In this document: piece after piece, positions 1 through 64,000 of the stretch | Layout of the letters: each line of letters begins with the position of its first letter | How positions within the stretch are numbered: position 1 is the first letter of the stretch | Assembly (NCBI RefSeq): GCF_028502605.1 | Contig: NC_079236.1 | Span: forward strand, 1,550,001-1,614,000 | Source: Trichoderma breve | Lineage: Eukaryota > Ascomycota > Sordariomycetes > Hypocreales > Hypocreaceae | Length of the DNA: 64,000 bases | Direction: 5' to 3' | The notes under the pieces: model-generated | Told to the model about the DNA's origin: nothing | Database searches by the model: none | The model's input: the letters and a program-made list of their open reading frames with translations, nothing else | Program-made: the position numbers and the translations under genes

Positions 1-1149
1 TTGAATCCAGTCACTGCCTAGCCGCTTCCGCACTTCTCGCAAAACTGAGGTGACAGAGGCATAAGCAGGGGGGAGATAACCAGCTAGGAACGCATCTGCC
101 TCAATTTCCGTCATGTGTCTTTGATCAGGGGGCAAGCCAACGCCACCCATCTGCCCATTTTTTCTTCCTTCCGGTGTTGATGGTGAAGTCGGCAGTCCTT
201 GTCCACCAAAGGCTGCTTCGGCGGCCGTCTTGACGTGGCTCAAATGAGTTCGATCCAAAAGGTCCCGAATGGGTGTAACGAGTGCGCTTTGAGGTAGCGC
301 AATTTCGACTGGGCTTCCATGGAATCTGCCTTGCAATGTGAAAGGATGGAATCTCCGCGTCTCGCCTAGGCTCATGTCCCTCTCTAGGCTATCCGTAGTC
401 TGTTCTGGTTGATCAAATAGTTCATCCTCTTCGTCCATTTCATATGCTTCCTGCTCTGCTTCGGCTTCTTCTCTAGCTGCTGCAATTTCATCTTCTATTT
501 GTTTTTGTTGCGCGGCCTTGAAGTCTTGCATCAATCTCTGCAATGCCTCATGCTCCCTTGGGTTTCTTGCCACCGCATCGACGTACCCTGGTGACTCCTC
601 AATAGTGTCTAGTGCAGAATCAGATGCCAACGGCTGTTCAGACTCTGAAGCTGCCTCCTCAGCATCGTTCTGCTGGTAAGGTAGTTCGTAGGTGACTTCT
701 TCAAAGCCCCCCTCCTCCAATTGCCGCAGCAAGGTCCTTTCATCATTCACTCGTGATGATTGACCCCCCATATCGGCGTGAGTTGGAATTCCAACATCTT
801 CTGGAGCAGTCTCACGAAGTGGTGGGCCATAAAGCCGTTCGTACAGCGCATACTCCTCGTCGTTGAGATAGCCCTTTGGAAGCGTGTCTCGAAAGCGTTG
901 TTTTGCTTCTCGAACAACCTTTTCAATATCCTCCAAAGATTGGCTCTTTGATACATCTGTTGGCTCGTGAAGAGCAATGCTGGAAGCAGAAAAACATCGT
1001 CTGCTTATTTGAGAAGAGCTTCGCTGAATTTGTATGCGTGGGGCAGTTGTTCTTCGCACTGATGCTGAGGAAAACTGCCTTGGTGCTGTAAAAAGAAATG
1101 TGTAGCTGCACTTTGGGCAAGCATTCTTGAGCCCATTTAATGACAGCAT
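1..1149 (-). CDS. rsm22: Mitochondrial Rsm22-type ribosomal small-subunit methyltransferase, N-terminal part (3' end outside window)
   Basis: This reading frame runs on the minus strand from an ATG at 1149 and is still open at base 1, so only about the first 383 residues are present. The N-terminus is rich in Arg, Ser and Ala with no acidic residues for about 50 residues, as expected for a mitochondrial presequence. The conserved block LPKGYLNDEEYALYERLYGP follows, then an acidic Gln/Glu-rich linker, and near the edge LAGYLPPAYASVTSVLREVR, which leads into the Rossmann methyltransferase fold of the Rsm22 family. Family members act in assembly of the mitochondrial small ribosomal subunit. An in-frame ATG at 1254 would add 35 residues, but the start at 1149 (MLSLNGLKNACPKC) looks more like family N-termini. 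The family call is from memory of these motifs; the catalytic domain lies outside. Confidence 0.8.
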   Translation of the reverse strand, partial: MLSLNGLKNACPKCSYTFLFTAPRQFSSASVRRTTAPRIQIQRSSSQISRRCFSASSIALHEPTDVSKSQSLEDIEKVVREAKQRFRDTLPKGYLNDEEYALYERLYGPPLRETAPEDVGIPTHADMGGQSSRVNDERTLLRQLEEGGFEEVTYELPYQQNDAEEAASESEQPLASDSALDTIEESPGYVDAVARNPREHEALQRLMQDFKAAQQKQIEDEIAAAREEAEAEQEAYEMDEEDELFDQPEQTTDSLERDMSLGETRRFHPFTLQGRFHGSPVEIALPQSALVTPIRDLLDRTHLSHVKTAAEAAFGGQGLPTSPSTPEGRKNGQMGGVGLPPDQRHMTEIEADAFLAGYLPPAYASVTSVLREVRKRLGSDWIQ

Positions 1150-1372
1150 CTTCTTTTCTTGTACACAATTTGAGCACGAGACAAGAGCTGCTGCTTGCTC
1201 GAAAGATGAAGGTTTCTTGGACTTTTTCAAGCTGTCGCAGTCACGTGATGCCATGATTGGAGATAGCTCGCATGTGAGAGGTCAATCAGCGCTAGGCCCA
1301 CTGAACCAGTTTAACAAGATGGACATTAACACCCAACATCAAATGTCACTCATGCTGCTTCTTCTTCAAACA

Positions 1373-1617
1373 TATTATCGCTCCGTATAATACATAGCCA
1401 TTCTGGGTACGCCGGTGGCTATTCTAGGTACGCCGGTTGATATAGGAAAACCCTAAGAAAAGCCCTCTCTCTAAAAGAATCTACCTTAGGTACCCCTTGC
1501 GTTCCTAGGTGTTTTTTCCCCAGAGGGTTTTTCCTAGGGTTTTCCTATATCAGCCGACGTACTTAGAATGGCTACCGACGTACCCAGAATAGCTATGTAT
1601 TATACGGAGCGATAATA
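1373..1617. mobile_element. Foldback MITE-like element with ~95-bp terminal inverted repeats
   Basis: Two arms of about 95 bp (from 1373 rightward and from 1617 leftward) are inverted copies starting TATTATCGCTCCG and ending near a run of CCCTCT. They surround a core of roughly 55 bp. Each arm carries an internal direct duplication of about 21 bp (ATTCT..GTACG.CGG). The ends fit a TA target duplication, as for Tc1/mariner-derived MITEs. There is no room for a transposase. Within the arms I count nine mismatches, all C/T or G/A transitions. The element sits between the start of rsm22 and the 3' side of the thioredoxin gene. Confidence 0.8.
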
Positions 1618-1905
1618 CGTTAGATAGCTGGCTTGGGCCGACCTCTTTGCCCTCAAGGGATTTTGTTGTTTGCAGCGGGGTCGTTAATAACAAACAAGTA
1701 TTGTCTTTTCCTTCCAGGTTTCAAAATCAGATTATGGGTTGCTACTAATAGCTGTCGCTTAATCATATAGCAGCAGAGTCCCTCGTATGCTGGCATAGCT
1801 AACGCAGTGTAGGTAGAGAACGCTCACGCACAGAATCACAGACAGCTTCTCCAACCATTCAACTCCCAGCGCATTATAACAAATCACAAATCAGCTAGTG
1901 TCCTA

Positions 1906-2055
1906 ATGGCTGACTTTTGTTGTTGCGCCCGAGCGCTCCCTGCTGGTGCCGGCCCTCCAGCCGATGCCGGCTTCAACGGTGGCTGCTGTCTCTTCGGATT
2001 GAACATGGACTGTTCCGCCGCCTTGTACGAATCAATCTGGCTCGCCAGTCAGTAA
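1906..2055 (+). CDS. Candidate small cysteine-rich protein, 49 aa (unconfirmed)
   Basis: An ATG at 1906 opens 49 codons ending in TAA at 2053-2055. The product begins MADFCCCARALPAGAGPPAD and carries six Cys (a CCC triplet, a CC pair and a single Cys) and many Gly/Ala/Pro. It has no obvious signal peptide. It lies just downstream of the thioredoxin stop on the opposite strand, so the two transcripts would converge or overlap. I recognise no family. The region is more GC-rich than its flanks. It could be a real small protein or a chance frame in the thioredoxin 3' UTR. Confidence 0.3.
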   Translation: MADFCCCARALPAGAGPPADAGFNGGCCLFGLNMDCSAALYESIWLASQ

Positions 2056-2073
2056 ATTCGCACCTCCCTCTTC

Positions 2074-2632
2074 CTACGCTTCCTTGTTACGTGCCGAAAA
2101 TAAAGACGTGAGATACAGCCCGACAAACATCATGATGATGTTGAGCAACAGCGTCACGCTCCAGTGACGGCCCTGGCCGGGGATGGGACCATCGCCACCG
2201 AGTGTCCTGCCGGGCGTCTTGAATACGTCCTCGACTTTGCCACCGTCGCTGAGCGAGACGGCCTTTGTGATGGCTTCGGTCAAGGCTGACGGGTTGGCGC
2301 CGCGGATGGTCTCGACGGCCGTGCCGTTGTGGAAGATCTTGAACGTGGGCATGGCAGTGACGCCTTGGCTGCGGGCGATGTTGGCTTGGTTGTCGACGTT
2401 GACCTTGGCAAAGGCCACCTTGTTCGGGCGCGAGTGCTCCTTGGAGAGGCGCTCAAAGTGCGGCGCAATCATCTTGCAGGGACCGCACCAATCGGCGTAG
2501 ACTGTGATGCTTTGTTAGTCGGGCTGGCGCAAAGACCGGACGAGATACCGTACAATCTGCGACGACGACGGTGGTTCCTGACAGCAACGTCTGCCACTCG
2601 CCGTCAGATCCGATGTTGATGGGGCCGCTCAT
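2074..2632 (-). CDS. Thioredoxin-domain protein with C-terminal membrane anchor
   Basis: Two exons (2632-2554 and 2501-2074) encode 168 residues. The 52-bp intron starts GTACGG, has a CTAAC branch site and ends CACAG. The thioredoxin fold occupies about residues 1-110, with the redox motif WCGPC at residues 31-35, the following lysine KMIAP, and the cis-proline region AMPTFKIF. A second region (about 140-162) is a hydrophobic helix, LLLNIIMMFVGLYLTSLF, followed by a short charged tail (SARNKEA). The protein is therefore probably a tail-anchored thioredoxin with its active site facing the cytosol. Soluble cytosolic thioredoxins of about 105 residues lack this extension. Orientation is inferred from the absence of a signal peptide. 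The start is set by MSGPINIGSDGEWQ, which leads directly into the fold. Confidence 0.85.
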
Positions 2633-3389
2633 TGTGAAGATGCGCTTGTAGATACTGGACGATTTTATTGCTGTGTGTTGCGGCTCTGCTGTTGGTGATG
2701 ATTCAAAGTTCTTTGAACGTGGCCAGCTTGCGCATTTGTCCGTCTTGATCAATGGATGTTTGCTGAGTAATTGGTGGTACAGCGCTACTGCCAGGTCTAT
2801 GGCGTAATTTTCAGGTACCTTGGCGCGCTAGGGCCTCTAAGAATGTCACTGGACCATCAAAGGGTGGGAAAATAAGGCAACTTGATGACTAACTTTTCAA
2901 TAGTTAGCATGATATGCCATACGGTTGATGAGATTGATGCTTGTCCACGACACAAAATTAACTCTTATCGCATCCATGTCATTATTCAAGTGTACGTTCA
3001 GTATATGTAAACAGTGCTTATAATAATTATTAAAATAAACAACGCTACTAGCAGTAGCGGCACTATCATCAAGCTGTAGCGAACTTCACCCTACAGATCC
3101 TCAGCGTTGGACTTATACATCTTTTCCTGTTAAAGCTCCCAACGATATGATAGGCTACCAGTCCCGTTCTGCATCACAGGAGCTTTTGCAAATCAGCTAC
3201 ACAATCTATATAGAGCTTATTTGAGATAATAAGAGCCAAAATGTTCGTCTATTGGGTTGCGTGTCATCGGTTCTCTATATACACCGACAACAGTGCTTCA
3301 GCTGCAGGCTTCAAGCGCTTGATGCGCAGAAAAGCTTCCAAAGTCCATTTCATCACCAGTAACGAGTTTAAAGTAACTCACCAAATCAT
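2633..3389. other. Intergenic region, thioredoxin 5' side / adenylosuccinate synthetase 3' side
   Basis: No gene is seen. The sequence is AT-rich from about 2880 to 3300 and presumably contains the thioredoxin promoter and the 3' UTR of the adenylosuccinate synthetase gene, which ends at 3390. Confidence 0.6.
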
Positions 3390-6300
3390 TTAGTTACGTG
3401 TGATCATAGCCTCACGGTCTGGACCAGTACCGATCCATTTGACCTGCTCAAAATTAGTGCATACTTCTTTGAAGCCAGTGCAAGCGACGCCATATTAGGC
3501 AAAGAAGCCAACCAACCTTTACTCCAATGAACTTTTCGATGTACTAAAGAGACAGTCAGTAAATATAATCAGATCCATTTATAGTTAAAAATTGATGTAC
3601 CTCGATGTAGTCCTGGGCCTGCTTGGGAAGCTCATCGTATGTCCGGGCGTTGGTCGTCGGCTTGTTCCACCCAGGCATTTCGTGGTAAACGACTTCGGCG
3701 TTATCTAGAATGTTATGGTCCGCCGGATAATAGTCAAGATCCTAATACTTTCAGCTATGCCTCAAGACTTCGGCCCACAACAGCTTCCTACCTGGCCTGT
3801 GCTCTTGTCTTTGTATGCAATGGCGATCTTGATTGTCTCGAAGGAATCGAGTACATCGAGCTACATCAAGAGTCAACTTTTGAATCCCATCAGAGCAGTG
3901 AGAAGATCTTGTAAGGCTTACTTTGGTCAAGTTCAATGCAGTGTAGTAGTTGACCATGTGGCCGTGCTTCACAACAACGAGATCTATAAAGTCCAAGTAA
4001 GTATCGACCAGGTTTAATACGGCGAGGTGTTAACATACCGAGCCTATACAATTAGCTATGTACCCGATATTTTTAATAGAGAGAGAGACTTACCAACCAC
4101 AGCGACGTTTTCGGCCTGTGGATGTTCCCCATTCTCGGCCCACCTCCTGGAGTTTTGTTCCGACCCTGTTAGGTACATGGTCAGTCTGCTTCGATTCCAA
4201 CGTTGAGTAGTAATAGGGTGACAGTACTCTTCGAGATCTTCCGTCTTGAAAGCGCCAGCGCCAACACGTGTGGTATCTATAATCATCAGCATCTGCTATA
4301 AACCATTGTAGATAGTTAGAGGTAGGGGGTTGCTTCGATATAGCTACTGGCCAAAAGGTCTAGTGATTACCCATATTACTTACAGGCTTTTACCACTCCG
4401 ATAGTCTCTGTAATGGCCTTGGGGTTGAGCGTTAAGCCAGCGATGATGCCAGAAATTGCGGTATTGGATGAAGTGACATAGGGGTATGATCCCATCGAAA
4501 GGTCGAGCATTACAGCCTGTTGGTACCAAGACAAGTAAACCACCTGGTCACGTACTCCGAAGCCTTAACGTGGACAGAGCGGCGGTTGACATGGCAGGAC
4601 GTGGCCACGTCCACATTATATTGTCTCTTCGCCGATGCCAGAGGTTATGAGCTTCAAGTACATGACGGCAGGCAGGTTACCAGCCCGTTCAGGTCAGTAA
4701 ATAACCAACTTGCTAGGAGCTGAAGACGAACATTTGCACCCTCGATAATGATGTTCATGTTGCTCGTTTGACTATAAGAGTTAATTAGCTTCTTGCAATA
4801 TTTATGAGGGAAAGGTTCGCCGGAAAACAAAGGAACAGATATTGATCCATTCATCTGCTTCTCTCGATATCACGCCGCCAAGGCTACCTACGCAGAATAC
4901 ATAAAGCTCAAACCATCAATGGCATACTTTGCGAGCTCCGTACGGTATCCTCGGAATCTCTTAATCTCTTCCTCGACATCATACTTGAGCAGATCGCCGT
5001 AACGGGCCTTGTAGCCATGTGCCAGTCGACGCAGTTTTGATTCGAAGAGTTCTTGGTCGAACACATCGGCTAAACGAATTCCACTTCTCTAATCTTGGTT
5101 CAGTAAACGGTCAGTACTCTGGGATTTTAAATGCTTACAGCAGCCTTGGTCTATCAAGGTCAGTGTCAGTATGAACGCATAGATTTATCTGACGATAATG
5201 CGAATATCTGCTTACACTATACGAGGGTCCGTTCACAATAATGTTAGCTTATGTGGTGAAAGATGTGAACAAGGTGGACTTATAATTCCGCGGCCAGTGG
5301 TGCCGATTTTGCGCTCTGGCCAAGTTAGACGTGAACAAACGCCCCGACTATAGATCGCTTACCTCCTAGCTCAATCTCCTCGAGACCGTCGACGGCGGCG
5401 TGAAGGTCAAAGTTGATATGAACCTAGGTGTCACAAGTCAGCAAGTATATGACATAACGCAGTACCGCAGTGTTGCCTGGGTCACTGACTCTGTCAGACA
5501 CAAGGATCCGATCATAGACATTGGGAAGTCCTTTCTATTTATGATATCAGCAACGATTTCTTGATAGTTGCCAGGTCGATAAATACCTCTTCAAGTTGCT
5601 TCAACTCTGAGAAGAACGAAGGGCTAAAAATGGTCAGCATTGCGGTTATGCATCGATAGGCCAAACGGATTGCATGTTGAGCTGAGCGGCGAGACGAGAC
5701 TCGCATAAAAGCACGGAACACTGGACTTGTGGGACTTACACATGAAAGACTCTGTTGCAATCGGATGCCGTTAGTATAGGTAAAATGCTTGTTCAACACT
5801 TACTCGTCTTGAAGAGAAGTAAGTTCAAGCGACTTACACATCGGAGCCGATGAAGTTCATGCTACCATCAAGTCAGCATCTACTCGTCAAAGGTGGGCTT
5901 AAATCGACAACGTACCAGTTCGGGTTGATGAGACCAGAAGGGAGCAGGTGAAAGCTATTGTTGGTCAATTAATCGTTTAGTTGACAAGCCGGTGCTTTGA
6001 TTCGGCGTCTGCATACCTGTACGAGACACCGTTGGCGCTGTGACAGTGGCGGTCAGCGATATAGTTCATAAGTCATGGCAGAATAGCACGGCGGACGAGA
6101 CTCACACAATAGAGTGACCAGCATTATGGCCTCCCTAGAATATCGGGTCAGTATTTTGTATACGCAGTCGCATAGGATGTTGGCTTACAGCGGCCCTCGC
6201 GCTATCATCCAGTTAGTGTCTATTCCTCGTAACTTCGAACTCGTTAAGAGGGAATAAGTTTCAATTTCTGAACACTTAAGAAGAGTTTAATCAGAGGGTG

Positions 6301-6662
6301 GAATATGGTCCAGAATGATACCATATTGCAAGCATATTATTTGACTCCTTGCCATATTCGCCCTCTGTTGGCTCTCACTCATATCCAGAAACAACACAAA
6401 CAACAACCTGCTTCCCCATAAGGAACTTACCAGAGTTGAGCTTCAGGCGCAAGAATATCAACTAATTTGCCTTTCTGGCGTTTAATAGGTCAGTTGAGTA
6501 CTCAAAATGACATATCAGATGGTCAGACGCACTCCTTCATCGCCTATGGAAACACAATTGAGTTAGCGACAAGACGTCTGCGTTACAACCCGCGCGGGGT
6601 AGCAAATAAGGGAAAGAGAATGACAAACCCCATTGGGCACCCAAGACGACCTTGATAGGCAT
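3390..6662 (-). CDS. Adenylosuccinate synthetase, ~26 exons with micro-exons
   Basis: The enzyme joins IMP and Asp using GTP, the first committed step of AMP synthesis. Spliced by eye, the gene reads from [12 protein letters not shown] (ATG at 6662) to [15 protein letters not shown] and TAA at 3392-3390, about 430 residues, the usual family length. Conserved sites are present: GDEGKGK (catalytic Asp), [10 protein letters not shown] (catalytic His), [36 protein letters not shown] and [12 protein letters not shown]. The protein appears intact although coding DNA is only about 40% of the span. I infer 26 exons, with micro-exons at 6543-6533 (11 nt), 6201-6189 (13), 5751-5740 (12), 5230-5216 (15), 5150-5139 (12) and 4043-4039 (5). 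The intron at 5283-5231 begins ATAAGT and ends AC; the others checked are GT-AG. Neighbouring genes have zero to five introns. It is divergent from the SPOUT methyltransferase gene at 7823. Junctions need cDNA confirmation. Confidence 0.92.
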
Positions 6663-7822
6663 GACGTGCGACTAGCGACAATTGTCAGTGGTGTTGAGTG
6701 AAAAGGCGAGAGGGATTCCTGTGACTGTTCTAAGAGGAATATAAAACGCAGGATCGGCGTCGAAGTTTGATGGACAAGCAGCTAGCTTGGTTCCTTAAGT
6801 ACATGCGCAATGGCTCCAAAAGTCAGAGATGCAGAAATTCCAACCACCAAAATTGTATATCTTTTACTCGCAAACTTATGCAAAACAAGTCAAATTTTCT
6901 CCACGTATACAAACTCATCTGTCATAACAAAGACAAAAATGGATTCAACGACTAAACACTCTATTTACAAACCAAATGTCCCGCCAAAGGAATACTTGAA
7001 GGTACTTCCCAGATGGAACAAAACTTCTAATGGAGGGGCGGATGGAGGGGCGTTCTGCCAATTTTGATCCTTATATAGAAGGCGGTCAAGGCCGATGACG
7101 GAATGTGAGTATACTCTTTGATCGTTGACGTGCTTGCTGGTATGTCAGATCAGATGAACTGTGGCCACTGGATAGCTATTGATTATCACTAACATATAAT
7201 GAATAGCACAAGGAGTTGTACTGATTTTATTTCAAATGAATGTCGATTGCCCATAACAATATCCAGCAACTCGGAACCATTCAAGCGGAGGTCAAAAGAA
7301 GCGAGACTGGAAACTAAATAATTATAGTAGTAAATACTAAGAATATATAACTATAATAGCAGTTACTGGAGAAATATAGATATAGTAGCAGATACTTAGA
7401 GAATAAACGTATCATTCAATGTGTAAGTGTTCGAAATCTTCTTGGCTGTAGTTTTTCTGCCCGCTTGCCATTCCACCTTAAAATCTTAAAGCTATTTCAG
7501 AACACATCACTTGCTCGATACATTTATCGGATATGAACAAATACGGTCGTTGGAATATCATTTTCTTTCTCTCTCAATTTTTTTTAGAGGCCACCATATT
7601 TGCATGTCTCGTTTACCATATTTTCTCAAACGTCAACACTCATAGGGTAAGAAAACGAATGCATCAGTGGATGGCGACGGCCGATGATGACGCAGTTACA
7701 GAAGTGGTAGGCGGTATGATATAAAGTGGACCAACCTCCGGCAGAATACTATCAAAATATTTTGAGACGAGATTTGACCGGCATATGATCTGCATACTTC
7801 AGTGACAAAAAATACATTCACC
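6663..7822. promoter_or_regulatory. Divergent intergenic region between adenylosuccinate synthetase and SPOUT methyltransferase genes
   Basis: No convincing gene is seen in this 1.2-kb stretch; the open frames in it are short and unlike proteins. It must hold both promoters. Its AT-rich centre contains the first copy of a dispersed repeat (7282-7475). Confidence 0.6.
7282..7475. repeat. Dispersed AT-rich repeat, copy 1
   Basis: This segment starts AAGCGGAGGTCAAAAGAAGC, continues with two to three degenerate units of about 30 bp containing GCAGTTACTGGAGAAATATAG, and ends at GTGTTCGAAATCTTCTTGGC. The same three parts occur in the same order at 14294-14625. No open frame is present. Confidence 0.7.
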
Positions 7823-8970
7823 ATGTCATATCAAGAGCGCGAGGCAAAGGTATTATTTCATGACTTCTTTCAAGAGGAGATTGGATTCTAATTGAACATA
7901 CAGAAGAGAAAAACTGCCCACAATGGCGGCAACTCTCAGCAGGCGTTCCGCCCCGTCAACCTCCAAGCTTCAGAGGGAAGGGAATGGACTGTCTCTGTAG
8001 CATTCCCCAGCAGCACAATCGCGACGTAAGTATTTCATTCCCTTCTACTTTGAATGCTTCGGTTCCAGAAAGATAGACTTACTGATAGAATACCTCCAGC
8101 CTAGCCACGGCCGAGCAGCGAATCGCTGTGCCGGGTCGCATTGCCCGCGCTCTCGCCATCTTCTCCATCGACGAAGTCATTGTCTTTGACGACTCTCCGG
8201 TCAACACCCGCCCGCACAATACCGATAAATCTGTATATACTGGAGATACAGACCCGTGCCACTTCTTGACACATGTGCTATCGTATCTGGAAGCGCCGCC
8301 GTTTATGCGCAAAGCGCTTTTCCCTCTGCATCCAAACTTGCGACTGACCTCGTCCTTACCTGGTCTTGATACGCCGCACCACCCGCATATCAAGGAGTCG
8401 ATGATATACAGAGAAGGAGTTACCATTGCGGGAATGACAAAGTCGAGCGATGGCACGCTGGTAGAAATTGGCCTAGATAAGCCCGTCGAGATCAAAGAGG
8501 ACATTCCTCCCAAGACGAGAGTCACGCTCAAGATTTCAGAAGACGGGTCTGAGACCGCCGAGTGTGTTCACCCCCACGCGCCTCGCACGGAGGCTGGCTT
8601 CTACTGGGGCTATACCGTCCGACAGGCAAACTCCCTTTCGGCCGTCTTCACCGAGTCTCCCTACGAGGGTGGATACGACGTCAGCATCGGCACGTCTGAG
8701 AGAGGATCTCCAGTGGGCAAGGAGTTTCCATATGGCAAGCGTGTGCAGTTTAACCATGTTCTCATTGTGTTTGGCGGCCCGCGCGGCATTGAGTACGCGG
8801 CGATGAATGACGAGGAGCTTGGCGGGATGGGCATTCAGGGTGGAAAAACGAGGGAGTTGTTTGATCACTGGGTTGACGTGATGCCGAATCAAGGGAGCAG
8901 AACGATTCGGACGGAGGAGGCCATGTATATTGGGTTGACGGCATTGAAGCGGATATGGGAAAACGAGTAA
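7823..8970 (+). CDS. SPOUT-class RNA methyltransferase (C9orf114/SPOUT1-like)
   Basis: Three exons (7823-7849, 7904-8025, 8100-8970) encode 339 residues. The basic N-terminus (MSYQEREAKKRKTAHNG) is followed by WTVSVAFPSS and GRIARALAIFSIDEVIVFDD, typical of the start of the DUF171 / Methyltrn_RNA_3 fold. The C-terminal half has the SPOUT trefoil-knot region with HVLIVFGGPRGIEYA (about residues 265-285) and the closing NQGSRTIRTEEAMYIGLTAL. Members are predicted SAM-dependent RNA methyltransferases of nucleus or spindle; the substrate is not evident here. Both introns begin GTATTA or GTAAGT and end CAG. The start is fixed by the short first exon, which stays in frame and supplies the usual basic leader. 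It is divergent from the adenylosuccinate synthetase gene. Confidence 0.85.
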
Positions 8971-9232
8971 TTTTGGTTGAATAGAGCTGATACCCCCTCT
9001 ATCTCGCTCAGCTATCCTACATTTCTGCATTGTTTGATGATTATTTTCAGAGGGACGATACTCATATATTAAACCCCTTAGTACATGATAATTCTACAGC
9101 ATCTATAAGAGCCATTGTTGAAGACTCTCGCTATTTCAATCGTTGAATCGTGAACCCTCTAAATAGGAATCCATCCTCGCAAAAAACGCCTTGTTCCCAA
9201 GCAAATGATAGTTTCTTCTTTGCACAAGTATC

Positions 9233-10532
9233 TTACTGCGTCTTCGTAGCGTCAAGTGCCACCGCCTTGCCAAGGCCCTCACCCGCAATAGCGGCAGCCT
9301 TGTCACCAGCTCTCTTTCGGAGAACGTTCTCAATGAACGCCTCGCCGGCCTTGTAGGATGACCGAACAAGAGGTCCACTTGCACAGTAGAGGAAGCCCAT
9401 GTCGAGAGCGCGCTGGCGCCACATCTCGAACTCATCTGGGGTGACGTACTTTTCGACCTTGAGGTGTCGTTTGGTGGGACGCATGTATTGTCCAAAGGTA
9501 ACGACATCAACATTGGCCTTTCGTAGTTCTGTGATTTGTTAGATACTGTGTTGGTACTCTTGGTTTCGGATTTGAAATCAGAGACGTACCTCTTAGAGCA
9601 TCCATGACCTCGTGCTCTTGCTCTCCCAGACCAAGCATAATGCTAGTCTTGGTGATGATGCCCTCGTTGCCCCTCACTTCCTTGACGTGATTCAACACCT
9701 TCAAGCTCTGGCGGAACGTGGCTCTGCGATCACGCACATACGGCGTCAGGCCTTCCACAGTCTCGACATTGTGTGCATATACATCCAAACCGCTCTCCGC
9801 CACAATCTTGACCATGTCCAAGTCGCCTCCGAAATCTCCCGTCAGTGCCTCGACGAGCAATGTCGGCTTCTTCTGCTTAATCTTGCGAATTGTCTCCGCA
9901 AAGTGTCGGGCGCCTCCATCGATCAGGTCGTCACGGTCCACGCTCGTCAACACCACGTATCCAAGGCCCCATCGCGCAAGGGCCTCTGCAGTGTGCTCTG
10001 GCTCGTGGGGATCCAGAGGAGGAGGAGCACGGCTCGTCTTGACGCTGCAGAAGCGGCAGCCGCGAGTGCATGTGTCGCCCATGAGCATGATGGTGGCCGT
10101 TGCGGCGTTCTTGTCGGAACCGCCCCAGCATTCGGAGATGTTGGGACATCGCGCCTCCTCGCAGACGGTGTGCAGACCTAGGCCGCGCAGATCGCTCTTG
10201 ATCTTCTTGTAGTTGTCGTTGCCCGCGGGGATGGACGTCTTGAGCCACTCGGGCAGTCGTGTGATGGTCCTCTTCTTGCCTGCAGGGCCGACTTCGGCCG
10301 TCTTGAGAGCGTACGCATCGCTGGGCGACAGAGCCTGCGCAGGAGACGACGTCGCAACAAAGTCGGAGAAGGGCGCAACGGTCTTATCCTTGAAATATGT
10401 TCGGGGTCGAGAGGTCTTGGGAGCTTCGCTGGCGTCGGGGAGAGTGGCGAACGATCGGAGAGCGGGAGAAGCGGCCAGAGCCCTTCGCATGGGCGCCTGG
10501 GCTCGCTGAAGCGACGGAGCTATTGAAGCCAT
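9233..10532 (-). CDS. Lipoyl synthase, mitochondrial
   Basis: Two exons (10532-9590 and 9528-9233) encode 412 residues. The protein inserts two sulfurs into protein-bound octanoyl groups to form lipoyl cofactors in mitochondria. The first 50 residues are Arg/Ala/Ser-rich and resemble an import presequence. The auxiliary cluster ligands are in [12 protein letters not shown] (Cys124, Cys129, Cys135) and the radical-SAM cluster ligands in CTRGCRFC (Cys155, Cys159, Cys162). Further family motifs are [36 protein letters not shown] and [12 protein letters not shown]. The intron starts GTACGT, has a CTAAC branch site and ends CACAG, joining R-E-L-R. Length and all ligands are normal for the family. 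Confidence 0.96.
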
Positions 10533-11919
10533 TGTGAATATGCAGATTATCGAGGCTGCAGCTTCTGGGTGCGAGAGCTCTTCCGAGAATCCCGCCTGGT
10601 GAGGTTGTGGGTGATGGAAGATGAATTAGTTGATTAGTGAAGAGCTCTGGAGAAAAAGTTGGAGAGCCGATGGGACCCGCATGGTTGCGCCGCAAGCCGG
10701 CGACTTGGCCCGGGTGCGCCAATAGGGATTTCTCTTTATTAATCAGTCTTGAAGAAGCCTTTTATTAAGTCGGCAACTATGACACCTCGACTTTTAATTT
10801 CGTTGCTATATGGCGTAATATGCTTTTTTCTCTCTTATAATGGTTGAGGTGTTCATTCAAGACTGGACTTTTACTGTCTCTGTGGAATTGGTGGAGCGGC
10901 CAAATGCGCCGAATCAGTGCGCTGAATGCGCCGACATTATTTAGTAGCCGGTTTTGAAGTTGAAAGCATTTCAGTCACAGTCAAATGATGGCAAACAAAT
11001 CACAAAAATGAAATGTACGGCAATATGTATGTATTGTATTTCCTTATTCACATTAACACCAAGCCTCCTCTCCCCAAAACTCCAGCATCCGAATGAAACC
11101 CCAGAGGACGTACGCCAAGACTACAAGCCGTCAAGTCAAGAGCATGAGTGCAGCTGTGCGAGTTCTTCTCAAGTGGCACAAGAGAGATATCGCCTCAAAC
11201 TTCACCGAGCCTCGACCATCTCATCACCAATATATAAAAGGGGTATCACCAACAGAAGCGAATAAGTGCCCGTTCACCCGTGAAATAGAAGTACATCAGC
11301 ATGCTGAATGTATGCCCATGGTATCAGATCCAAAGATTTTTGAATGGAAGAATCGCCTAGTGCAAGGTGATGACAGAAACAAGTTGGGGTGAAAAATGTA
11401 ATTGAATTGAAGTTAGATTCCAGCCAGTGCGCTCGCACACACTGGATGCTGCTCCCTAGCCATATGAAGAGATGCCCACTGACTTTTGCTTGAAGGGCGA
11501 GTCAACTCCACGTGTGGAAATGACCGGCAGCCAGCATCTGCTTCATGAATGAGTAGGGGCAGCGAGGACAAAAAGGATATCCAAGAAATAAATCATCAAT
11601 AGGGGTTGTGAGCTCAGCAGCGCCATTGGCGCGCGTAAACACAGGCAAAAAGGGTAAATTGAGAAATGAATTAGACCGCCAGGCCTTTGTGGACGAAAAG
11701 AACCCGTCCCTTTCCAGCGGAAGCACGTTGCCAAGTCGTCGGCGGGTCGTAGATATTCGTAGATTGTCATACAGAAGAATGTGTTTTTTATTTCAAGCTG
11801 ACAAAGGAAAACGAAGAAACGAGCGAAGAAGTCAAGATGGTTGTCTGTGGATCAAAGAAGCAATCCACGTCATGCCCTTTAGATGTCCACACTCCAAACC
11901 TTTGCAAAGCCGCAGAGAT
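10533..11919. other. Intergenic region between lipoyl synthase and the GPI-type protein
   Basis: The left part must be the lipoyl synthase promoter and the right part the 3' UTR of the GPI-type protein gene. Short open frames here have no recognisable features. No repeats stand out. Confidence 0.5.
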
Positions 11920-12282
11920 TTACAAGAAAGCGACCATGATCATGCCGGCAACACCAGCCAGAGCGATCTTGCTAGCCTCAAGAGCAACGCCAGCGTTCTG
12001 GGGGCCCTTGGTAACAGTAGCGATGGGGGCGCCAGAGGTGGCAACAGTTGTAGGGTGGAAAGCAGTCGAGCTGACAGCAGTGCCGACAGACTGATGGCTG
12101 GCTGAGGTGGTAGCAGCGGCAGTGGTGGTGTTGTGAGCAGCGGTGGTAGAAATAGAAGTGACAGTGTGGACCTTCTTGAGAGTGACAGTCTTGGTCAGGA
12201 TGGTTGTTGACGTCTCAGTGGTAGTAGACTGGGCGAGAGCAAGAGCCGGCAGAACGGCGACGGCGAACATGGAGAACTTCAT
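11920..12282 (-). CDS. Small Ser/Thr-rich secreted protein, probably GPI-anchored
   Basis: A single exon encodes 120 residues. Residues 1-17 form a signal peptide (MKFSMFAVAVLPALALA, cleavage before QST). The mature part up to about residue 95 is dominated by Thr, Ser, Ala and Val and should be heavily O-glycosylated. The last 25 residues contain a small-residue stretch followed by a hydrophobic tail ending AGVAGMIMVAFL, the pattern of a GPI-attachment signal. It has no Cys and no catalytic domain. The likely location is the plasma membrane or cell wall. No specific function can be assigned. It is flanked by long gene-free regions on both sides. Confidence 0.8.
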   Translation of the reverse strand: MKFSMFAVAVLPALALAQSTTTETSTTILTKTVTLKKVHTVTSISTTAAHNTTTAAATTSASHQSVGTAVSSTAFHPTTVATSGAPIATVTKGPQNAGVALEASKIALAGVAGMIMVAFL

Positions 12283-14922
12283 CTTGATTCTTCGAGGTTT
12301 GGTGTTTTTTGGTTGATGTTTTGGTGTAATCTGCGCACAGGCTATCTAAGCGTCGCGAAGAGATGGGTGAAAGTGAAGCGCAAGTATAGCGGTAGAATCA
12401 AGCAAGATGATGGATATCTGGAGTGATTCACTCGAAATGTTGGAAATACTGCGAGTAGTTAGCAAATGATGCCGTCTAGAACGATGTGTGTGCTGCCAAC
12501 CTTGAGATGCGCTGGAGGTAGCGGTTATGGTGGTGTGGTATGTGAATTGTTTGTTATTGCGTGGTGCAAATGAGTGTGATGAGGGTATAATAATGGACAA
12601 TCGATATCCAAGAGATGCGTTATGTGAAGGAATGGACAAGACTTTGCCAACGAAGTCTTTTGTTGATGGAGTTTGTGAAACGAGCAGAAACGTTTGAGGA
12701 GATGGTGAGGAGAAGGAGAAAGAAAGAAGAGCGAGGAGGCGAAACAAAACGATTTGACAAAAACGAGCCCAGCCCAGCTAAGGCGCCATCGCAGGGCGGA
12801 CTGGCTTGGAGGGCGACTGATCCAAGACAAGCAGCCAATAGTGCTCTCAAGTGCCACCCAAACAAATATGGGGCCGGCATCGAGGGCCGTGCAGGTAGAG
12901 GAGACATGAAGGGATTGGGGGGGATGGGTGTCATCAGCAGGTAGACACGACCTGGGGTTTAGTCGCGCTTGGACGCTGGTGAAATTAAGGTGTGTCATAT
13001 TTGGTACTTCGTACGAGGCCGGGCCCAAATTTTTGTCAGGCTTGTCGCAGAGGCCAAAGTTAATGCGGTTGAGGATGCCGCGGTTTCACCTCTTGTTTTT
13101 GTTTGATTCCTTTCAATTCCACGAGTCGAGTGTGTTCTTTCGTTTCGTAACTTGACCACCTGGTCCCGCATGTTAATCTCGCCATGTCCTCCCAAATGAA
13201 TTGATCACCTCAGCCAGTATTACAGTCTCATGTCAGTTCTGCAGGCATCGCCAAAACCAAAACCGCCATCCCCAGCAAAATATCGTCCCAAGTTGTGTCG
13301 TCCCAGCCCAACCGCTGCAGCCGCCTCTTCTTGGTCACATTGCCGTCCCCATTCATCCAAATACGGGCTGACAGGGCAGATCTTTTCTTAGCTGGAGCAC
13401 AGCGATCTGCGCTCGACGGTCCAAAGCGAGCCCCTCCTCCGCAATACTGTTCAGAACCGATTCCTCACCCCTGGCTGCAGGGTCTGAGGGTTCAAGAAGC
13501 GAAAGAAAGCCTGACTCGTCGCGATGTCATGCCCTCGCTCAAACGTGCTGCACCCTTGTGCGGCCGATGTTGTATGTACCTCCACATATAACCCACAATG
13601 GTCAAGTACATGCGATGCAGAAAATGAAGAAGTAAAAAGACCCATCAGGGGTTGTTGCGGCCGCTCCTTTGGTGTGCACCTTAAAATGCCTTCATTTCCT
13701 GCCGGCAGCTGATTGGTGGCCATTGAGTCTGTTCCTGCATGGTGCCTGGCACTTGGTTTGCTAGCGGGCAAAATTACTGGGCAGAGGCCACGCCGCTAAC
13801 TTTTTAGTGCAGCGCTTTAGCGAGCGCCTGAAAGATGATCCAATTCTTGTGTGTTCCATCGCATTCAACTCGGATCTTTGAATGGTCTGGGCTAGGTTGC
13901 ATCGATTGAATTCTCGTTCGCCCCCTGGCGAGAAAATACGAGGCACGTGAACGAATCATTTCCCATCATCTGCTTTTTTCTCTTTGTCTTACTCTTTGCT
14001 TTGATCTGCTCTGAAAAACAACAATGCAATCCGCCCTTCTGGCTCATGCTTTCAAAGGGCGGCAGACAAAATCATGTCGCACCACGTTGCTCTTGAAACT
14101 CAGCAGCAAAGCTTGGGCCGCCTCGCCTACGAGCAAATCATCAGCATTCTAGCGGCTTTCGGGCCCCTCCGAGATCTCGCGTGAAATTATCGACGGCTAG
14201 CCTGAGTTGGCGAATTTGCTGTTAGTGCTGCAGAGTAATACTGGTACCAACACTAACACAGTACTTGATGTTTTGCCTCTCCAACTACCTACCCAAGCGG
14301 AGGTCAGAAGAAGCGAGACCGCAAAATGAATAAGTGCATATATTCAGCAATATAAGCACCCAACCAGCTTATCAAACTCGTACAGTATAGAGATAATACT
14401 AACTACTGGATAAGTATAGACATAATAGCAGTTACTAGAGAAATATAGATATACTAGTAGCAGTTAGTAGAAAAATATAGATATACATGTAGTAATCAAT
14501 ATTAGAGAAAATGTAGCTATAGTAGCAGATACTTGAAAAACTAGGGGTTATAGGTTGTTATTTGAGGTGGGTGTTCGAAATCTTCTCTGGCTCGGTTTTC
14601 CTGTCCTTCACTTGCTACCCAACGATCATCGTTAGAGATCTGCACATGTCCCTATTTTGGCGTTTTGTCTTTATTCTGTGGGAAGCAGTGGGTTCAACCT
14701 TGCAGATCCATCTCGTGGCACTCTTATCTGATCTGGCTGTCGAACAGGGAATTTATTTCAGCAATCCAATGGAAAAATGGGCAAGTTACTCCCAAAAAGC
14801 AAAGAAATTCTATTACATATCTGGCAGATATCCCAAATCCAGGATTCTAATAATAATAGCCTTGTTTATCATGCCATACAAATAAACCCAATTCAATGAA
14901 CTGTTGGTACATATTCTTCTGC
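12283..14922. other. Long gene-free region upstream of the GPI-type gene
   Basis: About 2.6 kb without a recognisable gene. The part next to 12283 is Ser/Phe/Pro-like in translation but has no family features and is probably promoter or 5' UTR. The right part holds dispersed repeat copy 2 (14294-14625) and the 3' side of the 5-oxoprolinase gene. Confidence 0.55.
14294..14625. repeat. Dispersed AT-rich repeat, copy 2, with tandem ~32-bp units
   Basis: This copy starts AAGCGGAGGTCAGAAGAAGC and ends at GTGTTCGAAATCTTCTCTGGC, matching copy 1 at 7282-7475. The middle has more tandem degenerate units (AGCAGTTA.TAG.AAAATATAGATAT) than copy 1, so the two copies differ mainly in unit number. It is non-coding. 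Confidence 0.7.
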
Positions 14923-17900
14923 TCATGCCTTGATTCGTCCCCAAGCACCTCCTCCAGGAGACTCGATCACGACGCTCTCCCCAGCGTTCAGTCGGGTGGT
15001 GGCCTTTGCTCCCAGATTGATGACTCTCTTCAGCCCTGTTCTCGCATCTGTGACCTTGATGCTGTTGAGACCGGCCTCGCCGTCGCCTCCACCCTCCATA
15101 CCGTAAGGACGACGCGATCTTCTTTCGCTGAGAATAGAGCATTGCACGGGAACACGGAATTCAATCTCCCTAACGGTTCCGTCGCCGCCTCCGTTGCGAC
15201 CCTTTCCTCCCGAACCTTTGCGTAGCTCGAAGCGCCGCAAGATACACGGATATCTCTTCTCGAAAACTTCGGGGTCGGTGATTCTCGTGTTTGTCATGTG
15301 CGTGTGCACACCACTCTGTCCGATCCAATCAGGCCCAGCGCCAGATCCGCCAGCAATGGTTTCGTAGTAACCAAAGCCTTCTTTATGCTCCCCTGTATTG
15401 GGATCCTTTCCACCGGTGCCGAATGTGAGGTTATTGCAACAGCCTTGACTGGCAGCACAGGCGTTGAATGCGCGGAGGACGACATCAGTAACGCGTTGGG
15501 ATGTCAGCACATTGCCACCAACAACAGCGAGGCCGTCTCCGGGATTCAGAATAGTGCCTTCCGGGATGACAATCTTAATGGGTGACAGGCAGCCTTGGTT
15601 GAGGGGGATGGATGATGATACAAGACAGCGCAAGCAGTAGATGATGGCAGAATGCGTGATGGCCATGGGGGCGTTTGTGTTGCCCAATACCTGAGGTCCG
15701 GTGCCCGTAAAGTCGAAGACGGCAGATCCATCGGGGGAAATGCTAATGGATAGACGGATGGGCGTTCCATCATCCATGTAATCAGTCGCAACAAGAGGCT
15801 CAGAGCCATATTTGGCGCGCGTTTCCTTCAATAAAGCACGGACGGCGTCTTCTGCGGTGTGTTGAATGGCATACATGTATCTGTGTACAGAAGCTAGGCC
15901 ATTCTCTTCAATGAGACCCTTGATCAGCGAGATGCCCTTTGCGTTGGCTGCGATTTGGGCTTTGAGGTCCGAGATGTTGTCTTGCAGTCTTCGGGTGCCT
16001 GAGCAACCTTCGTACTGGGCAGGCTCCTCCAGCAACAGTCTCACCACTTCTGCTTCGTTGAAACGGCCTTCACTGACAAGCTTCGTAGATTGAATAGCAG
16101 CACCTTCTTGCCAGAGTGCTGACGAGGTAGGGGGCATAGAGCCTGGAAGAATACCACCAATATCAGCATGGTGGCCACGAGAGGCAACATAAAAGGCAAG
16201 CTTGTCTCCATCAAAGACGGGTGTGATGACTGTAATGTCTGGGAGATGCGTGCCACCACACGAGGGGTGGTTCGACATGAGTACATCTCCATCACGGAGC
16301 TTGCCTTCCCAAAGGCGGTGTTGATATTGGACAGCGAATTGCATGGATCCCAGGTGGACGGGTACGTGTGGTGCGTTTGCGACGAGGCCGCCGTCGGGGC
16401 TGAAGATGGCACATGAGAAATCAAGACGCTCCTTGATGTTGGTTGACACGGCAGTCCGCCTCAGTGTGCGGCCCATTTGCTCTGCGATGCCCATGAATCT
16501 ATGGCCAAAGACTGTGAGCTGGATTGGGCTAAACTCTTCCTGTTCGCCGTTGGTCTTGGACCCCTTGGTGTTCAGCGCACCGTCAATGACGACGTAGCTG
16601 TCTAGGATCGTAGCTGTTGTTCCGGGAGCAACGACAATGGTTTGAGTGTTGTCAATGATGAGTGCCGGGCCGGCAATTCGCGATGCCTCTGGAAGCTTCT
16701 GAAGTTCGTAGATAGGGGTGTCCACACGTCCCGCGCCTTCGAAATACACTGGATTTGATCCGTCCGCGTTGGGTGAAGGGAGACGGAGGCTCTGAATCTT
16801 GTTCATCTGGGCAAACGGAGTCTTGGTCTGCTTTGCGCCGGTTCCGCCGACAGCTCGGATGCGGATATCATCCACAATAATGTCCTTCTCGGGGAAGTGG
16901 AATCCAAAGCTGCGCTTGTGAGCATCTTCAAACTCCCGCTTGAAGTCCCAATCTTGGCCCTTGAGGATCATGAGGGAGCTATTTGAGCCGGCGTATCTCA
17001 TGCTAAGGTAAGAATTGTGCGTGATTTGTTGCACTGAAAATCCCTGGCTCACGAGCGCATCCGTTGCCTGTCGGGCCAGGCCCTCGAGCTGAGACCGGAT
17101 TTCGTTCTCTGTCTCGGAGCTATAGACGATCGCGGCTGGGCGTTGCGTCTCGTGAACGACGTCTGCTAATGAGATGCCATATGCAGACAAGATGGAAGAG
17201 TACTTGTGCATGATGATTCGAGAGATGCCCAGGACATTGGCTACCGCGCAAGCATGCTGTCCGCCTGCACCGCCAAAGCAAGCAAGGTGATGGTCAGCGG
17301 CATCGTAGCCACGAGCCTCTGTAAGAGCGCGAATAGGTCCCGCCATGCCCTCGTTGGCAACTTTCAGGAATCCGAGGGCCACCTCTTCCGATGAGAACAG
17401 GGAGAGCCCAGAGGCCTTTCTGTCCTTGTTGATCTCATGTGTGAGCTCGGCAAACTTGAGCTCGACGATTTCGCGATTCAGCGGCTCGTTCTCTTTGGGG
17501 CCGAATACTTTGGGGAAGTACTCTGGTAAGATTCTGCCTAAGAACAGGTTTGCGTCTGTGATGGTCAATGGACCGCCTTTGCGGTAACAGGCCGGACCGG
17601 GATGAGCAGATGCGGACTCGGGGCCCACGTTGAAGAGGCCGTTTCTCCAGGAGAGTATAGAACCGCCTCCTGCGGCGACTGTGTGAATATCGAGCTGCGG
17701 AGACTGAATAGAGATGCCAGCCGTGGTGGTTTCGAAGACGTGATCATAGACACCTGCGTACCTGGACACGTCTGTCGATGTGCCGCCCATATCGAAGCCG
17801 ATGATGGGCCGCTTCTCCTCCTCATCCCAGGATGTTTGGGCGTAGCCAACGACACCACCTGCAGGACCTGAAAGGATGGCTTTGAGGCCGCTGAATTTTC

Positions 17901-18768
17901 GGTAATCTGCCAGGCCTCCGTCTGACTGCATGAACTCGATTCTGGTATCTGCAGAAGAGAATCCGCCGCGGAAGTTTGCCTCGATTGAGCTGATGTATTT
18001 TCTGATGATGGGAGTAAGATAAGCATCTGCAATGGCAGATGTTCCTCGTGGCACCACGTTGATCATGGGCTGGAGCTCTGATGACAATGTGACGGAAAAG
18101 CCCATCTCCAAAGCGAGCTTGCCGACAAGAAGCTCGTGGTTTGGGTAGGCATATGAGTGGATGAAGACTATGGCGATGGAGCGGAAGCCTTGGCTCCATA
18201 CTTCTGCCAGCTGTTTGTGGATCACGCTGAGATCAGGCTCTTGTAGAATCCGAATGGTTTCGCCGGTGACTGCGGCGACGAGCTGTGAATCTTGGGCTGT
18301 GGGGGTGGTTTTGACGGAGTCTGGGTCTTCTGTGTAATCTTCCATGGTGACGCGCTCATCTACTTCTACTACATGGTCGTAGAGAACTTCTGGTCGCGAC
18401 ACCGACAGATCGAAAATCTGCGGCCGCGACTGGTTTCCGATGGCCAAAAGGTCGCGGAAGCCCCTTGTGGTGACGAGGGCAACTTTTTCGCCTTTGCGCT
18501 CTAAAAGGGCGTTTGTGGCGACGGTGGTTCCCATGCGAATGGACTCGAAATGGAAGAGATCGAGGGGTTGGCCTCGTGGCAGCTGCTCCCCGGTCACCAG
18601 CTCCAGGATCCTCCGGATGCCTTCTGTTGGGGCATCTTGGTAGTTGGCGGGATCAACGGAGAGGAGCTTGAGAATGATGTCGTCTCTGCCGGGGATTGAG
18701 GCGTGGACATCAGTAAAGGTGCCGCCTCTGTCGATGGAGACTCGGATACGGAGAGATTTGATGGCCAT
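14923..18768 (-). CDS. 5-oxoprolinase (ATP-dependent), hydantoinase A/B fusion
   Basis: One uninterrupted frame encodes 1281 residues, the normal size for eukaryotic 5-oxoprolinase. The enzyme hydrolyses 5-oxo-L-proline (pyroglutamate) to glutamate with ATP, in the cytosol, as part of glutathione turnover. The N-terminal HyuA half begins with the nucleotide-binding motif DRGGTFTDV (residues 13-21) and contains MGTTVATNALLERKG and IIGFDMGGTSTDVSRY. The C-terminal HyuB half contains FSPIQLTVFGHRFMGIAEQM, FSCAIFSPDGGLVANAPHVP, HPSCGGTHLPDI and a glycine-rich end (GGDGTVREIEF, ESPGGGAWG). It is divergent from the Zn2Cys6 gene at 19590 across an 821-bp region. A related hydantoinase or N-methylhydantoinase specificity cannot be excluded from sequence alone. 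Confidence 0.93.
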   Translation of the reverse strand: MAIKSLRIRVSIDRGGTFTDVHASIPGRDDIILKLLSVDPANYQDAPTEGIRRILELVTGEQLPRGQPLDLFHFESIRMGTTVATNALLERKGEKVALVTTRGFRDLLAIGNQSRPQIFDLSVSRPEVLYDHVVEVDERVTMEDYTEDPDSVKTTPTAQDSQLVAAVTGETIRILQEPDLSVIHKQLAEVWSQGFRSIAIVFIHSYAYPNHELLVGKLALEMGFSVTLSSELQPMINVVPRGTSAIADAYLTPIIRKYISSIEANFRGGFSSADTRIEFMQSDGGLADYRKFSGLKAILSGPAGGVVGYAQTSWDEEEKRPIIGFDMGGTSTDVSRYAGVYDHVFETTTAGISIQSPQLDIHTVAAGGGSILSWRNGLFNVGPESASAHPGPACYRKGGPLTITDANLFLGRILPEYFPKVFGPKENEPLNREIVELKFAELTHEINKDRKASGLSLFSSEEVALGFLKVANEGMAGPIRALTEARGYDAADHHLACFGGAGGQHACAVANVLGISRIIMHKYSSILSAYGISLADVVHETQRPAAIVYSSETENEIRSQLEGLARQATDALVSQGFSVQQITHNSYLSMRYAGSNSSLMILKGQDWDFKREFEDAHKRSFGFHFPEKDIIVDDIRIRAVGGTGAKQTKTPFAQMNKIQSLRLPSPNADGSNPVYFEGAGRVDTPIYELQKLPEASRIAGPALIIDNTQTIVVAPGTTATILDSYVVIDGALNTKGSKTNGEQEEFSPIQLTVFGHRFMGIAEQMGRTLRRTAVSTNIKERLDFSCAIFSPDGGLVANAPHVPVHLGSMQFAVQYQHRLWEGKLRDGDVLMSNHPSCGGTHLPDITVITPVFDGDKLAFYVASRGHHADIGGILPGSMPPTSSALWQEGAAIQSTKLVSEGRFNEAEVVRLLLEEPAQYEGCSGTRRLQDNISDLKAQIAANAKGISLIKGLIEENGLASVHRYMYAIQHTAEDAVRALLKETRAKYGSEPLVATDYMDDGTPIRLSISISPDGSAVFDFTGTGPQVLGNTNAPMAITHSAIIYCLRCLVSSSIPLNQGCLSPIKIVIPEGTILNPGDGLAVVGGNVLTSQRVTDVVLRAFNACAASQGCCNNLTFGTGGKDPNTGEHKEGFGYYETIAGGSGAGPDWIGQSGVHTHMTNTRITDPEVFEKRYPCILRRFELRKGSGGKGRNGGGDGTVREIEFRVPVQCSILSERRSRRPYGMEGGGDGEAGLNSIKVTDARTGLKRVINLGAKATTRLNAGESVVIESPGGGAWGRIKA

Positions 18769-19589
18769 GGTTGGGTATATTGGGTGTTGTGGTTGATGGA
18801 GTCCAACAGCAGAGCAGCAAGCAGCTAGTCCTTTATATCAAGGCTCGCTTTCTCTCTCTCTCTCTGCCAGGAAGATGAGGAGGCAAAGTTGAGAACGTGC
18901 ACGACACTTTGAAATTGTCTCCATCTCTCTGCTGGATCTCACATTCCATCTCCGCATGTCGGAATCTCCTCCGCGCTCCCCAGACGCAACATCCATGGCC
19001 GTGATTCGCGAGTGCGGAAGCACAAAATCCGGTGGGCAAGCCGGTGTGGGTCCCCGAGATGGAGTCGCAGCCCCGGAATGAATCGCCAGAGCTGGTCTAA
19101 ACCAAGAAGAGGTTAATGTGTGCTGCAGATGAGGAGTCTTGTCGGGGTCGATTCCCGACGCAGATGACACTGGATTTTGCCGAACGAAACAAGGCAAACA
19201 AGGCACACGTTTGCCGGGAATCCAGCCCTGTCGACGAGGCTTATCATTTGGCTGTGATTGTGATACCCGGGACTGCGGCTGAGTGCGGCTGTCTATCTGT
19301 GTGTGCGAAGGAAGTTGGCGTAGGCAGATTTCCATCATTGATGTCTGCGTCTATCTCGGGATAGCAGTCCGTCGCGTTTTCGGAGGCCTTCGCGATCAGC
19401 GGGCTCGCGATCAGGCTGAGGCTCCTATGCTGGAGCTCGCTTCGGTCTGGAAGAGTCAAATACAGCAACAAGACAGGGCCTTGTTCTCCTCGATGGCCCA
19501 CATCTCGCAGGGTTCGTCTGAGTCAAGCAATTCTACGAGTGGTGATACTCGTGTTGCAATTTCATAGACTTTAAAGATTTTGTCATACG
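18769..19589. promoter_or_regulatory. Divergent promoter region, 5-oxoprolinase / Zn2Cys6 regulator
   Basis: This 821-bp stretch separates two divergent starts. Near the oxoprolinase start there is a (CT)n tract (about 18848-18865). Near the regulator there are two direct copies of TCGCGATCAG at 19390-19399 and 19405-19414 (15-bp period), each with the palindromic core TCGCGA. A third related TCGCG occurs at about 19371. These are candidate binding sites, possibly for the adjacent regulator. No gene is seen. Confidence 0.55.
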
Positions 19590-22090
19590 ATGGAAACTCC
19601 AGAGGATTCGCCTGGGCAGGTTGCGGAGCAGTTTACTTCAAGACCAGTTGCGTGAGTGGACTCTTTTTCTCGGCATACTTACAAGGATATATACTCATTT
19701 CATATTCTTCTCATCCAGTTGTCTGAATTGCCGCCAGCGACGCTCATACTGCTCCAAGGAGAAGCCTACGTGCTCGAGATGTCGTGATTCTCGATTGAAG
19801 TGTGTTTATGAAGGAGCGCGGAAGATTCTGGTCAATGAATCGTATGTCTGAACGATGTTTCATTATTTGCACCAAATGAAGATTAATTCTGGTCAAATAG
19901 TTATTTGCGAGAGCTCGAAGCAAAAGCAAAAGCCTTAGACAGTAAGTCCACATATGCTTCTTTTTATTTGATGCAAGCTCTCAACATGATGAATTTCGTT
20001 ACTAAGACCTTTTATGCAGGCATGCAGCCCGGCGGCTCGACTGCCACGATCCGCCATCGCAATTCCAATGATGAAGACGACGACTTTGAAGATGAGCAGC
20101 CTCTACTTGAGCCCTTTACTCAACTGAGTCTAGACAAACCCTCAACAAGTAAGTATCCCTTATGGCATTTCGTAGTATGAACTCTTCTCATCTCTCATCT
20201 TCCTCCAGGTTTCCAAGGTCCTGCATCAGCAGACAATTTCCTTCGCAATGTGAGAAAGTTGTCTGGCTTCCAGGGTGATGATGGGAGTCTCGACTTGGTG
20301 AACAATTTCTATGAGCCTGACGCTCTGCCTTCACGGCGACAAGTCGTGTTCAGCATTCGCTCGCGGCTGCCGCCCATTGACATGGCACGACGGCTCTTTT
20401 CAGCACAATACATGTATATCGGCACCATTTTTGCCTTTACCGATCCGAGGGACTCGTTTGAGCGCTTGCTGGTTGAAGCTTATAGCGGATTACCAGATCC
20501 TTCCGATAAGACGGCGTGCTTGGAGTACGCCAAGGTGCTCTTGATTCTTGCCTTTGGGCAGCTGTACTCGGTGAATCAATGGGTAGATTTTCGAGGACCT
20601 CCCGGGTTCGATTACTTTAGAGATGCGCTAAATCTGCTTCCCGAGACCCATGAAGAAGGGTCTATTCTATGCGTTGAGACTTTGGCGCTTGCGGGATACT
20701 TTATGCAAAATATGAACCGACGAGATGCTGCGTTCCAGTATATTGGCAAGGCTTTGCGCATGGCCATCTCACTCGGGTTGCACCAAGAAGTGAGCCCTCA
20801 CTACAGCTCACAGCAGGGCCCGGTTTTGGACAAGGCAGAGAGAGAACATCGTCGTCGAGTCTGGTGGTCTATCTACAGCTTGGACAGGATTCTGTGCGTC
20901 AAGTCTGGTAATCCCATCACTATTCAAGATGAGGACATCGGAGTAGACATGCCATCGCTGCTCCCAGGAGATGCCGAGTATTGTCCTGCCGTAGTGCTGC
21001 GCCATTACACCGAACTGTCTCGCATTCTCGGCCAGATTCACATGACGATATACCGTAGATCAAACAAATCTGCGCCAAAATCCGGCAAGAGCCTCATGGC
21101 GTCGGTACAGAGTATCATCTTTTCCCTTTCAAAATGGAATCGCGAGCTGCCCGATGAGCTGCGGTTTGACCCTGCACAGCTGACTTTTAGCCGCGAGAGT
21201 GTTGGAGCATTTGCACACTACTATCAATGTATTAACATGACTGTACGGCCGTTGCTATTTCATGTGGTCCAGAAGCGTTTGAAGGCGATTCGAAGCGGCG
21301 ATGGTCCGGCTGAGAAGGAGCGCGACTGGAAAGAAGGGCTCTCGCAGACGACGGTGAGAGTCATTGACATGTGCATTGGAGCGGCACAGGATGTTATCAA
21401 TATGATGGCCATTGTGGCACAACGAGACTTGGTTGGTAAGTTGCCGAAGCAAACGTCCCTCTTCACTTATCTTGATCACGGGGTTTCTGACTTTCTGCTG
21501 TAGCAACATATGGCTACATGGACGGGGAGCACATCTTTTCTGCCACGATTGTGCTCGTCATGGTATGCACGGCATTTCCTGACAATGCCGCTAACAACTT
21601 GGCCATGGCAGCTGGGCTTGGCCTGTTGAGGAACATGGGCGAGCGAGGGAATAGCCATATGGGCGCTCGATATGAGTTGCTGGCGAACATCTACTCGGGC
21701 TCGAGTATTTTCTCTCCCACTGCCCATCAGCAGCAATTTGCTATGATGACGCCTGTCTCTCAAACTGCCACTCCGATGAATGGCAAGGGAACTGTCACGC
21801 CACGCATATCGATGGCTCCATACCCCATCACAGCATACAGTACCGCCGTAGGCAGTGCAGATGGGCCGTTCAACTTTCCAGCGGTCAATAATGATGCACT
21901 GAACGAACCATTTTATGACGAGAGCGTGAGCACGGGCATGGATTTTGGACTTTGGGAAGAGGGATTTGCATATCCGACGATGGATTTAGACCTAGATTTG
22001 GCGCAGCGTACATCGACGGTTGGGGGAACTGGCGGGCCAGATATTCGCGAGTGGATGATTGATTTTATGGGACAGGGTAATTCAGCATGA
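19590..22090 (+). CDS. Zn2Cys6 transcription factor with fungal-specific TF domain
   Basis: Six exons (19590-19651, 19719-19841, 19901-19941, 20020-20148, 20209-21435, 21504-22090) join in frame to give 722 residues. The zinc cluster CLNCRQRRSYCSKEKPTCSR plus CRDSRLKC gives the spacing C-x2-C-x6-C-x6-C-x2-C-x6-C at about residues 22-49, followed by a basic linker and an acidic region (NDEDDDFEDEQPLLEP). The central fungal_trans domain shows SLGLHQEVSP and REHRRRVWWSIYSLDRILCV, typical of this class. The C-terminus is low-complexity and probably activating. The first intron interrupts the zinc cluster just before Cys1. Its position between 5-oxoprolinase and an MFS transporter suggests it controls them. 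That target assignment is inference. Confidence 0.92.
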
Positions 22091-22915
22091 GATATCACGA
22101 AGAGACGATAGATGAATTGAATTGAACTCCAGTGCAGAGATATGTCGCTTGATTCCATCTCCACATTCTTATCTCCGAGCAAGGATCATGTGTTAATTGT
22201 AAACCCACAAGAGTCGATATCGAAACGAGGTGCTGCTATCAACTGCCTCATACATACCTTTACTTTCATGACACTGCTTGCTGCTGTACTGTACGATTCA
22301 GTAATGTGATAGACATGCAATGCGACATCATGATTGTCACCACATCTCCACTGACAACGCCATGTTCCCAAAAATCTTTCGTCTTACCAACCGGCTGTCC
22401 ATCTGCTATCTCCAACTTCCCCGCACAAAGCTATCCTCTTCTCCTCCTAGTTCTTCACCAGAAACCCAATCGCCACCTCCAGGGGTCGGTGAGGGTCTCC
22501 GACCAGCCCCGCAAACTCCACTGTCATACTCGGTTTTGGAGGCTATCAAGCTATCTTGGATGCTGCTATCGGTGAACCAGTGACGAACTAGGCATGGAGG
22601 CTGGAGGTAAGCGATAAGAAATTGGTGCTGGAGATTGTCGAGATGGACGAAGATGTGTGTGGCAGTTTTTCGCGTCGTCGGATTCGACCTCCGATTCTCA
22701 CTGAGGACTACGATTTTGTTTAAATGGGACGTGATGCGACACCACTCCACCTGACAGTTGCATCTGAATGCAGATTCCCCGTGGGGTTTTCATAATTTGA
22801 TGTTTTATTAACGCGGGGCTGAGAATTTCGATATTCTTCCTCGTTTATCCCAACTTTGTTTCCTTCATTACATCTCTTGAAGTTCATACTTGACTGAAGT
22901 GAGCCTGTCGTAAAC
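22091..22915. other. Intergenic region between the regulator and the MFS transporter
   Basis: It holds the regulator 3' end and the transporter promoter. No gene was identified. Confidence 0.55.
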
Positions 22916-24452
22916 ATGGCTTCGGAACCAGTCGATGTGAGGTACGACGACGACAAGAAGGGTCCGTCTTCCAGCGATGACTTCCCTCGTGAAGTTGACG
23001 AGTCAGCCTCGTCCATTCCGGTGCTCGACCCTAATGCCGAGAAGCGCCTGTTATTGAAGCTGGACACTTACTTCGTCCCCATCATCATGCTTGTCTACCT
23101 GACTTGTTTCCTCGATCGAAGCAGCATTGGCAACGTCAAGGTTGCCGGCATGCCCCAAGATATCGGCGCCAGCCCGAAGCAGTTCTCGACGGCCGTTTCC
23201 ATCTTCTATGCGACCTACGTGGTGTTTGAGCCTCCGTGGAGTATCCTGATGAAATGGGTCACGCCACGCATCTTGCTCACGGGCCTCTGCACCGTTTGGT
23301 CTCTGACAACCATCTTCTCGGGCTTCATCCACAACGTAGCTGGCTTGTATGCCGTGCGACTCATTCTCGGTGCCTGCGAGGCCGGACTCTTCCCTGCGCT
23401 GAACTTGTACCTCACCATGGTGTACAAGCGCCACGAGCAAGGAATAAGGGTGTCGTATCTGTTTGTGTGCACGGCGATTTCGGGTGCCTTTGGAGGATTG
23501 CTTGCGTTTTGCATTCTCAAGATGGACGGTGTTGCGGGCTATGCGGGCTGGAGATGGGTGTATATCATCGAAGGTATCTTCAGCTTCATCGTTGCGCCGA
23601 TTATCTGGTTCGGATTGCCCAACGATCCTTCCAATGCCTACTTCCTTAATGAAGAAGAGAAGGCTATGATGAAGGTCCGTGAGGCACAGCGGGCTCAGTA
23701 TATGGGCAGCGAGGAATTCAGCTGGGAGGAGATTCGGATTAGTCTCAAGGACCCGAAGCTATATCTCAGGTAAGGACAGGATAATATTCAGCTTTGGTAT
23801 CAGCAAAGAACCATGCTCACATCTGAACTATAGTGCCGCCATTCAATTCTGCCAGGACATCCTCCTGTACGGCTTCAGCACATTCCTCCCTTCCATCATT
23901 GTCAGCATGGGCTACACTTCCATCCAAGCCCAATATCTCAGTATCCCGGTATTCTTGTTTGGCGGCATTTGCTTCATTGCATTTGCGTATATTTCGGACC
24001 GGACCTGTATTCGCGGGCCAATGGTGTTTCTTGCCAACATTCCGGGCATCATCGGCTACATACTTATTCTCTGCCCTACGAGCAACCCCGTCAAGTTCTT
24101 TGGCACGTTTCTCTGTGCCGTTGCGGTTTATAATGGTCCTGGACTAAACCTGACGTGGCTCAATGTCAATGTCGCGCCGCATTACCGCCGTGCTACCGCG
24201 ATTGGAGTGCAGCAAGGTCTTGCAAACACGGCTGGTATTGTTGCAGGACAGATTTACAGGACCGCGCCGTTCGTCCTGGGAAATGGCTTCTCTGTGGGCG
24301 CGCTGGGAGTTTCGCAGCTGCTTATTATTGCCAAGTGGTTCTATATCCGGCACCGCAATAACCAGAAGGAGAAGATTGCAAACGGAGAGATGGAGGACAC
24401 TCGGAAGGTCCAGACTGGAGATCGGGCTGTTGATTTCAAGTATCATCTGTGA
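22916..24452 (+). CDS. MFS transporter, anion:cation symporter (Dal5 / allantoate permease) family
   Basis: Two exons (22916-23769 and 23834-24452; intron GTAAGG...CTATAG) encode 490 residues with about 12 membrane segments. After an acidic N-terminal tail, the first helix has FVPIIMLVYLTCFLDRSSIGN, a family signature of Dal5-like organic-anion symporters. The other half has LTWLNVNVAPHYRRATAIGVQQGLANTAGIVAGQIY, also characteristic. Relatives carry allantoate, ureidosuccinate, nicotinate, dipeptides and similar anions across the plasma membrane. The gene follows the Zn2Cys6 regulator on the same strand, and the 5-oxoprolinase gene lies on the other side of that regulator, so pyroglutamate or another 5-oxoprolinase-related substrate is a reasonable guess. 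The substrate is not readable from the sequence. Confidence 0.9.
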
Positions 24453-25199
24453 TGCTTTTCGCATCCCAGTCCGTTGACAAGCTAATGAAGCTTGCATAGA
24501 CTAGAGCTGATGTATACGTAAATGCTCTCTAGACATTTTTTAATATGTAAGCAGCTGAAATATTTACTAATGATTGTTGACTTTAATAAGTCATATTGTC
24601 TCGTAATAAGTCTAGTCTGATTGTGGGAAGTGCCCCGTTGTTGATTCTATCGTCATTGGGGGGACATGTGCGGTGCCCAATGATTCCAAACGGAGAATAA
24701 TCACGGAGTAGTTAGAAATAGGCTTATTCTCGGTACTACGTGGGATGGAAATGGTATTACCAATAACAGCTCGCCTCAGTCGCCTAGATCGTGACCGAAA
24801 GATCGGATCAGCTACGGCATCTCTCTTCTATAATGCCAGGGCGCCGGGTGAGGCCGAGGAGAAGGATTCTATGGTCCACTGTGGATGTAAGGAGTCCTAT
24901 ATCCGGAATAAATGACGGCATAGTCAGCACTACTGTCCATATGCGGTATATGCTGCCTTTAGGCCCGCATGCCCCCAGGCTAAAAACTCCAAGCTTAGGA
25001 GGATACCGGTATTAGTCATGGATCGTTTATTGATTCACTAAAGCAAGATGGAGTTGCGGTATTGTTCTCATTCATGAAGATGTAAATGGTGTCTACATGT
25101 ATATAATAGCCTCAAGTATCGTCGAATTATCGTAGGTTGTATCATCAAGTCATCTACCCATCAGTTGCTGAGCAAGTAATTCTGACCTCTGCTATCACG
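24453..25199. other. Intergenic region, MFS transporter to alpha/beta hydrolase
   Basis: Nothing beyond 3' UTR and promoter sequence is seen. Short open frames lack recognisable features. Confidence 0.5.
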
Positions 25200-26222
25200 A
25201 TGGCGGAATTAGCATACCAGATACTGCCGACGATCAACCAAGTCGAAGTCGGCAACTATTCAGTCTTTTATCGCGAGGCTGGTCCGGCCAATGCCCCAAC
25301 CCTCCTATTGCTTCATGGCTTTCCCTCATCATCATTCCTTTTCCGACACATGATTCCCCTTCTTGCTCTAACATATCATGTTATTGCACCGGATTTTCCT
25401 GGATTTGGCTTTACAAAGAGTCCTGCAAACTTTCCCCACACGTTTGACAACATAGCCGATGTTATGGAAGGGTTCCTTGACGCTCTCAATATCCAGGAGT
25501 TTGCTGAATACATCATTGACTACGGAGCACCTGTTGGCCTGCGGCTCGCTGTCCGACGACCCCATGCAGTCAAGGCTATTGTGACACAGAATGGGAATGC
25601 TTACTTGGAAGGACTTGGACCTGGATTCGACGCCATAAGAACATATTGGGCATCTGGGAGTCAATCGTAAGTCATAGGATATGCTTATTTAATAGACTTG
25701 TGGCTAATTTCGTTAGTGATCGCGATGCATTGATCCCGTTCTTTACCTTGAACGCAACCGAGGGGCAATATACGACGGGAACGAAGAACCCTGATGCCCT
25801 GGAACCGGAGTCTTGGTGGCTTGATTATGCGCTCATGAATGACCAGCCCGGCAACATCGATATCCAGCTGGATTACTTTTTTGACTACCAAAACAATGTG
25901 GCGCAATACCCGCAATACCAAAAGTATTTCCGCCAGTCTCAAGTTCCTCTGCTTGCTGTATGGGGAGAAAACGACCAATTGTAAGCATGATCCGTTCTAA
26001 CCTACAACTAAACGCAACCTTTTATTGAGAGCGATTTCTGACCGTACAATGTGAAGCTTCATTCCTGCTGGTGCGAAAGCATTTAAGAAAGATTTGCAAC
26101 ATGCCGAGATTCATCTGATTGATGCTGGGCATTTCGCTCTGATCAGCAATCTCAAGGATATTCTGCACTTTATGCTGCCGTTTCTACACAAGACTTTGAG
26201 GAGCGGAGCGCACCACTATTAG
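25200..26222 (+). CDS. Alpha/beta hydrolase, haloalkane dehalogenase / epoxide hydrolase-like
   Basis: Three exons (25200-25666, 25717-25980, 26057-26222) encode 298 residues. The oxyanion-hole motif HGFPSSS is at residues 39-45. The nucleophile elbow reads IIDYGAPVG with Asp107 where esterases have Ser, so the enzyme should form an alkyl-ester intermediate as dehalogenases and epoxide hydrolases do. The acid region is LAVWGENDQ and the catalytic His lies in LIDAGHFAL near the C-terminus. The protein is probably cytosolic, with no signal peptide. The substrate is unknown. The second intron ends GTGAAG and is less typical at its 3' end, but it keeps the frame into FFIPAGAKAF. Its neighbours include a regulator-like gene and an aldo-keto reductase, which hints at a small catabolic or secondary-metabolism group. 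Confidence 0.87.
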
Positions 26223-26588
26223 AGCATCGGTATTAACTCTAAGCGCGGAGTATTAATCACAAATAGAGGAGATAGTAATACTGCCAATAGCATGGTGCAT
26301 CTTACACATGCAGCTGTCAAACGAATAGGTGGATGTATTTATATAGATGAATTAGACAGTATTTTAATAATTAATTGTCTAATGTCATGAAACTCTGCGT
26401 AACATTCATAACCCCCGAATACCCGCCAAAGCCCGCAGTTCCAGAATGGCGTCGGAGTTTGCAGCCTATGAGATCCCAGTTCTTAGAGTCTCCACATCGT
26501 TAACACCGGATGCTCATCCCCTTTGCTTTGTGCATTCTCATCGTTCAAGTCTCCCGATTGTTGATCAACTCATCAAAAAACAAGCAGA
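26223..26588. other. Intergenic region
   Basis: Short AT-rich gap holding the hydrolase 3' UTR and the promoter of the next gene. No feature was recognised. Confidence 0.5.
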
Positions 26589-27943
26589 ATGGCACCCCAA
26601 CCAGCTGAGCTCGATCGCACCTTTGTCAATTTAACCGATGATCCTGCTGAGGGCCGAGGCGCGAGGCGCACGTACATTCGGCGGGCGGTGATGAAAAACT
26701 TCCACAAGCAGCGAAACCAGAAGAAGAAGGCCATGAGGCGTGAGGCCGGGACAGCTTCATTAATTCTCGAAAATGGACCATTAGATCCGGGTCCCTTAAT
26801 TGACTGGCAATCGGGTCCACCATATCATGCCTTGGTTAGTTTTTATAAATGAGAAAAAAAGACTGAGGCTTAATCTTAACTGGTGATACGTTGAAGATAC
26901 CCAAGTTCAGCCTCTTTGAACAGAGGAGATTCTCCGATCCGTCAATGATGCAAATGAGCAATTTCGTATTGCGATATCTATGCGGCCAAGCTTCGAAAGC
27001 GACACACGACATATCCCTGGTGGGATTCTGCCATCCATTTACTGAGCACGAGCTTGAAAGCGACTCTGAAGACGCTAGCATGAAACTGAGTGCTCTAAAG
27101 ACATGCCAGAACTTATTGCGGGCGTACGGCTCGTATCAAAGCAACTCTTCCTCCTTGTCTGTCAATAAAGAGGCATTATGGGAAATGATTCACCAACATC
27201 AAGAATGGATATACACAAAGGCAAGAGAATTTACTTCACATCTTTCGTGTTGTCTGCTTGTGCACTGTGAAGATCTGATTACAACTAACCTGCTATTAAG
27301 ATCAATACGTTTACCACATGGGAGCTACTATCTGCGGCGCAAACTGTCGCCATATACGTTCTCTTGAGGGTTAAGCTAGGGGAAAACAACCCGGCCTTTC
27401 CCAATGGAGACATTGCGCTTCTTTACACTCTTGGGGTGAGATGCCCTGCACTCTTCCTCTGCCGCGAGCCTTCAGAAGTGAATAGCTAACTCTGCTCCCA
27501 AGGCCATCTATAGACGCCTCCATTCTGAAAGTTTACTAGACCTTTATCATCATCCCAGCAGTGACTGGAAACAGTGGGTGTTTGTCGAATCCTTCATCCG
27601 CATTGCCACCATCTACTTTACGCTAAACGTGGTTGTATCAATGGAGTTCGGGCTGCCCTGCAATAGTCCAGATGATTGGAACATCGATAGTATGCTGCTA
27701 CCGGCTTCGAAGGCCTCGTGGGCCGCCCAGGATACTGCAGATTGGACAAAATTCACAAACGGTTTACCGCCGTATAAGCAATTGACGTGGAAAGACTTAC
27801 ATGGTCCGGCAAAAGCGTTACACGATTGCCCAATAGAAGAATGGAAGGAAGGCTCTGATGAACTGGGAATGATTGTCACAATGGTTATGACCTTGAGAGC
27901 CCAAGAGTCACGCTATCAAAGTCCATCCTCTGTGTCGGGCTGA
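26589..27943 (+). CDS. Fungal transcription-factor-like protein without zinc cluster
   Basis: Four exons (26589-26834, 26897-27220, 27301-27435, 27503-27943) join in phase to give 381 residues. The N-terminus has FVNLTDDP followed by a very basic stretch (RRTYIRRAVMKNFHKQRNQKKKAMRRE), then IDWQSGPPYH. This is the usual opening of a large group of fungal regulator-like proteins that lack a Zn2Cys6 cluster. The rest is an all-helical region resembling a fungal TF middle homology domain (TWELLSAAQTVAIYVLLRVK, FIRIATIYFTLNVVV). The second intron starts GCAAGA instead of GT and ends TTAAG, a GC-AG intron; the other two start GTTAGT and GTGAGA. A DNA-binding role is possible through the basic N-terminus but unproven. 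Confidence 0.75.
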
Positions 27944-29248
27944 TTGGTGCAAATAGCTGCCTCTGATCCAAGCTATTTTCCAGGATGGCACTCGACGAGA
28001 TTGGTATTCTTGAGGTTCTAACCATGAGTTCTTATCTCCTACAGTGAGATTTGGGCATGGATCAGGCTCCAGGTACTGATCGACAAACTTGCGTATCTTC
28101 CGCTTGTCACAACCATTGGCACCGCAAACATGAGCCATCGGAATGACTGCGGCCATATTGGTTCCCTCTGCATACAGATATGAAAAATGGCTATCCTGAA
28201 GAGTGATCATCTCCATTTCCTTCGATACCGACAATATGTTCTCGAGCCGAGTGGAGCCGCAAAGTTTTCCCCTCCATCCATAAAGATTAAGCTATATCCC
28301 TTATCTTCCTACGCCATCACACTCCCATGGAATTTGTACCAGATGAGCCACGCCAAAAGGGAAGGAATTATTAGTGGTTGGAGTAGCTACCAGGAGACGA
28401 TGGAGAAAGTCATACCAATGCATAAGCAAAGAGAGACTAGAGATCAAGCCGGATGATTTTTGACAAATCTGTCACCATCTCTCAGAGCGGTGCCAGGGTG
28501 ATCTTCAAAGATTTGGTCAAGGCATGGGGAAACCGGGCGATCAAAGTCTGAACTGAAATCTCTGGATAAGTACTAGGTAAAGAGTATTGTGTATCGAAGA
28601 GTATATAAATATGACATATGTTCTCCCGCTCAACCAACGGTTTCCTTCCTCGATCCAGTCTTTCTCGATCCTTTCTTCTTCCGTAACACTTGTTATCACC
28701 CCTTATAGGCTTAATATTCCTAATGCTGGCCTCAGATTCCAGAAGCAAATGATACTCCCTTATCATTGCTCACGGTGAACTGGCTTCATCATTGGCCACA
28801 ATTTATAACGACTTTTTGGATGTGAGCGCCCGGGGTCAAACCCTACCAATGCTGCCTCAGAGTGCCAGATACAGATGGCACGCTGCTGTTGCTCTCTGTG
28901 AACTGGGGTCTTCACTGGCGACCTTTGGTGTTTATATGGTGTTTATACACAAGATCTCTCCTGCGATCAAAACTCCCATAACTAACCAGGTACAATGGTA
29001 AACGACTTTGTATATAGAGGAGGCCATGATAAAAAGGATAGTAGAGAAGATGAGGAGATATTGCCATTTATATACTTATATCCCTCACTATCTATCCTTA
29101 GGTAGTCTATGACGCAACTACCAACGATAGGCGCTCAGGTAAAATTATAAATAAACTCTGCTGAAATTTATTTCTAGATAGAATAAGCCTTGAAAGCTTA
29201 TTAATATCGAAGAATACAAACCCTGAAATAACAGCATGGAGCACACAT
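27944..29248. other. Gene-poor region with a possible eroded coding remnant
   Basis: No complete gene could be built. On the minus strand between about 28440 and 27910, short segments look protein-like in different frames, for example FPFGVAHLVQIPWECDG, SLIFMDGGENFAAPLGSRTY and MAHVCGANGCDKRKIRKF. They are separated by stops and lack clear splice sites. They may be exons of an unrecognised gene or a decayed one. The remainder (28500-29248) is AT-rich and shows nothing. Confidence 0.3.
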
Positions 29249-30355
29249 TTATGAATGTCCCTCGTACGTGTACTCAAGTGGTGTGTGCCACGGGTTGGGG
29301 CTGGTACCCTTTGCAATGATCCAAGCAGCATCAAGCGCCTTCACAACCTCCTCTGGCAGAGGTCCCTTTTGCAGATCCAAGATATTCTGGTCCAACTGAG
29401 AAATTTTGCTGACTCCAAAGATAACGCCGTCGTTTCCTCCATCCTTGGCCAACTTTAAAGCAGAGTGATGCACGAGCCACCGGAGAGCGACTTCGGGCAT
29501 GGTTAGGTTGTGGCTTTCAGCCGCAAGTCGGAGGATGTCGAGAGCTTTGAACAAACTCTCGTTAAAGTACATGGCCCTAAAAATAGGTCCCAAGAACGTG
29601 CTGTTGTTGAAACGACCTTCCTCCTCTTTGTCATCAAGGGTCTTGTAGCGCCCAGTCAGGAGACCTCCGCCGAGAGGGGTAAAAATGACGACTTCCAATC
29701 CAAAGCGGCGACAGGCAGGAATAACTTCCGTCTCAAGGTTTCGAGCTGTGGAGGCATGGTGTTAGTCTTTCTCTTGGGTTACATCTGTATATACATATGT
29801 GTTAGAGATGGAGCTGGGAAGAGGTTCCTTACTGAGTGCGTTATACACCCCCTGGTAAATGGTGGGCTGCACCCAGCCTCGATGTTGACATAGCATGACA
29901 ATCTCTGCTATTTCGAATGCAGAATAGTTGCTAATTCCCAGCTGCTTAAATTTCCCCTCCTTGTACAGAGTGTTTGCCGCCTCCAGGGTTTCGGTGTAGG
30001 GGACAGAGCGGTCGGCCGAGTGCAGGTAGAAGATGTCTACAGATGTAGCACCAAGTTCAGCCAAAGAAGTCTCCAAATCCTTACGGAGGTTGGTGGCCGT
30101 GTGCTGTCCAGGAGTTCGAGGGTAGCTCTTTGTAGCGAGCTTGAGACCACGTTCTTTGTATCCAGCTTTTGCGGTGAAAGCTTCTTGGTCACCGCCAGAG
30201 TAGATCCGGGCCGTGTCGACTTCGTTGTAACCATGCTTTTGGAGAGCATCCAGATGAAGTTTGAACTCTTCAAGTGTTGTTACACGGTTGTCTGCAAAGT
30301 TGTCGGGACCGTAGGTCATGAGACCAAGGATAGCTCTGGGCTTGGGGGATGCCAT
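29249..30355 (-). CDS. Aldo-keto reductase, AKR7 / aflatoxin-aldehyde reductase-like
   Basis: Two exons (30355-29833 and 29745-29249; intron GTAAGG...CCACAG) encode 339 residues forming a TIM-barrel NADPH oxidoreductase. Catalytic residues are in VDTARIYSGG (Asp and Tyr), LATKSYP (Lys) and IFYLHSADR (His). The barrel continues with QLGISNYSAFE and VIFTPLGGGLLTGRY, typical of the AKR7 group that reduces dialdehydes and other small carbonyls. The C-terminus has VIFGVSKISQL for cofactor phosphate binding. It has no targeting signal, so it is likely cytosolic. The physiological substrate is unknown. It is on the opposite strand from the nearby hydrolase and regulator-like genes. Confidence 0.93.
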
Positions 30356-31862
30356 TTTTGTTCGCTGTGTTTAAATTTGAGAAGTCGAGTAATTGGTATT
30401 GTTGTTGATGGTGAGAATGGTTTTACATTTGAGGAGGTTCAACACCGCTTTTATATCTATCGAATGCCCTCTTCAACATCATTTTATCACATCTTCATCT
30501 TGTTGTCCTATATCACTGTAAAGCCTCTTCCGTATAGATCCCTTCTGGTTGATATACCGCATTGGGTATGACATGATCGACACTAGCCTCATCAGGCAAT
30601 TCATAGAGGGCCCCGCCAGCTTATTAATGACCCATCACGCCAGCAAGTGTTGGAATGAGAGGCGATGAATCCAAGATTGATGCTCAATGAGTAGGTAACC
30701 AATGTCCAGATCAGGGCATCTAGCAGTGGTTCCTCTTGCTGAATCGGAAATACGGAGCTTGATGGATTTAAGGATGCGGAGAAGAGAGATATTCAGGTGC
30801 AGCTTCGGGTTTTAGGCTGCAACGAACGACATATTGAATTGCGGATTGATGACCAACCTCCGCAATGCGTACATGTAGTTAACTCTCACTTCAGACAAAG
30901 ATCCACGGACACATACAATATTAGATCATCTGATGTCACTAGACGCTAAAATGCGGGAACTACCGATATGAAGCTCACAGATACTGTCGGCAGCATTAAG
31001 GAAGAAAGCGGTACATCTATCAGCGTTGCTATTTTCGTCATGCGAGGCTGCGTATTCCGATGATTTGTTGAGATGCGCCGACTGAACAGTACATGTATGG
31101 CTCACTAAAGATGTGGCGGCTGCGAGGGAATTAGGAAGCAGTTACAGCCACGTCATTCGAGGCATTATTCACTCGGAGTGATAGATGTCTTTACGAGAAA
31201 GACCACCACATTTCTATCTCTTCCTTGCCGCTCTCTTGTCTTCCCATTTGTCACGGTGGGTGGTCTCGTATTAATCAATCTACTTACCAGAATATCGTTC
31301 TCTAATTTCCAATTGCTGACGGTGGTGAAACTACGAGTCGTAATGCAAGATGCTACTATCAATTCTAGATGGTACTGTGAACCGTAGCATATGTATGGGG
31401 TTTATATCTATAATCCAGATAAGAGGATCAGTTCAGGGCTGGTTCAGAGGAAGGCTTTGCCCCAGTGTTCGGTTCAAATTCTAGGATCAATCCGCAGATT
31501 AAAATGGCCGCTACAGCCAACCAGATCAAACCTTAGAGATCCAGGTCGCAAAATATGACCACTGATAAGTAAAGGTTCAAGGTCAAACTCAAAATGCGCA
31601 AAAAGGCCCGAACAACAAGGTTTAGGCACAGCGCAGGGTTAAAGCCTACAACTTAATAGCTAAATGACTGAACCAACCAGATAAAATCGTTCCGCCAGGC
31701 TATAAAAGGCAGCCGTAATCCTGTGGCATATACATATTCTTAAGAAAGAGACCTAAAGCCAGTCAAACGTTTCAGTGTTTTATCCTATATACTCCCTTGA
31801 ATATGCCACCCTTGGCCCAGCCACTGGACTTCCCAATATTTTTTGTTTGTCCAATTAGCAAA
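30356..31862. other. Intergenic region upstream of two divergent genes
   Basis: About 1.5 kb between the divergent aldo-keto reductase and BTB genes. No gene, RNA gene or clear repeat was found. Confidence 0.5.
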
Positions 31863-33377
31863 ATGGACGAAGATCCGCGACCTTTCTATTCGTAAGTTCA
31901 CCACCTCGCTCCTCTCTATGGCGCCAACACTAACATTGAAAGCCCTTATATGCTTATTACCGTTCCGTTACAATTTGCAGATGGCCGCACACTTAATATA
32001 CCACCTCATCTACTTTCCCAGAGCCCTAAGCTGGAGGCTATGTATCAAGAGACTCGGCTCAAATTTCCCGATGTTTCTGATGATGTAGGCCATGTCATCA
32101 TTCATTACCTCTATACCGGTACCTATCAGTCCCTTCGACCAGAAGGTTCGGAGCTTCAAAAGGCATTGTCTACTGAGTTTTCAACAAGTATTCGTGCTTA
32201 TAATGCTGCTGAGACCTACGAACTTCCCAACTTGGCGGAGCTTGCAAAAGCTGAAATTGAGCGGCTGGGCGAGAAGCTCCAAGTTTCGCTAGTATTCGAT
32301 ATATTACGAGAAGTCTGCCCAAATCCAGGCACTGGTGATGTGTGGCTCAGCAACTTTCTGAAAAACCGGCTGAAGAGCTTCCTCGGGGGTGGTGTCATGA
32401 AACCACTGCAGAGCAAGACGGGTATTCCGCACAAGACCGTACCGATCAGCCACATCCTCTTCAAGGGTATGCTTGAACTATTTCAGGAACAGGAAGAATC
32501 ACGACTCGAAAAGATCCACGACACGTTCGAGGTAGCGGCGGGGGATTGTTCAGGCTTTCCGCTAGCATCGAATTATTCATTTGCCAAGCCAGTCGTCAGA
32601 TCTAACATGAACATTGGAGAACTCGAGGGCAATATATTCAATCCTGATAATATGTGGGTCCCTCCTTGGTTGAACCAGAAGAAAGGCAGACAAGTGAATA
32701 CTACGCCTGAGGTACTGGAGAAGAACGGTTCAGAGGATATGTCCACGCAAGATGTTGGGACGAGTCAATATGAGAAGACTGAAAAGATCTCTGGCAGCGT
32801 GGGTCAACTGAATGAAGACGAAAGAAAAGAGCAGGCTTCCCCGAAAACACAACAGCAAGTCAATCAAGAAATCGAACATGCAATAGAAACAGTTGAAGAA
32901 CAAATTAACCAGGAGGCTGCAATTGCTGAAGAAGAAGCAGAAATTGCTCAACTGGTTGAGACGAGGAGGCATACAATTTGGGGCATGGATAGATCAGCAG
33001 AGCTAAGGCTCAATATCCTCCAGGCAAAAGCCAAAGAGAGGGCTAAGAGGCAAGCCTTTCGTAAAGCAGAGGAGTCAGTCAAGGAAAAGGGTATAAAGAG
33101 CAGAATAAGCAAAAAAGCCAAAAGGAACTATGACAGCAATGTGGTCGAGGTCGATCCTCTATCTGGACGACCAGAGAATCATCTCATGGCCACACAGCAG
33201 ACAAAAGGCAACAACGACAAGGAAGACATAGTTGACACATGGGTTTCGCTTTGCAAAAATGCATCTGAAGAAAAACAAAAGATGGACAGGGACTCTGAGT
33301 CAAATACCCCGGTGGGTCATTCATCAGATAACGATTCAACAATGAGTATTTGGTCTTTGGCAAAAGGCCAAACTTGA
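31863..33377 (+). CDS. BTB/POZ domain protein with C-terminal coiled coil
   Basis: Two exons (31863-31891 and 31943-33377) encode 487 residues. The short first exon supplies MDEDPRPFYS and joins in frame to PYMLITVPLQFADGRTLNIP. The BTB fold covers about residues 10-110, with FADGRTLNIPPHLLSQSPKLEAM and VGHVIIHYLYTGTYQSL, and is followed by TYELPNLAELAKAEIERLG. From about residue 270 the chain is polar and rich in Glu, Gln and Lys, with a probable coiled coil (ETVEEQINQEAAIAEEEAEI) and a basic segment (KSRISKKAKRNYD) that could be a nuclear signal. Fungal BTB proteins of this type are lineage-expanded and mostly uncharacterised. No Kelch, MATH or zinc-finger partner domain is visible. Confidence 0.82.
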
Positions 33378-33680
33378 CGAAGATAGAGAATATCTAAAAG
33401 AGGAAGGATGGAGTTTCTGAGATCTTGGCAAAATTTGGATTTTCTGCTAGATGATGGGACTGAGGATATCTTTACCGTAGTTGGACAAAACTGATACCAC
33501 AACAAGTAGTTTAATATGGAACTAATCGGAGTATTGATAATTAACCTTTTTAAGCCATACGATCTTATTTCTGTTTATAAGCGTTCATGTTGACGAAGCT
33601 TATAATGGATTGTTTCATATGGTATATTGTTCTCTAAATTTGTGATCCCTTGACCTAGAATCGAGTCCTCTGATTCCTAT
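33378..33680. other. Short convergent 3' region
   Basis: Tail-to-tail gap between the BTB and carbonic anhydrase genes. AT-rich, nothing else seen. Confidence 0.5.
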
Positions 33681-34251
33681 TTATTCCACGACTTTCTTGA
33701 GAACACCCGTATCAGTATCATGAATCCAACCCGTCACTCGGATATGACTGCGCCAAAAAGGGTGATTTCGAAGATACTCCACCTCCTCTCGGGTAGACGC
33801 TTCTAAATCATGAAAAGTAAGGACCTCGAAATTATCCACATCCTCGGATTCCGCCAACCCCAAATTCTTCTTCATGATATCTTGCACAACCTCAGATGGA
33901 ACACCCAGCAGCCCGCATCTAGTGTGCTTAATCAGGAGGACCTCCTCAGCGCCCAAAACATGAGTCGTCAGAAGTACCGAGCGCGCAGCATCTCGGCCAG
34001 AGGCACCGGCGTTACGAATGGTGGTGACTTCGCCTAGGTCGAAACCGTAGGCGGATTTTGGATCAAGACGACAATCCATGCATGTGACTGGAAAGAATGG
34101 TTATTTAAGATGTACGAGTCAGAATAGGAGTCGTCGAAAACATACTGAGAACAGCCTTCTTCAGAGGAGGGCATTCAAGACCGCTGTGCTTATACGTGCT
34201 GGCGTATTTGGCATTGGCTTCGAGGACTTCAGATTCAAAAGGAGTAGACAT
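33681..34251 (-). CDS. Beta-carbonic anhydrase-like protein (type D)
   Basis: Two exons (34251-34146 and 34087-33681; intron GTATGT...TTCCAG) encode 170 residues. The intron interrupts the codon just before the metal site. The zinc motif reads TCMDCRLD, with Cys38 as ligand and the Asp40-Arg42 dyad. The second site is LIKHTRCG with ligands His90 and Cys93. VTTIRNAGASG matches the conserved loop of beta-class enzymes. The compact length fits the type D subgroup found in fungi and bacteria, which hydrates CO2 to bicarbonate. No targeting peptide is seen, so it is likely cytosolic. All metal ligands are present, so it should be active, although some relatives of this subgroup have other hydrolase activities. 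Confidence 0.92.
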
Positions 34252-35115
34252 TTTGATTGATTGAAAAATTGAATCTTAATAGGAGTGATTGTGATGAGGT
34301 GTATAAGTGATTGGAAGTTGGGCTGTAGGATAAGGAATCTTGAAAGCTTTATCACGGAGGAATGCCAGGGCTACTTATAGAAGAGCCAACGAAGATGAGA
34401 GCATTGGTTCCGTCCGTATCGTCTGCCGAACATTCTCCCACTCTGAATACTGCAACATCAGAAACGTGCCGACTTCAAGGATATTACAAATGTATTCTTC
34501 AGCGCCATCGCGGTAGACTAAACGTCAGAACGTTCCCATCCCAACCCAGTAGCCGGTAGTCCAAACAGGAGCTGGTAACATAGCAACACTATAGTAAGGC
34601 AACCGGCACAACGTTATCTCCTTTAGGACTATCTGTAATGAAAGATGAGGAGCAATATATATTAACATTTGCCTAAATCGATTGATCTCTGTCAGCTGGT
34701 GACGCAGTGGCTCATGTAGGATGGATTGAGCATTGGCCCAATGCGTAATAGCGCGCGTTGTTCCTAGAAGCTGACAAATTTACAAGGAAGGCCAGAGATT
34801 CTCAGCTTGTAAGTCGACTTGGATAAAACCCGACCGACCGCCAGATTTCAAGAATATCTCTTTCTCACCAGCCTTAGACAGGTTGATATGACATTTTAAT
34901 ATCGAAACTAACTTTTGGATATATATTCATCAACATGGCTCTCATCTAAATCATGAATAGTAAGATGCCCAAAGACAACGGTTCGACAGCGCCTCTAGCG
35001 ATCCTAGTAGCTTCTGGCAATATACAACGAGAACATCTTCATCTTGAATCGCTTTTTATATACATTAAAAATTGCGGCGGGATATACAGCTAACCCATCT
35101 ACCTCCGACCCTCAA
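34252..35115. other. Intergenic region
   Basis: About 0.86 kb between the carbonic anhydrase start and the permease stop. No gene or repeat was recognised. Confidence 0.5.
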
Positions 35116-36828
35116 CTAGGCCAACCAGAACCACACCTTCTGCAGGAAGTTCTTGGGCACAGGCGGCTGATCCATGGCCTCCATTTCGTCCATCTCCTTC
35201 TTGCCGGTAATAACATCAACCTCGGATGTCCTGATACAGAAGGGTGTTCGCTTCCAGATCTTGTGACCAATGTAAAGCGCAAGGAAGATGGGCAGTGTGA
35301 TGTAGGCAGCGAGGAAGTCGCTTACATTCCAGTTGTCACCGATGAAGACTTGGAAACCATTGGTGAGGGTGAGAATAGAAATAACGAAGAGCGCAGCATA
35401 TGTGCCGTAAGGCTGCAGCGGTGTCTTGTATGGCAATTCTCCCCAGAGATTGTTGAAAATGATGGCTTTGCGGAAGCGAAGATAGGTGACCATGATGATA
35501 ATCCAAGCAAGGAAGCCAGAAATGGTTGAAATGTTGACAAACCAGTTGAAGACGGTGGCACCGGAGTTGTTGACATTGAGGAAGGCGAGAAGGGAGAAGG
35601 CCCAGGTGAATAGAACGGCAACCCAGGGGACACCCAAGCGATTGGTAAGGGCAAACCACTTGGGAGCCTGGCCGTTGATGGCCATGGAGTATAGAACTCG
35701 ACTGGCGGAGTAGAGGAAAGAGTTTCCGGCCGACCAGGCAGAGGTAAGAATGACAGCGTTGATGATGTGGTTCAGGACAGGAATACCAGCATTTTGAATG
35801 CCGATAACAAAGGGCGAGGCGCTGGCGTTTGAGGCTCCGAGCAATCTAGGATCGTTTGAGGGGACAATGATGCCAATGATGAGTGACGAGACACCGTAGA
35901 ATAATGCCAGACGGAAAGTAAAGCGACGAGCTGCCTTCTTGAGGTTTCGGCGGGGGGAAACAGCTTCTCCGGCGGCGATTGCGATCAATTCTGGGCTGGT
36001 AATGAAGGCAAATCCTAAAAAGATCAATTGTTAGCTTAATTGCACATGATTTTGTGGCATACGATAGATGAGTTGGCTAAACATACCTGCTTTGACAAAG
36101 GCGTGCCAGTAACCCAAGAATCTGCCTGTTGCACCCTTGGCATTGTATTCTACAAATGCGCCAGGATCATTCCAATAGTGGAAACCAAGGACATGGTGCT
36201 GATTCGGCCCGCCACCAAAGAACAGAACAATGCCGATGATGCAAAGAACAAACAAGGCAATGAGCTTGATGGATGCAAAGATAAACTCTGCCTCTCCAAA
36301 GATGGCGGCGGCAAACAAGTTGAGTGCCAACAAGACGACGAGTACGATGGCAATCCAGACAGCAACATTGACATGGGCTTTCCAATAGTCCAGGACAATG
36401 GCAGCTGCTGAAGCTTCTGCGGCGACAAGCATTGTGTAGGCATACCAGTAGTTCCAACCGGCAGCAAAACCTAAACTGGGATCGACAAAGCGGCTGACGT
36501 AGTAGGGGATGGTGACACCTCTGAATGGGAGATAGACAGTCATTTCGGCCAGGACGTTCATAACGATGTAGACAATCATGGACATGGAAATGTAGGCCAT
36601 GAAGAGCGGCGCAGGGCCGGTATCTGCGAGGATGCCACCGGATCCCACGAAGAGACCGGTTCCAATGGCTCCTCCCAGGGCCAGGAACTGCAAATGACGA
36701 CTCTTGAGACCACGCTTGAGCTGCTCGCCATCGTGGGCAAATGTGAAGTCGGTGTTGTCACCTGGTGGGCTGGCCTCGATGTTGACGTCGTAGGCCTCGT
36801 CAGGCCCGGAGCCGTACTTTTTCTCCAT
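35116..36828 (-). CDS. Amino-acid permease (fungal YAT/AAT family)
   Basis: Two exons (36828-36087 and 36014-35116; intron GTATGT...TTTTAG) encode 546 residues with about 12 membrane helices. After a hydrophilic N-terminal tail comes LKSRHLQFLALGGAIGTGLF, the hallmark of fungal amino-acid permeases, then SMIVYIVMNVLAEMTVYLP. The second exon opens with GFAFITSPELIAIAAGEAVSPRRN, also diagnostic, and continues with SAGNSFLYSASRVLYSMAINGQAPKW. The protein is a plasma-membrane proton symporter for amino acids; the substrate cannot be read. The first in-frame ATG is used; the preceding in-frame GTG is not a plausible start. Its long upstream region carries paired GATA sites at 37302-37318, suggesting nitrogen-catabolite control. 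Confidence 0.93.
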
Positions 36829-37301
36829 GATTGTCACAGCGCCGGAGTTGACGATGAGATTCTAAATGATGGAGAAAGAAAGATGAGAAGAGACAAAAAA
36901 GGAATGAGAAAAGGAAAAGAGGAGAAGAGAAAAAAGAGATGGAAAGACAGCAGGGTATAGATATAGAGAGGGCCTGAAGGAGCAGGAACCACAGCGAATG
37001 CGGCAACCACCGCCTTGTTTATCGCTGGTCCAGCGCCTTCAAGGCCCTAAAGAACACCCTAAAGAGCACCCTAGAGAGCAGATCCCCGGCACATTGACGC
37101 CTCTGTTAGCTGTTTTCAGCGTAGTTTGCTGCGGGGGGCCAAGGGACAGGGAGCGGGCGTTGAGGATGGAGGTACCGGTACTTGGCCGCGGTGTTTGGGA
37201 TCCATGATTCGTTGCGACGGTGGGGAGAGATGGATGTTGGGTTCACGTTATCACCAGACTGGGGCCTGACCTTGAATGAAATGGGGGGATGATGATGATC
37301 A

Positions 37302-37318
37302 AGATAAGAACGTTATCT
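37302..37318. promoter_or_regulatory. Inverted pair of GATA-factor sites upstream of the amino-acid permease
   Basis: AGATAA at 37302-37307 and TTATCT at 37313-37318 form a perfect 6-bp inverted repeat with a 5-bp spacer. Paired GATA elements are the known preferred targets of AreA/NIT2-type nitrogen regulators in filamentous fungi. The pair lies 474 bp upstream of the permease ATG. Regulation is inferred. Confidence 0.5.
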
Positions 37319-39412
37319 CTTTGTCTTGTTCTTCTTTTTCAGTGTTCTCTCTTTGGTCTTTATCTCTCCATTCTGTATAGTAGCTGAAGCCGAAATACCA
37401 TCATCAATCCCTCTCGGTTCAGTGCCTTATTTGCAGTGTACATATACGGGCTACTCTTTGGTGGCGTCGGCATTTATTTCCCCGAGCCCCATCTGGCTTA
37501 TCTCAAGCCCAATCCTTTTCTTGCATGTCCCGCCTCGAGCAAACTTGAGGGTTGAAATCGAAGGGCGTGGCCGCGTGCGGAAATGTTCCAGAACGCGCCC
37601 AACTGGACAAGGAAAAGAAAAAGAAAATTCTTCTGACGGCTGATTGATGCTGTGCCTGCGTCGAAATGCATTAGTGGCAGCCTCGTTTGCATGTGAGAGT
37701 TTCATCCCGGTCTGATTTGATGGGCGTATGTGCATGTGCATGTACAGATACATTTGCGGTTCTGACTCTCTCCACCCGCTTGACAAAGTCGCGAATGCTT
37801 ATCTTTTCCCGTCTCTCTTGTCACAGGCGAGGATGGGGAAATGGGCTGGATGCGGAGAGACTGATTGACTAGGGTGGCAGAGACATGATTCAGTTGCGCG
37901 CCAACATGGCACATCAGCTGTTACGTACAAAGATGATCAACCTTGGAGGTTTGTGCCACCCCACTTGGCGAGAACAGGATAAGATCGAGTGGTAGCGCAT
38001 GAGAAGAATCTCGTCTCTTCTCCCTACTGGGCATATTGGTCCGAGCATGATGATGATTGCTGAACAGGTACTCGTACGGAGGACAGGAGACTAACACACC
38101 TTACTGTGCTAACTGTATAGCAGCAAGTGGTTACATTGTCAGAATAAGCTTGTGATTATGGCCTCACCTTTCCACAGGCCACAGGCCACATGCAATCTTG
38201 GCATACCTTTCTCTCTCTCTACAACGGCTGAACTTACCGCAGTCGCCAAGGCTTCAATCCTTCACGTTGGCTTCATTCTTATCATGGAGCATTGACGACA
38301 GCCGGCACCAACGAGCACACCAAGGTGAAAAAAATCTCCACAACACTCCGTCCAATGTCCACCTTACATCCTACGCAAAGCCCCGTAAGGCTATTCAGCT
38401 TCAAGCACAATCAAGCCATCCAGGCAAGCCGACAAAAGCCGTCGGCCGAATCTCTCCTCGTATCGTCCTAAAAAGGGCGCGCGTGAGCCGCTTTGACCAC
38501 AATCCTTCACGTATCAAACTTGCGCAAGGTGTACGAGGGAGAAGAAAAAAAAAACGGTCCTCAGCCACTGAGATCCCGTTTGCCACCATCATGGTCCACT
38601 TGGGTTGTTCTTTAGTTGGGGAAAGATTCCAGAAGCTGGCACTAGCCTGTAGTTCGACCGCCTCCAAAGCCCCTCATTCCCCCAGGTTTCCCCAAGTCCA
38701 TCATCTCCAACCATCAAATCTGGGCCAGAAGACGGGGGAAGCGAGAGCTGGGGTATGTTGAAATCAGCCCATGAGAGATTGAGCTGAAGACATGCGGTCA
38801 TATGGCTCCCTTTACGCGATGAACTAGAAGATCACAAATGCCTCACTTCTCGAGTGCGGGCCCTCATGATCTAATAGTGTGTAGATTGATACGGGGTTTG
38901 TTCACAGTCAGTCCAGCTTATGCTCTCGGCCAGTACCTTAACGAGTCACGCAATCCGGACGGCGCAGATATACACTTCCAGGGCTGTATTACCTCTTCGA
39001 TCCTGGCTTCTACAGAGACACTAACCTCTTCTGCGTCGGCTTCTGATCGGTGCTGTTACACATCAGTCCGAGTCTTCATATTGCGCAGCTGAGCTGCACC
39101 TGCTTCAATCCCGAAATCCGGCATGTCCCGACCAGTTGTCGTCTTATTTCGGAGAACATAACGTTAGATGTGGAGATGCAGATAACAATCTATTTGATTA
39201 TATGATTCGTCCTCCACGGCCGTCTCATGTCAATCGCTAGATAGACGCTTATCACTTGCTCTTTAGGAGTTCAGCTGTACTCCGTTTTTGTAAAATACGT
39301 ACGTCGGGTACGTAGGTGGACACTTGAGAGCCCCTTCCCCAGTGAAAACATATATGTAATCCAATGATAATTGGACATATTGACTAGGAGTCGAAATGTT
39401 CGTGGAGACATT

Positions 39413-39537
39413 GTCCGCCGAAAGCCGTATGCAGCCGTCTTCAGCATTGCCTACTGCCGGCCAACTACCTGGCTTCTAGTGTCTTTTACCTCCTTCTAGA
39501 AGACCGAGTGCTGAAGATCGGCTTACCTGTGGCGGAC
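39413..39537. repeat. Imperfect inverted repeat, possible decayed foldback element
   Basis: The left arm starts GTCCGCC and ends TCTTCAGCA; the right arm, read on the other strand, has the same two blocks with divergent sequence between them. The whole spans 125 bp. It is too degenerate to classify. Confidence 0.35.
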
Positions 39538-40097
39538 TAGCCATTCCGCTACTTACCTAGGTCCATGTATGTTGAAGCTACTGAGAAGCCGAGAAACGCC
39601 TCAATCTGAGAGAGCCAGAGGGACTGCTTCCGACAGCGGGAGAGTTTGCATCGCTTAGCCACCAGCTAGTCGTCCGGTAACGCGACATAGAACTATCGAC
39701 GTAGAACTATTAATCTTAAACAAGATGGTATGGGGCATCTGTGGATCAGGAATGAACGGCTTCAATCGTCATCTGACTGGCCGTGGCGCCCATACATAAC
39801 ATATGTACATCCAGGGCGTGCTCAGTAAAACTTCGGTCTGCAGTATAATCTCACATGTGGTTCCATAAGCATGTCTAAAGATGAGATTACACAGTATGTT
39901 AAGCTAAATTCCTACTAGATCTCATAAAAATATAATTGCCACATAACTTGTGCACTTCTTTAGCTACACTTTGGAGATTTGCATACAGAGGAGAACCCCT
40001 CTCCATAATGCAAGAGTCTGCAATCTTAGCTTTTCCCAGAGATCATTATAAGAGGCTTAGAGAATATTGACATCTCCATCCAGAGTCTCCTGATGCG

Positions 40098-41721
40098 TTA
40101 GAAAGAGAATGACAGTATCAAATACCTGTAGATATAAGCAATTAGCTGGGGCGTATATGGGGCAGAATAGTCAAAAAAGTGGAAAAAAAGGGGCCAACAA
40201 AACTGACGTGACGAGACACATGGCGCCCTCCAAGTAATCACTTTTGCCGTCTCGGCATAGCTCGGCTACTAGCAGTGTGCCAAGGAAGATGGAAATCGTC
40301 TCCAAAGTAGGAAAATGCAAAGTCATGGGAGGGCTGGATTGAGCTGCCCATGAGAAGAGGACCAACGCCGGCGTAATGAACAAGGCGACATTCATGCTTC
40401 TGCCGATTGCAAATTCGAGAGCCGTCGTCATGTGGTTGTTATATGCAGCTACGATTGCTTCAATTCGACCTGGTCCGTCGGTTGCTAGCGGTAAGAAGAC
40501 AAAACTAACAGCTCTGCTGCTGATGAAGCGGGAATCGGTCACAGAGCTCAAAGTACGCATGAGGAAGTAGGAAGACATCGAGGCCAGACCCAAAACGGAG
40601 ATGAGGAGTACACCTTCAACGATTCCAAACACTATTCGACTTATATCGGAGCTGTCAGTTAGAACAGGCGGTGTAACTTCTAGGAATAACTGGCGATGTG
40701 ATCTCCATCGGTAGTGCTGGTATATAACGAAGAGAAACAGTAGGGCTAAGGATACCGAATGAGACATTCGCACCAAATTGTCTTCACAGTCAGGGTCAGC
40801 TCTGCAGTGCATTTCAGAGATCGCAGACGGAACAACTAAGGAAGTCGACGCGACTATCATAAGAGAAGATGCTGTCGAAGCAAAAGTGGCGTTAAATATG
40901 AGTTCGCGGTTGGAAATGCTTCCAACCAAGAAACACCATCCCACAACCTTTTTGCGTATTAATACTTGGAAATGAAGAGGGTATTGATGTCACTTACGAG
41001 AAGCAGATTGGCCAAGACGCTTCCAAGAATACAGGATTGTGCAATATGAGCGGCGCCGTGCTGGATGGCGGCAATTCCTACCTGATCGTTGGTGAGCACT
41101 TGCATACTTGACTAACATCACCGACTATAGGAAAAACATACAATCAACAAAGGTGCATTATCCAGTATTGCATGTAAAAGTCCTCCTCCCATAGGGCCTA
41201 AAATGGATGACAGCTGGCGGATCTTGCGAAGATTTAACTTTGAGAGCGGGATAATGGCCAAGAAATTGAACCAAAAAATGAGCTCTGGGCTTCTATTCTG
41301 AACACCATATGTTATCCCCAAAGGAATGAAGACCAGAAGTAGATTGGAGTAGCTGCCAGGCGTGAGCAGCTTCAACACGATCCGAAGGTCTCGATGGCAT
41401 GTGTCGGAGCCTCGTAAGAGAGGGGATTGCTCGTCAACATCTTCGCTGATGACTGGAGCTGGCAGTGTGGCAGCGGAATATCGGAGATCAGACGAGGAGT
41501 TCTCCATGCCCTTCGATGTACGATATAAGGTATCGTCTTTTGTCAACTCATGGTGTTTTTGCAGGTCGAATTGTATCGTGGGTTGAGGCACAAGACCTGA
41601 CCTTAATCTGTAGTTATGAATAGACGTTAATGGGCGAGTGGCGTGAGGCGGGGAGAATTGAGTTTCCCATAGTTTCCTTTTGCGATGACTTTTGCCATCA
41701 ACGAACGGCATTTTTCTCATG
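40098..41721 (-). CDS. Ca2+/H+ exchanger (CAX)-like protein with degenerate ion-binding motifs
   Basis: The protein has the CAX layout: a long polar N-terminus, then TPGSYSNLLLVFIPLGITYG, LRKIRQLSSILGPMGGGLLH, SCILGSVLANLLLVVGWCFL, and a second half with LEFAIGRSMNVALFITPALV, ELCRDGKSDYLEGAMCLVTY and a final 28-nt exon at 40125-40098. CAX proteins load Ca2+ into the vacuole. In active exchangers each alpha repeat carries an acidic motif (GNAVE / GNAAEH). Here they read LDNAPLLIV and ATDGPGRIEA, so both glutamates are missing. The first intron as needed for frame (41141-41112) would be only 30 nt, which is implausibly short. The gene may therefore be decaying, or the model is wrong there. The start (ATG at 41721 or 41712) is uncertain. 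Family confident, activity doubtful. Confidence 0.75.
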
Positions 41722-42199
41722 TTAGATTTCGCATCGAATGTCACTCACTGATTGACCTAATAGTGCGATTGGCTGGAATTTTGATCGAGGCTGAATCCGG
41801 CGTCCAGCCAACTCTCTCCCCGCATTGTCATAAGTGCATTCGTGGAGCTGTTTAGAGCTTCACCAATCCCACTCAAGTCCAAAGCACAATCAATTGGGAT
41901 TCCTCGGAGGGCGGAGGTTTATTAAACGTTGCATTGTCAACATGAGAGACACCCATCAAGATAACAGATTCTGATAGTACTAGAATAATCGATCCATTGT
42001 TAGAGAATATGCCCAATATTCGCAGGGTCAGCTATTCCATGTGACGTCATTGAGGCTTGAAACCATGGCGAGGCCATTGAAATAAAGTTTCATGTTTTCA
42101 GCTGTATTTATTAAGACGATGAAGTTCTCCATGTGACGAAATTTTGTAGAAAGAAAATATTATTTGGTATTCCTGACAGAAAAACGGTCAAGAGCCACT
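41722..42199. other. Divergent intergenic region, CAX-like / Rtg2-like genes
   Basis: A 0.48-kb divergent spacer with no recognised feature. An upstream in-frame ATG for the Rtg2-like gene lies at 42164 within it. Confidence 0.5.
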
Positions 42200-44155
42200 A
42201 TGGATATCTGGGGGTTTGAAGACCTAGGAATCATATCTGATTTCGAGGAAGAGGAAGAAGCGAACGGATCATGTCCTGGAAACCTGATGAAACCTAGTAT
42301 GCCAGCATCTCATAGAGATGACGACAGGCCTCATCCACCATGGGAAGGGCACAGAGACAAACTTGTTGGCATTGTGGATATGGGAAGGTAAGCCATCCTT
42401 GCGACCAAGCCGTCGTAGTCCGTGTACTAACGATTGCGATGCGTCTCCAGCAACGGTATTCGCTTTTCGATTACGGATCTATCTGCTGGGTTGGCGCGTA
42501 TTCTACCGACTGTGTTGGCCTATCGATCTGGTATATCGCTTTACGACTCCCAATATGATCCTGAGACGGGGGAACAGATTCCTATCCCAGACGATGTTAT
42601 TGCCGACGTAGTTACACTCTTTAACCGGTTTCTCATTGTATGCCACGATATGGGAGTTGACAAAAAGAATATCCACATTGTTGCAACAGAGGCGACTCGC
42701 AAGGCTCTCAATTCAGCCCAGTTTATAGAGGTTGTCAAGGAGAAGACTGGGCTGTCTATCGAGATGCTACCTAAAGAAATTGAGGGCCAGATCGGAGCGT
42801 TGGGAATCGCGAGCGGATTCACCAAACTGTCCGGCCTTGTGATGGATCTTGGAGGTGGCAGCACCCAGATCACTTGGATGGTCAGCCAAGGCGGTCATAT
42901 CAGAATCAGCCCGCTCGGGAGCTTTAGTTTCCCTTATGGCGCGGCTGCTCTATCCAGACAGCTTCGTGATCTGCGGAAGGGCAAGAAGAAAGATGAAGGG
43001 GAAGAAGCTGTCGCTCGATTTCGAGAGGAAATGATTCAAAAATTCAGAGACGCATATGATCATTTGCAAATCCCCGAAACTATGATTGAAAAGGCCAAAG
43101 AACAGGGAGGCTTTCGTATCTACCTCTCTGGCGGTGGCTTCCGAGGTTGGGGCTATCTGCTGCTATATCTCAACCAGTCCCACGGCAAACATTATCCAAT
43201 CTCCGTCATCAATGGATACACAGTCGGTAGAGAACAATTCGAAGACACAGATACTGTGAAACAGATTGCAAAAGCGGCAAAAGATGTATTCCGGGTCTCG
43301 GATCGCCGCCGGTCGCAAGTTCCTGCAGTGGCATTCTTGGTTAATGTCTTAGCCGAAGCTATTCCTCATGGAATCAGGGAGGCTCACTTTTGTCAAGGCG
43401 GAGTGCGAGAGGGATATCTCTTCAGAACACTGAGTCCTGAGGTTAGAGAACTCTCCCCGCTGTCAGTTGCAACGCAAAATTTTGCACCGACTTCCTATCG
43501 CACTATCCAGGAACTGCTCAAGAGTGCCATCCCGAAACCCTCAAAGAATCAAACAAAGAGGTTTCCTGAAGAATTCGGAGAGCATGTTATCGATTCTTTT
43601 GCTAATGTCATGTATGTTCACATGTTCATGTCCAAAGAGACAGCATCAACAACTGCGCTTTACTCTACCAGTGTTGGGATTATGTCGTCTACCCATGGAG
43701 TGTCTCACCAAGACCGCGCTAGGCTTGCGCTGATGCTTGAATCTCGATATCGTGGGGAATTGCCGCCACGCGAGATGGAATTCCGCGAAGCACTGCGCTC
43801 TCTTATTACACCGGAAGAGGTGTGGTGGACTACTTACTTAGGCAGAGTTGGATACATGATTACTCGACTGTATCCATCTGGAGAAATTGACACTGCAAAG
43901 CCTCGGGTTGTATTTTCTGCTGAGTGGTCATGGACGATGGGGAAGAAGAGGAACAAAGAGGGACTTGTCTTGACGCTATCAGTGCAGAAGCTGAAAAACG
44001 ATCCTGCACATCTCAAGAAAGCTCTGGAGGATAACGTCAAAGTGATTCAAAAAGTCGGTAAGAAGAAGCGCTGGATAGGAAAAGACGATCCATGGGGTAT
44101 GAAAGTCAAAGTAAATGTCGTCGAAGAAGGAATATTGGAAACTCCAGACTGTTAA
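42200..44155 (+). CDS. rtg2: PPX/GppA phosphatase-family protein, Rtg2-like retrograde regulator
   Basis: Two exons (42200-42387 and 42451-44155) encode 630 residues. The intron (GTAAGC...CTCCAG) splits the first phosphate-binding motif, giving LVGIVDMGSNGIRFSITDLS. The second is GLVMDLGGGSTQITWM, and a third glycine-rich motif is IYLSGGGFRGWGYLL. The pattern is that of the actin-like ASKHA fold of exopolyphosphatase / ppGpp phosphatase proteins. ARILPTVLAYRSGISLYDSQ followed by DPETGEQIPIP is characteristic of fungal Rtg2, a cytosolic sensor of mitochondrial state that controls retrograde signalling. The N-terminal 50 residues are acidic and lineage-specific. An in-frame ATG at 42164 would add 12 residues. 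The gene ends 313 bp from the stop of the NRPS, in convergent orientation. Confidence 0.88.
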
Positions 44156-44468
44156 ATGTTGGCTAAGCGAGGCCGATGTATACTAGCTGTATTATTACTG
44201 TGACAGTTCATTTGTTCGCGTTGATCAAACATAATTTCACATATGGCACCGATGAACTATGAACGAATGAACTTTTATGACTAAACTACGTATCAAATGT
44301 AGAAACTCAACAAGTTTCAAGATTTAACAGAATATAATGCACTAAATAAATGAGTGAATGAATGCGAAGACAAGAATAGAAATAAAGAAAGAAAAATAAA
44401 GAAACAAAAGACAGAAAGACAGAAATCCAATAAATCCAAAATCCCTTCACATCCAAACTCATAGCCCT
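44156..44468. terminator. Convergent 3' region between Rtg2-like gene and NRPS
   Basis: This 313-bp stretch lies between two convergent stop codons and must hold both 3' UTRs and polyadenylation signals. It is AT-rich with long A-rich runs on the plus strand (44380-44420). No gene is seen. Confidence 0.5.
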
Positions 44469-45640
44469 TTAACCATGTATACGCTGGAAGGTACCAGCGC
44501 GACGAGGCTTAGCAAAACCGTCAGTAGACGACTGAATGAAGCCAATTTCCATCAGATAGCGCATGCTCATTTTAACAGCCATGTGCCACTGCTCATGTTC
44601 AACCCCCTCGACTTCAATTTCTTCGGCAGACCGAACAAGGCCAAGATTACCAAGGAAGTGCTGCACAGGCCATAGGGGATGCTTGTCGCCAATTTGGTTC
44701 ATTGATTCCAAGGCTCGGTGAGTCCATTCCTCCGAAGGAAGAGGCTCGCAAGGAACTTCAAGCTCCTTGTTAATGAGGTCCCAGAAGACTGTGGCCGGCA
44801 TACCACCATTGACACCGACGAAGGGTGCGATGCTTTCCTTTGTGTATAATTGGCTGAGCACAGATGATGCAACAGTAGTAACGTCAACAACAGAGAGCCA
44901 ATGCTCTTCCGGCTCTGAAGGATAGGCGCGAAGGGATGCAGCGGTAGAAACAACACGCCACAGCATATCATCCACGTTGGCTACACCAGTCTCAGGCGAT
45001 CCAATGATGCGGCCGGGTTTGAGAGTAGAAACACGGTTCTGATCATCGGGGAGAGTATTGATAACCTCTTGAATAACGCCCTCGGAAACAAATTTGGTCT
45101 GACTGTAACCAGTGGTATGACCGAGATACTGCGCGAGAAGAGCGCGATCTTGAGTAGGATCCGACTTGATACCACCGGAGACGAAGACAAACTTGGTAGA
45201 AGCAGAAGAGTTGACAGCAGCCTTGAGGAGATCGATAGTGGAGTCAACATTGGCAGCACGCATCTTGTCATAGTCGGCATTCCAGTTTACGATGGCACCG
45301 TTGTGGATGATGGCATCGACATTGTTGTTAGACTGGCCGGCTAGGCGTGCCCATTGCTCATTGCTAAGACCTATTCGCTTCTTGGCCAAGTCACCACACC
45401 AGATCTCGATCTTACTCGTGTAATCTTCACGCCACCAGCCAGCAATCTTGGCAGTCTCGCGGATACGGTCTAGGCCGTGGTCGACGGACTTGGATCGTAC
45501 GAGAGTTATGATTGAAGCAATGGCATCGTTGGAGATGAGTTGTCTGAGGATCTCTTGACCGAGGAAACCTGTAGCACCAGTGAGGAAGACAACAGCTTGG
45601 TCAGGCAGATCGGTTTTAGGATGGGCGGCAACATTGAGGG
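44469..45640 (-). other. NRPS terminal thioester reductase domain
   Basis: The C-terminal ~360 residues form an extended short-chain dehydrogenase domain. VVFLTGATGFLGQEIL is the NADPH-binding loop (45560-45600). FVFVSGG and YSQTKFVSE supply Ser and the Tyr-x3-Lys catalytic pair. This replaces a thioesterase and releases the peptide by reduction to an aldehyde, then an alcohol. Confidence 0.9.
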
Positions 45641-48600
45641 CACCAGTATCCAATAAAGAGCGAGAGAGAGACGAAATTTCAGCATTGAAGTCGATACTGC
45701 TTAATTGCTCCTTTTCTTGTCCGGCGAGTTCATTGTCGATGTGCTTGGCCATATTTGTAATCGTGGTGTGCTTCGAGTTGAGGAGGGACATACCAAGGGA
45801 AACACCATACTGGCTGAGGATAGCCTTAGAAATGGTCACAATGCGGATGGAGTCACCACCGAGGCTATAGAAGTTGTCGTCCACACCAATGGTATCATCG
45901 GGAAGGTCAAGTGTAGTGGCCCATTGGTGTCGAATCCAGAATTCAACATCGTTCGAGCAGTCGCGGAAAGGTACACGTTGGACAGCGAGGTACTTCGAAA
46001 GATCGTCAGTCGTGAGGTTGGTTATAGACTCGAGGAGCATCTTTCGATCCAATTTGCCAGCAGCATTATGAGGCATGTGGTCAACAGGTATGAAGTACTT
46101 GGGAATCATGTGGCTAGGCAGTGAAGAGCTGATGCTAGTGACAATACCAGAGAACGTTTCGTAAAGCTCTTCAGTCAGCTCTGTGAGGTGAATCTCCTTG
46201 GAAGCACTCTCTGTCTCTTGCTGTGAGTTGAAGCATATGAAGGCGAAGAGCGAATCGCGGCCATCTTTTCGAGTGATGTCGACTACGGCGTGCTCAATGG
46301 CTGTGTCGGAACGCTTGATGTGGTACTCAATCTCGCCAAGTTCGATACGTTGACCACGGATCTTGACTTGAGTATCCTTGCGGCCGAGATACTCGATGGA
46401 GCCGTCTGAAACATAGCGGACCAAGTCACCGGTCTTATAGAAGCGGCGCTCTCCCACGTCAACATTAGATGGCAACCATTTGACTTCTTCAATAAATGAT
46501 TGTCTAGTTTTCTTTTCGTCGTTGATGTAGCCACGAGCCAGCGATGAACCTTGTAGTAATAGCTCACCAACGCAGCCGATTGGCATAAGTTGGTCATGAT
46601 TATCAGGGTCAACAACCCAGAGACCATGTGCAAAGCTGCGGCCGAGGGTGGTAGCTGAAGCTGTCGAGGTTGATGAGTAGGTGAAAATAGTCGAACCAAT
46701 GCAACCTTCTGCTGGACCATAACCGTTGTGCAGATCTACCTCGTTGACCCAAAACTCGATGATCTCTCTAGAAGGAGCCTCGCCTGCGAGGACGATAGAC
46801 TTCATTCCAGGAATTTGTTCCGGAGATAGAGTCTTGATGAATGTAGGAGTCAGGACCGCATAATTGATGCGAGCACCACGTGTAAAGGCTGCAGCGTTGT
46901 GCAAACGTTCATGCTCAGTCGGTACACAAACAGTAGCACCCATGATTAGTGGGTTAAATATTTCAAAGATAGAGCCGTCGAAGACATAGTTAGCAAATTG
47001 AAGCATCCTCACGTCGTCGTTAATTGAGAAGGCTTCACTTTGCCTGAGGAGCGCCGCGGAGATGGCCTTATGTTCGATAATGACACCCTTTGGCTTACCA
47101 GTTGAACCGGAAGTGAAGAGAACGTAGGCGGCGTTGTCGGGACCTGGCATCACTAAATGCTGTTTGATTGTATCTATAGCAGAAATGGACGCAATCAAAG
47201 ATGGAGAAAGCTCGACTGTGTTTTTGACCATGTCCTGACTGTCGGGGGCGGTCATCGGTGATACAATCATGAACTGGGCGCAAACTTCATCAATCAAAGC
47301 CTGGCGACGGCTTGTTGGATGTGATGGATCAAGTGGGATGAAAACACCGCCGGCTTTAAGAATTCCCAACATTGCTACAATAGTCCATGTTGACTTTTCA
47401 AAGCAGAATGGCACAATAGTCTCAGGTCGGACACCTAAGCGGCTGAGGTAGACAGCAAGCTGAGTTGACAGATGGTCAAGCTCGCCATAAGTCATGCTTC
47501 CTTCAGTGCTGTATAGAGCTTCATGATCTGGTCTGCGGGCTGCCTGCTTGGAAAAGAGGCCATGTAGAGTGATATCGGCAGGACCATATATTTTGTTATT
47601 CCACTCGAGTTGTTTTTGAAGCTCCCAAGATCCAGCGACTTTGATATCGTCAATCATTGTATCATTTTGAGCACCAAGCTGTTTAGCGACATTGCTGAAT
47701 TGCTCAGAAATGGACGTAGCTTGGAATTCTGTCACAACATTGCTATCGTAAATCAGTAGCAATTGGAAATGATCATCCATGATAATAACTTGAAGAACCA
47801 ATGGATAGTCAGAAAAGTTCTGCAAGGAGCTTTCGGTGGAATGCTCAGAGCTGGCGGGTAGTAAGAGAGCATCAGTATTGGCCACTTCGTTCTCGTCAGC
47901 AGCCTGTTGTTGAACAGGCTGGATGATAAGCAAACTAGAAAAGTCGCATGCTTGCTTAGCTTCAGCGCCCAGTGCAGCGATGTTTTGGAGACCAAACTGC
48001 TCATACGCAACCATTTCTGACGCTTGTTTCTGCATGTTATGCAAGAACCGCGACGTTGGCTGATCCTTATCAAGACGGACGCGGACAGGAACAGTGGCAA
48101 CCATAGGGCCAGGCATAGAGTCTAAACCAGGAACAGAAGCATGGCGGCCGGAGACTATTGTACCGAAGCATACATCATCAGTCCCGGAGTATTGAGCTAG
48201 AATAATTGACCAGGCAGCTCGCATGATTGTAGCCTTGGTGATAGAGGTGTTTTTCAATCGTGGGAAGTCAACATATTTCGTCGATATCCGGGTCACATCA
48301 ACCTTGCTATCTTTGGCAGCAAGTTGCTGGTTAACTGCTGGGAATGAAGCCGGCTTGGCATCATGAAGTTGCTGTTTCCAGTACTCTGCAGCATCATTTT
48401 GATCGATGTTCGTCGCGTATTTGACGAAGCGGGCGAAAGGCTGCAGAGGAGGCATTTCCGTGCCAAAGTAGGCGGCATAGAAAGTGGACATGATAAGTGG
48501 TTGTGTCCAGCCATCATACACAGAGTGGTGAATATGCCAGGCAAAATAGCTATCACCGCCATCCTCGATAAGAGCATAGCGGCAGAGACGAGAGCCATAG

Positions 48601-51600
48601 CCCATGTTGAAAGCTTGGATTGCATTTTGCATATAAGACTGCAGCGACACATCCTCGGTAGGTTCCCACAAGGACTCTGAACTGCATTTAATCACAGCTT
48701 GGATAGTCTTAAGGCCAACAAGAACAATAGAAGTTCGGAGATTGAGGCAGACCTCGACAGTCTTGTCCCAAGCTGCCTTGAACTTCTCAATGTCGACCTG
48801 CTCAGGAATACGGTACACGTGCTGCGCTGTATAGGAGCCTGGCTGTTTGACAGATAAAGCCATAAGACCTTCCTGTAGTTTGGTAGTAGGGTAAGCATCC
48901 TCAATAGACTGAGAGGTAGAGAGATTGCATTGTTGCTTGATTTCGCCAATGACAGCTTCACGCTCAGAAGGGTAGATTAAGCTAAAAGGCTCGGCTTCAT
49001 ACGTGTCGGTGGCATGACCAAGGCCGGCAGATGCAGCAAGTGAAGATAGTCTGGGGTCGGCGAAAATGTTTGCCACAGTGAGCTGGATACCATGCTCTTG
49101 AGCTAGGGTAACCAAATGAATAGCTGAGATAGAATCGCCTCCAACTTGAAGGAAGCTATCGTTCTTGCCAATCTCTTCTGTGGGAATCTTAAGAATCTGG
49201 GCCCAGAGATCTCGCAGCTTGAATTCCATATCAGTTGTCGGCTCAGTCTTGTCTGCTTTGCTAGGAGCAAATGTGGCGAGCTCCTCAGATAATAGAGAAC
49301 CTGCAAGGGCTTGTAGCTGCTTTCTATCAAGCTTCATAGATGTGATAAAAGGCATGCATTGGAGAGGGAGAATGATACTGGGAACCATATAACCGGGGAG
49401 AGTGGCCTTCAGACTCTCTCTTAGACTACCGAGCGTTGCTCTCATCGCATCATCAGAAACAAGTAGATTAAGGCGCAGGTCATCAGTGACCCATTCCGCG
49501 CTCGCATCGCCAATAAACGAGACAAAAGCAATCAGTGCATCGCCAGCCTGTCTATGAAGAACATCAACAGCGACGTGGCGGACGCTCTCAAGTGACTGAG
49601 TGATGGTGTACTCGATCTCACCAAGCTCAAGACGCTGGCCTCGTAGCTTGACTTGAGAGTCCTTTCGCCCGAGGTACTCTAATTCACCATCTGCGTTATA
49701 GCGGACAAGATCTCCGGTGAGGTAGAATCGCTTTGGCTCGTGCAGGAGAGAAGATGGAAGGGAACCAATTTCGCTGACGAATGACTCTTCCGTCCTTACT
49801 TTGTCGTTGAGATAGCCGCGAGCCAGAGCATGACCCTGAAGGACAAGTTCGCCTATACAACCTATAGGCACGAGCTTGTTGTGATTGTCTGGTTCCACAA
49901 CCCAGCAGGCACCATTGAAACCAGACCCAATAATACGAGGAGATTCAGCACTGGACTTGAACATGTGTGTCGTGGCGTAGTTGCAGGCCTCAGCAGGTCC
50001 GTAACCGTTGAACAGAGTAACGCGGTCAACCCACATCTCCAGAATGCTCTTAGAAGCAGCCTCGCCACCGAGAACAAGAGTCTTCAGGTGTGGCACCCTA
50101 TCTGGCGTAAAAGTTCTTACAAAGGACGGCGTTAACATGGCTGTGTTGACCCTGGCTTTGTGCATAAAGTCGGGAGCGGATTGAAGGCGCTCATCATCAC
50201 TAGGGATACAGATGGTTCCACCAAAGGCTAATGGCCCAAAAATCTCACCAAGACTACCGTCGAAGATATAATTGGAGAACTGGAAGATTCTCGACGATGG
50301 GGAAAGGTTATAAACCTTGCCATATCCAATGGTTGTAGAGCTGAAAGAGCCATGCTGCATGACAACGCCCTTTGGTTTACCCGTCGATCCAGAAGTGAAC
50401 AAGACGTAAGCCGTGTTCCTCGGTCCAACCTTAGGGAGAACCTTGGGAGTTATAGAAGTGGCAAGTTTGCTTATTACACTGGGTGACAACTCGACGATAT
50501 GCTCAGCCATACCAGCGCACGAGGCGATAGCATTAGAAGACGCGATGAGCACGCGAGCATTAACTTCCCTGACTAGTGTTTCACGGCGACCGATTGGATG
50601 CGACGGATCAAGAGGTACAAAAGCGGCGCCTGCCTTGAGAATAGACAGAATTGCAACTACAGCCCACATTGATTTCTCGAAGCAGAACGGTACGACTGTT
50701 TCTGGGCCAACATTCAACGAGCTCAGATGCGTAGCAACGATATCGGTCAAATGGTCAAGTTCACCATAAGTGAGGCTACCTTCTGAAGAATAGATGGCCT
50801 CGTGATGAGGGCTGTTAGAAGCATGCTCAGCGAACATGTCGTGAAGGCAAGTGTGAATGAAATCAGGCTTCTTGCTGTTCAGTTGCACAGCCTGTTGGGC
50901 ATCCCAAGGCCCTGAAACACACACCTCACCCAGCATTTCGTCGCCCTGGGCAAGGAGTTGCTGGACAACATGGTCAAATTGATGCATGATAGCGCTTAGT
51001 TGAGCTTCGCCAAGGACATCAGAATCATAGATGAAAACCAAATTGACGAGGTCCTCCAAGAGGTGACACTGGATAACCAGGGGATAAGAGAAATAGTTTT
51101 GCAACATTTCTTCTGCCTTAACATCGGGTGAAGCAGCGGGAATTACAAGGGCATTCTGTTCACCGGAGATTTTGCTATCAGCGCTCGTATGCTGACCGGG
51201 TTGGATAGCCAAGAGAGATGTGAAATCACAAGCATCCTTTTCGTCAGAACCAAGTCTAGAGATATTTTGGATGCCAAACTGTTCATAATCGACCATGTCG
51301 GAAGCCTGTGATTGTACATCTTGAAGGAATTGAGTGAGAGGCTTTTGCTTGTCAAGGCGAATACGAACAGGAACGGTAGCGACGACAAGACCGGGCATAG
51401 ATTCAAGGCCGGTTACATCAGCATGACGACCCGAGACTGTGGTACCAAAGCAGACATCGTCGCTATCTGAGTAGCGTGCAAGGACAATAGCCCAGGCAGC
51501 ACGTAAGATAGAAGCCTTTGTGATAGACGTGTTTATTGACTTGGGGAAGTCGATAGCCTTATTCATGACACGAGTCTGAGAAGCTCCAGACTTGTCACTA

Positions 51601-54600
51601 GATGGCGGGAAGCTTGCCCGTTTGGCACCGTCAAGTTGCATCTTCCAATACTCGGAAGCGCTATTGTTGTCCAGATCCATGGTGTACTTGACGAAAGTAG
51701 CATACGACTGTAGAGAAGGAAGCTCAAGACCGTAATACGCTGCAGACAACGTACCCATTATCAATGGAAGAGACCAACCATCAAAGACGGTATGATGAAT
51801 GCTGAAAGCGAAGTAATTACTAACCTCTTCCTCAATAATCGCATAACGACACAGGCGCTGAGCGTATCCCATTTCGAATTGGAGCGTGTCACGAGCATAA
51901 GTTCCAAGGGAAACATTAGAGGTATCATCCCAAGCAACATCATCCTTGAGTATGACTTGTATGGTAATACCATGTACAATAATCATGCGCGTGCGCAGAT
52001 TGGCACAGCTTAGAACGGTACGCTCCCAAGCAACACGGAATTTCCTAATATCCACATAATCGGGAAGTTGATAGAGATACTTGGCAATGTAAGATCCAGG
52101 CTGCTTGATTGCGAGGGCCATAAGTCCTTCCTGTAGCTTTGTGCAGGGATAGGCATCCTCAAGCAGATCATCTCCAGAGAGATGACACTGCTCCTTCGCA
52201 GCATCAGAGATGAGAGACTTGGTAAGCGATTCTTCAAGCAAGCTAAAAGGCTCGATAATTGTAGAAGTGTTGATGCGACCAGAGTTGTCAGCAGCAACTA
52301 AGGCAAGCTTGGAAAGGCGAGGATCGTCAAAGATATCCTTAACCGCAATAGAGATACCAGCCTCACGAGCGTTTGTAACAAGCTTGATAGCCGTAATTGA
52401 ATCACCGCCAATTTGCAAGAAGCTGTCATCACAGCCAATTTCTTCTTTGGGCATGTGCAATACGGCAGACCAAAGCTCTTGCATGCGAGTTTCCATTTCG
52501 GTCTCGGGTAAGCGCTTGACGCCGTTGCGCAGGGAATAGGCAGCATAGTCATCTTCATTCAATTCAGAAACGAGCCTCTTTAGTTTATTTCTGTCAAGCT
52601 TGGTGGACGTGATGAAGGGCATGTAGCGACATGGAACGAAGAGCGAAGGTACCATATACCGAGGTAGCGTAACATTGAGCTGGCTGATCATCTTGGCAAG
52701 CTGTGTCTGAAGCTCTTCTGTTATAGGTAGGAAAATATCTTCATCTGATTGAGAAATACCGGCAGTGCGCGTTTCATCAGAGAAACAGATGTATGTAATA
52801 AGTCTTGTTCCAGAATCAGTCGTGAAAACGTCAACGGCAACTTGACGAGCGCCTTCAAGGCCACTCCGGACGTGATACTCAACTTCGCCAAGCTCCACAC
52901 GAAGGCCGCGAATCTTGACTTGTGTATCCTTCCTGCTGGAGAATTCAAGTGTGCCATCGGTATTGTATGAAGCCAAATCACCGGACTTGAAGAATCGCGA
53001 CCAAGAGGGTTGATCTCGGTATGGTGCCCAGGCAGGCAGCTCATACATTGTGGTGGCTTTAGTACGCTCGACGTCGGCGAGATATTCCCGTAAGATTGTT
53101 GGACCTTGGATGACAACTTCGCCCATTGTGCCGATAGGGGCGAGCTTGTTGGGATTTGTCGGGTCTACGACCCAACAGAAGCCTCCTACAGGACGGCCAA
53201 TTGTTAATGGCGACTCATCCACGGATTGGAACTCATGCAGAGAGCTGAATAGACAAGTCTCAGCAGGACCCCAACCGTTCCACAATCGAACTTTACCAAA
53301 CCAGGTGGTAAGTATGTCGCGAGGGACGGCTTCACCAGCTAATAGCAAAAGGGTGACCGAGGGGATTTGGTCCGGACTCAAGGTCCGCACAAAAGATGGT
53401 GTGAGCAAAAGAGTGTTGATTTCATGCTCAGCGATGAATTCTTTCAGACCATTCATACGAGTATGCTCAGAAGGAATGAACATACAGGCGCCCGAAATCA
53501 GTTGTAGTATACTTTCGCCAAGACACAGGTCAAACACGTGCGATGCAAATTGGAGCGTCCGGTTACTTGAGCTGATACCCATTCTCTTCCTGATAGCAGT
53601 CTGGCTGGTTGCGAAACCACCATGGGTCATTACTAGACCCTTAGGCACGCCCGTAGATCCGGAAGTAAATAACACATAGGCGGCGTTGTGAGATGAGACT
53701 GGGATCTGAGGATCATTTGCGCCGAGCGAGCTGTTGATCTTCTCGTACAAGGCAGGAGAAACTTCAACTACTTGGTCGATAATACCGGAAATCAGACTTC
53801 GGGTATTATTGGATACGAGAGCCAACTTAGACTGAGTTTGCGAAGTAACCTGGCGGATACGTTGCTCAGGATGGGATGGATCTAGAGGTACCCATACAGC
53901 ACCAGCCTTGTTGATAGCAAAGATAGCTACCCAGTACCAAATAGATTTTTCGAAGCAGACGTGGATGAGATCCTCAACTTGTACGTCATACTCATTAATG
54001 AGATAGTGGGCTAGCTTATTGGCTGCTTCATTAAGCTGACCATAAGTCAACTCCCCATCCCAGGCCCAGATAGCTGGCGAGTCAGGAGCTTCCTTTGCAC
54101 GCAGTTCGATAAGATGATGGATACAAGTGTCCATAATCTCTAGAAACTCTGAATTAAACCCAGTGGCACGATGAAGATCCCAATCGGATGCAACTGTCAA
54201 GTCGCCTAATGTGTGACCTTCGTCTGTGAATAGCTGCGAGGCCACATGCTCGAATTGATAGCATAGTGCTTGCATAGACAATTCAGAGAGCTCTGAAGAG
54301 TCATAGGTCATAACTAACTCAATTGAATCACTGAGGAGGTGGCCCTGGACAACAAGAGGATAAGAAAAGTAACCTTGCATCGCTTCTTCAGCTGAATTGC
54401 CCTCAGTATAAGCAGGCAACAGTAGCGAAGATGATGTAGCTTCAGCTTCATCAGGGGTTCCTTTGCCGCGTGAGTCCAAGTGAGTTCGAGGCTGTACAAC
54501 CAGCAAACTCGTAAAGTCACACGCTTCCCTGAAGTCGGGGCTGATCTTTCCAATGTTTGACAAACCATATTGCTCATATGGAACCATCTCATGAGCTTGA

Positions 54601-57600
54601 TTCTGGATAGCCTGGAGGTACTTGCCAATAGTCTGTGTCTGGTCCAGACGTACACGCACGGGAACAGTTGCGACCACAGGACCAGGCATATCCATGAGAC
54701 CCGACACTGAAGCTTGTCTGCCAGATATCGTTGTACCGAAAGTTATGTCATCAGTATCGCAATAACGTGCGAGTAAAATAGCCCAAGTCGCGCGTATTAT
54801 TGTAGCTTTAGTGATAGCGGCATTAGCTGAAGCAGGAACTTGGATTGTCCTGGTGGTGACTCGTGTGACTCCATTTGACATGGAAGTTGCCGTGACGGGA
54901 GGATAAGATGCCTTGCTGGCTCCTTGAAGCTGTTGAGTCCAGTACTTGACGGTATCTTGGGGATTGATGGCCGTTAGATATCGAATAAAGCCTGAGTAGG
55001 GTCTAAGTACAGGCAACTCCAAGTTATGATAAATACTCTGGAAAGTAGTCATTATAAGACGAACAGTCCAGCCATCGTGAACTGCGTGATGAATTGTCCA
55101 GAAGAAGTATTTGTCTCCATTGTCGTCATCAGCCAGGAGAATTTGAGAAAGGCGAGAACCATAGGTCATCTCGGTTTTTTGAGCCGCCTTGATGATGCTA
55201 AGGGCATTCTTGTGTTCTTGAGGCTGCCAAACAGAATCCTCTTTGATGACTATCTGTATGCACTTGCCGTCAAGGAGAACTATTCTAGTACGCATGGTAG
55301 TACAGAGCGATACAGTACGTTCCCAGGCCGCCTTAAAGCGGGCAATGTGAACGTCTTGAGATAGTCTGTAGGCATATCTTGCAATGTACGAGCCCGGCTG
55401 TTTTACCGAAAGAGCCATTAGACCTTCTTGGAATGTAGTTGTCGGATAGGCATCCTCAACTTCTTCGTTGACTGCCAAGCCGCAAAGGTTGCGGACCTCA
55501 TCGCTGACAGCTAGGTTGTATAGAGTAGTATCAACGATGGAGAATGGAGTGGTATCGACGACGGACATCTGCTCGTCCTCTCCAACCTCTCGAGATTTGC
55601 CAGCAACGGCAGATAGACGCGGGTCGTCAAATATTTCTTTGACAGAAAGCGAAATACCAGACTCTTGGGCGGCGCTGACCATGTGAATCGCAGTTATGGA
55701 ATCGCCACCAAGGCCCAAGAAGCTATCGTCACGACCGATGGATTCAATCGGAATTCCAAGTAGCTCAGACCACAGCTTCTGGAAGAAGACTTCCATTGGA
55801 GTTTCTGGGGATCGTTTCTTCTCGCCAAGGAGGGAATATTGGGCGATTTGCGCCCTTTCTAGTGCCCCAGTGAGCGTTTTCAGCTTATTACGGTCAAGCT
55901 TAGTTGAGGTGATGAAAGGCATGTAACTGCAAGGGATGAACATTGTGGGAATCATATATCGAGGCAGTGAAATACGGAGCTGGCCAGCAACTGATGCCAA
56001 TTGAGACTGCAAATCTTCGTCAATTGGCAAGAATAAATCGTCAAAAGCATCACTGCTAATGCCTGCAGTTCGAGTCTCATCGCTGAAACATAAATACGCG
56101 ATAAGATTTGTACCATTTTCGCCCTGATATACGTCGACAGCGACTTGTCTGGCCGTAGGAAGTGCCTGTTGGATATGATACTGAACCTCTCCGAGCTCTA
56201 CACGTAAACCACGGATCTTTATTTGGGTGTCTTTACGAGTTGCGAATTCAATGGTGCCGTCTTGATTGTAATAGCAAAGATCGCCAGACTTATAGAATTT
56301 ATTCCAATGTTCGGCATCAGGGCGGGGCGCCCAGTTGGGAAGATTATACACAGTGGAAGACTTAGTTCGTTCAGGATTTGATAGATATTCGCGTAATAAG
56401 GTCGGACCTTGAATAACAACCTCTCCAATCGTTCCGGTTGGAGCTAGGCGATGAGGATCTGCTGGATCAACAACCCAGCAGAAACCACCGACTGGCTTAC
56501 CAACTGTAAGAGGAGATTCGTTGACTGACTTCCATTCGTGGAGTGTTGAAAATACACAGGTCTCAGCAGGCCCCCACCCGTTGATTAAACGAACCTTGCC
56601 AAACCAGGTGGCTAAGACGTCCTTCGGCACAGCCTCGCCGGCTAGTAGAACAAGCTCAAGTCCTGGAACTTCTGCTGGGTCAATTGTACGGATGAATGAA
56701 GGCGTGAGGAAGGTCCAATTGATGTCCATTTCTCGGATAAACTGGGTGAGGTTATTCATCCTGGTATGCTCCGACGGTATGCATAGACAAGCGCCTGTTA
56801 TTAAAGGTGCGACTATCTCGCCGATAGAAAGGTCGAACACAAAGGCAGCGAATTGTAACATGCGTACATCGGGTGTCAGACCTAGTCTTTTGACAATAGC
56901 TGTTTGAGATGTGCACACGGAGCCGTGCTGCATGACTAGACCCTTTGGTATACCCGTTGATCCAGAGGTAAACAAAACATAGGCAGCATTGTCTGAAGCC
57001 ACAGTTGTTGCCGGGCCCCTTTGGCTGTTTTCCTCAATTTCGGATAGCAGTAGATCAAGTTCCGAGCTTACAGTAACCACGGACTCGACCAAACCAGACA
57101 TCAAGTCTCTGTTGGCAACCGAAGTTAGCGCAATCGTAGCACGCGTCTGAGACACGACTTGTCGAAGTCGCTGTTCCGGGTGAGTAGGATCGAGGGGCAC
57201 CCAAGCAGCGCCTGCTTTATTTATAGCCAGGATAGATACAAAGAACCAAGCTGACTTCTCAAAGCAGACGTGTATTAAGTCATCTGTTTTGATGTTATAG
57301 CTGGCCGTAAGATAATTGGCGAGTCGGTTAGCAGCACGGTCGAATTCAGAATAGGTCAAGTCCATGTCCCAAGCCCTAATTGCCATTGCATCAGGACGAA
57401 TTTTGGCTTGGTTTTCAATAAGCTGATGAACACAAGAGTCGACAATATCAGGGATTTCAGAATTAAATTTGAGACATTGTGCGACATCCCATTCAGAAGC
57501 GATAGAGATTGATCCGAGGGCCGATTGAGGTTCAAGGATTAACTGCTCAACAACATGTTTAAATTGCTGAGAAAGGGCAAAAAGTTGTTCCTCTGGCAGA

Positions 57601-60600
57601 GCAACAGAGTCGTAGATTAGTACAAGATTGATGAAGTCCTCATGTAAATGAGCTTGGATAACCAATGGATATGAGAAGTAGTTTTGCATGACTTCTTCCT
57701 TGGTTTCGACCGCAGATTCAGGAGTAGCCAGCAGAGTCTCTTCGTCCTCGTTATTATATATTATATTTTGCGTTGGCTGAATAACAAGAAGTGATGAAAA
57801 GTTGCAAGCATCTTTCGCATCTACACTCAATTTGCCGATATTCTGAAGACCAAACTGCTCGTAAGGAAGCATTTTAGTAGCTTGGCCTTGAATGTCTTGA
57901 AGGAAGTCATCCACAGACTTTTGCTGATCTAGACGAACTCGGATTGGCACCGTTGCGATAACTGGTCCCGGCATCTCCATCAATCCCGAAACAGGGGCTT
58001 GTCTACCTGAGATTGTCGTTCCGAAACAAACGTCATCTGTATCGCAGTAGCGTGCAAGGACCATGGCCCAGGCTGCACGAAGGATAGTGGCTTTGGTGAC
58101 GCCCACGGTGGTCTGAGGTAGATCGATTCTTGTTTCCATGAATCGCGTCACGTCGCTCTTATCAGACGCCTCAATCGAAACAGTAGACGGAAACGTAGCC
58201 TTCTTAACATCGTGAAGTTCCCTCATCCAATACTCGCTAGCATCTTGATAACTCATATCCATCGTATATTTGATGAATCTAGCATAGTTTTCGACTTGAG
58301 GCATTTCGAGACCTCTATAAGCGCTGTGTAGAGCGCCGAGAATGATGGGCGTTGTCCAGCCGTCGAAGACGGCGTGATGAATGCTCCACAAGAACTGGAT
58401 ATCCTGGCCCTCTTCCTCGATCAGTGCGTAACGGCAAAGGCGAGAGCCATAGCCCATTTCTGTCTGTTTAGTAGCGTGTAGATACGACATTAATGTCATG
58501 CCAGTCGTATCCTCCCAGGCGATATCATTATTGATCACAGTTTGAATTGCCATGCCGTGAACATTGATAATCCGAGTACGCATATTAGCACACAGTCTAA
58601 TAGTTTGTTCCCAAGCATTCTTAAATCGGGCTACATCGATGTAAGCAGGCAAGCGATAGTGGAATTTGGCAATGTATGAGCCCGGTTGCTTCACAGCTAA
58701 AGCCATCAGACCCTCCTGCAACTTAGAGCAAGGGAACGCATCTTCGATTTCCATATCAGTTGATAACTGGAGACCAAGTGAGTTGCTACGAATCATGCTC
58801 TGGTGAGCCTCATCAATAAGGGCAAATGGCTCAATGACAACAATTTCTTTAACATCCTCACTTAGGCTCGTCGCTTTAGCTGCAATAGCAAGGAGTCGAG
58901 GATCACTGAATATATCGTCAACGCTGATAGAGATGCCGCTCTGACGGGCCTTGGCAACGAGGCGAATAGCAGCGATGGAGTCACCACCGATTCTCAAGAA
59001 ATTATCGTCACGACCGATTGAGGTAGTGGGAATATTCAGAACGATGGCCCAAAGGTTTTGCAAGAGGTGCTCCATCTGAGTCTCCGGCTGCTTTTTATCG
59101 TCATCGATGAGAGCATATTCTTCAAGCTGTTCTTTAGCTAGCGAAGCCGTAAACTTTAGTAAAAGTTTTCTATCGAGTTTACCAGAAGTGACGAGCGGCA
59201 TGGCCTTGCAAGGAATAAACAAGGTGGGAACCATATATCCGGGCAAGACAACATTGAGATGACCTAGTAAACTAGTAATATTATCTTTGAGTTTGCCCGT
59301 TAGTCGCAAGACAATATCATCGCTCGTCAGATCGCTAGTCATGCTAGCCGGAAGCGTATCGTTATTGAAGCAGACAAATGATACAAGATTGACAGCAGCA
59401 TCAGTCTCAAATACAGCCACAGCGACCTGTCGGACGCCATCAAGATTTTGGCGGATATGATGCTCAACTTCGCCCAATTCCACACGCAAACCTCGAATCT
59501 TGACTTGCGTGTCTTTTCGGCTGTAGTATTGGATAGTTCCGTCAGGGTTATACCTTGCTAAATCACCGGTCTTATAGAACCTGTTATAGTGGCGAGAGTG
59601 GCGATGAGGAGCCCAATCAGGAAGACTAGTAACGATTGCTGAGGCAGTCTTATCTTTGTCTGCAAGATATTCGCGAAGCAAATTAGGTCCTTGAATAACA
59701 ACTTCTCCAAAAGTACCTGTTGGGGCTAGCTTTTGCGGATCTTCAGGGTCAACAATCCAGCAGTAGCCACCAAGTGGGCGTCCAATTGTCATATACGATT
59801 CGTTTATAGACTCCCATTCATGTAAAGAGCCAAAAACACAAGATTCAGTAGGACCCCAGGCATTAAACAGACGAAGTTTGCCAAACCAAAGCTCGAAAAC
59901 ATCCTGGCTAACAGCTTCACCACCGAGCATCAAGACCTCCAAGCAAGGGGCTTCGTGCGGATCTATGGTGCGCGCCAAAGAAGGGGTTATCAGTGCCCAT
60001 GTGACATTTTCCTCGCATATATAGCCTGCTAGTGAATTCATTTGCGTCTTCCAAGACGGAATACAGACACAGGCGCCTGAAATGAGCGGAGCGTATATTT
60101 CGGCAATGCTTGCGTCAAACACAAATGACGAAAATTGAAGCATTCGAACACCAGGAGCATGGCCGAGTCTCCTGCTGTAGGATGTTTGACTGCTACAGAG
60201 AGCTCCATGTTCTATAACAACGCCCTTGGGAACACCAGTTGATCCAGAAGTAAAAAGTATATAAGCCACATCTTGGGGCGTAACGTTGGTAAACGACTTC
60301 CTGTCGTTATATTGCTCTGCCAAGGCATCGATAAACTCTTCTGTCACCTCCAAAACGCGGGCTACTAGACCAACACATTTATCAAAATTAGCTGTGGAAG
60401 TGAGAGCTAATTTTGATCCTGTTTGGCCAACAATTTGCTGGTGGCGTTCAGCAGGATGTGACGGGTCAAGAGGAATCCAAGCAGCTCCAGCTTTGTTAAT
60501 TGCTAAAATCGAGACCACATACCAAGCCGACTTCTCGAAACATACATGAACAAAGTCGCCAAGTCTTACGCCCATGGACTGAATGAGATAATTTGCTAAT

Positions 60601-63600
60601 CTATTAGCAGAACGATCCAATTCGGCGTAAGTAAATTTGGCATCCCAAGCGCTTATAGCTTCAAGGTTGGGATTGATGAGGGCTTGTTGCTCAATCAAAT
60701 TGTGGATGCAGTCATCGATAACAGCGGGTTCATCATGGTTTGCGGCACGTGAGAACTCCAAGTCCCATTCGCTTGCCACTGAAATGCTGGATAGAGAGCT
60801 ATTACCTTGTCTAAGGAGTTGAGAAACCACATGTTCGAATTGGTGAGACAGGCCAATAAGCTGGTGTTCAGCAATAATGTCGCAATCGTAGACAAGGACA
60901 AAATTGACGCTGTCATCAAGCAAATTGCACTGCAGAACCAAGGGATAATTGAAATAGTTCTCGAGCATCTCAGCAGTTTGAATGTCCTCAGCTATAGCAG
61001 CAGTGAGAATGGCCTCTCCCTCGTCGCTGCCAGTGGATGTGATATGCTGGACTGGCTGCACGACTAACAAGCTAGTAAAGTCGCAGGCTTCCTTAGCTTG
61101 GGCGTTTAGTTTGGATATGTTTTGGATACCAAATTGCTCGTAAGCGACCATTTCAGAGGCTTGTGACTGGATACTTTGTAAGAAGTTATCCAAAGATTGC
61201 TCCTGATCAAGCTTAACGCGAACCGGAACAGTCGCAAGGACAAGACCAGGCATCCGCTCTATTCCAGGAACAGGGGCATGACGACCGGAAACAGTAGTTC
61301 CAAAGCAAATATCATCAGAATCATTATATCGTGCGAGCACAATAGCCCAGGCGGCTCGGAGGACGGATGCTTTTGTGATTGACGTGTCGGTAGATCGTGG
61401 AAAGTGGATTGTCTTGTTCATCACACGAGTCGAATTCTCCAACTTTTTGCTCTGGATTGCTTCACTTCCAGGAGGAAATATGGCTTTCCTAGCGCCAGAA
61501 AGCTGTTCACTCCAGTATTTGCTGGCGGCGCTATAATCCATATCCATCACATACTTCACAAAGCCGGCATATGGGAGGAGCGAGGGAACATCAGTGCCAC
61601 GGTAGAACGCGTGAAGCGTACCCATTATCAGAGGCAAAGTCCATCCGTCGAAGATAGTATGGTGGATATTCCAAGCGAAATATTTCTCTCCATCTTGGTT
61701 GATAATAGCATATCGGCAGAGAGGCGAACCATAGCCCACTTGGGAATTTTCTGCGGACATGATGAAAGAGCGGAGATCAGACGACGTATGCCACTCAACA
61801 GAGTCTTTTATGACAGCTTGGTAGGCAGAGCCATCAACAAGGACAAATCGCGTCCTGAGTGCTGCACAAGCTTCAACCGTCTGATCCCAAGCATACTTGA
61901 AGCGCTCGATATCGACACCAGAAGTAAGGCGGTATAGATGTTTCGCAATATATGATCCAGGCTGTTTGACTGCTAGAACCATCAGACCTTCCTGTAATCG
62001 AGTGCAAGGATAGACATCTTCGATAATTGCGGTGAGGGAAAGATCGGTGCACTGAGATCGTACTTCGGTAAAGACGGCATCCATGACAGAGGCAGGGATG
62101 ATGCTGAAAGGCTTAGTTTCGTATACGGGCAGGATTTCATCAGTGTTAGCAGCTTCGGCCATGTGCGATAAGCGAGGATCGTTGAAGATGGTAGCCACTG
62201 TAAGTGCAATATTGTTCTGCTGTGCCAAGGAGACGAGCTTAATAGCGCTGATTGAGTCTCCTCCAATGCGGAGAAAGCTATCATTCTTGCCAATAGACTC
62301 AGGATCAATCTGTAACACCTGGGCCCATAGTTCTCTAAGCTTGAATTCCAGAGGAGTGCTTGGTGGTTCACTCTTTCCAACAACAGGCGCAAATCGCAAG
62401 CGATCGTGTGTTGATAAGTTGTGGGCGTGAGCGAGCAGAGCATTGCGGTTGATTTTACCATTAACCGTCTGTTCAGGTTTACCCTCAAACAGCAGATAAG
62501 ATGATGGAATCATATAGGAGGGCAATACCATTCCGAGCGATGAGTCAATGTCAGAAATCGTAGAACGAGCATCGTCTGTAACGGTTTCCAGTAAATGGAG
62601 AGTTGACTGAGCGGCTACTTCGCCTTCCGTGTACCATAAGAAAGCGAACAAATTGTCATGCTCTTGTTCATCCTTGACAACAGCCACGATAGCGTCCATA
62701 TTCTCTGGCAGGAATTCGTGGATACGTGACTCGATTTCGCCAAGTTCGACACGCTGACCATGAAGCTTGACTTGGGTATCTTTACGGCCAATAAAATCGA
62801 AAGTACCATCAGCGTTGCGTCGAACTAAATCGCCAGTCCTGTAAACTCTCTTTTTACTGTCCCCTGGAAGCCAGTCGACATTCTGCATCCAGTTGGACGC
62901 AACTTCGGCGGTGACATTTAGATATCCTCGAGCAAGCATTGGGCCTTCAATAAGAAGTTCACCGATGCATCCTATAGGAACAAGTCTCTTATAATCGGTA
63001 GGTTCAACTACCCAGAAAGCTGAAGAAATTGGCCTTCCAAGATTAGTTGACCGGCCAATCTTACCAACAGCAGGATTCCAGGCACAGATAGAAGCTTCCG
63101 CAGGGCCGTATAAGCCATGCACTTCGGTGTGACTGATCCAGCGGTCTGCACATCTCTTACTAATGGCCTCGCCACCCAAACAGAGAACCTTGAGATCAGG
63201 AACGTCAGCTGGTGAGAGAAAATCCGCTACCGTAGGCGTAAGGAACACCCAGTTGGCCTTTGTTGCATTGATAGCCCCTGCAAGGTCATTGAGACGAGCA
63301 TGGTCCGACGCAATGCAAACAGTTGCGCCACGCATAAGAGAAACGAGGCAGTCTAGTACGCCAACATCGAAGGTATAGGCAGAGAACTGGAATACGCGCG
63401 TGCCGGGTCCGATGTTGAGGTCGCTACCATAGGCATTTCCAGAAGAGCACAAATTGTTGTGCTGGATGACCATTCCTTTAGGCTTTCCAGTTGATCCTGA
63501 TGTAAATAATATGACGCTTGCATCATCTGGCTGTACCACAGATTTGATACCGCCCGCGGGATCAGATAGCTCAATTAAAAGAGCCTCATCGACAGCAAGT

Positions 63601-64000
63601 ACCTCGATACCTATATCACGCAAAGTGTCTTGGCATGATGGGCTAGCAACAGCTAAAGATGACTTGGTATCTTCAATGATACCGCGAAGGCGAGCAACAG
63701 GTGCATTAGGGTCAAGAGGAACAAAGGCACCACCAGCCATTTCAATAGCAACCATGGTAACAACTGCCCACGTAGACTTAGGGAAGCATAGCGGGATAAG
63801 AGATTCGGGTCCAACGCCGAGCGACTGAAGCCTCCACGCGAGACGAGATGCAAATATACCCAATTCTGCGTAGGTAAGGTTGCCATCCCAAGAAGCGATA
63901 GCTGGATCGTTGGGTTGGGTCTTAATGCGCTCTTGTATAAGCCAATGGGTGCATGACTCCGTAGGAGGCTTAAGTTGAGTGGATGCAAGAGCGTGTTGAA
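44469..64000 (-). CDS. Peptaibol-type nonribosomal peptide synthetase, last six modules plus reductase (5' end outside window)
   Basis: One uninterrupted frame runs from the right edge to the stop at 44469, about 6500 residues, with no intron. At the edge it is already inside an adenylation (A) domain (THWLIQERIKTQPNDPAIAS), so no start codon is in the window. The order is A-T, then five C-A-T modules, then a terminal reductase. Each A domain has the LFTSGSTG..KG loop and each T domain GGDS. All five C domains have HHxxxDGW. The T serines are 3267-3300 nt apart, so modules are nearly equal in length. There is no epimerase, methyltransferase or thioesterase. This is the layout of Trichoderma peptaibol synthetases, which make membrane-active Aib-rich peptides released as amino alcohols. 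Total module number and product length are not visible here. Confidence 0.95.
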   Translation of the reverse strand, partial: QHALASTQLKPPTESCTHWLIQERIKTQPNDPAIASWDGNLTYAELGIFASRLAWRLQSLGVGPESLIPLCFPKSTWAVVTMVAIEMAGGAFVPLDPNAPVARLRGIIEDTKSSLAVASPSCQDTLRDIGIEVLAVDEALLIELSDPAGGIKSVVQPDDASVILFTSGSTGKPKGMVIQHNNLCSSGNAYGSDLNIGPGTRVFQFSAYTFDVGVLDCLVSLMRGATVCIASDHARLNDLAGAINATKANWVFLTPTVADFLSPADVPDLKVLCLGGEAISKRCADRWISHTEVHGLYGPAEASICAWNPAVGKIGRSTNLGRPISSAFWVVEPTDYKRLVPIGCIGELLIEGPMLARGYLNVTAEVASNWMQNVDWLPGDSKKRVYRTGDLVRRNADGTFDFIGRKDTQVKLHGQRVELGEIESRIHEFLPENMDAIVAVVKDEQEHDNLFAFLWYTEGEVAAQSTLHLLETVTDDARSTISDIDSSLGMVLPSYMIPSSYLLFEGKPEQTVNGKINRNALLAHAHNLSTHDRLRFAPVVGKSEPPSTPLEFKLRELWAQVLQIDPESIGKNDSFLRIGGDSISAIKLVSLAQQNNIALTVATIFNDPRLSHMAEAANTDEILPVYETKPFSIIPASVMDAVFTEVRSQCTDLSLTAIIEDVYPCTRLQEGLMVLAVKQPGSYIAKHLYRLTSGVDIERFKYAWDQTVEACAALRTRFVLVDGSAYQAVIKDSVEWHTSSDLRSFIMSAENSQVGYGSPLCRYAIINQDGEKYFAWNIHHTIFDGWTLPLIMGTLHAFYRGTDVPSLLPYAGFVKYVMDMDYSAASKYWSEQLSGARKAIFPPGSEAIQSKKLENSTRVMNKTIHFPRSTDTSITKASVLRAAWAIVLARYNDSDDICFGTTVSGRHAPVPGIERMPGLVLATVPVRVKLDQEQSLDNFLQSIQSQASEMVAYEQFGIQNISKLNAQAKEACDFTSLLVVQPVQHITSTGSDEGEAILTAAIAEDIQTAEMLENYFNYPLVLQCNLLDDSVNFVLVYDCDIIAEHQLIGLSHQFEHVVSQLLRQGNSSLSSISVASEWDLEFSRAANHDEPAVIDDCIHNLIEQQALINPNLEAISAWDAKFTYAELDRSANRLANYLIQSMGVRLGDFVHVCFEKSAWYVVSILAINKAGAAWIPLDPSHPAERHQQIVGQTGSKLALTSTANFDKCVGLVARVLEVTEEFIDALAEQYNDRKSFTNVTPQDVAYILFTSGSTGVPKGVVIEHGALCSSQTSYSRRLGHAPGVRMLQFSSFVFDASIAEIYAPLISGACVCIPSWKTQMNSLAGYICEENVTWALITPSLARTIDPHEAPCLEVLMLGGEAVSQDVFELWFGKLRLFNAWGPTESCVFGSLHEWESINESYMTIGRPLGGYCWIVDPEDPQKLAPTGTFGEVVIQGPNLLREYLADKDKTASAIVTSLPDWAPHRHSRHYNRFYKTGDLARYNPDGTIQYYSRKDTQVKIRGLRVELGEVEHHIRQNLDGVRQVAVAVFETDAAVNLVSFVCFNNDTLPASMTSDLTSDDIVLRLTGKLKDNITSLLGHLNVVLPGYMVPTLFIPCKAMPLVTSGKLDRKLLLKFTASLAKEQLEEYALIDDDKKQPETQMEHLLQNLWAIVLNIPTTSIGRDDNFLRIGGDSIAAIRLVAKARQSGISISVDDIFSDPRLLAIAAKATSLSEDVKEIVVIEPFALIDEAHQSMIRSNSLGLQLSTDMEIEDAFPCSKLQEGLMALAVKQPGSYIAKFHYRLPAYIDVARFKNAWEQTIRLCANMRTRIINVHGMAIQTVINNDIAWEDTTGMTLMSYLHATKQTEMGYGSRLCRYALIEEEGQDIQFLWSIHHAVFDGWTTPIILGALHSAYRGLEMPQVENYARFIKYTMDMSYQDASEYWMRELHDVKKATFPSTVSIEASDKSDVTRFMETRIDLPQTTVGVTKATILRAAWAMVLARYCDTDDVCFGTTISGRQAPVSGLMEMPGPVIATVPIRVRLDQQKSVDDFLQDIQGQATKMLPYEQFGLQNIGKLSVDAKDACNFSSLLVIQPTQNIIYNNEDEETLLATPESAVETKEEVMQNYFSYPLVIQAHLHEDFINLVLIYDSVALPEEQLFALSQQFKHVVEQLILEPQSALGSISIASEWDVAQCLKFNSEIPDIVDSCVHQLIENQAKIRPDAMAIRAWDMDLTYSEFDRAANRLANYLTASYNIKTDDLIHVCFEKSAWFFVSILAINKAGAAWVPLDPTHPEQRLRQVVSQTRATIALTSVANRDLMSGLVESVVTVSSELDLLLSEIEENSQRGPATTVASDNAAYVLFTSGSTGIPKGLVMQHGSVCTSQTAIVKRLGLTPDVRMLQFAAFVFDLSIGEIVAPLITGACLCIPSEHTRMNNLTQFIREMDINWTFLTPSFIRTIDPAEVPGLELVLLAGEAVPKDVLATWFGKVRLINGWGPAETCVFSTLHEWKSVNESPLTVGKPVGGFCWVVDPADPHRLAPTGTIGEVVIQGPTLLREYLSNPERTKSSTVYNLPNWAPRPDAEHWNKFYKSGDLCYYNQDGTIEFATRKDTQIKIRGLRVELGEVQYHIQQALPTARQVAVDVYQGENGTNLIAYLCFSDETRTAGISSDAFDDLFLPIDEDLQSQLASVAGQLRISLPRYMIPTMFIPCSYMPFITSTKLDRNKLKTLTGALERAQIAQYSLLGEKKRSPETPMEVFFQKLWSELLGIPIESIGRDDSFLGLGGDSITAIHMVSAAQESGISLSVKEIFDDPRLSAVAGKSREVGEDEQMSVVDTTPFSIVDTTLYNLAVSDEVRNLCGLAVNEEVEDAYPTTTFQEGLMALSVKQPGSYIARYAYRLSQDVHIARFKAAWERTVSLCTTMRTRIVLLDGKCIQIVIKEDSVWQPQEHKNALSIIKAAQKTEMTYGSRLSQILLADDDNGDKYFFWTIHHAVHDGWTVRLIMTTFQSIYHNLELPVLRPYSGFIRYLTAINPQDTVKYWTQQLQGASKASYPPVTATSMSNGVTRVTTRTIQVPASANAAITKATIIRATWAILLARYCDTDDITFGTTISGRQASVSGLMDMPGPVVATVPVRVRLDQTQTIGKYLQAIQNQAHEMVPYEQYGLSNIGKISPDFREACDFTSLLVVQPRTHLDSRGKGTPDEAEATSSSLLLPAYTEGNSAEEAMQGYFSYPLVVQGHLLSDSIELVMTYDSSELSELSMQALCYQFEHVASQLFTDEGHTLGDLTVASDWDLHRATGFNSEFLEIMDTCIHHLIELRAKEAPDSPAIWAWDGELTYGQLNEAANKLAHYLINEYDVQVEDLIHVCFEKSIWYWVAIFAINKAGAVWVPLDPSHPEQRIRQVTSQTQSKLALVSNNTRSLISGIIDQVVEVSPALYEKINSSLGANDPQIPVSSHNAAYVLFTSGSTGVPKGLVMTHGGFATSQTAIRKRMGISSSNRTLQFASHVFDLCLGESILQLISGACMFIPSEHTRMNGLKEFIAEHEINTLLLTPSFVRTLSPDQIPSVTLLLLAGEAVPRDILTTWFGKVRLWNGWGPAETCLFSSLHEFQSVDESPLTIGRPVGGFCWVVDPTNPNKLAPIGTMGEVVIQGPTILREYLADVERTKATTMYELPAWAPYRDQPSWSRFFKSGDLASYNTDGTLEFSSRKDTQVKIRGLRVELGEVEYHVRSGLEGARQVAVDVFTTDSGTRLITYICFSDETRTAGISQSDEDIFLPITEELQTQLAKMISQLNVTLPRYMVPSLFVPCRYMPFITSTKLDRNKLKRLVSELNEDDYAAYSLRNGVKRLPETEMETRMQELWSAVLHMPKEEIGCDDSFLQIGGDSITAIKLVTNAREAGISIAVKDIFDDPRLSKLALVAADNSGRINTSTIIEPFSLLEESLTKSLISDAAKEQCHLSGDDLLEDAYPCTKLQEGLMALAIKQPGSYIAKYLYQLPDYVDIRKFRVAWERTVLSCANLRTRMIIVHGITIQVILKDDVAWDDTSNVSLGTYARDTLQFEMGYAQRLCRYAIIEEEVSNYFAFSIHHTVFDGWSLPLIMGTLSAAYYGLELPSLQSYATFVKYTMDLDNNSASEYWKMQLDGAKRASFPPSSDKSGASQTRVMNKAIDFPKSINTSITKASILRAAWAIVLARYSDSDDVCFGTTVSGRHADVTGLESMPGLVVATVPVRIRLDKQKPLTQFLQDVQSQASDMVDYEQFGIQNISRLGSDEKDACDFTSLLAIQPGQHTSADSKISGEQNALVIPAASPDVKAEEMLQNYFSYPLVIQCHLLEDLVNLVFIYDSDVLGEAQLSAIMHQFDHVVQQLLAQGDEMLGEVCVSGPWDAQQAVQLNSKKPDFIHTCLHDMFAEHASNSPHHEAIYSSEGSLTYGELDHLTDIVATHLSSLNVGPETVVPFCFEKSMWAVVAILSILKAGAAFVPLDPSHPIGRRETLVREVNARVLIASSNAIASCAGMAEHIVELSPSVISKLATSITPKVLPKVGPRNTAYVLFTSGSTGKPKGVVMQHGSFSSTTIGYGKVYNLSPSSRIFQFSNYIFDGSLGEIFGPLAFGGTICIPSDDERLQSAPDFMHKARVNTAMLTPSFVRTFTPDRVPHLKTLVLGGEAASKSILEMWVDRVTLFNGYGPAEACNYATTHMFKSSAESPRIIGSGFNGACWVVEPDNHNKLVPIGCIGELVLQGHALARGYLNDKVRTEESFVSEIGSLPSSLLHEPKRFYLTGDLVRYNADGELEYLGRKDSQVKLRGQRLELGEIEYTITQSLESVRHVAVDVLHRQAGDALIAFVSFIGDASAEWVTDDLRLNLLVSDDAMRATLGSLRESLKATLPGYMVPSIILPLQCMPFITSMKLDRKQLQALAGSLLSEELATFAPSKADKTEPTTDMEFKLRDLWAQILKIPTEEIGKNDSFLQVGGDSISAIHLVTLAQEHGIQLTVANIFADPRLSSLAASAGLGHATDTYEAEPFSLIYPSEREAVIGEIKQQCNLSTSQSIEDAYPTTKLQEGLMALSVKQPGSYTAQHVYRIPEQVDIEKFKAAWDKTVEVCLNLRTSIVLVGLKTIQAVIKCSSESLWEPTEDVSLQSYMQNAIQAFNMGYGSRLCRYALIEDGGDSYFAWHIHHSVYDGWTQPLIMSTFYAAYFGTEMPPLQPFARFVKYATNIDQNDAAEYWKQQLHDAKPASFPAVNQQLAAKDSKVDVTRISTKYVDFPRLKNTSITKATIMRAAWSIILAQYSGTDDVCFGTIVSGRHASVPGLDSMPGPMVATVPVRVRLDKDQPTSRFLHNMQKQASEMVAYEQFGLQNIAALGAEAKQACDFSSLLIIQPVQQQAADENEVANTDALLLPASSEHSTESSLQNFSDYPLVLQVIIMDDHFQLLLIYDSNVVTEFQATSISEQFSNVAKQLGAQNDTMIDDIKVAGSWELQKQLEWNNKIYGPADITLHGLFSKQAARRPDHEALYSTEGSMTYGELDHLSTQLAVYLSRLGVRPETIVPFCFEKSTWTIVAMLGILKAGGVFIPLDPSHPTSRRQALIDEVCAQFMIVSPMTAPDSQDMVKNTVELSPSLIASISAIDTIKQHLVMPGPDNAAYVLFTSGSTGKPKGVIIEHKAISAALLRQSEAFSINDDVRMLQFANYVFDGSIFEIFNPLIMGATVCVPTEHERLHNAAAFTRGARINYAVLTPTFIKTLSPEQIPGMKSIVLAGEAPSREIIEFWVNEVDLHNGYGPAEGCIGSTIFTYSSTSTASATTLGRSFAHGLWVVDPDNHDQLMPIGCVGELLLQGSSLARGYINDEKKTRQSFIEEVKWLPSNVDVGERRFYKTGDLVRYVSDGSIEYLGRKDTQVKIRGQRIELGEIEYHIKRSDTAIEHAVVDITRKDGRDSLFAFICFNSQQETESASKEIHLTELTEELYETFSGIVTSISSSLPSHMIPKYFIPVDHMPHNAAGKLDRKMLLESITNLTTDDLSKYLAVQRVPFRDCSNDVEFWIRHQWATTLDLPDDTIGVDDNFYSLGGDSIRIVTISKAILSQYGVSLGMSLLNSKHTTITNMAKHIDNELAGQEKEQLSSIDFNAEISSLSRSLLDTGALNVAAHPKTDLPDQAVVFLTGATGFLGQEILRQLISNDAIASIITLVRSKSVDHGLDRIRETAKIAGWWREDYTSKIEIWCGDLAKKRIGLSNEQWARLAGQSNNNVDAIIHNGAIVNWNADYDKMRAANVDSTIDLLKAAVNSSASTKFVFVSGGIKSDPTQDRALLAQYLGHTTGYSQTKFVSEGVIQEVINTLPDDQNRVSTLKPGRIIGSPETGVANVDDMLWRVVSTAASLRAYPSEPEEHWLSVVDVTTVASSVLSQLYTKESIAPFVGVNGGMPATVFWDLINKELEVPCEPLPSEEWTHRALESMNQIGDKHPLWPVQHFLGNLGLVRSAEEIEVEGVEHEQWHMAVKMSMRYLMEIGFIQSSTDGFAKPRRAGTFQRIHG
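45810..49097 (-). other. NRPS terminal module n (C-A-T), residue released as amino alcohol
   Basis: C motif HHSVYDGW. Code read as DGFVVAGIG plus Lys (FDGSIF, VLTPT, VLAGEA, NGYGPAEGCIG). I do not recognise this code. In known peptaibols this position is Val, Leu, Ile, Phe or Trp and becomes the C-terminal alcohol. T serine codon at 45851-45849 (LGGDSIRIVTIS). Confidence 0.55.
49098..52364 (-). other. NRPS module n-1 (C-A-T), Gln-type
   Basis: C motif HHTVFDGW. Code read as DGGMVGGNY plus Lys (FDGSLG, MLTPS, VLGGEA, NGYGPAEACNY). I associate this with glutamine in peptaibol synthetases, from memory. T serine codon at 49133-49131. Confidence 0.6.
52365..55664 (-). other. NRPS module n-2 (C-A-T), Aib/isovaline-type
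   Basis: C motif HHAVHDGW. Code read as DLGLLAGLF plus Lys, differing from module n-3 only at two pocket positions (F to L, V to L). The two A domains are otherwise very similar. A slightly larger alpha,alpha-dialkyl residue such as isovaline is possible. T serine codon at 52400-52398. Confidence 0.55.
55665..58939 (-). other. NRPS module n-3 (C-A-T), Aib-type
   Basis: C motif HHAVFDGW. A-domain code read as DLGFLAGVF plus Lys (FDLSIG, FLTPS, LLAGEA, NGWGPAETCVF), which I recall as an alpha-aminoisobutyrate pattern in Trichoderma synthetases. T serine codon at 55700-55698. Confidence 0.6.
58940..62219 (-). other. NRPS module n-4 (C-A-T), aliphatic residue (Leu/Val type)
   Basis: C domain with HHTIFDGW (about 61640-61670). 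A-domain code read as DAALMGAVF plus Lys (FDASIA, ALITPS, MLGGEA, WGPTESCVF), a hydrophobic pocket. T serine codon at 58979-58977. The choice between Leu and Val is inferred from known peptaibol patterns, not from the code itself. Confidence 0.5.
62220..64000 (-). other. NRPS module n-5 (A-T, C domain outside window), code reads as Pro-like
   Basis: The A domain lacks only its beginning. By alignment to the GrsA pocket positions I read the code DVLFCGLIC plus the invariant Lys, from FDVGVL, VFLTPT, CLGGEA and YGPAEASIC. I associate this pattern with proline modules of peptaibol synthetases, from memory. The T-domain serine codon is at 62255-62253 (GGDSISAIKL). Confidence 0.6.

What the first reader, a model, noticed from the sequence alone, without database searches (positions are those of the whole stretch)
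3390..6662. Adenylosuccinate synthetase gene shattered into ~26 exons
A purine-pathway housekeeping enzyme of ordinary length is encoded in about 26 exons over 3.3 kb, with introns making up more than half of the span. Every other gene in the window has zero to five introns and the 19.5-kb NRPS frame has none. All conserved motifs survive splicing, so the gene looks functional. Such density is unusual for a filamentous ascomycete and could mean retained ancestral introns, transfer from an intron-rich lineage, or splicing-dependent regulation of AMP synthesis.
Basis: seen in the sequence. Interest (0 to 1): 0.8.

Follow-up and report, generated by a model that had tools for sequence, protein, structure and literature searches.

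The report
Purine enzyme gene in 26 pieces
In a fungus of the genus Trichoderma, the gene for an ordinary purine-making enzyme is cut into 26 short coding pieces, one only five letters long, by 25 introns, one of them with rare end letters; a sister gene in the same genome is cut almost as finely, so the crowding is real but not unique to this copy.

Summary
On the minus strand, 6662..3390 encodes a 425-residue adenylosuccinate synthetase (AdSS) in 26 exons; [quoted passage not shown] The genome is most likely Trichoderma breve. Orthologues differing at 3 of 425 residues lie on contigs of at most 1989 and 1557 nt, too short for the unspliced 3270-nt gene, so relatives splice it.

Three things were missed. 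(1) The genome's other AdSS, on contig C6 and probably the housekeeping copy, has 25 exons; 15 intron positions agree in place and phase, so most of the crowding predates the duplication. (2) Intron 5283..5231 is AT-AC (ATAAGT...GCTAAC...GTGAAC), U2-like, not U12-like; no GT/GC-AG path gives the protein. Faulty public gene models suggest the same intron in Clonostachys, Nemania and Neoarthrinium. (3) Both copies need a 5-nt exon.

The density is 17-24 times published euascomycete means and about 3 times the human mean, far above the figure for the ascomycete ancestor, so gain within the AdSS lineage seems likelier than retention alone. The tree suggests movement between Hypocreales and Xylariales. 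Why introns gathered here, and what the second copy does, stays open.

The parts
3390..6662 (-). whole gene: AdSS paralogue B, ATG at 6662, TAA at 3392..3390, 26 exons, 425 aa
6629..6662 (-). exon 1, 34 nt
6533..6543 (-). exon 2, 11 nt (P-loop DEG..)
   Evidence: both flanking introns shared with C6 copy
6431..6474 (-). exon 3, 44 nt
6189..6201 (-). exon 4, 13 nt
6106..6134 (-). exon 5, 29 nt
6017..6037 (-). exon 6, 21 nt
5916..5954 (-). exon 7, 39 nt
5838..5861 (-). exon 8, 24 nt
5740..5751 (-). exon 9, 12 nt (V-FHV-), skipped in the public T. breve model P0121
5587..5623 (-). exon 10, 37 nt
5490..5534 (-). exon 11, 45 nt
5363..5423 (-). exon 12, 61 nt
5284..5315 (-). exon 13, 32 nt (ends GRGI)
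5231..5283 (-). intron 13, 53 nt, AT-AC: ATAAGT at 5' end, GCTAAC branch-like site, GTGAAC at 3' end
5216..5230 (-). exon 14, 15 nt (GPSYS)
5139..5150 (-). exon 15, 12 nt (TKAA)
4892..5088 (-). exon 16, 197 nt
4732..4771 (-). exon 17, 40 nt
4384..4516 (-). exon 18, 133 nt
4228..4276 (-). exon 19, 49 nt
4094..4165 (-). exon 20, 72 nt
4039..4043 (-). exon 21, 5 nt (GCTCG; completes W, codes L, opens D of RCGWLD); a 5-nt exon at the same place in the C6 copy (L009 3388..3392)
3922..3983 (-). exon 22, 62 nt
3792..3860 (-). exon 23, 69 nt
3601..3741 (-). exon 24, 141 nt
3517..3543 (-). exon 25, 27 nt
3393..3443 (-). exon 26, 51 nt; stop TAA follows at 3392..3390

Best explanation
This is a working second copy (paralogue B) of adenylosuccinate synthetase. 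It makes an ordinary 425-residue enzyme that joins aspartate to IMP on the way to AMP. The 25 introns are short and are removed, by inference, by the ordinary U2 spliceosome acting across introns ('intron definition'), which is why exons of 5-15 nt are tolerated. One intron has A and C in place of G and G at its first and last positions but is otherwise U2-like; I infer that the two changes compensate each other. Most of the crowding was present before copies A (contig C6) and B parted, since 15 introns are identical in place and phase and two more are one base apart. The remaining 8 (B) and 7 (A) introns were gained or lost since. Because the density far exceeds the mean reconstructed for the ascomycete ancestor, intron gain inside the AdSS lineage of Sordariomycetes is the most likely main source. 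Shown here: exon structure, shared positions, intact enzyme sequence. Nearly shown: splicing in close relatives (from contig lengths). Inferred: gain rather than retention, spliceosome type, function of the second copy.
For: 26-exon model stable to penalty and query. Full-length PF00709 and PDB matches. Orthologues P0042 and P0048 (3 of 425 residues different) with longest contigs of 1989 and 1557 nt, while the unspliced gene is 3270 nt. Two AdSS loci found in the genome, by PF00709 and by a Pyricularia protein. C6 copy with 25 exons, 1 of 424 residues different from T. semiorbis P0001; 15 introns, of 25 (window) and 24 (C6), at the same place and phase, hypergeometric P 1.5e-22. Selection on both copies: dN 0.19; third codon positions 54% different, second 12%. 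AT-AC: 0 GT/GC-AG solutions of up to three introns give GRGIGPSYSTKAAR; with AT and AC ends allowed in any mix, only AT-AC does. Gene-model errors in AdSS outside clades A and B: 20 of 31 distinct ends lie within 1.34 residues of a known intron position against 22% expected, P 5e-7.
Against: No RNA of T. breve was examined. I saw the 'lgn' proteins and their longest contig lengths, not the contigs or species; the contigs leave up to 714 and 282 nt beyond the coding sequence, so removal of most introns is forced but removal of each one rests on the predicted protein. No genomic DNA of another fungus could be read; intron positions elsewhere are inferred from gene-model errors. Gain versus loss is unresolved: fungal ancestors were intron-rich, and a position private to C6 (317) has an error beside it in P0110 (318), which would mean loss in B. 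Twelve of 35 (B), 13 of 27 (A) and 11 of 31 (other) distinct error ends do not lie near a known intron. dS (4.0) is saturated.
Confidence: 0.7

Rival explanations
1. Retention: the gene simply kept the introns of an intron-rich fungal ancestor while other genes lost theirs.
For: Fungal ancestors were intron-rich with widespread later loss (PMC2246297, passages). Fifteen positions are old enough to be shared by both paralogues, and error ends in other clades fall on the same positions more often than expected.
Against: 19.6 and 18.9 introns per kb CDS against at least 2.77 as the mean of the reconstructed ascomycete ancestor and 6.7 in human. Eight and seven positions have no counterpart in the other copy.
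Confidence: 0.25
2. Degenerating pseudogene whose frame breaks look like introns.
For: The frame is broken 25 times; a second copy exists that could do the work.
Against: The spliced product is full length and 99% identical to orthologues. dN is far below dS. Orthologues occur on contigs too short for the unspliced gene. The clade spans several genera.
Confidence: 0.03
3. Intron 13 is not AT-AC; a GT-AG intron inside it is used and the protein carries a seven-residue insert ([16 protein letters not shown]), as some public models say.
For: P0103 and P0125 are annotated in that way; the T. breve DNA would give [16 protein letters not shown].
Against: That intron would be 32 nt, shorter than all 49 introns of the two models. 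P0042, P0048 and models P0041, P0044 and P0079 read GRGIGPSYS. The loop carries no insert in the two solved AdSS chains shown.
Confidence: 0.06
4. Horizontal transfer brought an already intron-dense gene into Trichoderma from another fungus (compatible with the best explanation).
For: Clade B is patchy (T. harzianum group, T. virens, Clonostachys, Neoarthrinium, Nemania serpens). A tree holding the Hypocreales B genes and their Dactylonectria and F. zealandicum neighbours together without the Xylariales ones is rejected, p-AU 0.0014, though the group was named after the tree was seen.
Against: The C6 copy is nearly as dense, so transfer does not explain the density. A Trichoderma-only or Trichoderma plus Clonostachys grouping is not rejected (p-AU 0.43 and 0.35), so direction and recipient are unknown. 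Hidden paralogy with loss would look the same.
Confidence: 0.3
5. The second copy is kept as an inhibitor-tolerant target (self-resistance) or as a conditionally spliced copy that tunes AMP synthesis (compatible with the best explanation).
For: AdSS homologues sit in some Hypoxylon biosynthetic clusters (PMC12616698, passage). Each of the 25 introns, if kept alone, brings a stop or a frame shift. Trichoderma virens has a glucose-switched microexon in Xlr2 (PMC11121469, passages).
Against: Neighbouring frames match thioredoxin, RNA methyltransferase and lipoyl synthase; the NRPS frame ends about 38 kb away. No residue change pointing to tolerance was tested. No splicing data.
Confidence: 0.1

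Closest known systems
Basidiomycete alpha-amylase genes of bacterial origin (PMC3584928, passages)
   Same: One gene family with far more introns than its genomes' average (8-22 per gene, mean 13.3, at 64 positions), read there as massive gain
   Different: Basidiomycetes with 3.8-5.7 introns per gene; here an ascomycete enzyme of purine synthesis, 24-25 introns in about 1.27 kb of CDS, and a duplicated pair
Phanerochaete chrysosporium P450 genes (PMC1184071, passages)
   Same: Many short introns (45-55 bp) and microexons down to 6 bp
   Different: Basidiomycete, 6-14 introns in the CYP63 genes; here a 5-nt exon shared by two paralogues
AT-AC type II (U2-spliced) introns (PMC7072748 and PMC3033335, passages)
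   Same: AT and AC ends in an otherwise major-type intron
   Different: AT-AC of any type is 0.019% of annotated fungal introns; here apparently kept across two orders. Trichoderma longibrachiatum RNA-seq reports 69 AT-AC of 14305 junctions (PMC4324775, passage), so AT-AC junctions are not new to the genus
Xlr2 microexon of Trichoderma (PMC11121469, passages)
   Same: Very short exon in Trichoderma missed by a public gene model
   Different: That one is 20 nt and switched by glucose; here ten exons are 30 nt or shorter, with no data on switching
Stwintrons (PMC5639578, passages)
   Same: Unusual intron architecture that persists across Sordariomycetes
   Different: No nested intron is needed here; intron 13 is one 53-nt intron

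Membership tests
Adenylosuccinate synthetase (PF00709) | full-length match to the family profile | tested here: met
   residues 5-422 on profile 1-416 of 416, E 5e-168
Adenylosuccinate synthetase (PF00709) | motifs GDEGKGK, GHNAGH, GTTGRGIGP, TTRVG, RCGWLD, LTKLDVLD kept | tested here: met
   present in the assembled protein and aligned with two solved AdSS chains, same or nearly the same letters; the motif list and its catalytic meaning are recalled
Adenylosuccinate synthetase (PF00709) | enzyme activity | not testable with these tools
   needs complementation or assay
U2-type AT-AC (type II) intron | AT at 5' end and AC at 3' end | tested here: met
   5283..5231; no GT/GC-AG alternative gives the conserved protein. 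A one-base shift (TA-AA) would code the same residues and is disfavoured only by its ends (worked out by hand)
U2-type AT-AC (type II) intron | 5' site and branch site like major introns | tested here: met
   ATAAGT, and GCTAAC with the branch-like motif 17 nt from the 3' end; by inspection, no scoring against a U2 model
U2-type AT-AC (type II) intron | removed in RNA by the major spliceosome | tested here: inconclusive
   removal supported for close orthologues by P0042 and P0048; spliceosome not tested
U12-type intron | 5' ATATCC and branch CCTTAAC (as given in PMC3033335) | tested here: not met
   ATAAGT and GCTAAC instead
U12-type intron | U12 and U6atac RNA in the genome | tested here: inconclusive
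   no hit for RF00007 or RF00619, but nothing rang in the 14 controls either; U6 gave one partial hit below cut-off
Introner-like repeated introns | intron sequences similar to each other or copied elsewhere in the genome | tested here: not met
   best core-to-core score 13 among 49 introns against maxima of 10-15 in 30 shuffles; the gene's DNA finds only itself and four stretches of the C6 gene (best candidates only)
Pseudogene | frame or splice sites broken, relaxed selection | tested here: not met

The most novel reading that the evidence does not exclude
AdSS genes of Sordariomycetes are a hot spot of intron gain. [quoted passage not shown] It kept a 5-nt exon in both paralogues, and in paralogue B fixed a paired G-to-A and G-to-C change at the two ends of a U2 intron that has since been kept across Hypocreales and Xylariales.
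Probability: 0.45. Interest if true: 0.75.

Novelty: new variant of a known kind. Interest (0 to 1): 0.58.

Why it matters
Why introns accumulate in particular genes is an old open question, and this family offers two paralogues in one genome, many species and about 34 positions on which gain and loss can be counted. The AT-AC intron would be a natural case of paired first-and-last-base changes in a U2 intron. In practice, automatic annotation fails here: 15 of 16 orthologue models examined are wrong at the AT-AC site, including the public T. breve model P0121.

Tried and rejected
Pseudogene: rejected. A third, intron-poor AdSS: none found with PF00709 or with a Pyricularia AdSS; both searches score only the best candidates. 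Introner-like elements: no similarity above shuffled controls. U12 intron: sequence does not fit; RNA searches uninformative for lack of a eukaryote control. GT-AG-only models at exons 13-15: none. Genomic DNA of other fungi: viral contigs with P0041 gave no relative; genome contigs with P0001 kept the best 80 of 587 relatives, with prokaryote titles at 38-44% identity; viral contigs with P0073 gave 16 loci at 27-43% identity; none was of use. Literature on AdSS introns in fungi: two searches listed 2 and 3 papers, none on this by title; AT-AC with Trichoderma listed 5; microexons in fungi 5. I found no report of this gene's structure in those listings; that is no proof of absence, as subscription journals are missing. 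A link to the NRPS as one cluster was dropped for distance.

Weak points of my own tests. The aligner rewards splice-like and branch-like motifs, so their presence in the model is partly built in. The artefact test chose its 1.34-residue margin by hand, counts related species, and treats every indel of 4 or more residues as an error. The AU test group was named after the tree was seen. The hypergeometric test assumes random insertion sites. Only the top 120 rows of each protein search were visible. For the 65-row tree I chose 63 of the 174 fetched proteins by hand plus the two assembled ones; no basidiomycete was among them. The 24-row tree used 22 plus two. The comparison with other genes of the genome by Pfam pieces is crude: it does not see exons this small.

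Full report
Identity. The window is C5:1550001-1614000 of a 38.5-Mb, 9-contig genome. Protein P0121, named Trichoderma breve, lies on a contig of 4198595 bases, exactly the length of C5, so the genome is most likely T. breve.

Gene structure. A spliced dynamic-programming alignment of T. harzianum P0041 to the minus strand gave 26 exons. The count is the same for 5 of 5 intron penalties from -4 to -18, and Fusarium, Pyricularia and paralogue queries return the same donor sites apart from one extra upstream piece with two of them. Eight control stretches of the window score 13-67.5 (with 11-21 spurious exons) against 2136.5. All junctions are GT-AG except one. Between GRGI and GPSYS the aligner had to insert residues. 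The DNA there reads ATT|ATAAGT...GCTAAC...GTGAAC|GGA, a 53-nt AT-AC intron. A search of all ways to remove up to three GT/GC-AG introns in that region gives GRGIGPSYSTKAAR 0 times; with AT and AC ends allowed in any mix, 2 solutions appear, both with this AT-AC intron. With it the gene encodes 425 residues; introns take 1995 of 3270 nt. Six of 26 exons are 15 nt or shorter and one is 5 nt. Kept alone, each of the 25 introns would bring a stop or a frame shift.

Is it used? P0042 and P0048 are 425-residue proteins differing from the window protein at 3 residues each. Their longest contigs are 1989 and 1557 nt. The unspliced gene is 3270 nt, so they must come from spliced copies; the spare 714 and 282 nt would hold only a few introns, and untranslated ends must fit there too. 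The source tag 'lgn' is not explained by the tool; I take it to be assembled public reads (recalled). Both read GRGIGPSYSTKAA and RCGWLDL, that is, with the AT-AC intron removed and the 5-nt exon kept. This concerns close relatives, not T. breve itself.

The paralogue. PF00709 finds AdSS at two places, the window and C6; a Pyricularia AdSS finds the same two. The C6 copy (C6:2002692-2005436) has 25 exons, 24 introns, 424 aa, one residue off T. semiorbis P0001. Fifteen introns agree in place and phase and two more differ by one base; the window has 8 others and C6 has 7. Both copies carry the 5-nt exon. P0041 and P0001, which stand for the two types, are 76% identical. Between the two T. breve copies dN is 0.19 with saturated dS, and second codon positions differ far less than third (12% and 54%), as for two selected enzymes.

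How dense is it? 19.6 and 18.9 introns per kb CDS. PMC2246297 (passages) gives 0.81-1.16 for euascomycetes, at least 2.77 for the ascomycete ancestor and 6.7 for human, in conserved regions of many genes. PMC7072748 (passages) gives 1.49 introns per gene for fungi. In this genome, matches to other metabolic families come in longer pieces: up to 263 profile positions for IMPDH, 282 for Lyase_1 and 72 of 162 for argininosuccinate synthase, in 1-3 pieces per place, some with stops inside; the AdSS copies give 4 pieces each, the longest 84 of 416. The window's oxoprolinase frame runs 1304 codons open. A single gene set against genome means is not a test, but the gap is wide.

Wider family. In a 65-row tree of ascomycete proteins window-type genes from the T. 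harzianum group, T. virens, Clonostachys rosea, Neoarthrinium moseri and Nemania serpens form one clade (100/100), with Fusarium zealandicum and Dactylonectria next to it. The C6 type groups with Trichoderma, Escovopsis and Ophiocordyceps (100/99). Xylariales genes nest inside: a tree holding the Hypocreales genes of this wider clade apart from them is rejected, p-AU 0.0014, but Trichoderma alone or Trichoderma plus Clonostachys is not (0.43 and 0.35). Movement between orders and hidden paralogy with loss both fit.

Reading other genomes through their annotation errors. Gene predictors seldom allow AT-AC ends or 5-nt exons (recalled). Of 16 B-clade models given to the test, 15 are wrong at the AT-AC site (P0079 is right); P0041 and P0044, outside that set, are right. 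The wrong peptides hint at the DNA: wrong splicing of the T. breve sequence would give [16 protein letters not shown] or [14 protein letters not shown], and the models show GRGIITNITVNGPSYS (T. afarasin), GRGIITNFTVNGPSYS (T. virens), ELGANITVNGPSYS (T. harzianum, T. cf. simile) and ELGANFLLNGPSYS (Neoarthrinium); Clonostachys P0120 reads on as GRGIISLP, and the two Nemania serpens models read GRGII and then jump. These are what an ATAAGT start or an AAC end would give, though other codons are possible. In the B clade 23 of 35 distinct error ends, in the A clade 14 of 27, and in other clades 20 of 31 fall within 1.34 residues of the 34 union positions (32 if the two one-base pairs are merged), against 22% expected (P 4e-8, 7e-4, 5e-7). 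Loss of the P-loop DEGK stretch in Sodiomyces models and of residues 306-309 (CGWL) in Thelonectria and Dactylonectria models is most likely error, since these are conserved motifs, and points to the same tiny exons there. Four Fusarium models go wrong at 133, close to the AT-AC site.

Mechanism. The introns are short, and 22 of 25 have a branch-like motif within 30 nt of the 3' end (no shuffled control, and the aligner rewards such motifs). Fungal spliceosomes recognise such introns as units (recalled), so exon length is little constrained. The AT-AC intron has a major-type donor context and branch, not ATATCC and CCTTAAC (PMC3033335, passages). First and last intron bases are known to act together in yeast, and A with C can replace G with G (recalled, not looked up); this intron looks like a natural case. 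T. longibrachiatum RNA-seq lists 69 AT-AC of 14305 junctions (PMC4324775, passage), so the genus can apparently splice them.

Origin. Seventeen shared or nearly shared introns put about that many in the ancestor of A and B. A density far above the ascomycete ancestor's mean favours gain in this family before and after the split; some unshared positions may be losses. I found no repeated intron family, so the source of new introns is unknown. What copy B is for is unknown: neighbouring frames belong to general metabolism and the NRPS frame is about 38 kb away. A resistant-target role is a lead only (PMC12616698, one passage).

Verdict. It is a new variant of known things: an intron-dense gene, microexons and a U2-like AT-AC intron.

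Noticed in passing
G000:C6:2002692-2005436 (L009 2692-5436, minus): Second AdSS gene with 25 exons, 24 introns, all GT-AG, including a 5-nt exon at the same place; probably the housekeeping copy, since orthologues of many Trichoderma species head the list.
   Followed up: yes
   Followed up: yes
AdSS family, tree: Several AdSS clades mix Hypocreales and Xylariales (for example Nemania diffusa with Metarhizium; a clade with Fusarium, Trichoderma, Stachybotrys, Verticillium and a Xylariaceae, many of whose members read QTSRARTGI), suggesting repeated transfer or paralogue loss of a housekeeping enzyme.
   Followed up: partly
P0134, P0136, P0142, P0166 (Fusarium AdSS models): These models break at GRG|IGP, about one codon from the AT-AC site; an intron a few bases away may be the ancestor of the AT-AC intron by sliding.
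   Followed up: no
window 44472-63998 (minus): 6509-codon open frame reaching the window's edge; in the 4000 codons scanned, 4 AMP-binding, 3 condensation and 4 carrier stretches, with a weak SIDD_N match below its cut-off.
   Followed up: partly
window 2074-2514 (minus): Thioredoxin frame downstream of AdSS-B, with a first exon upstream by eye; in T. harzianum P0122 the two genes are fused in one model, so the order is kept there.
   Followed up: partly
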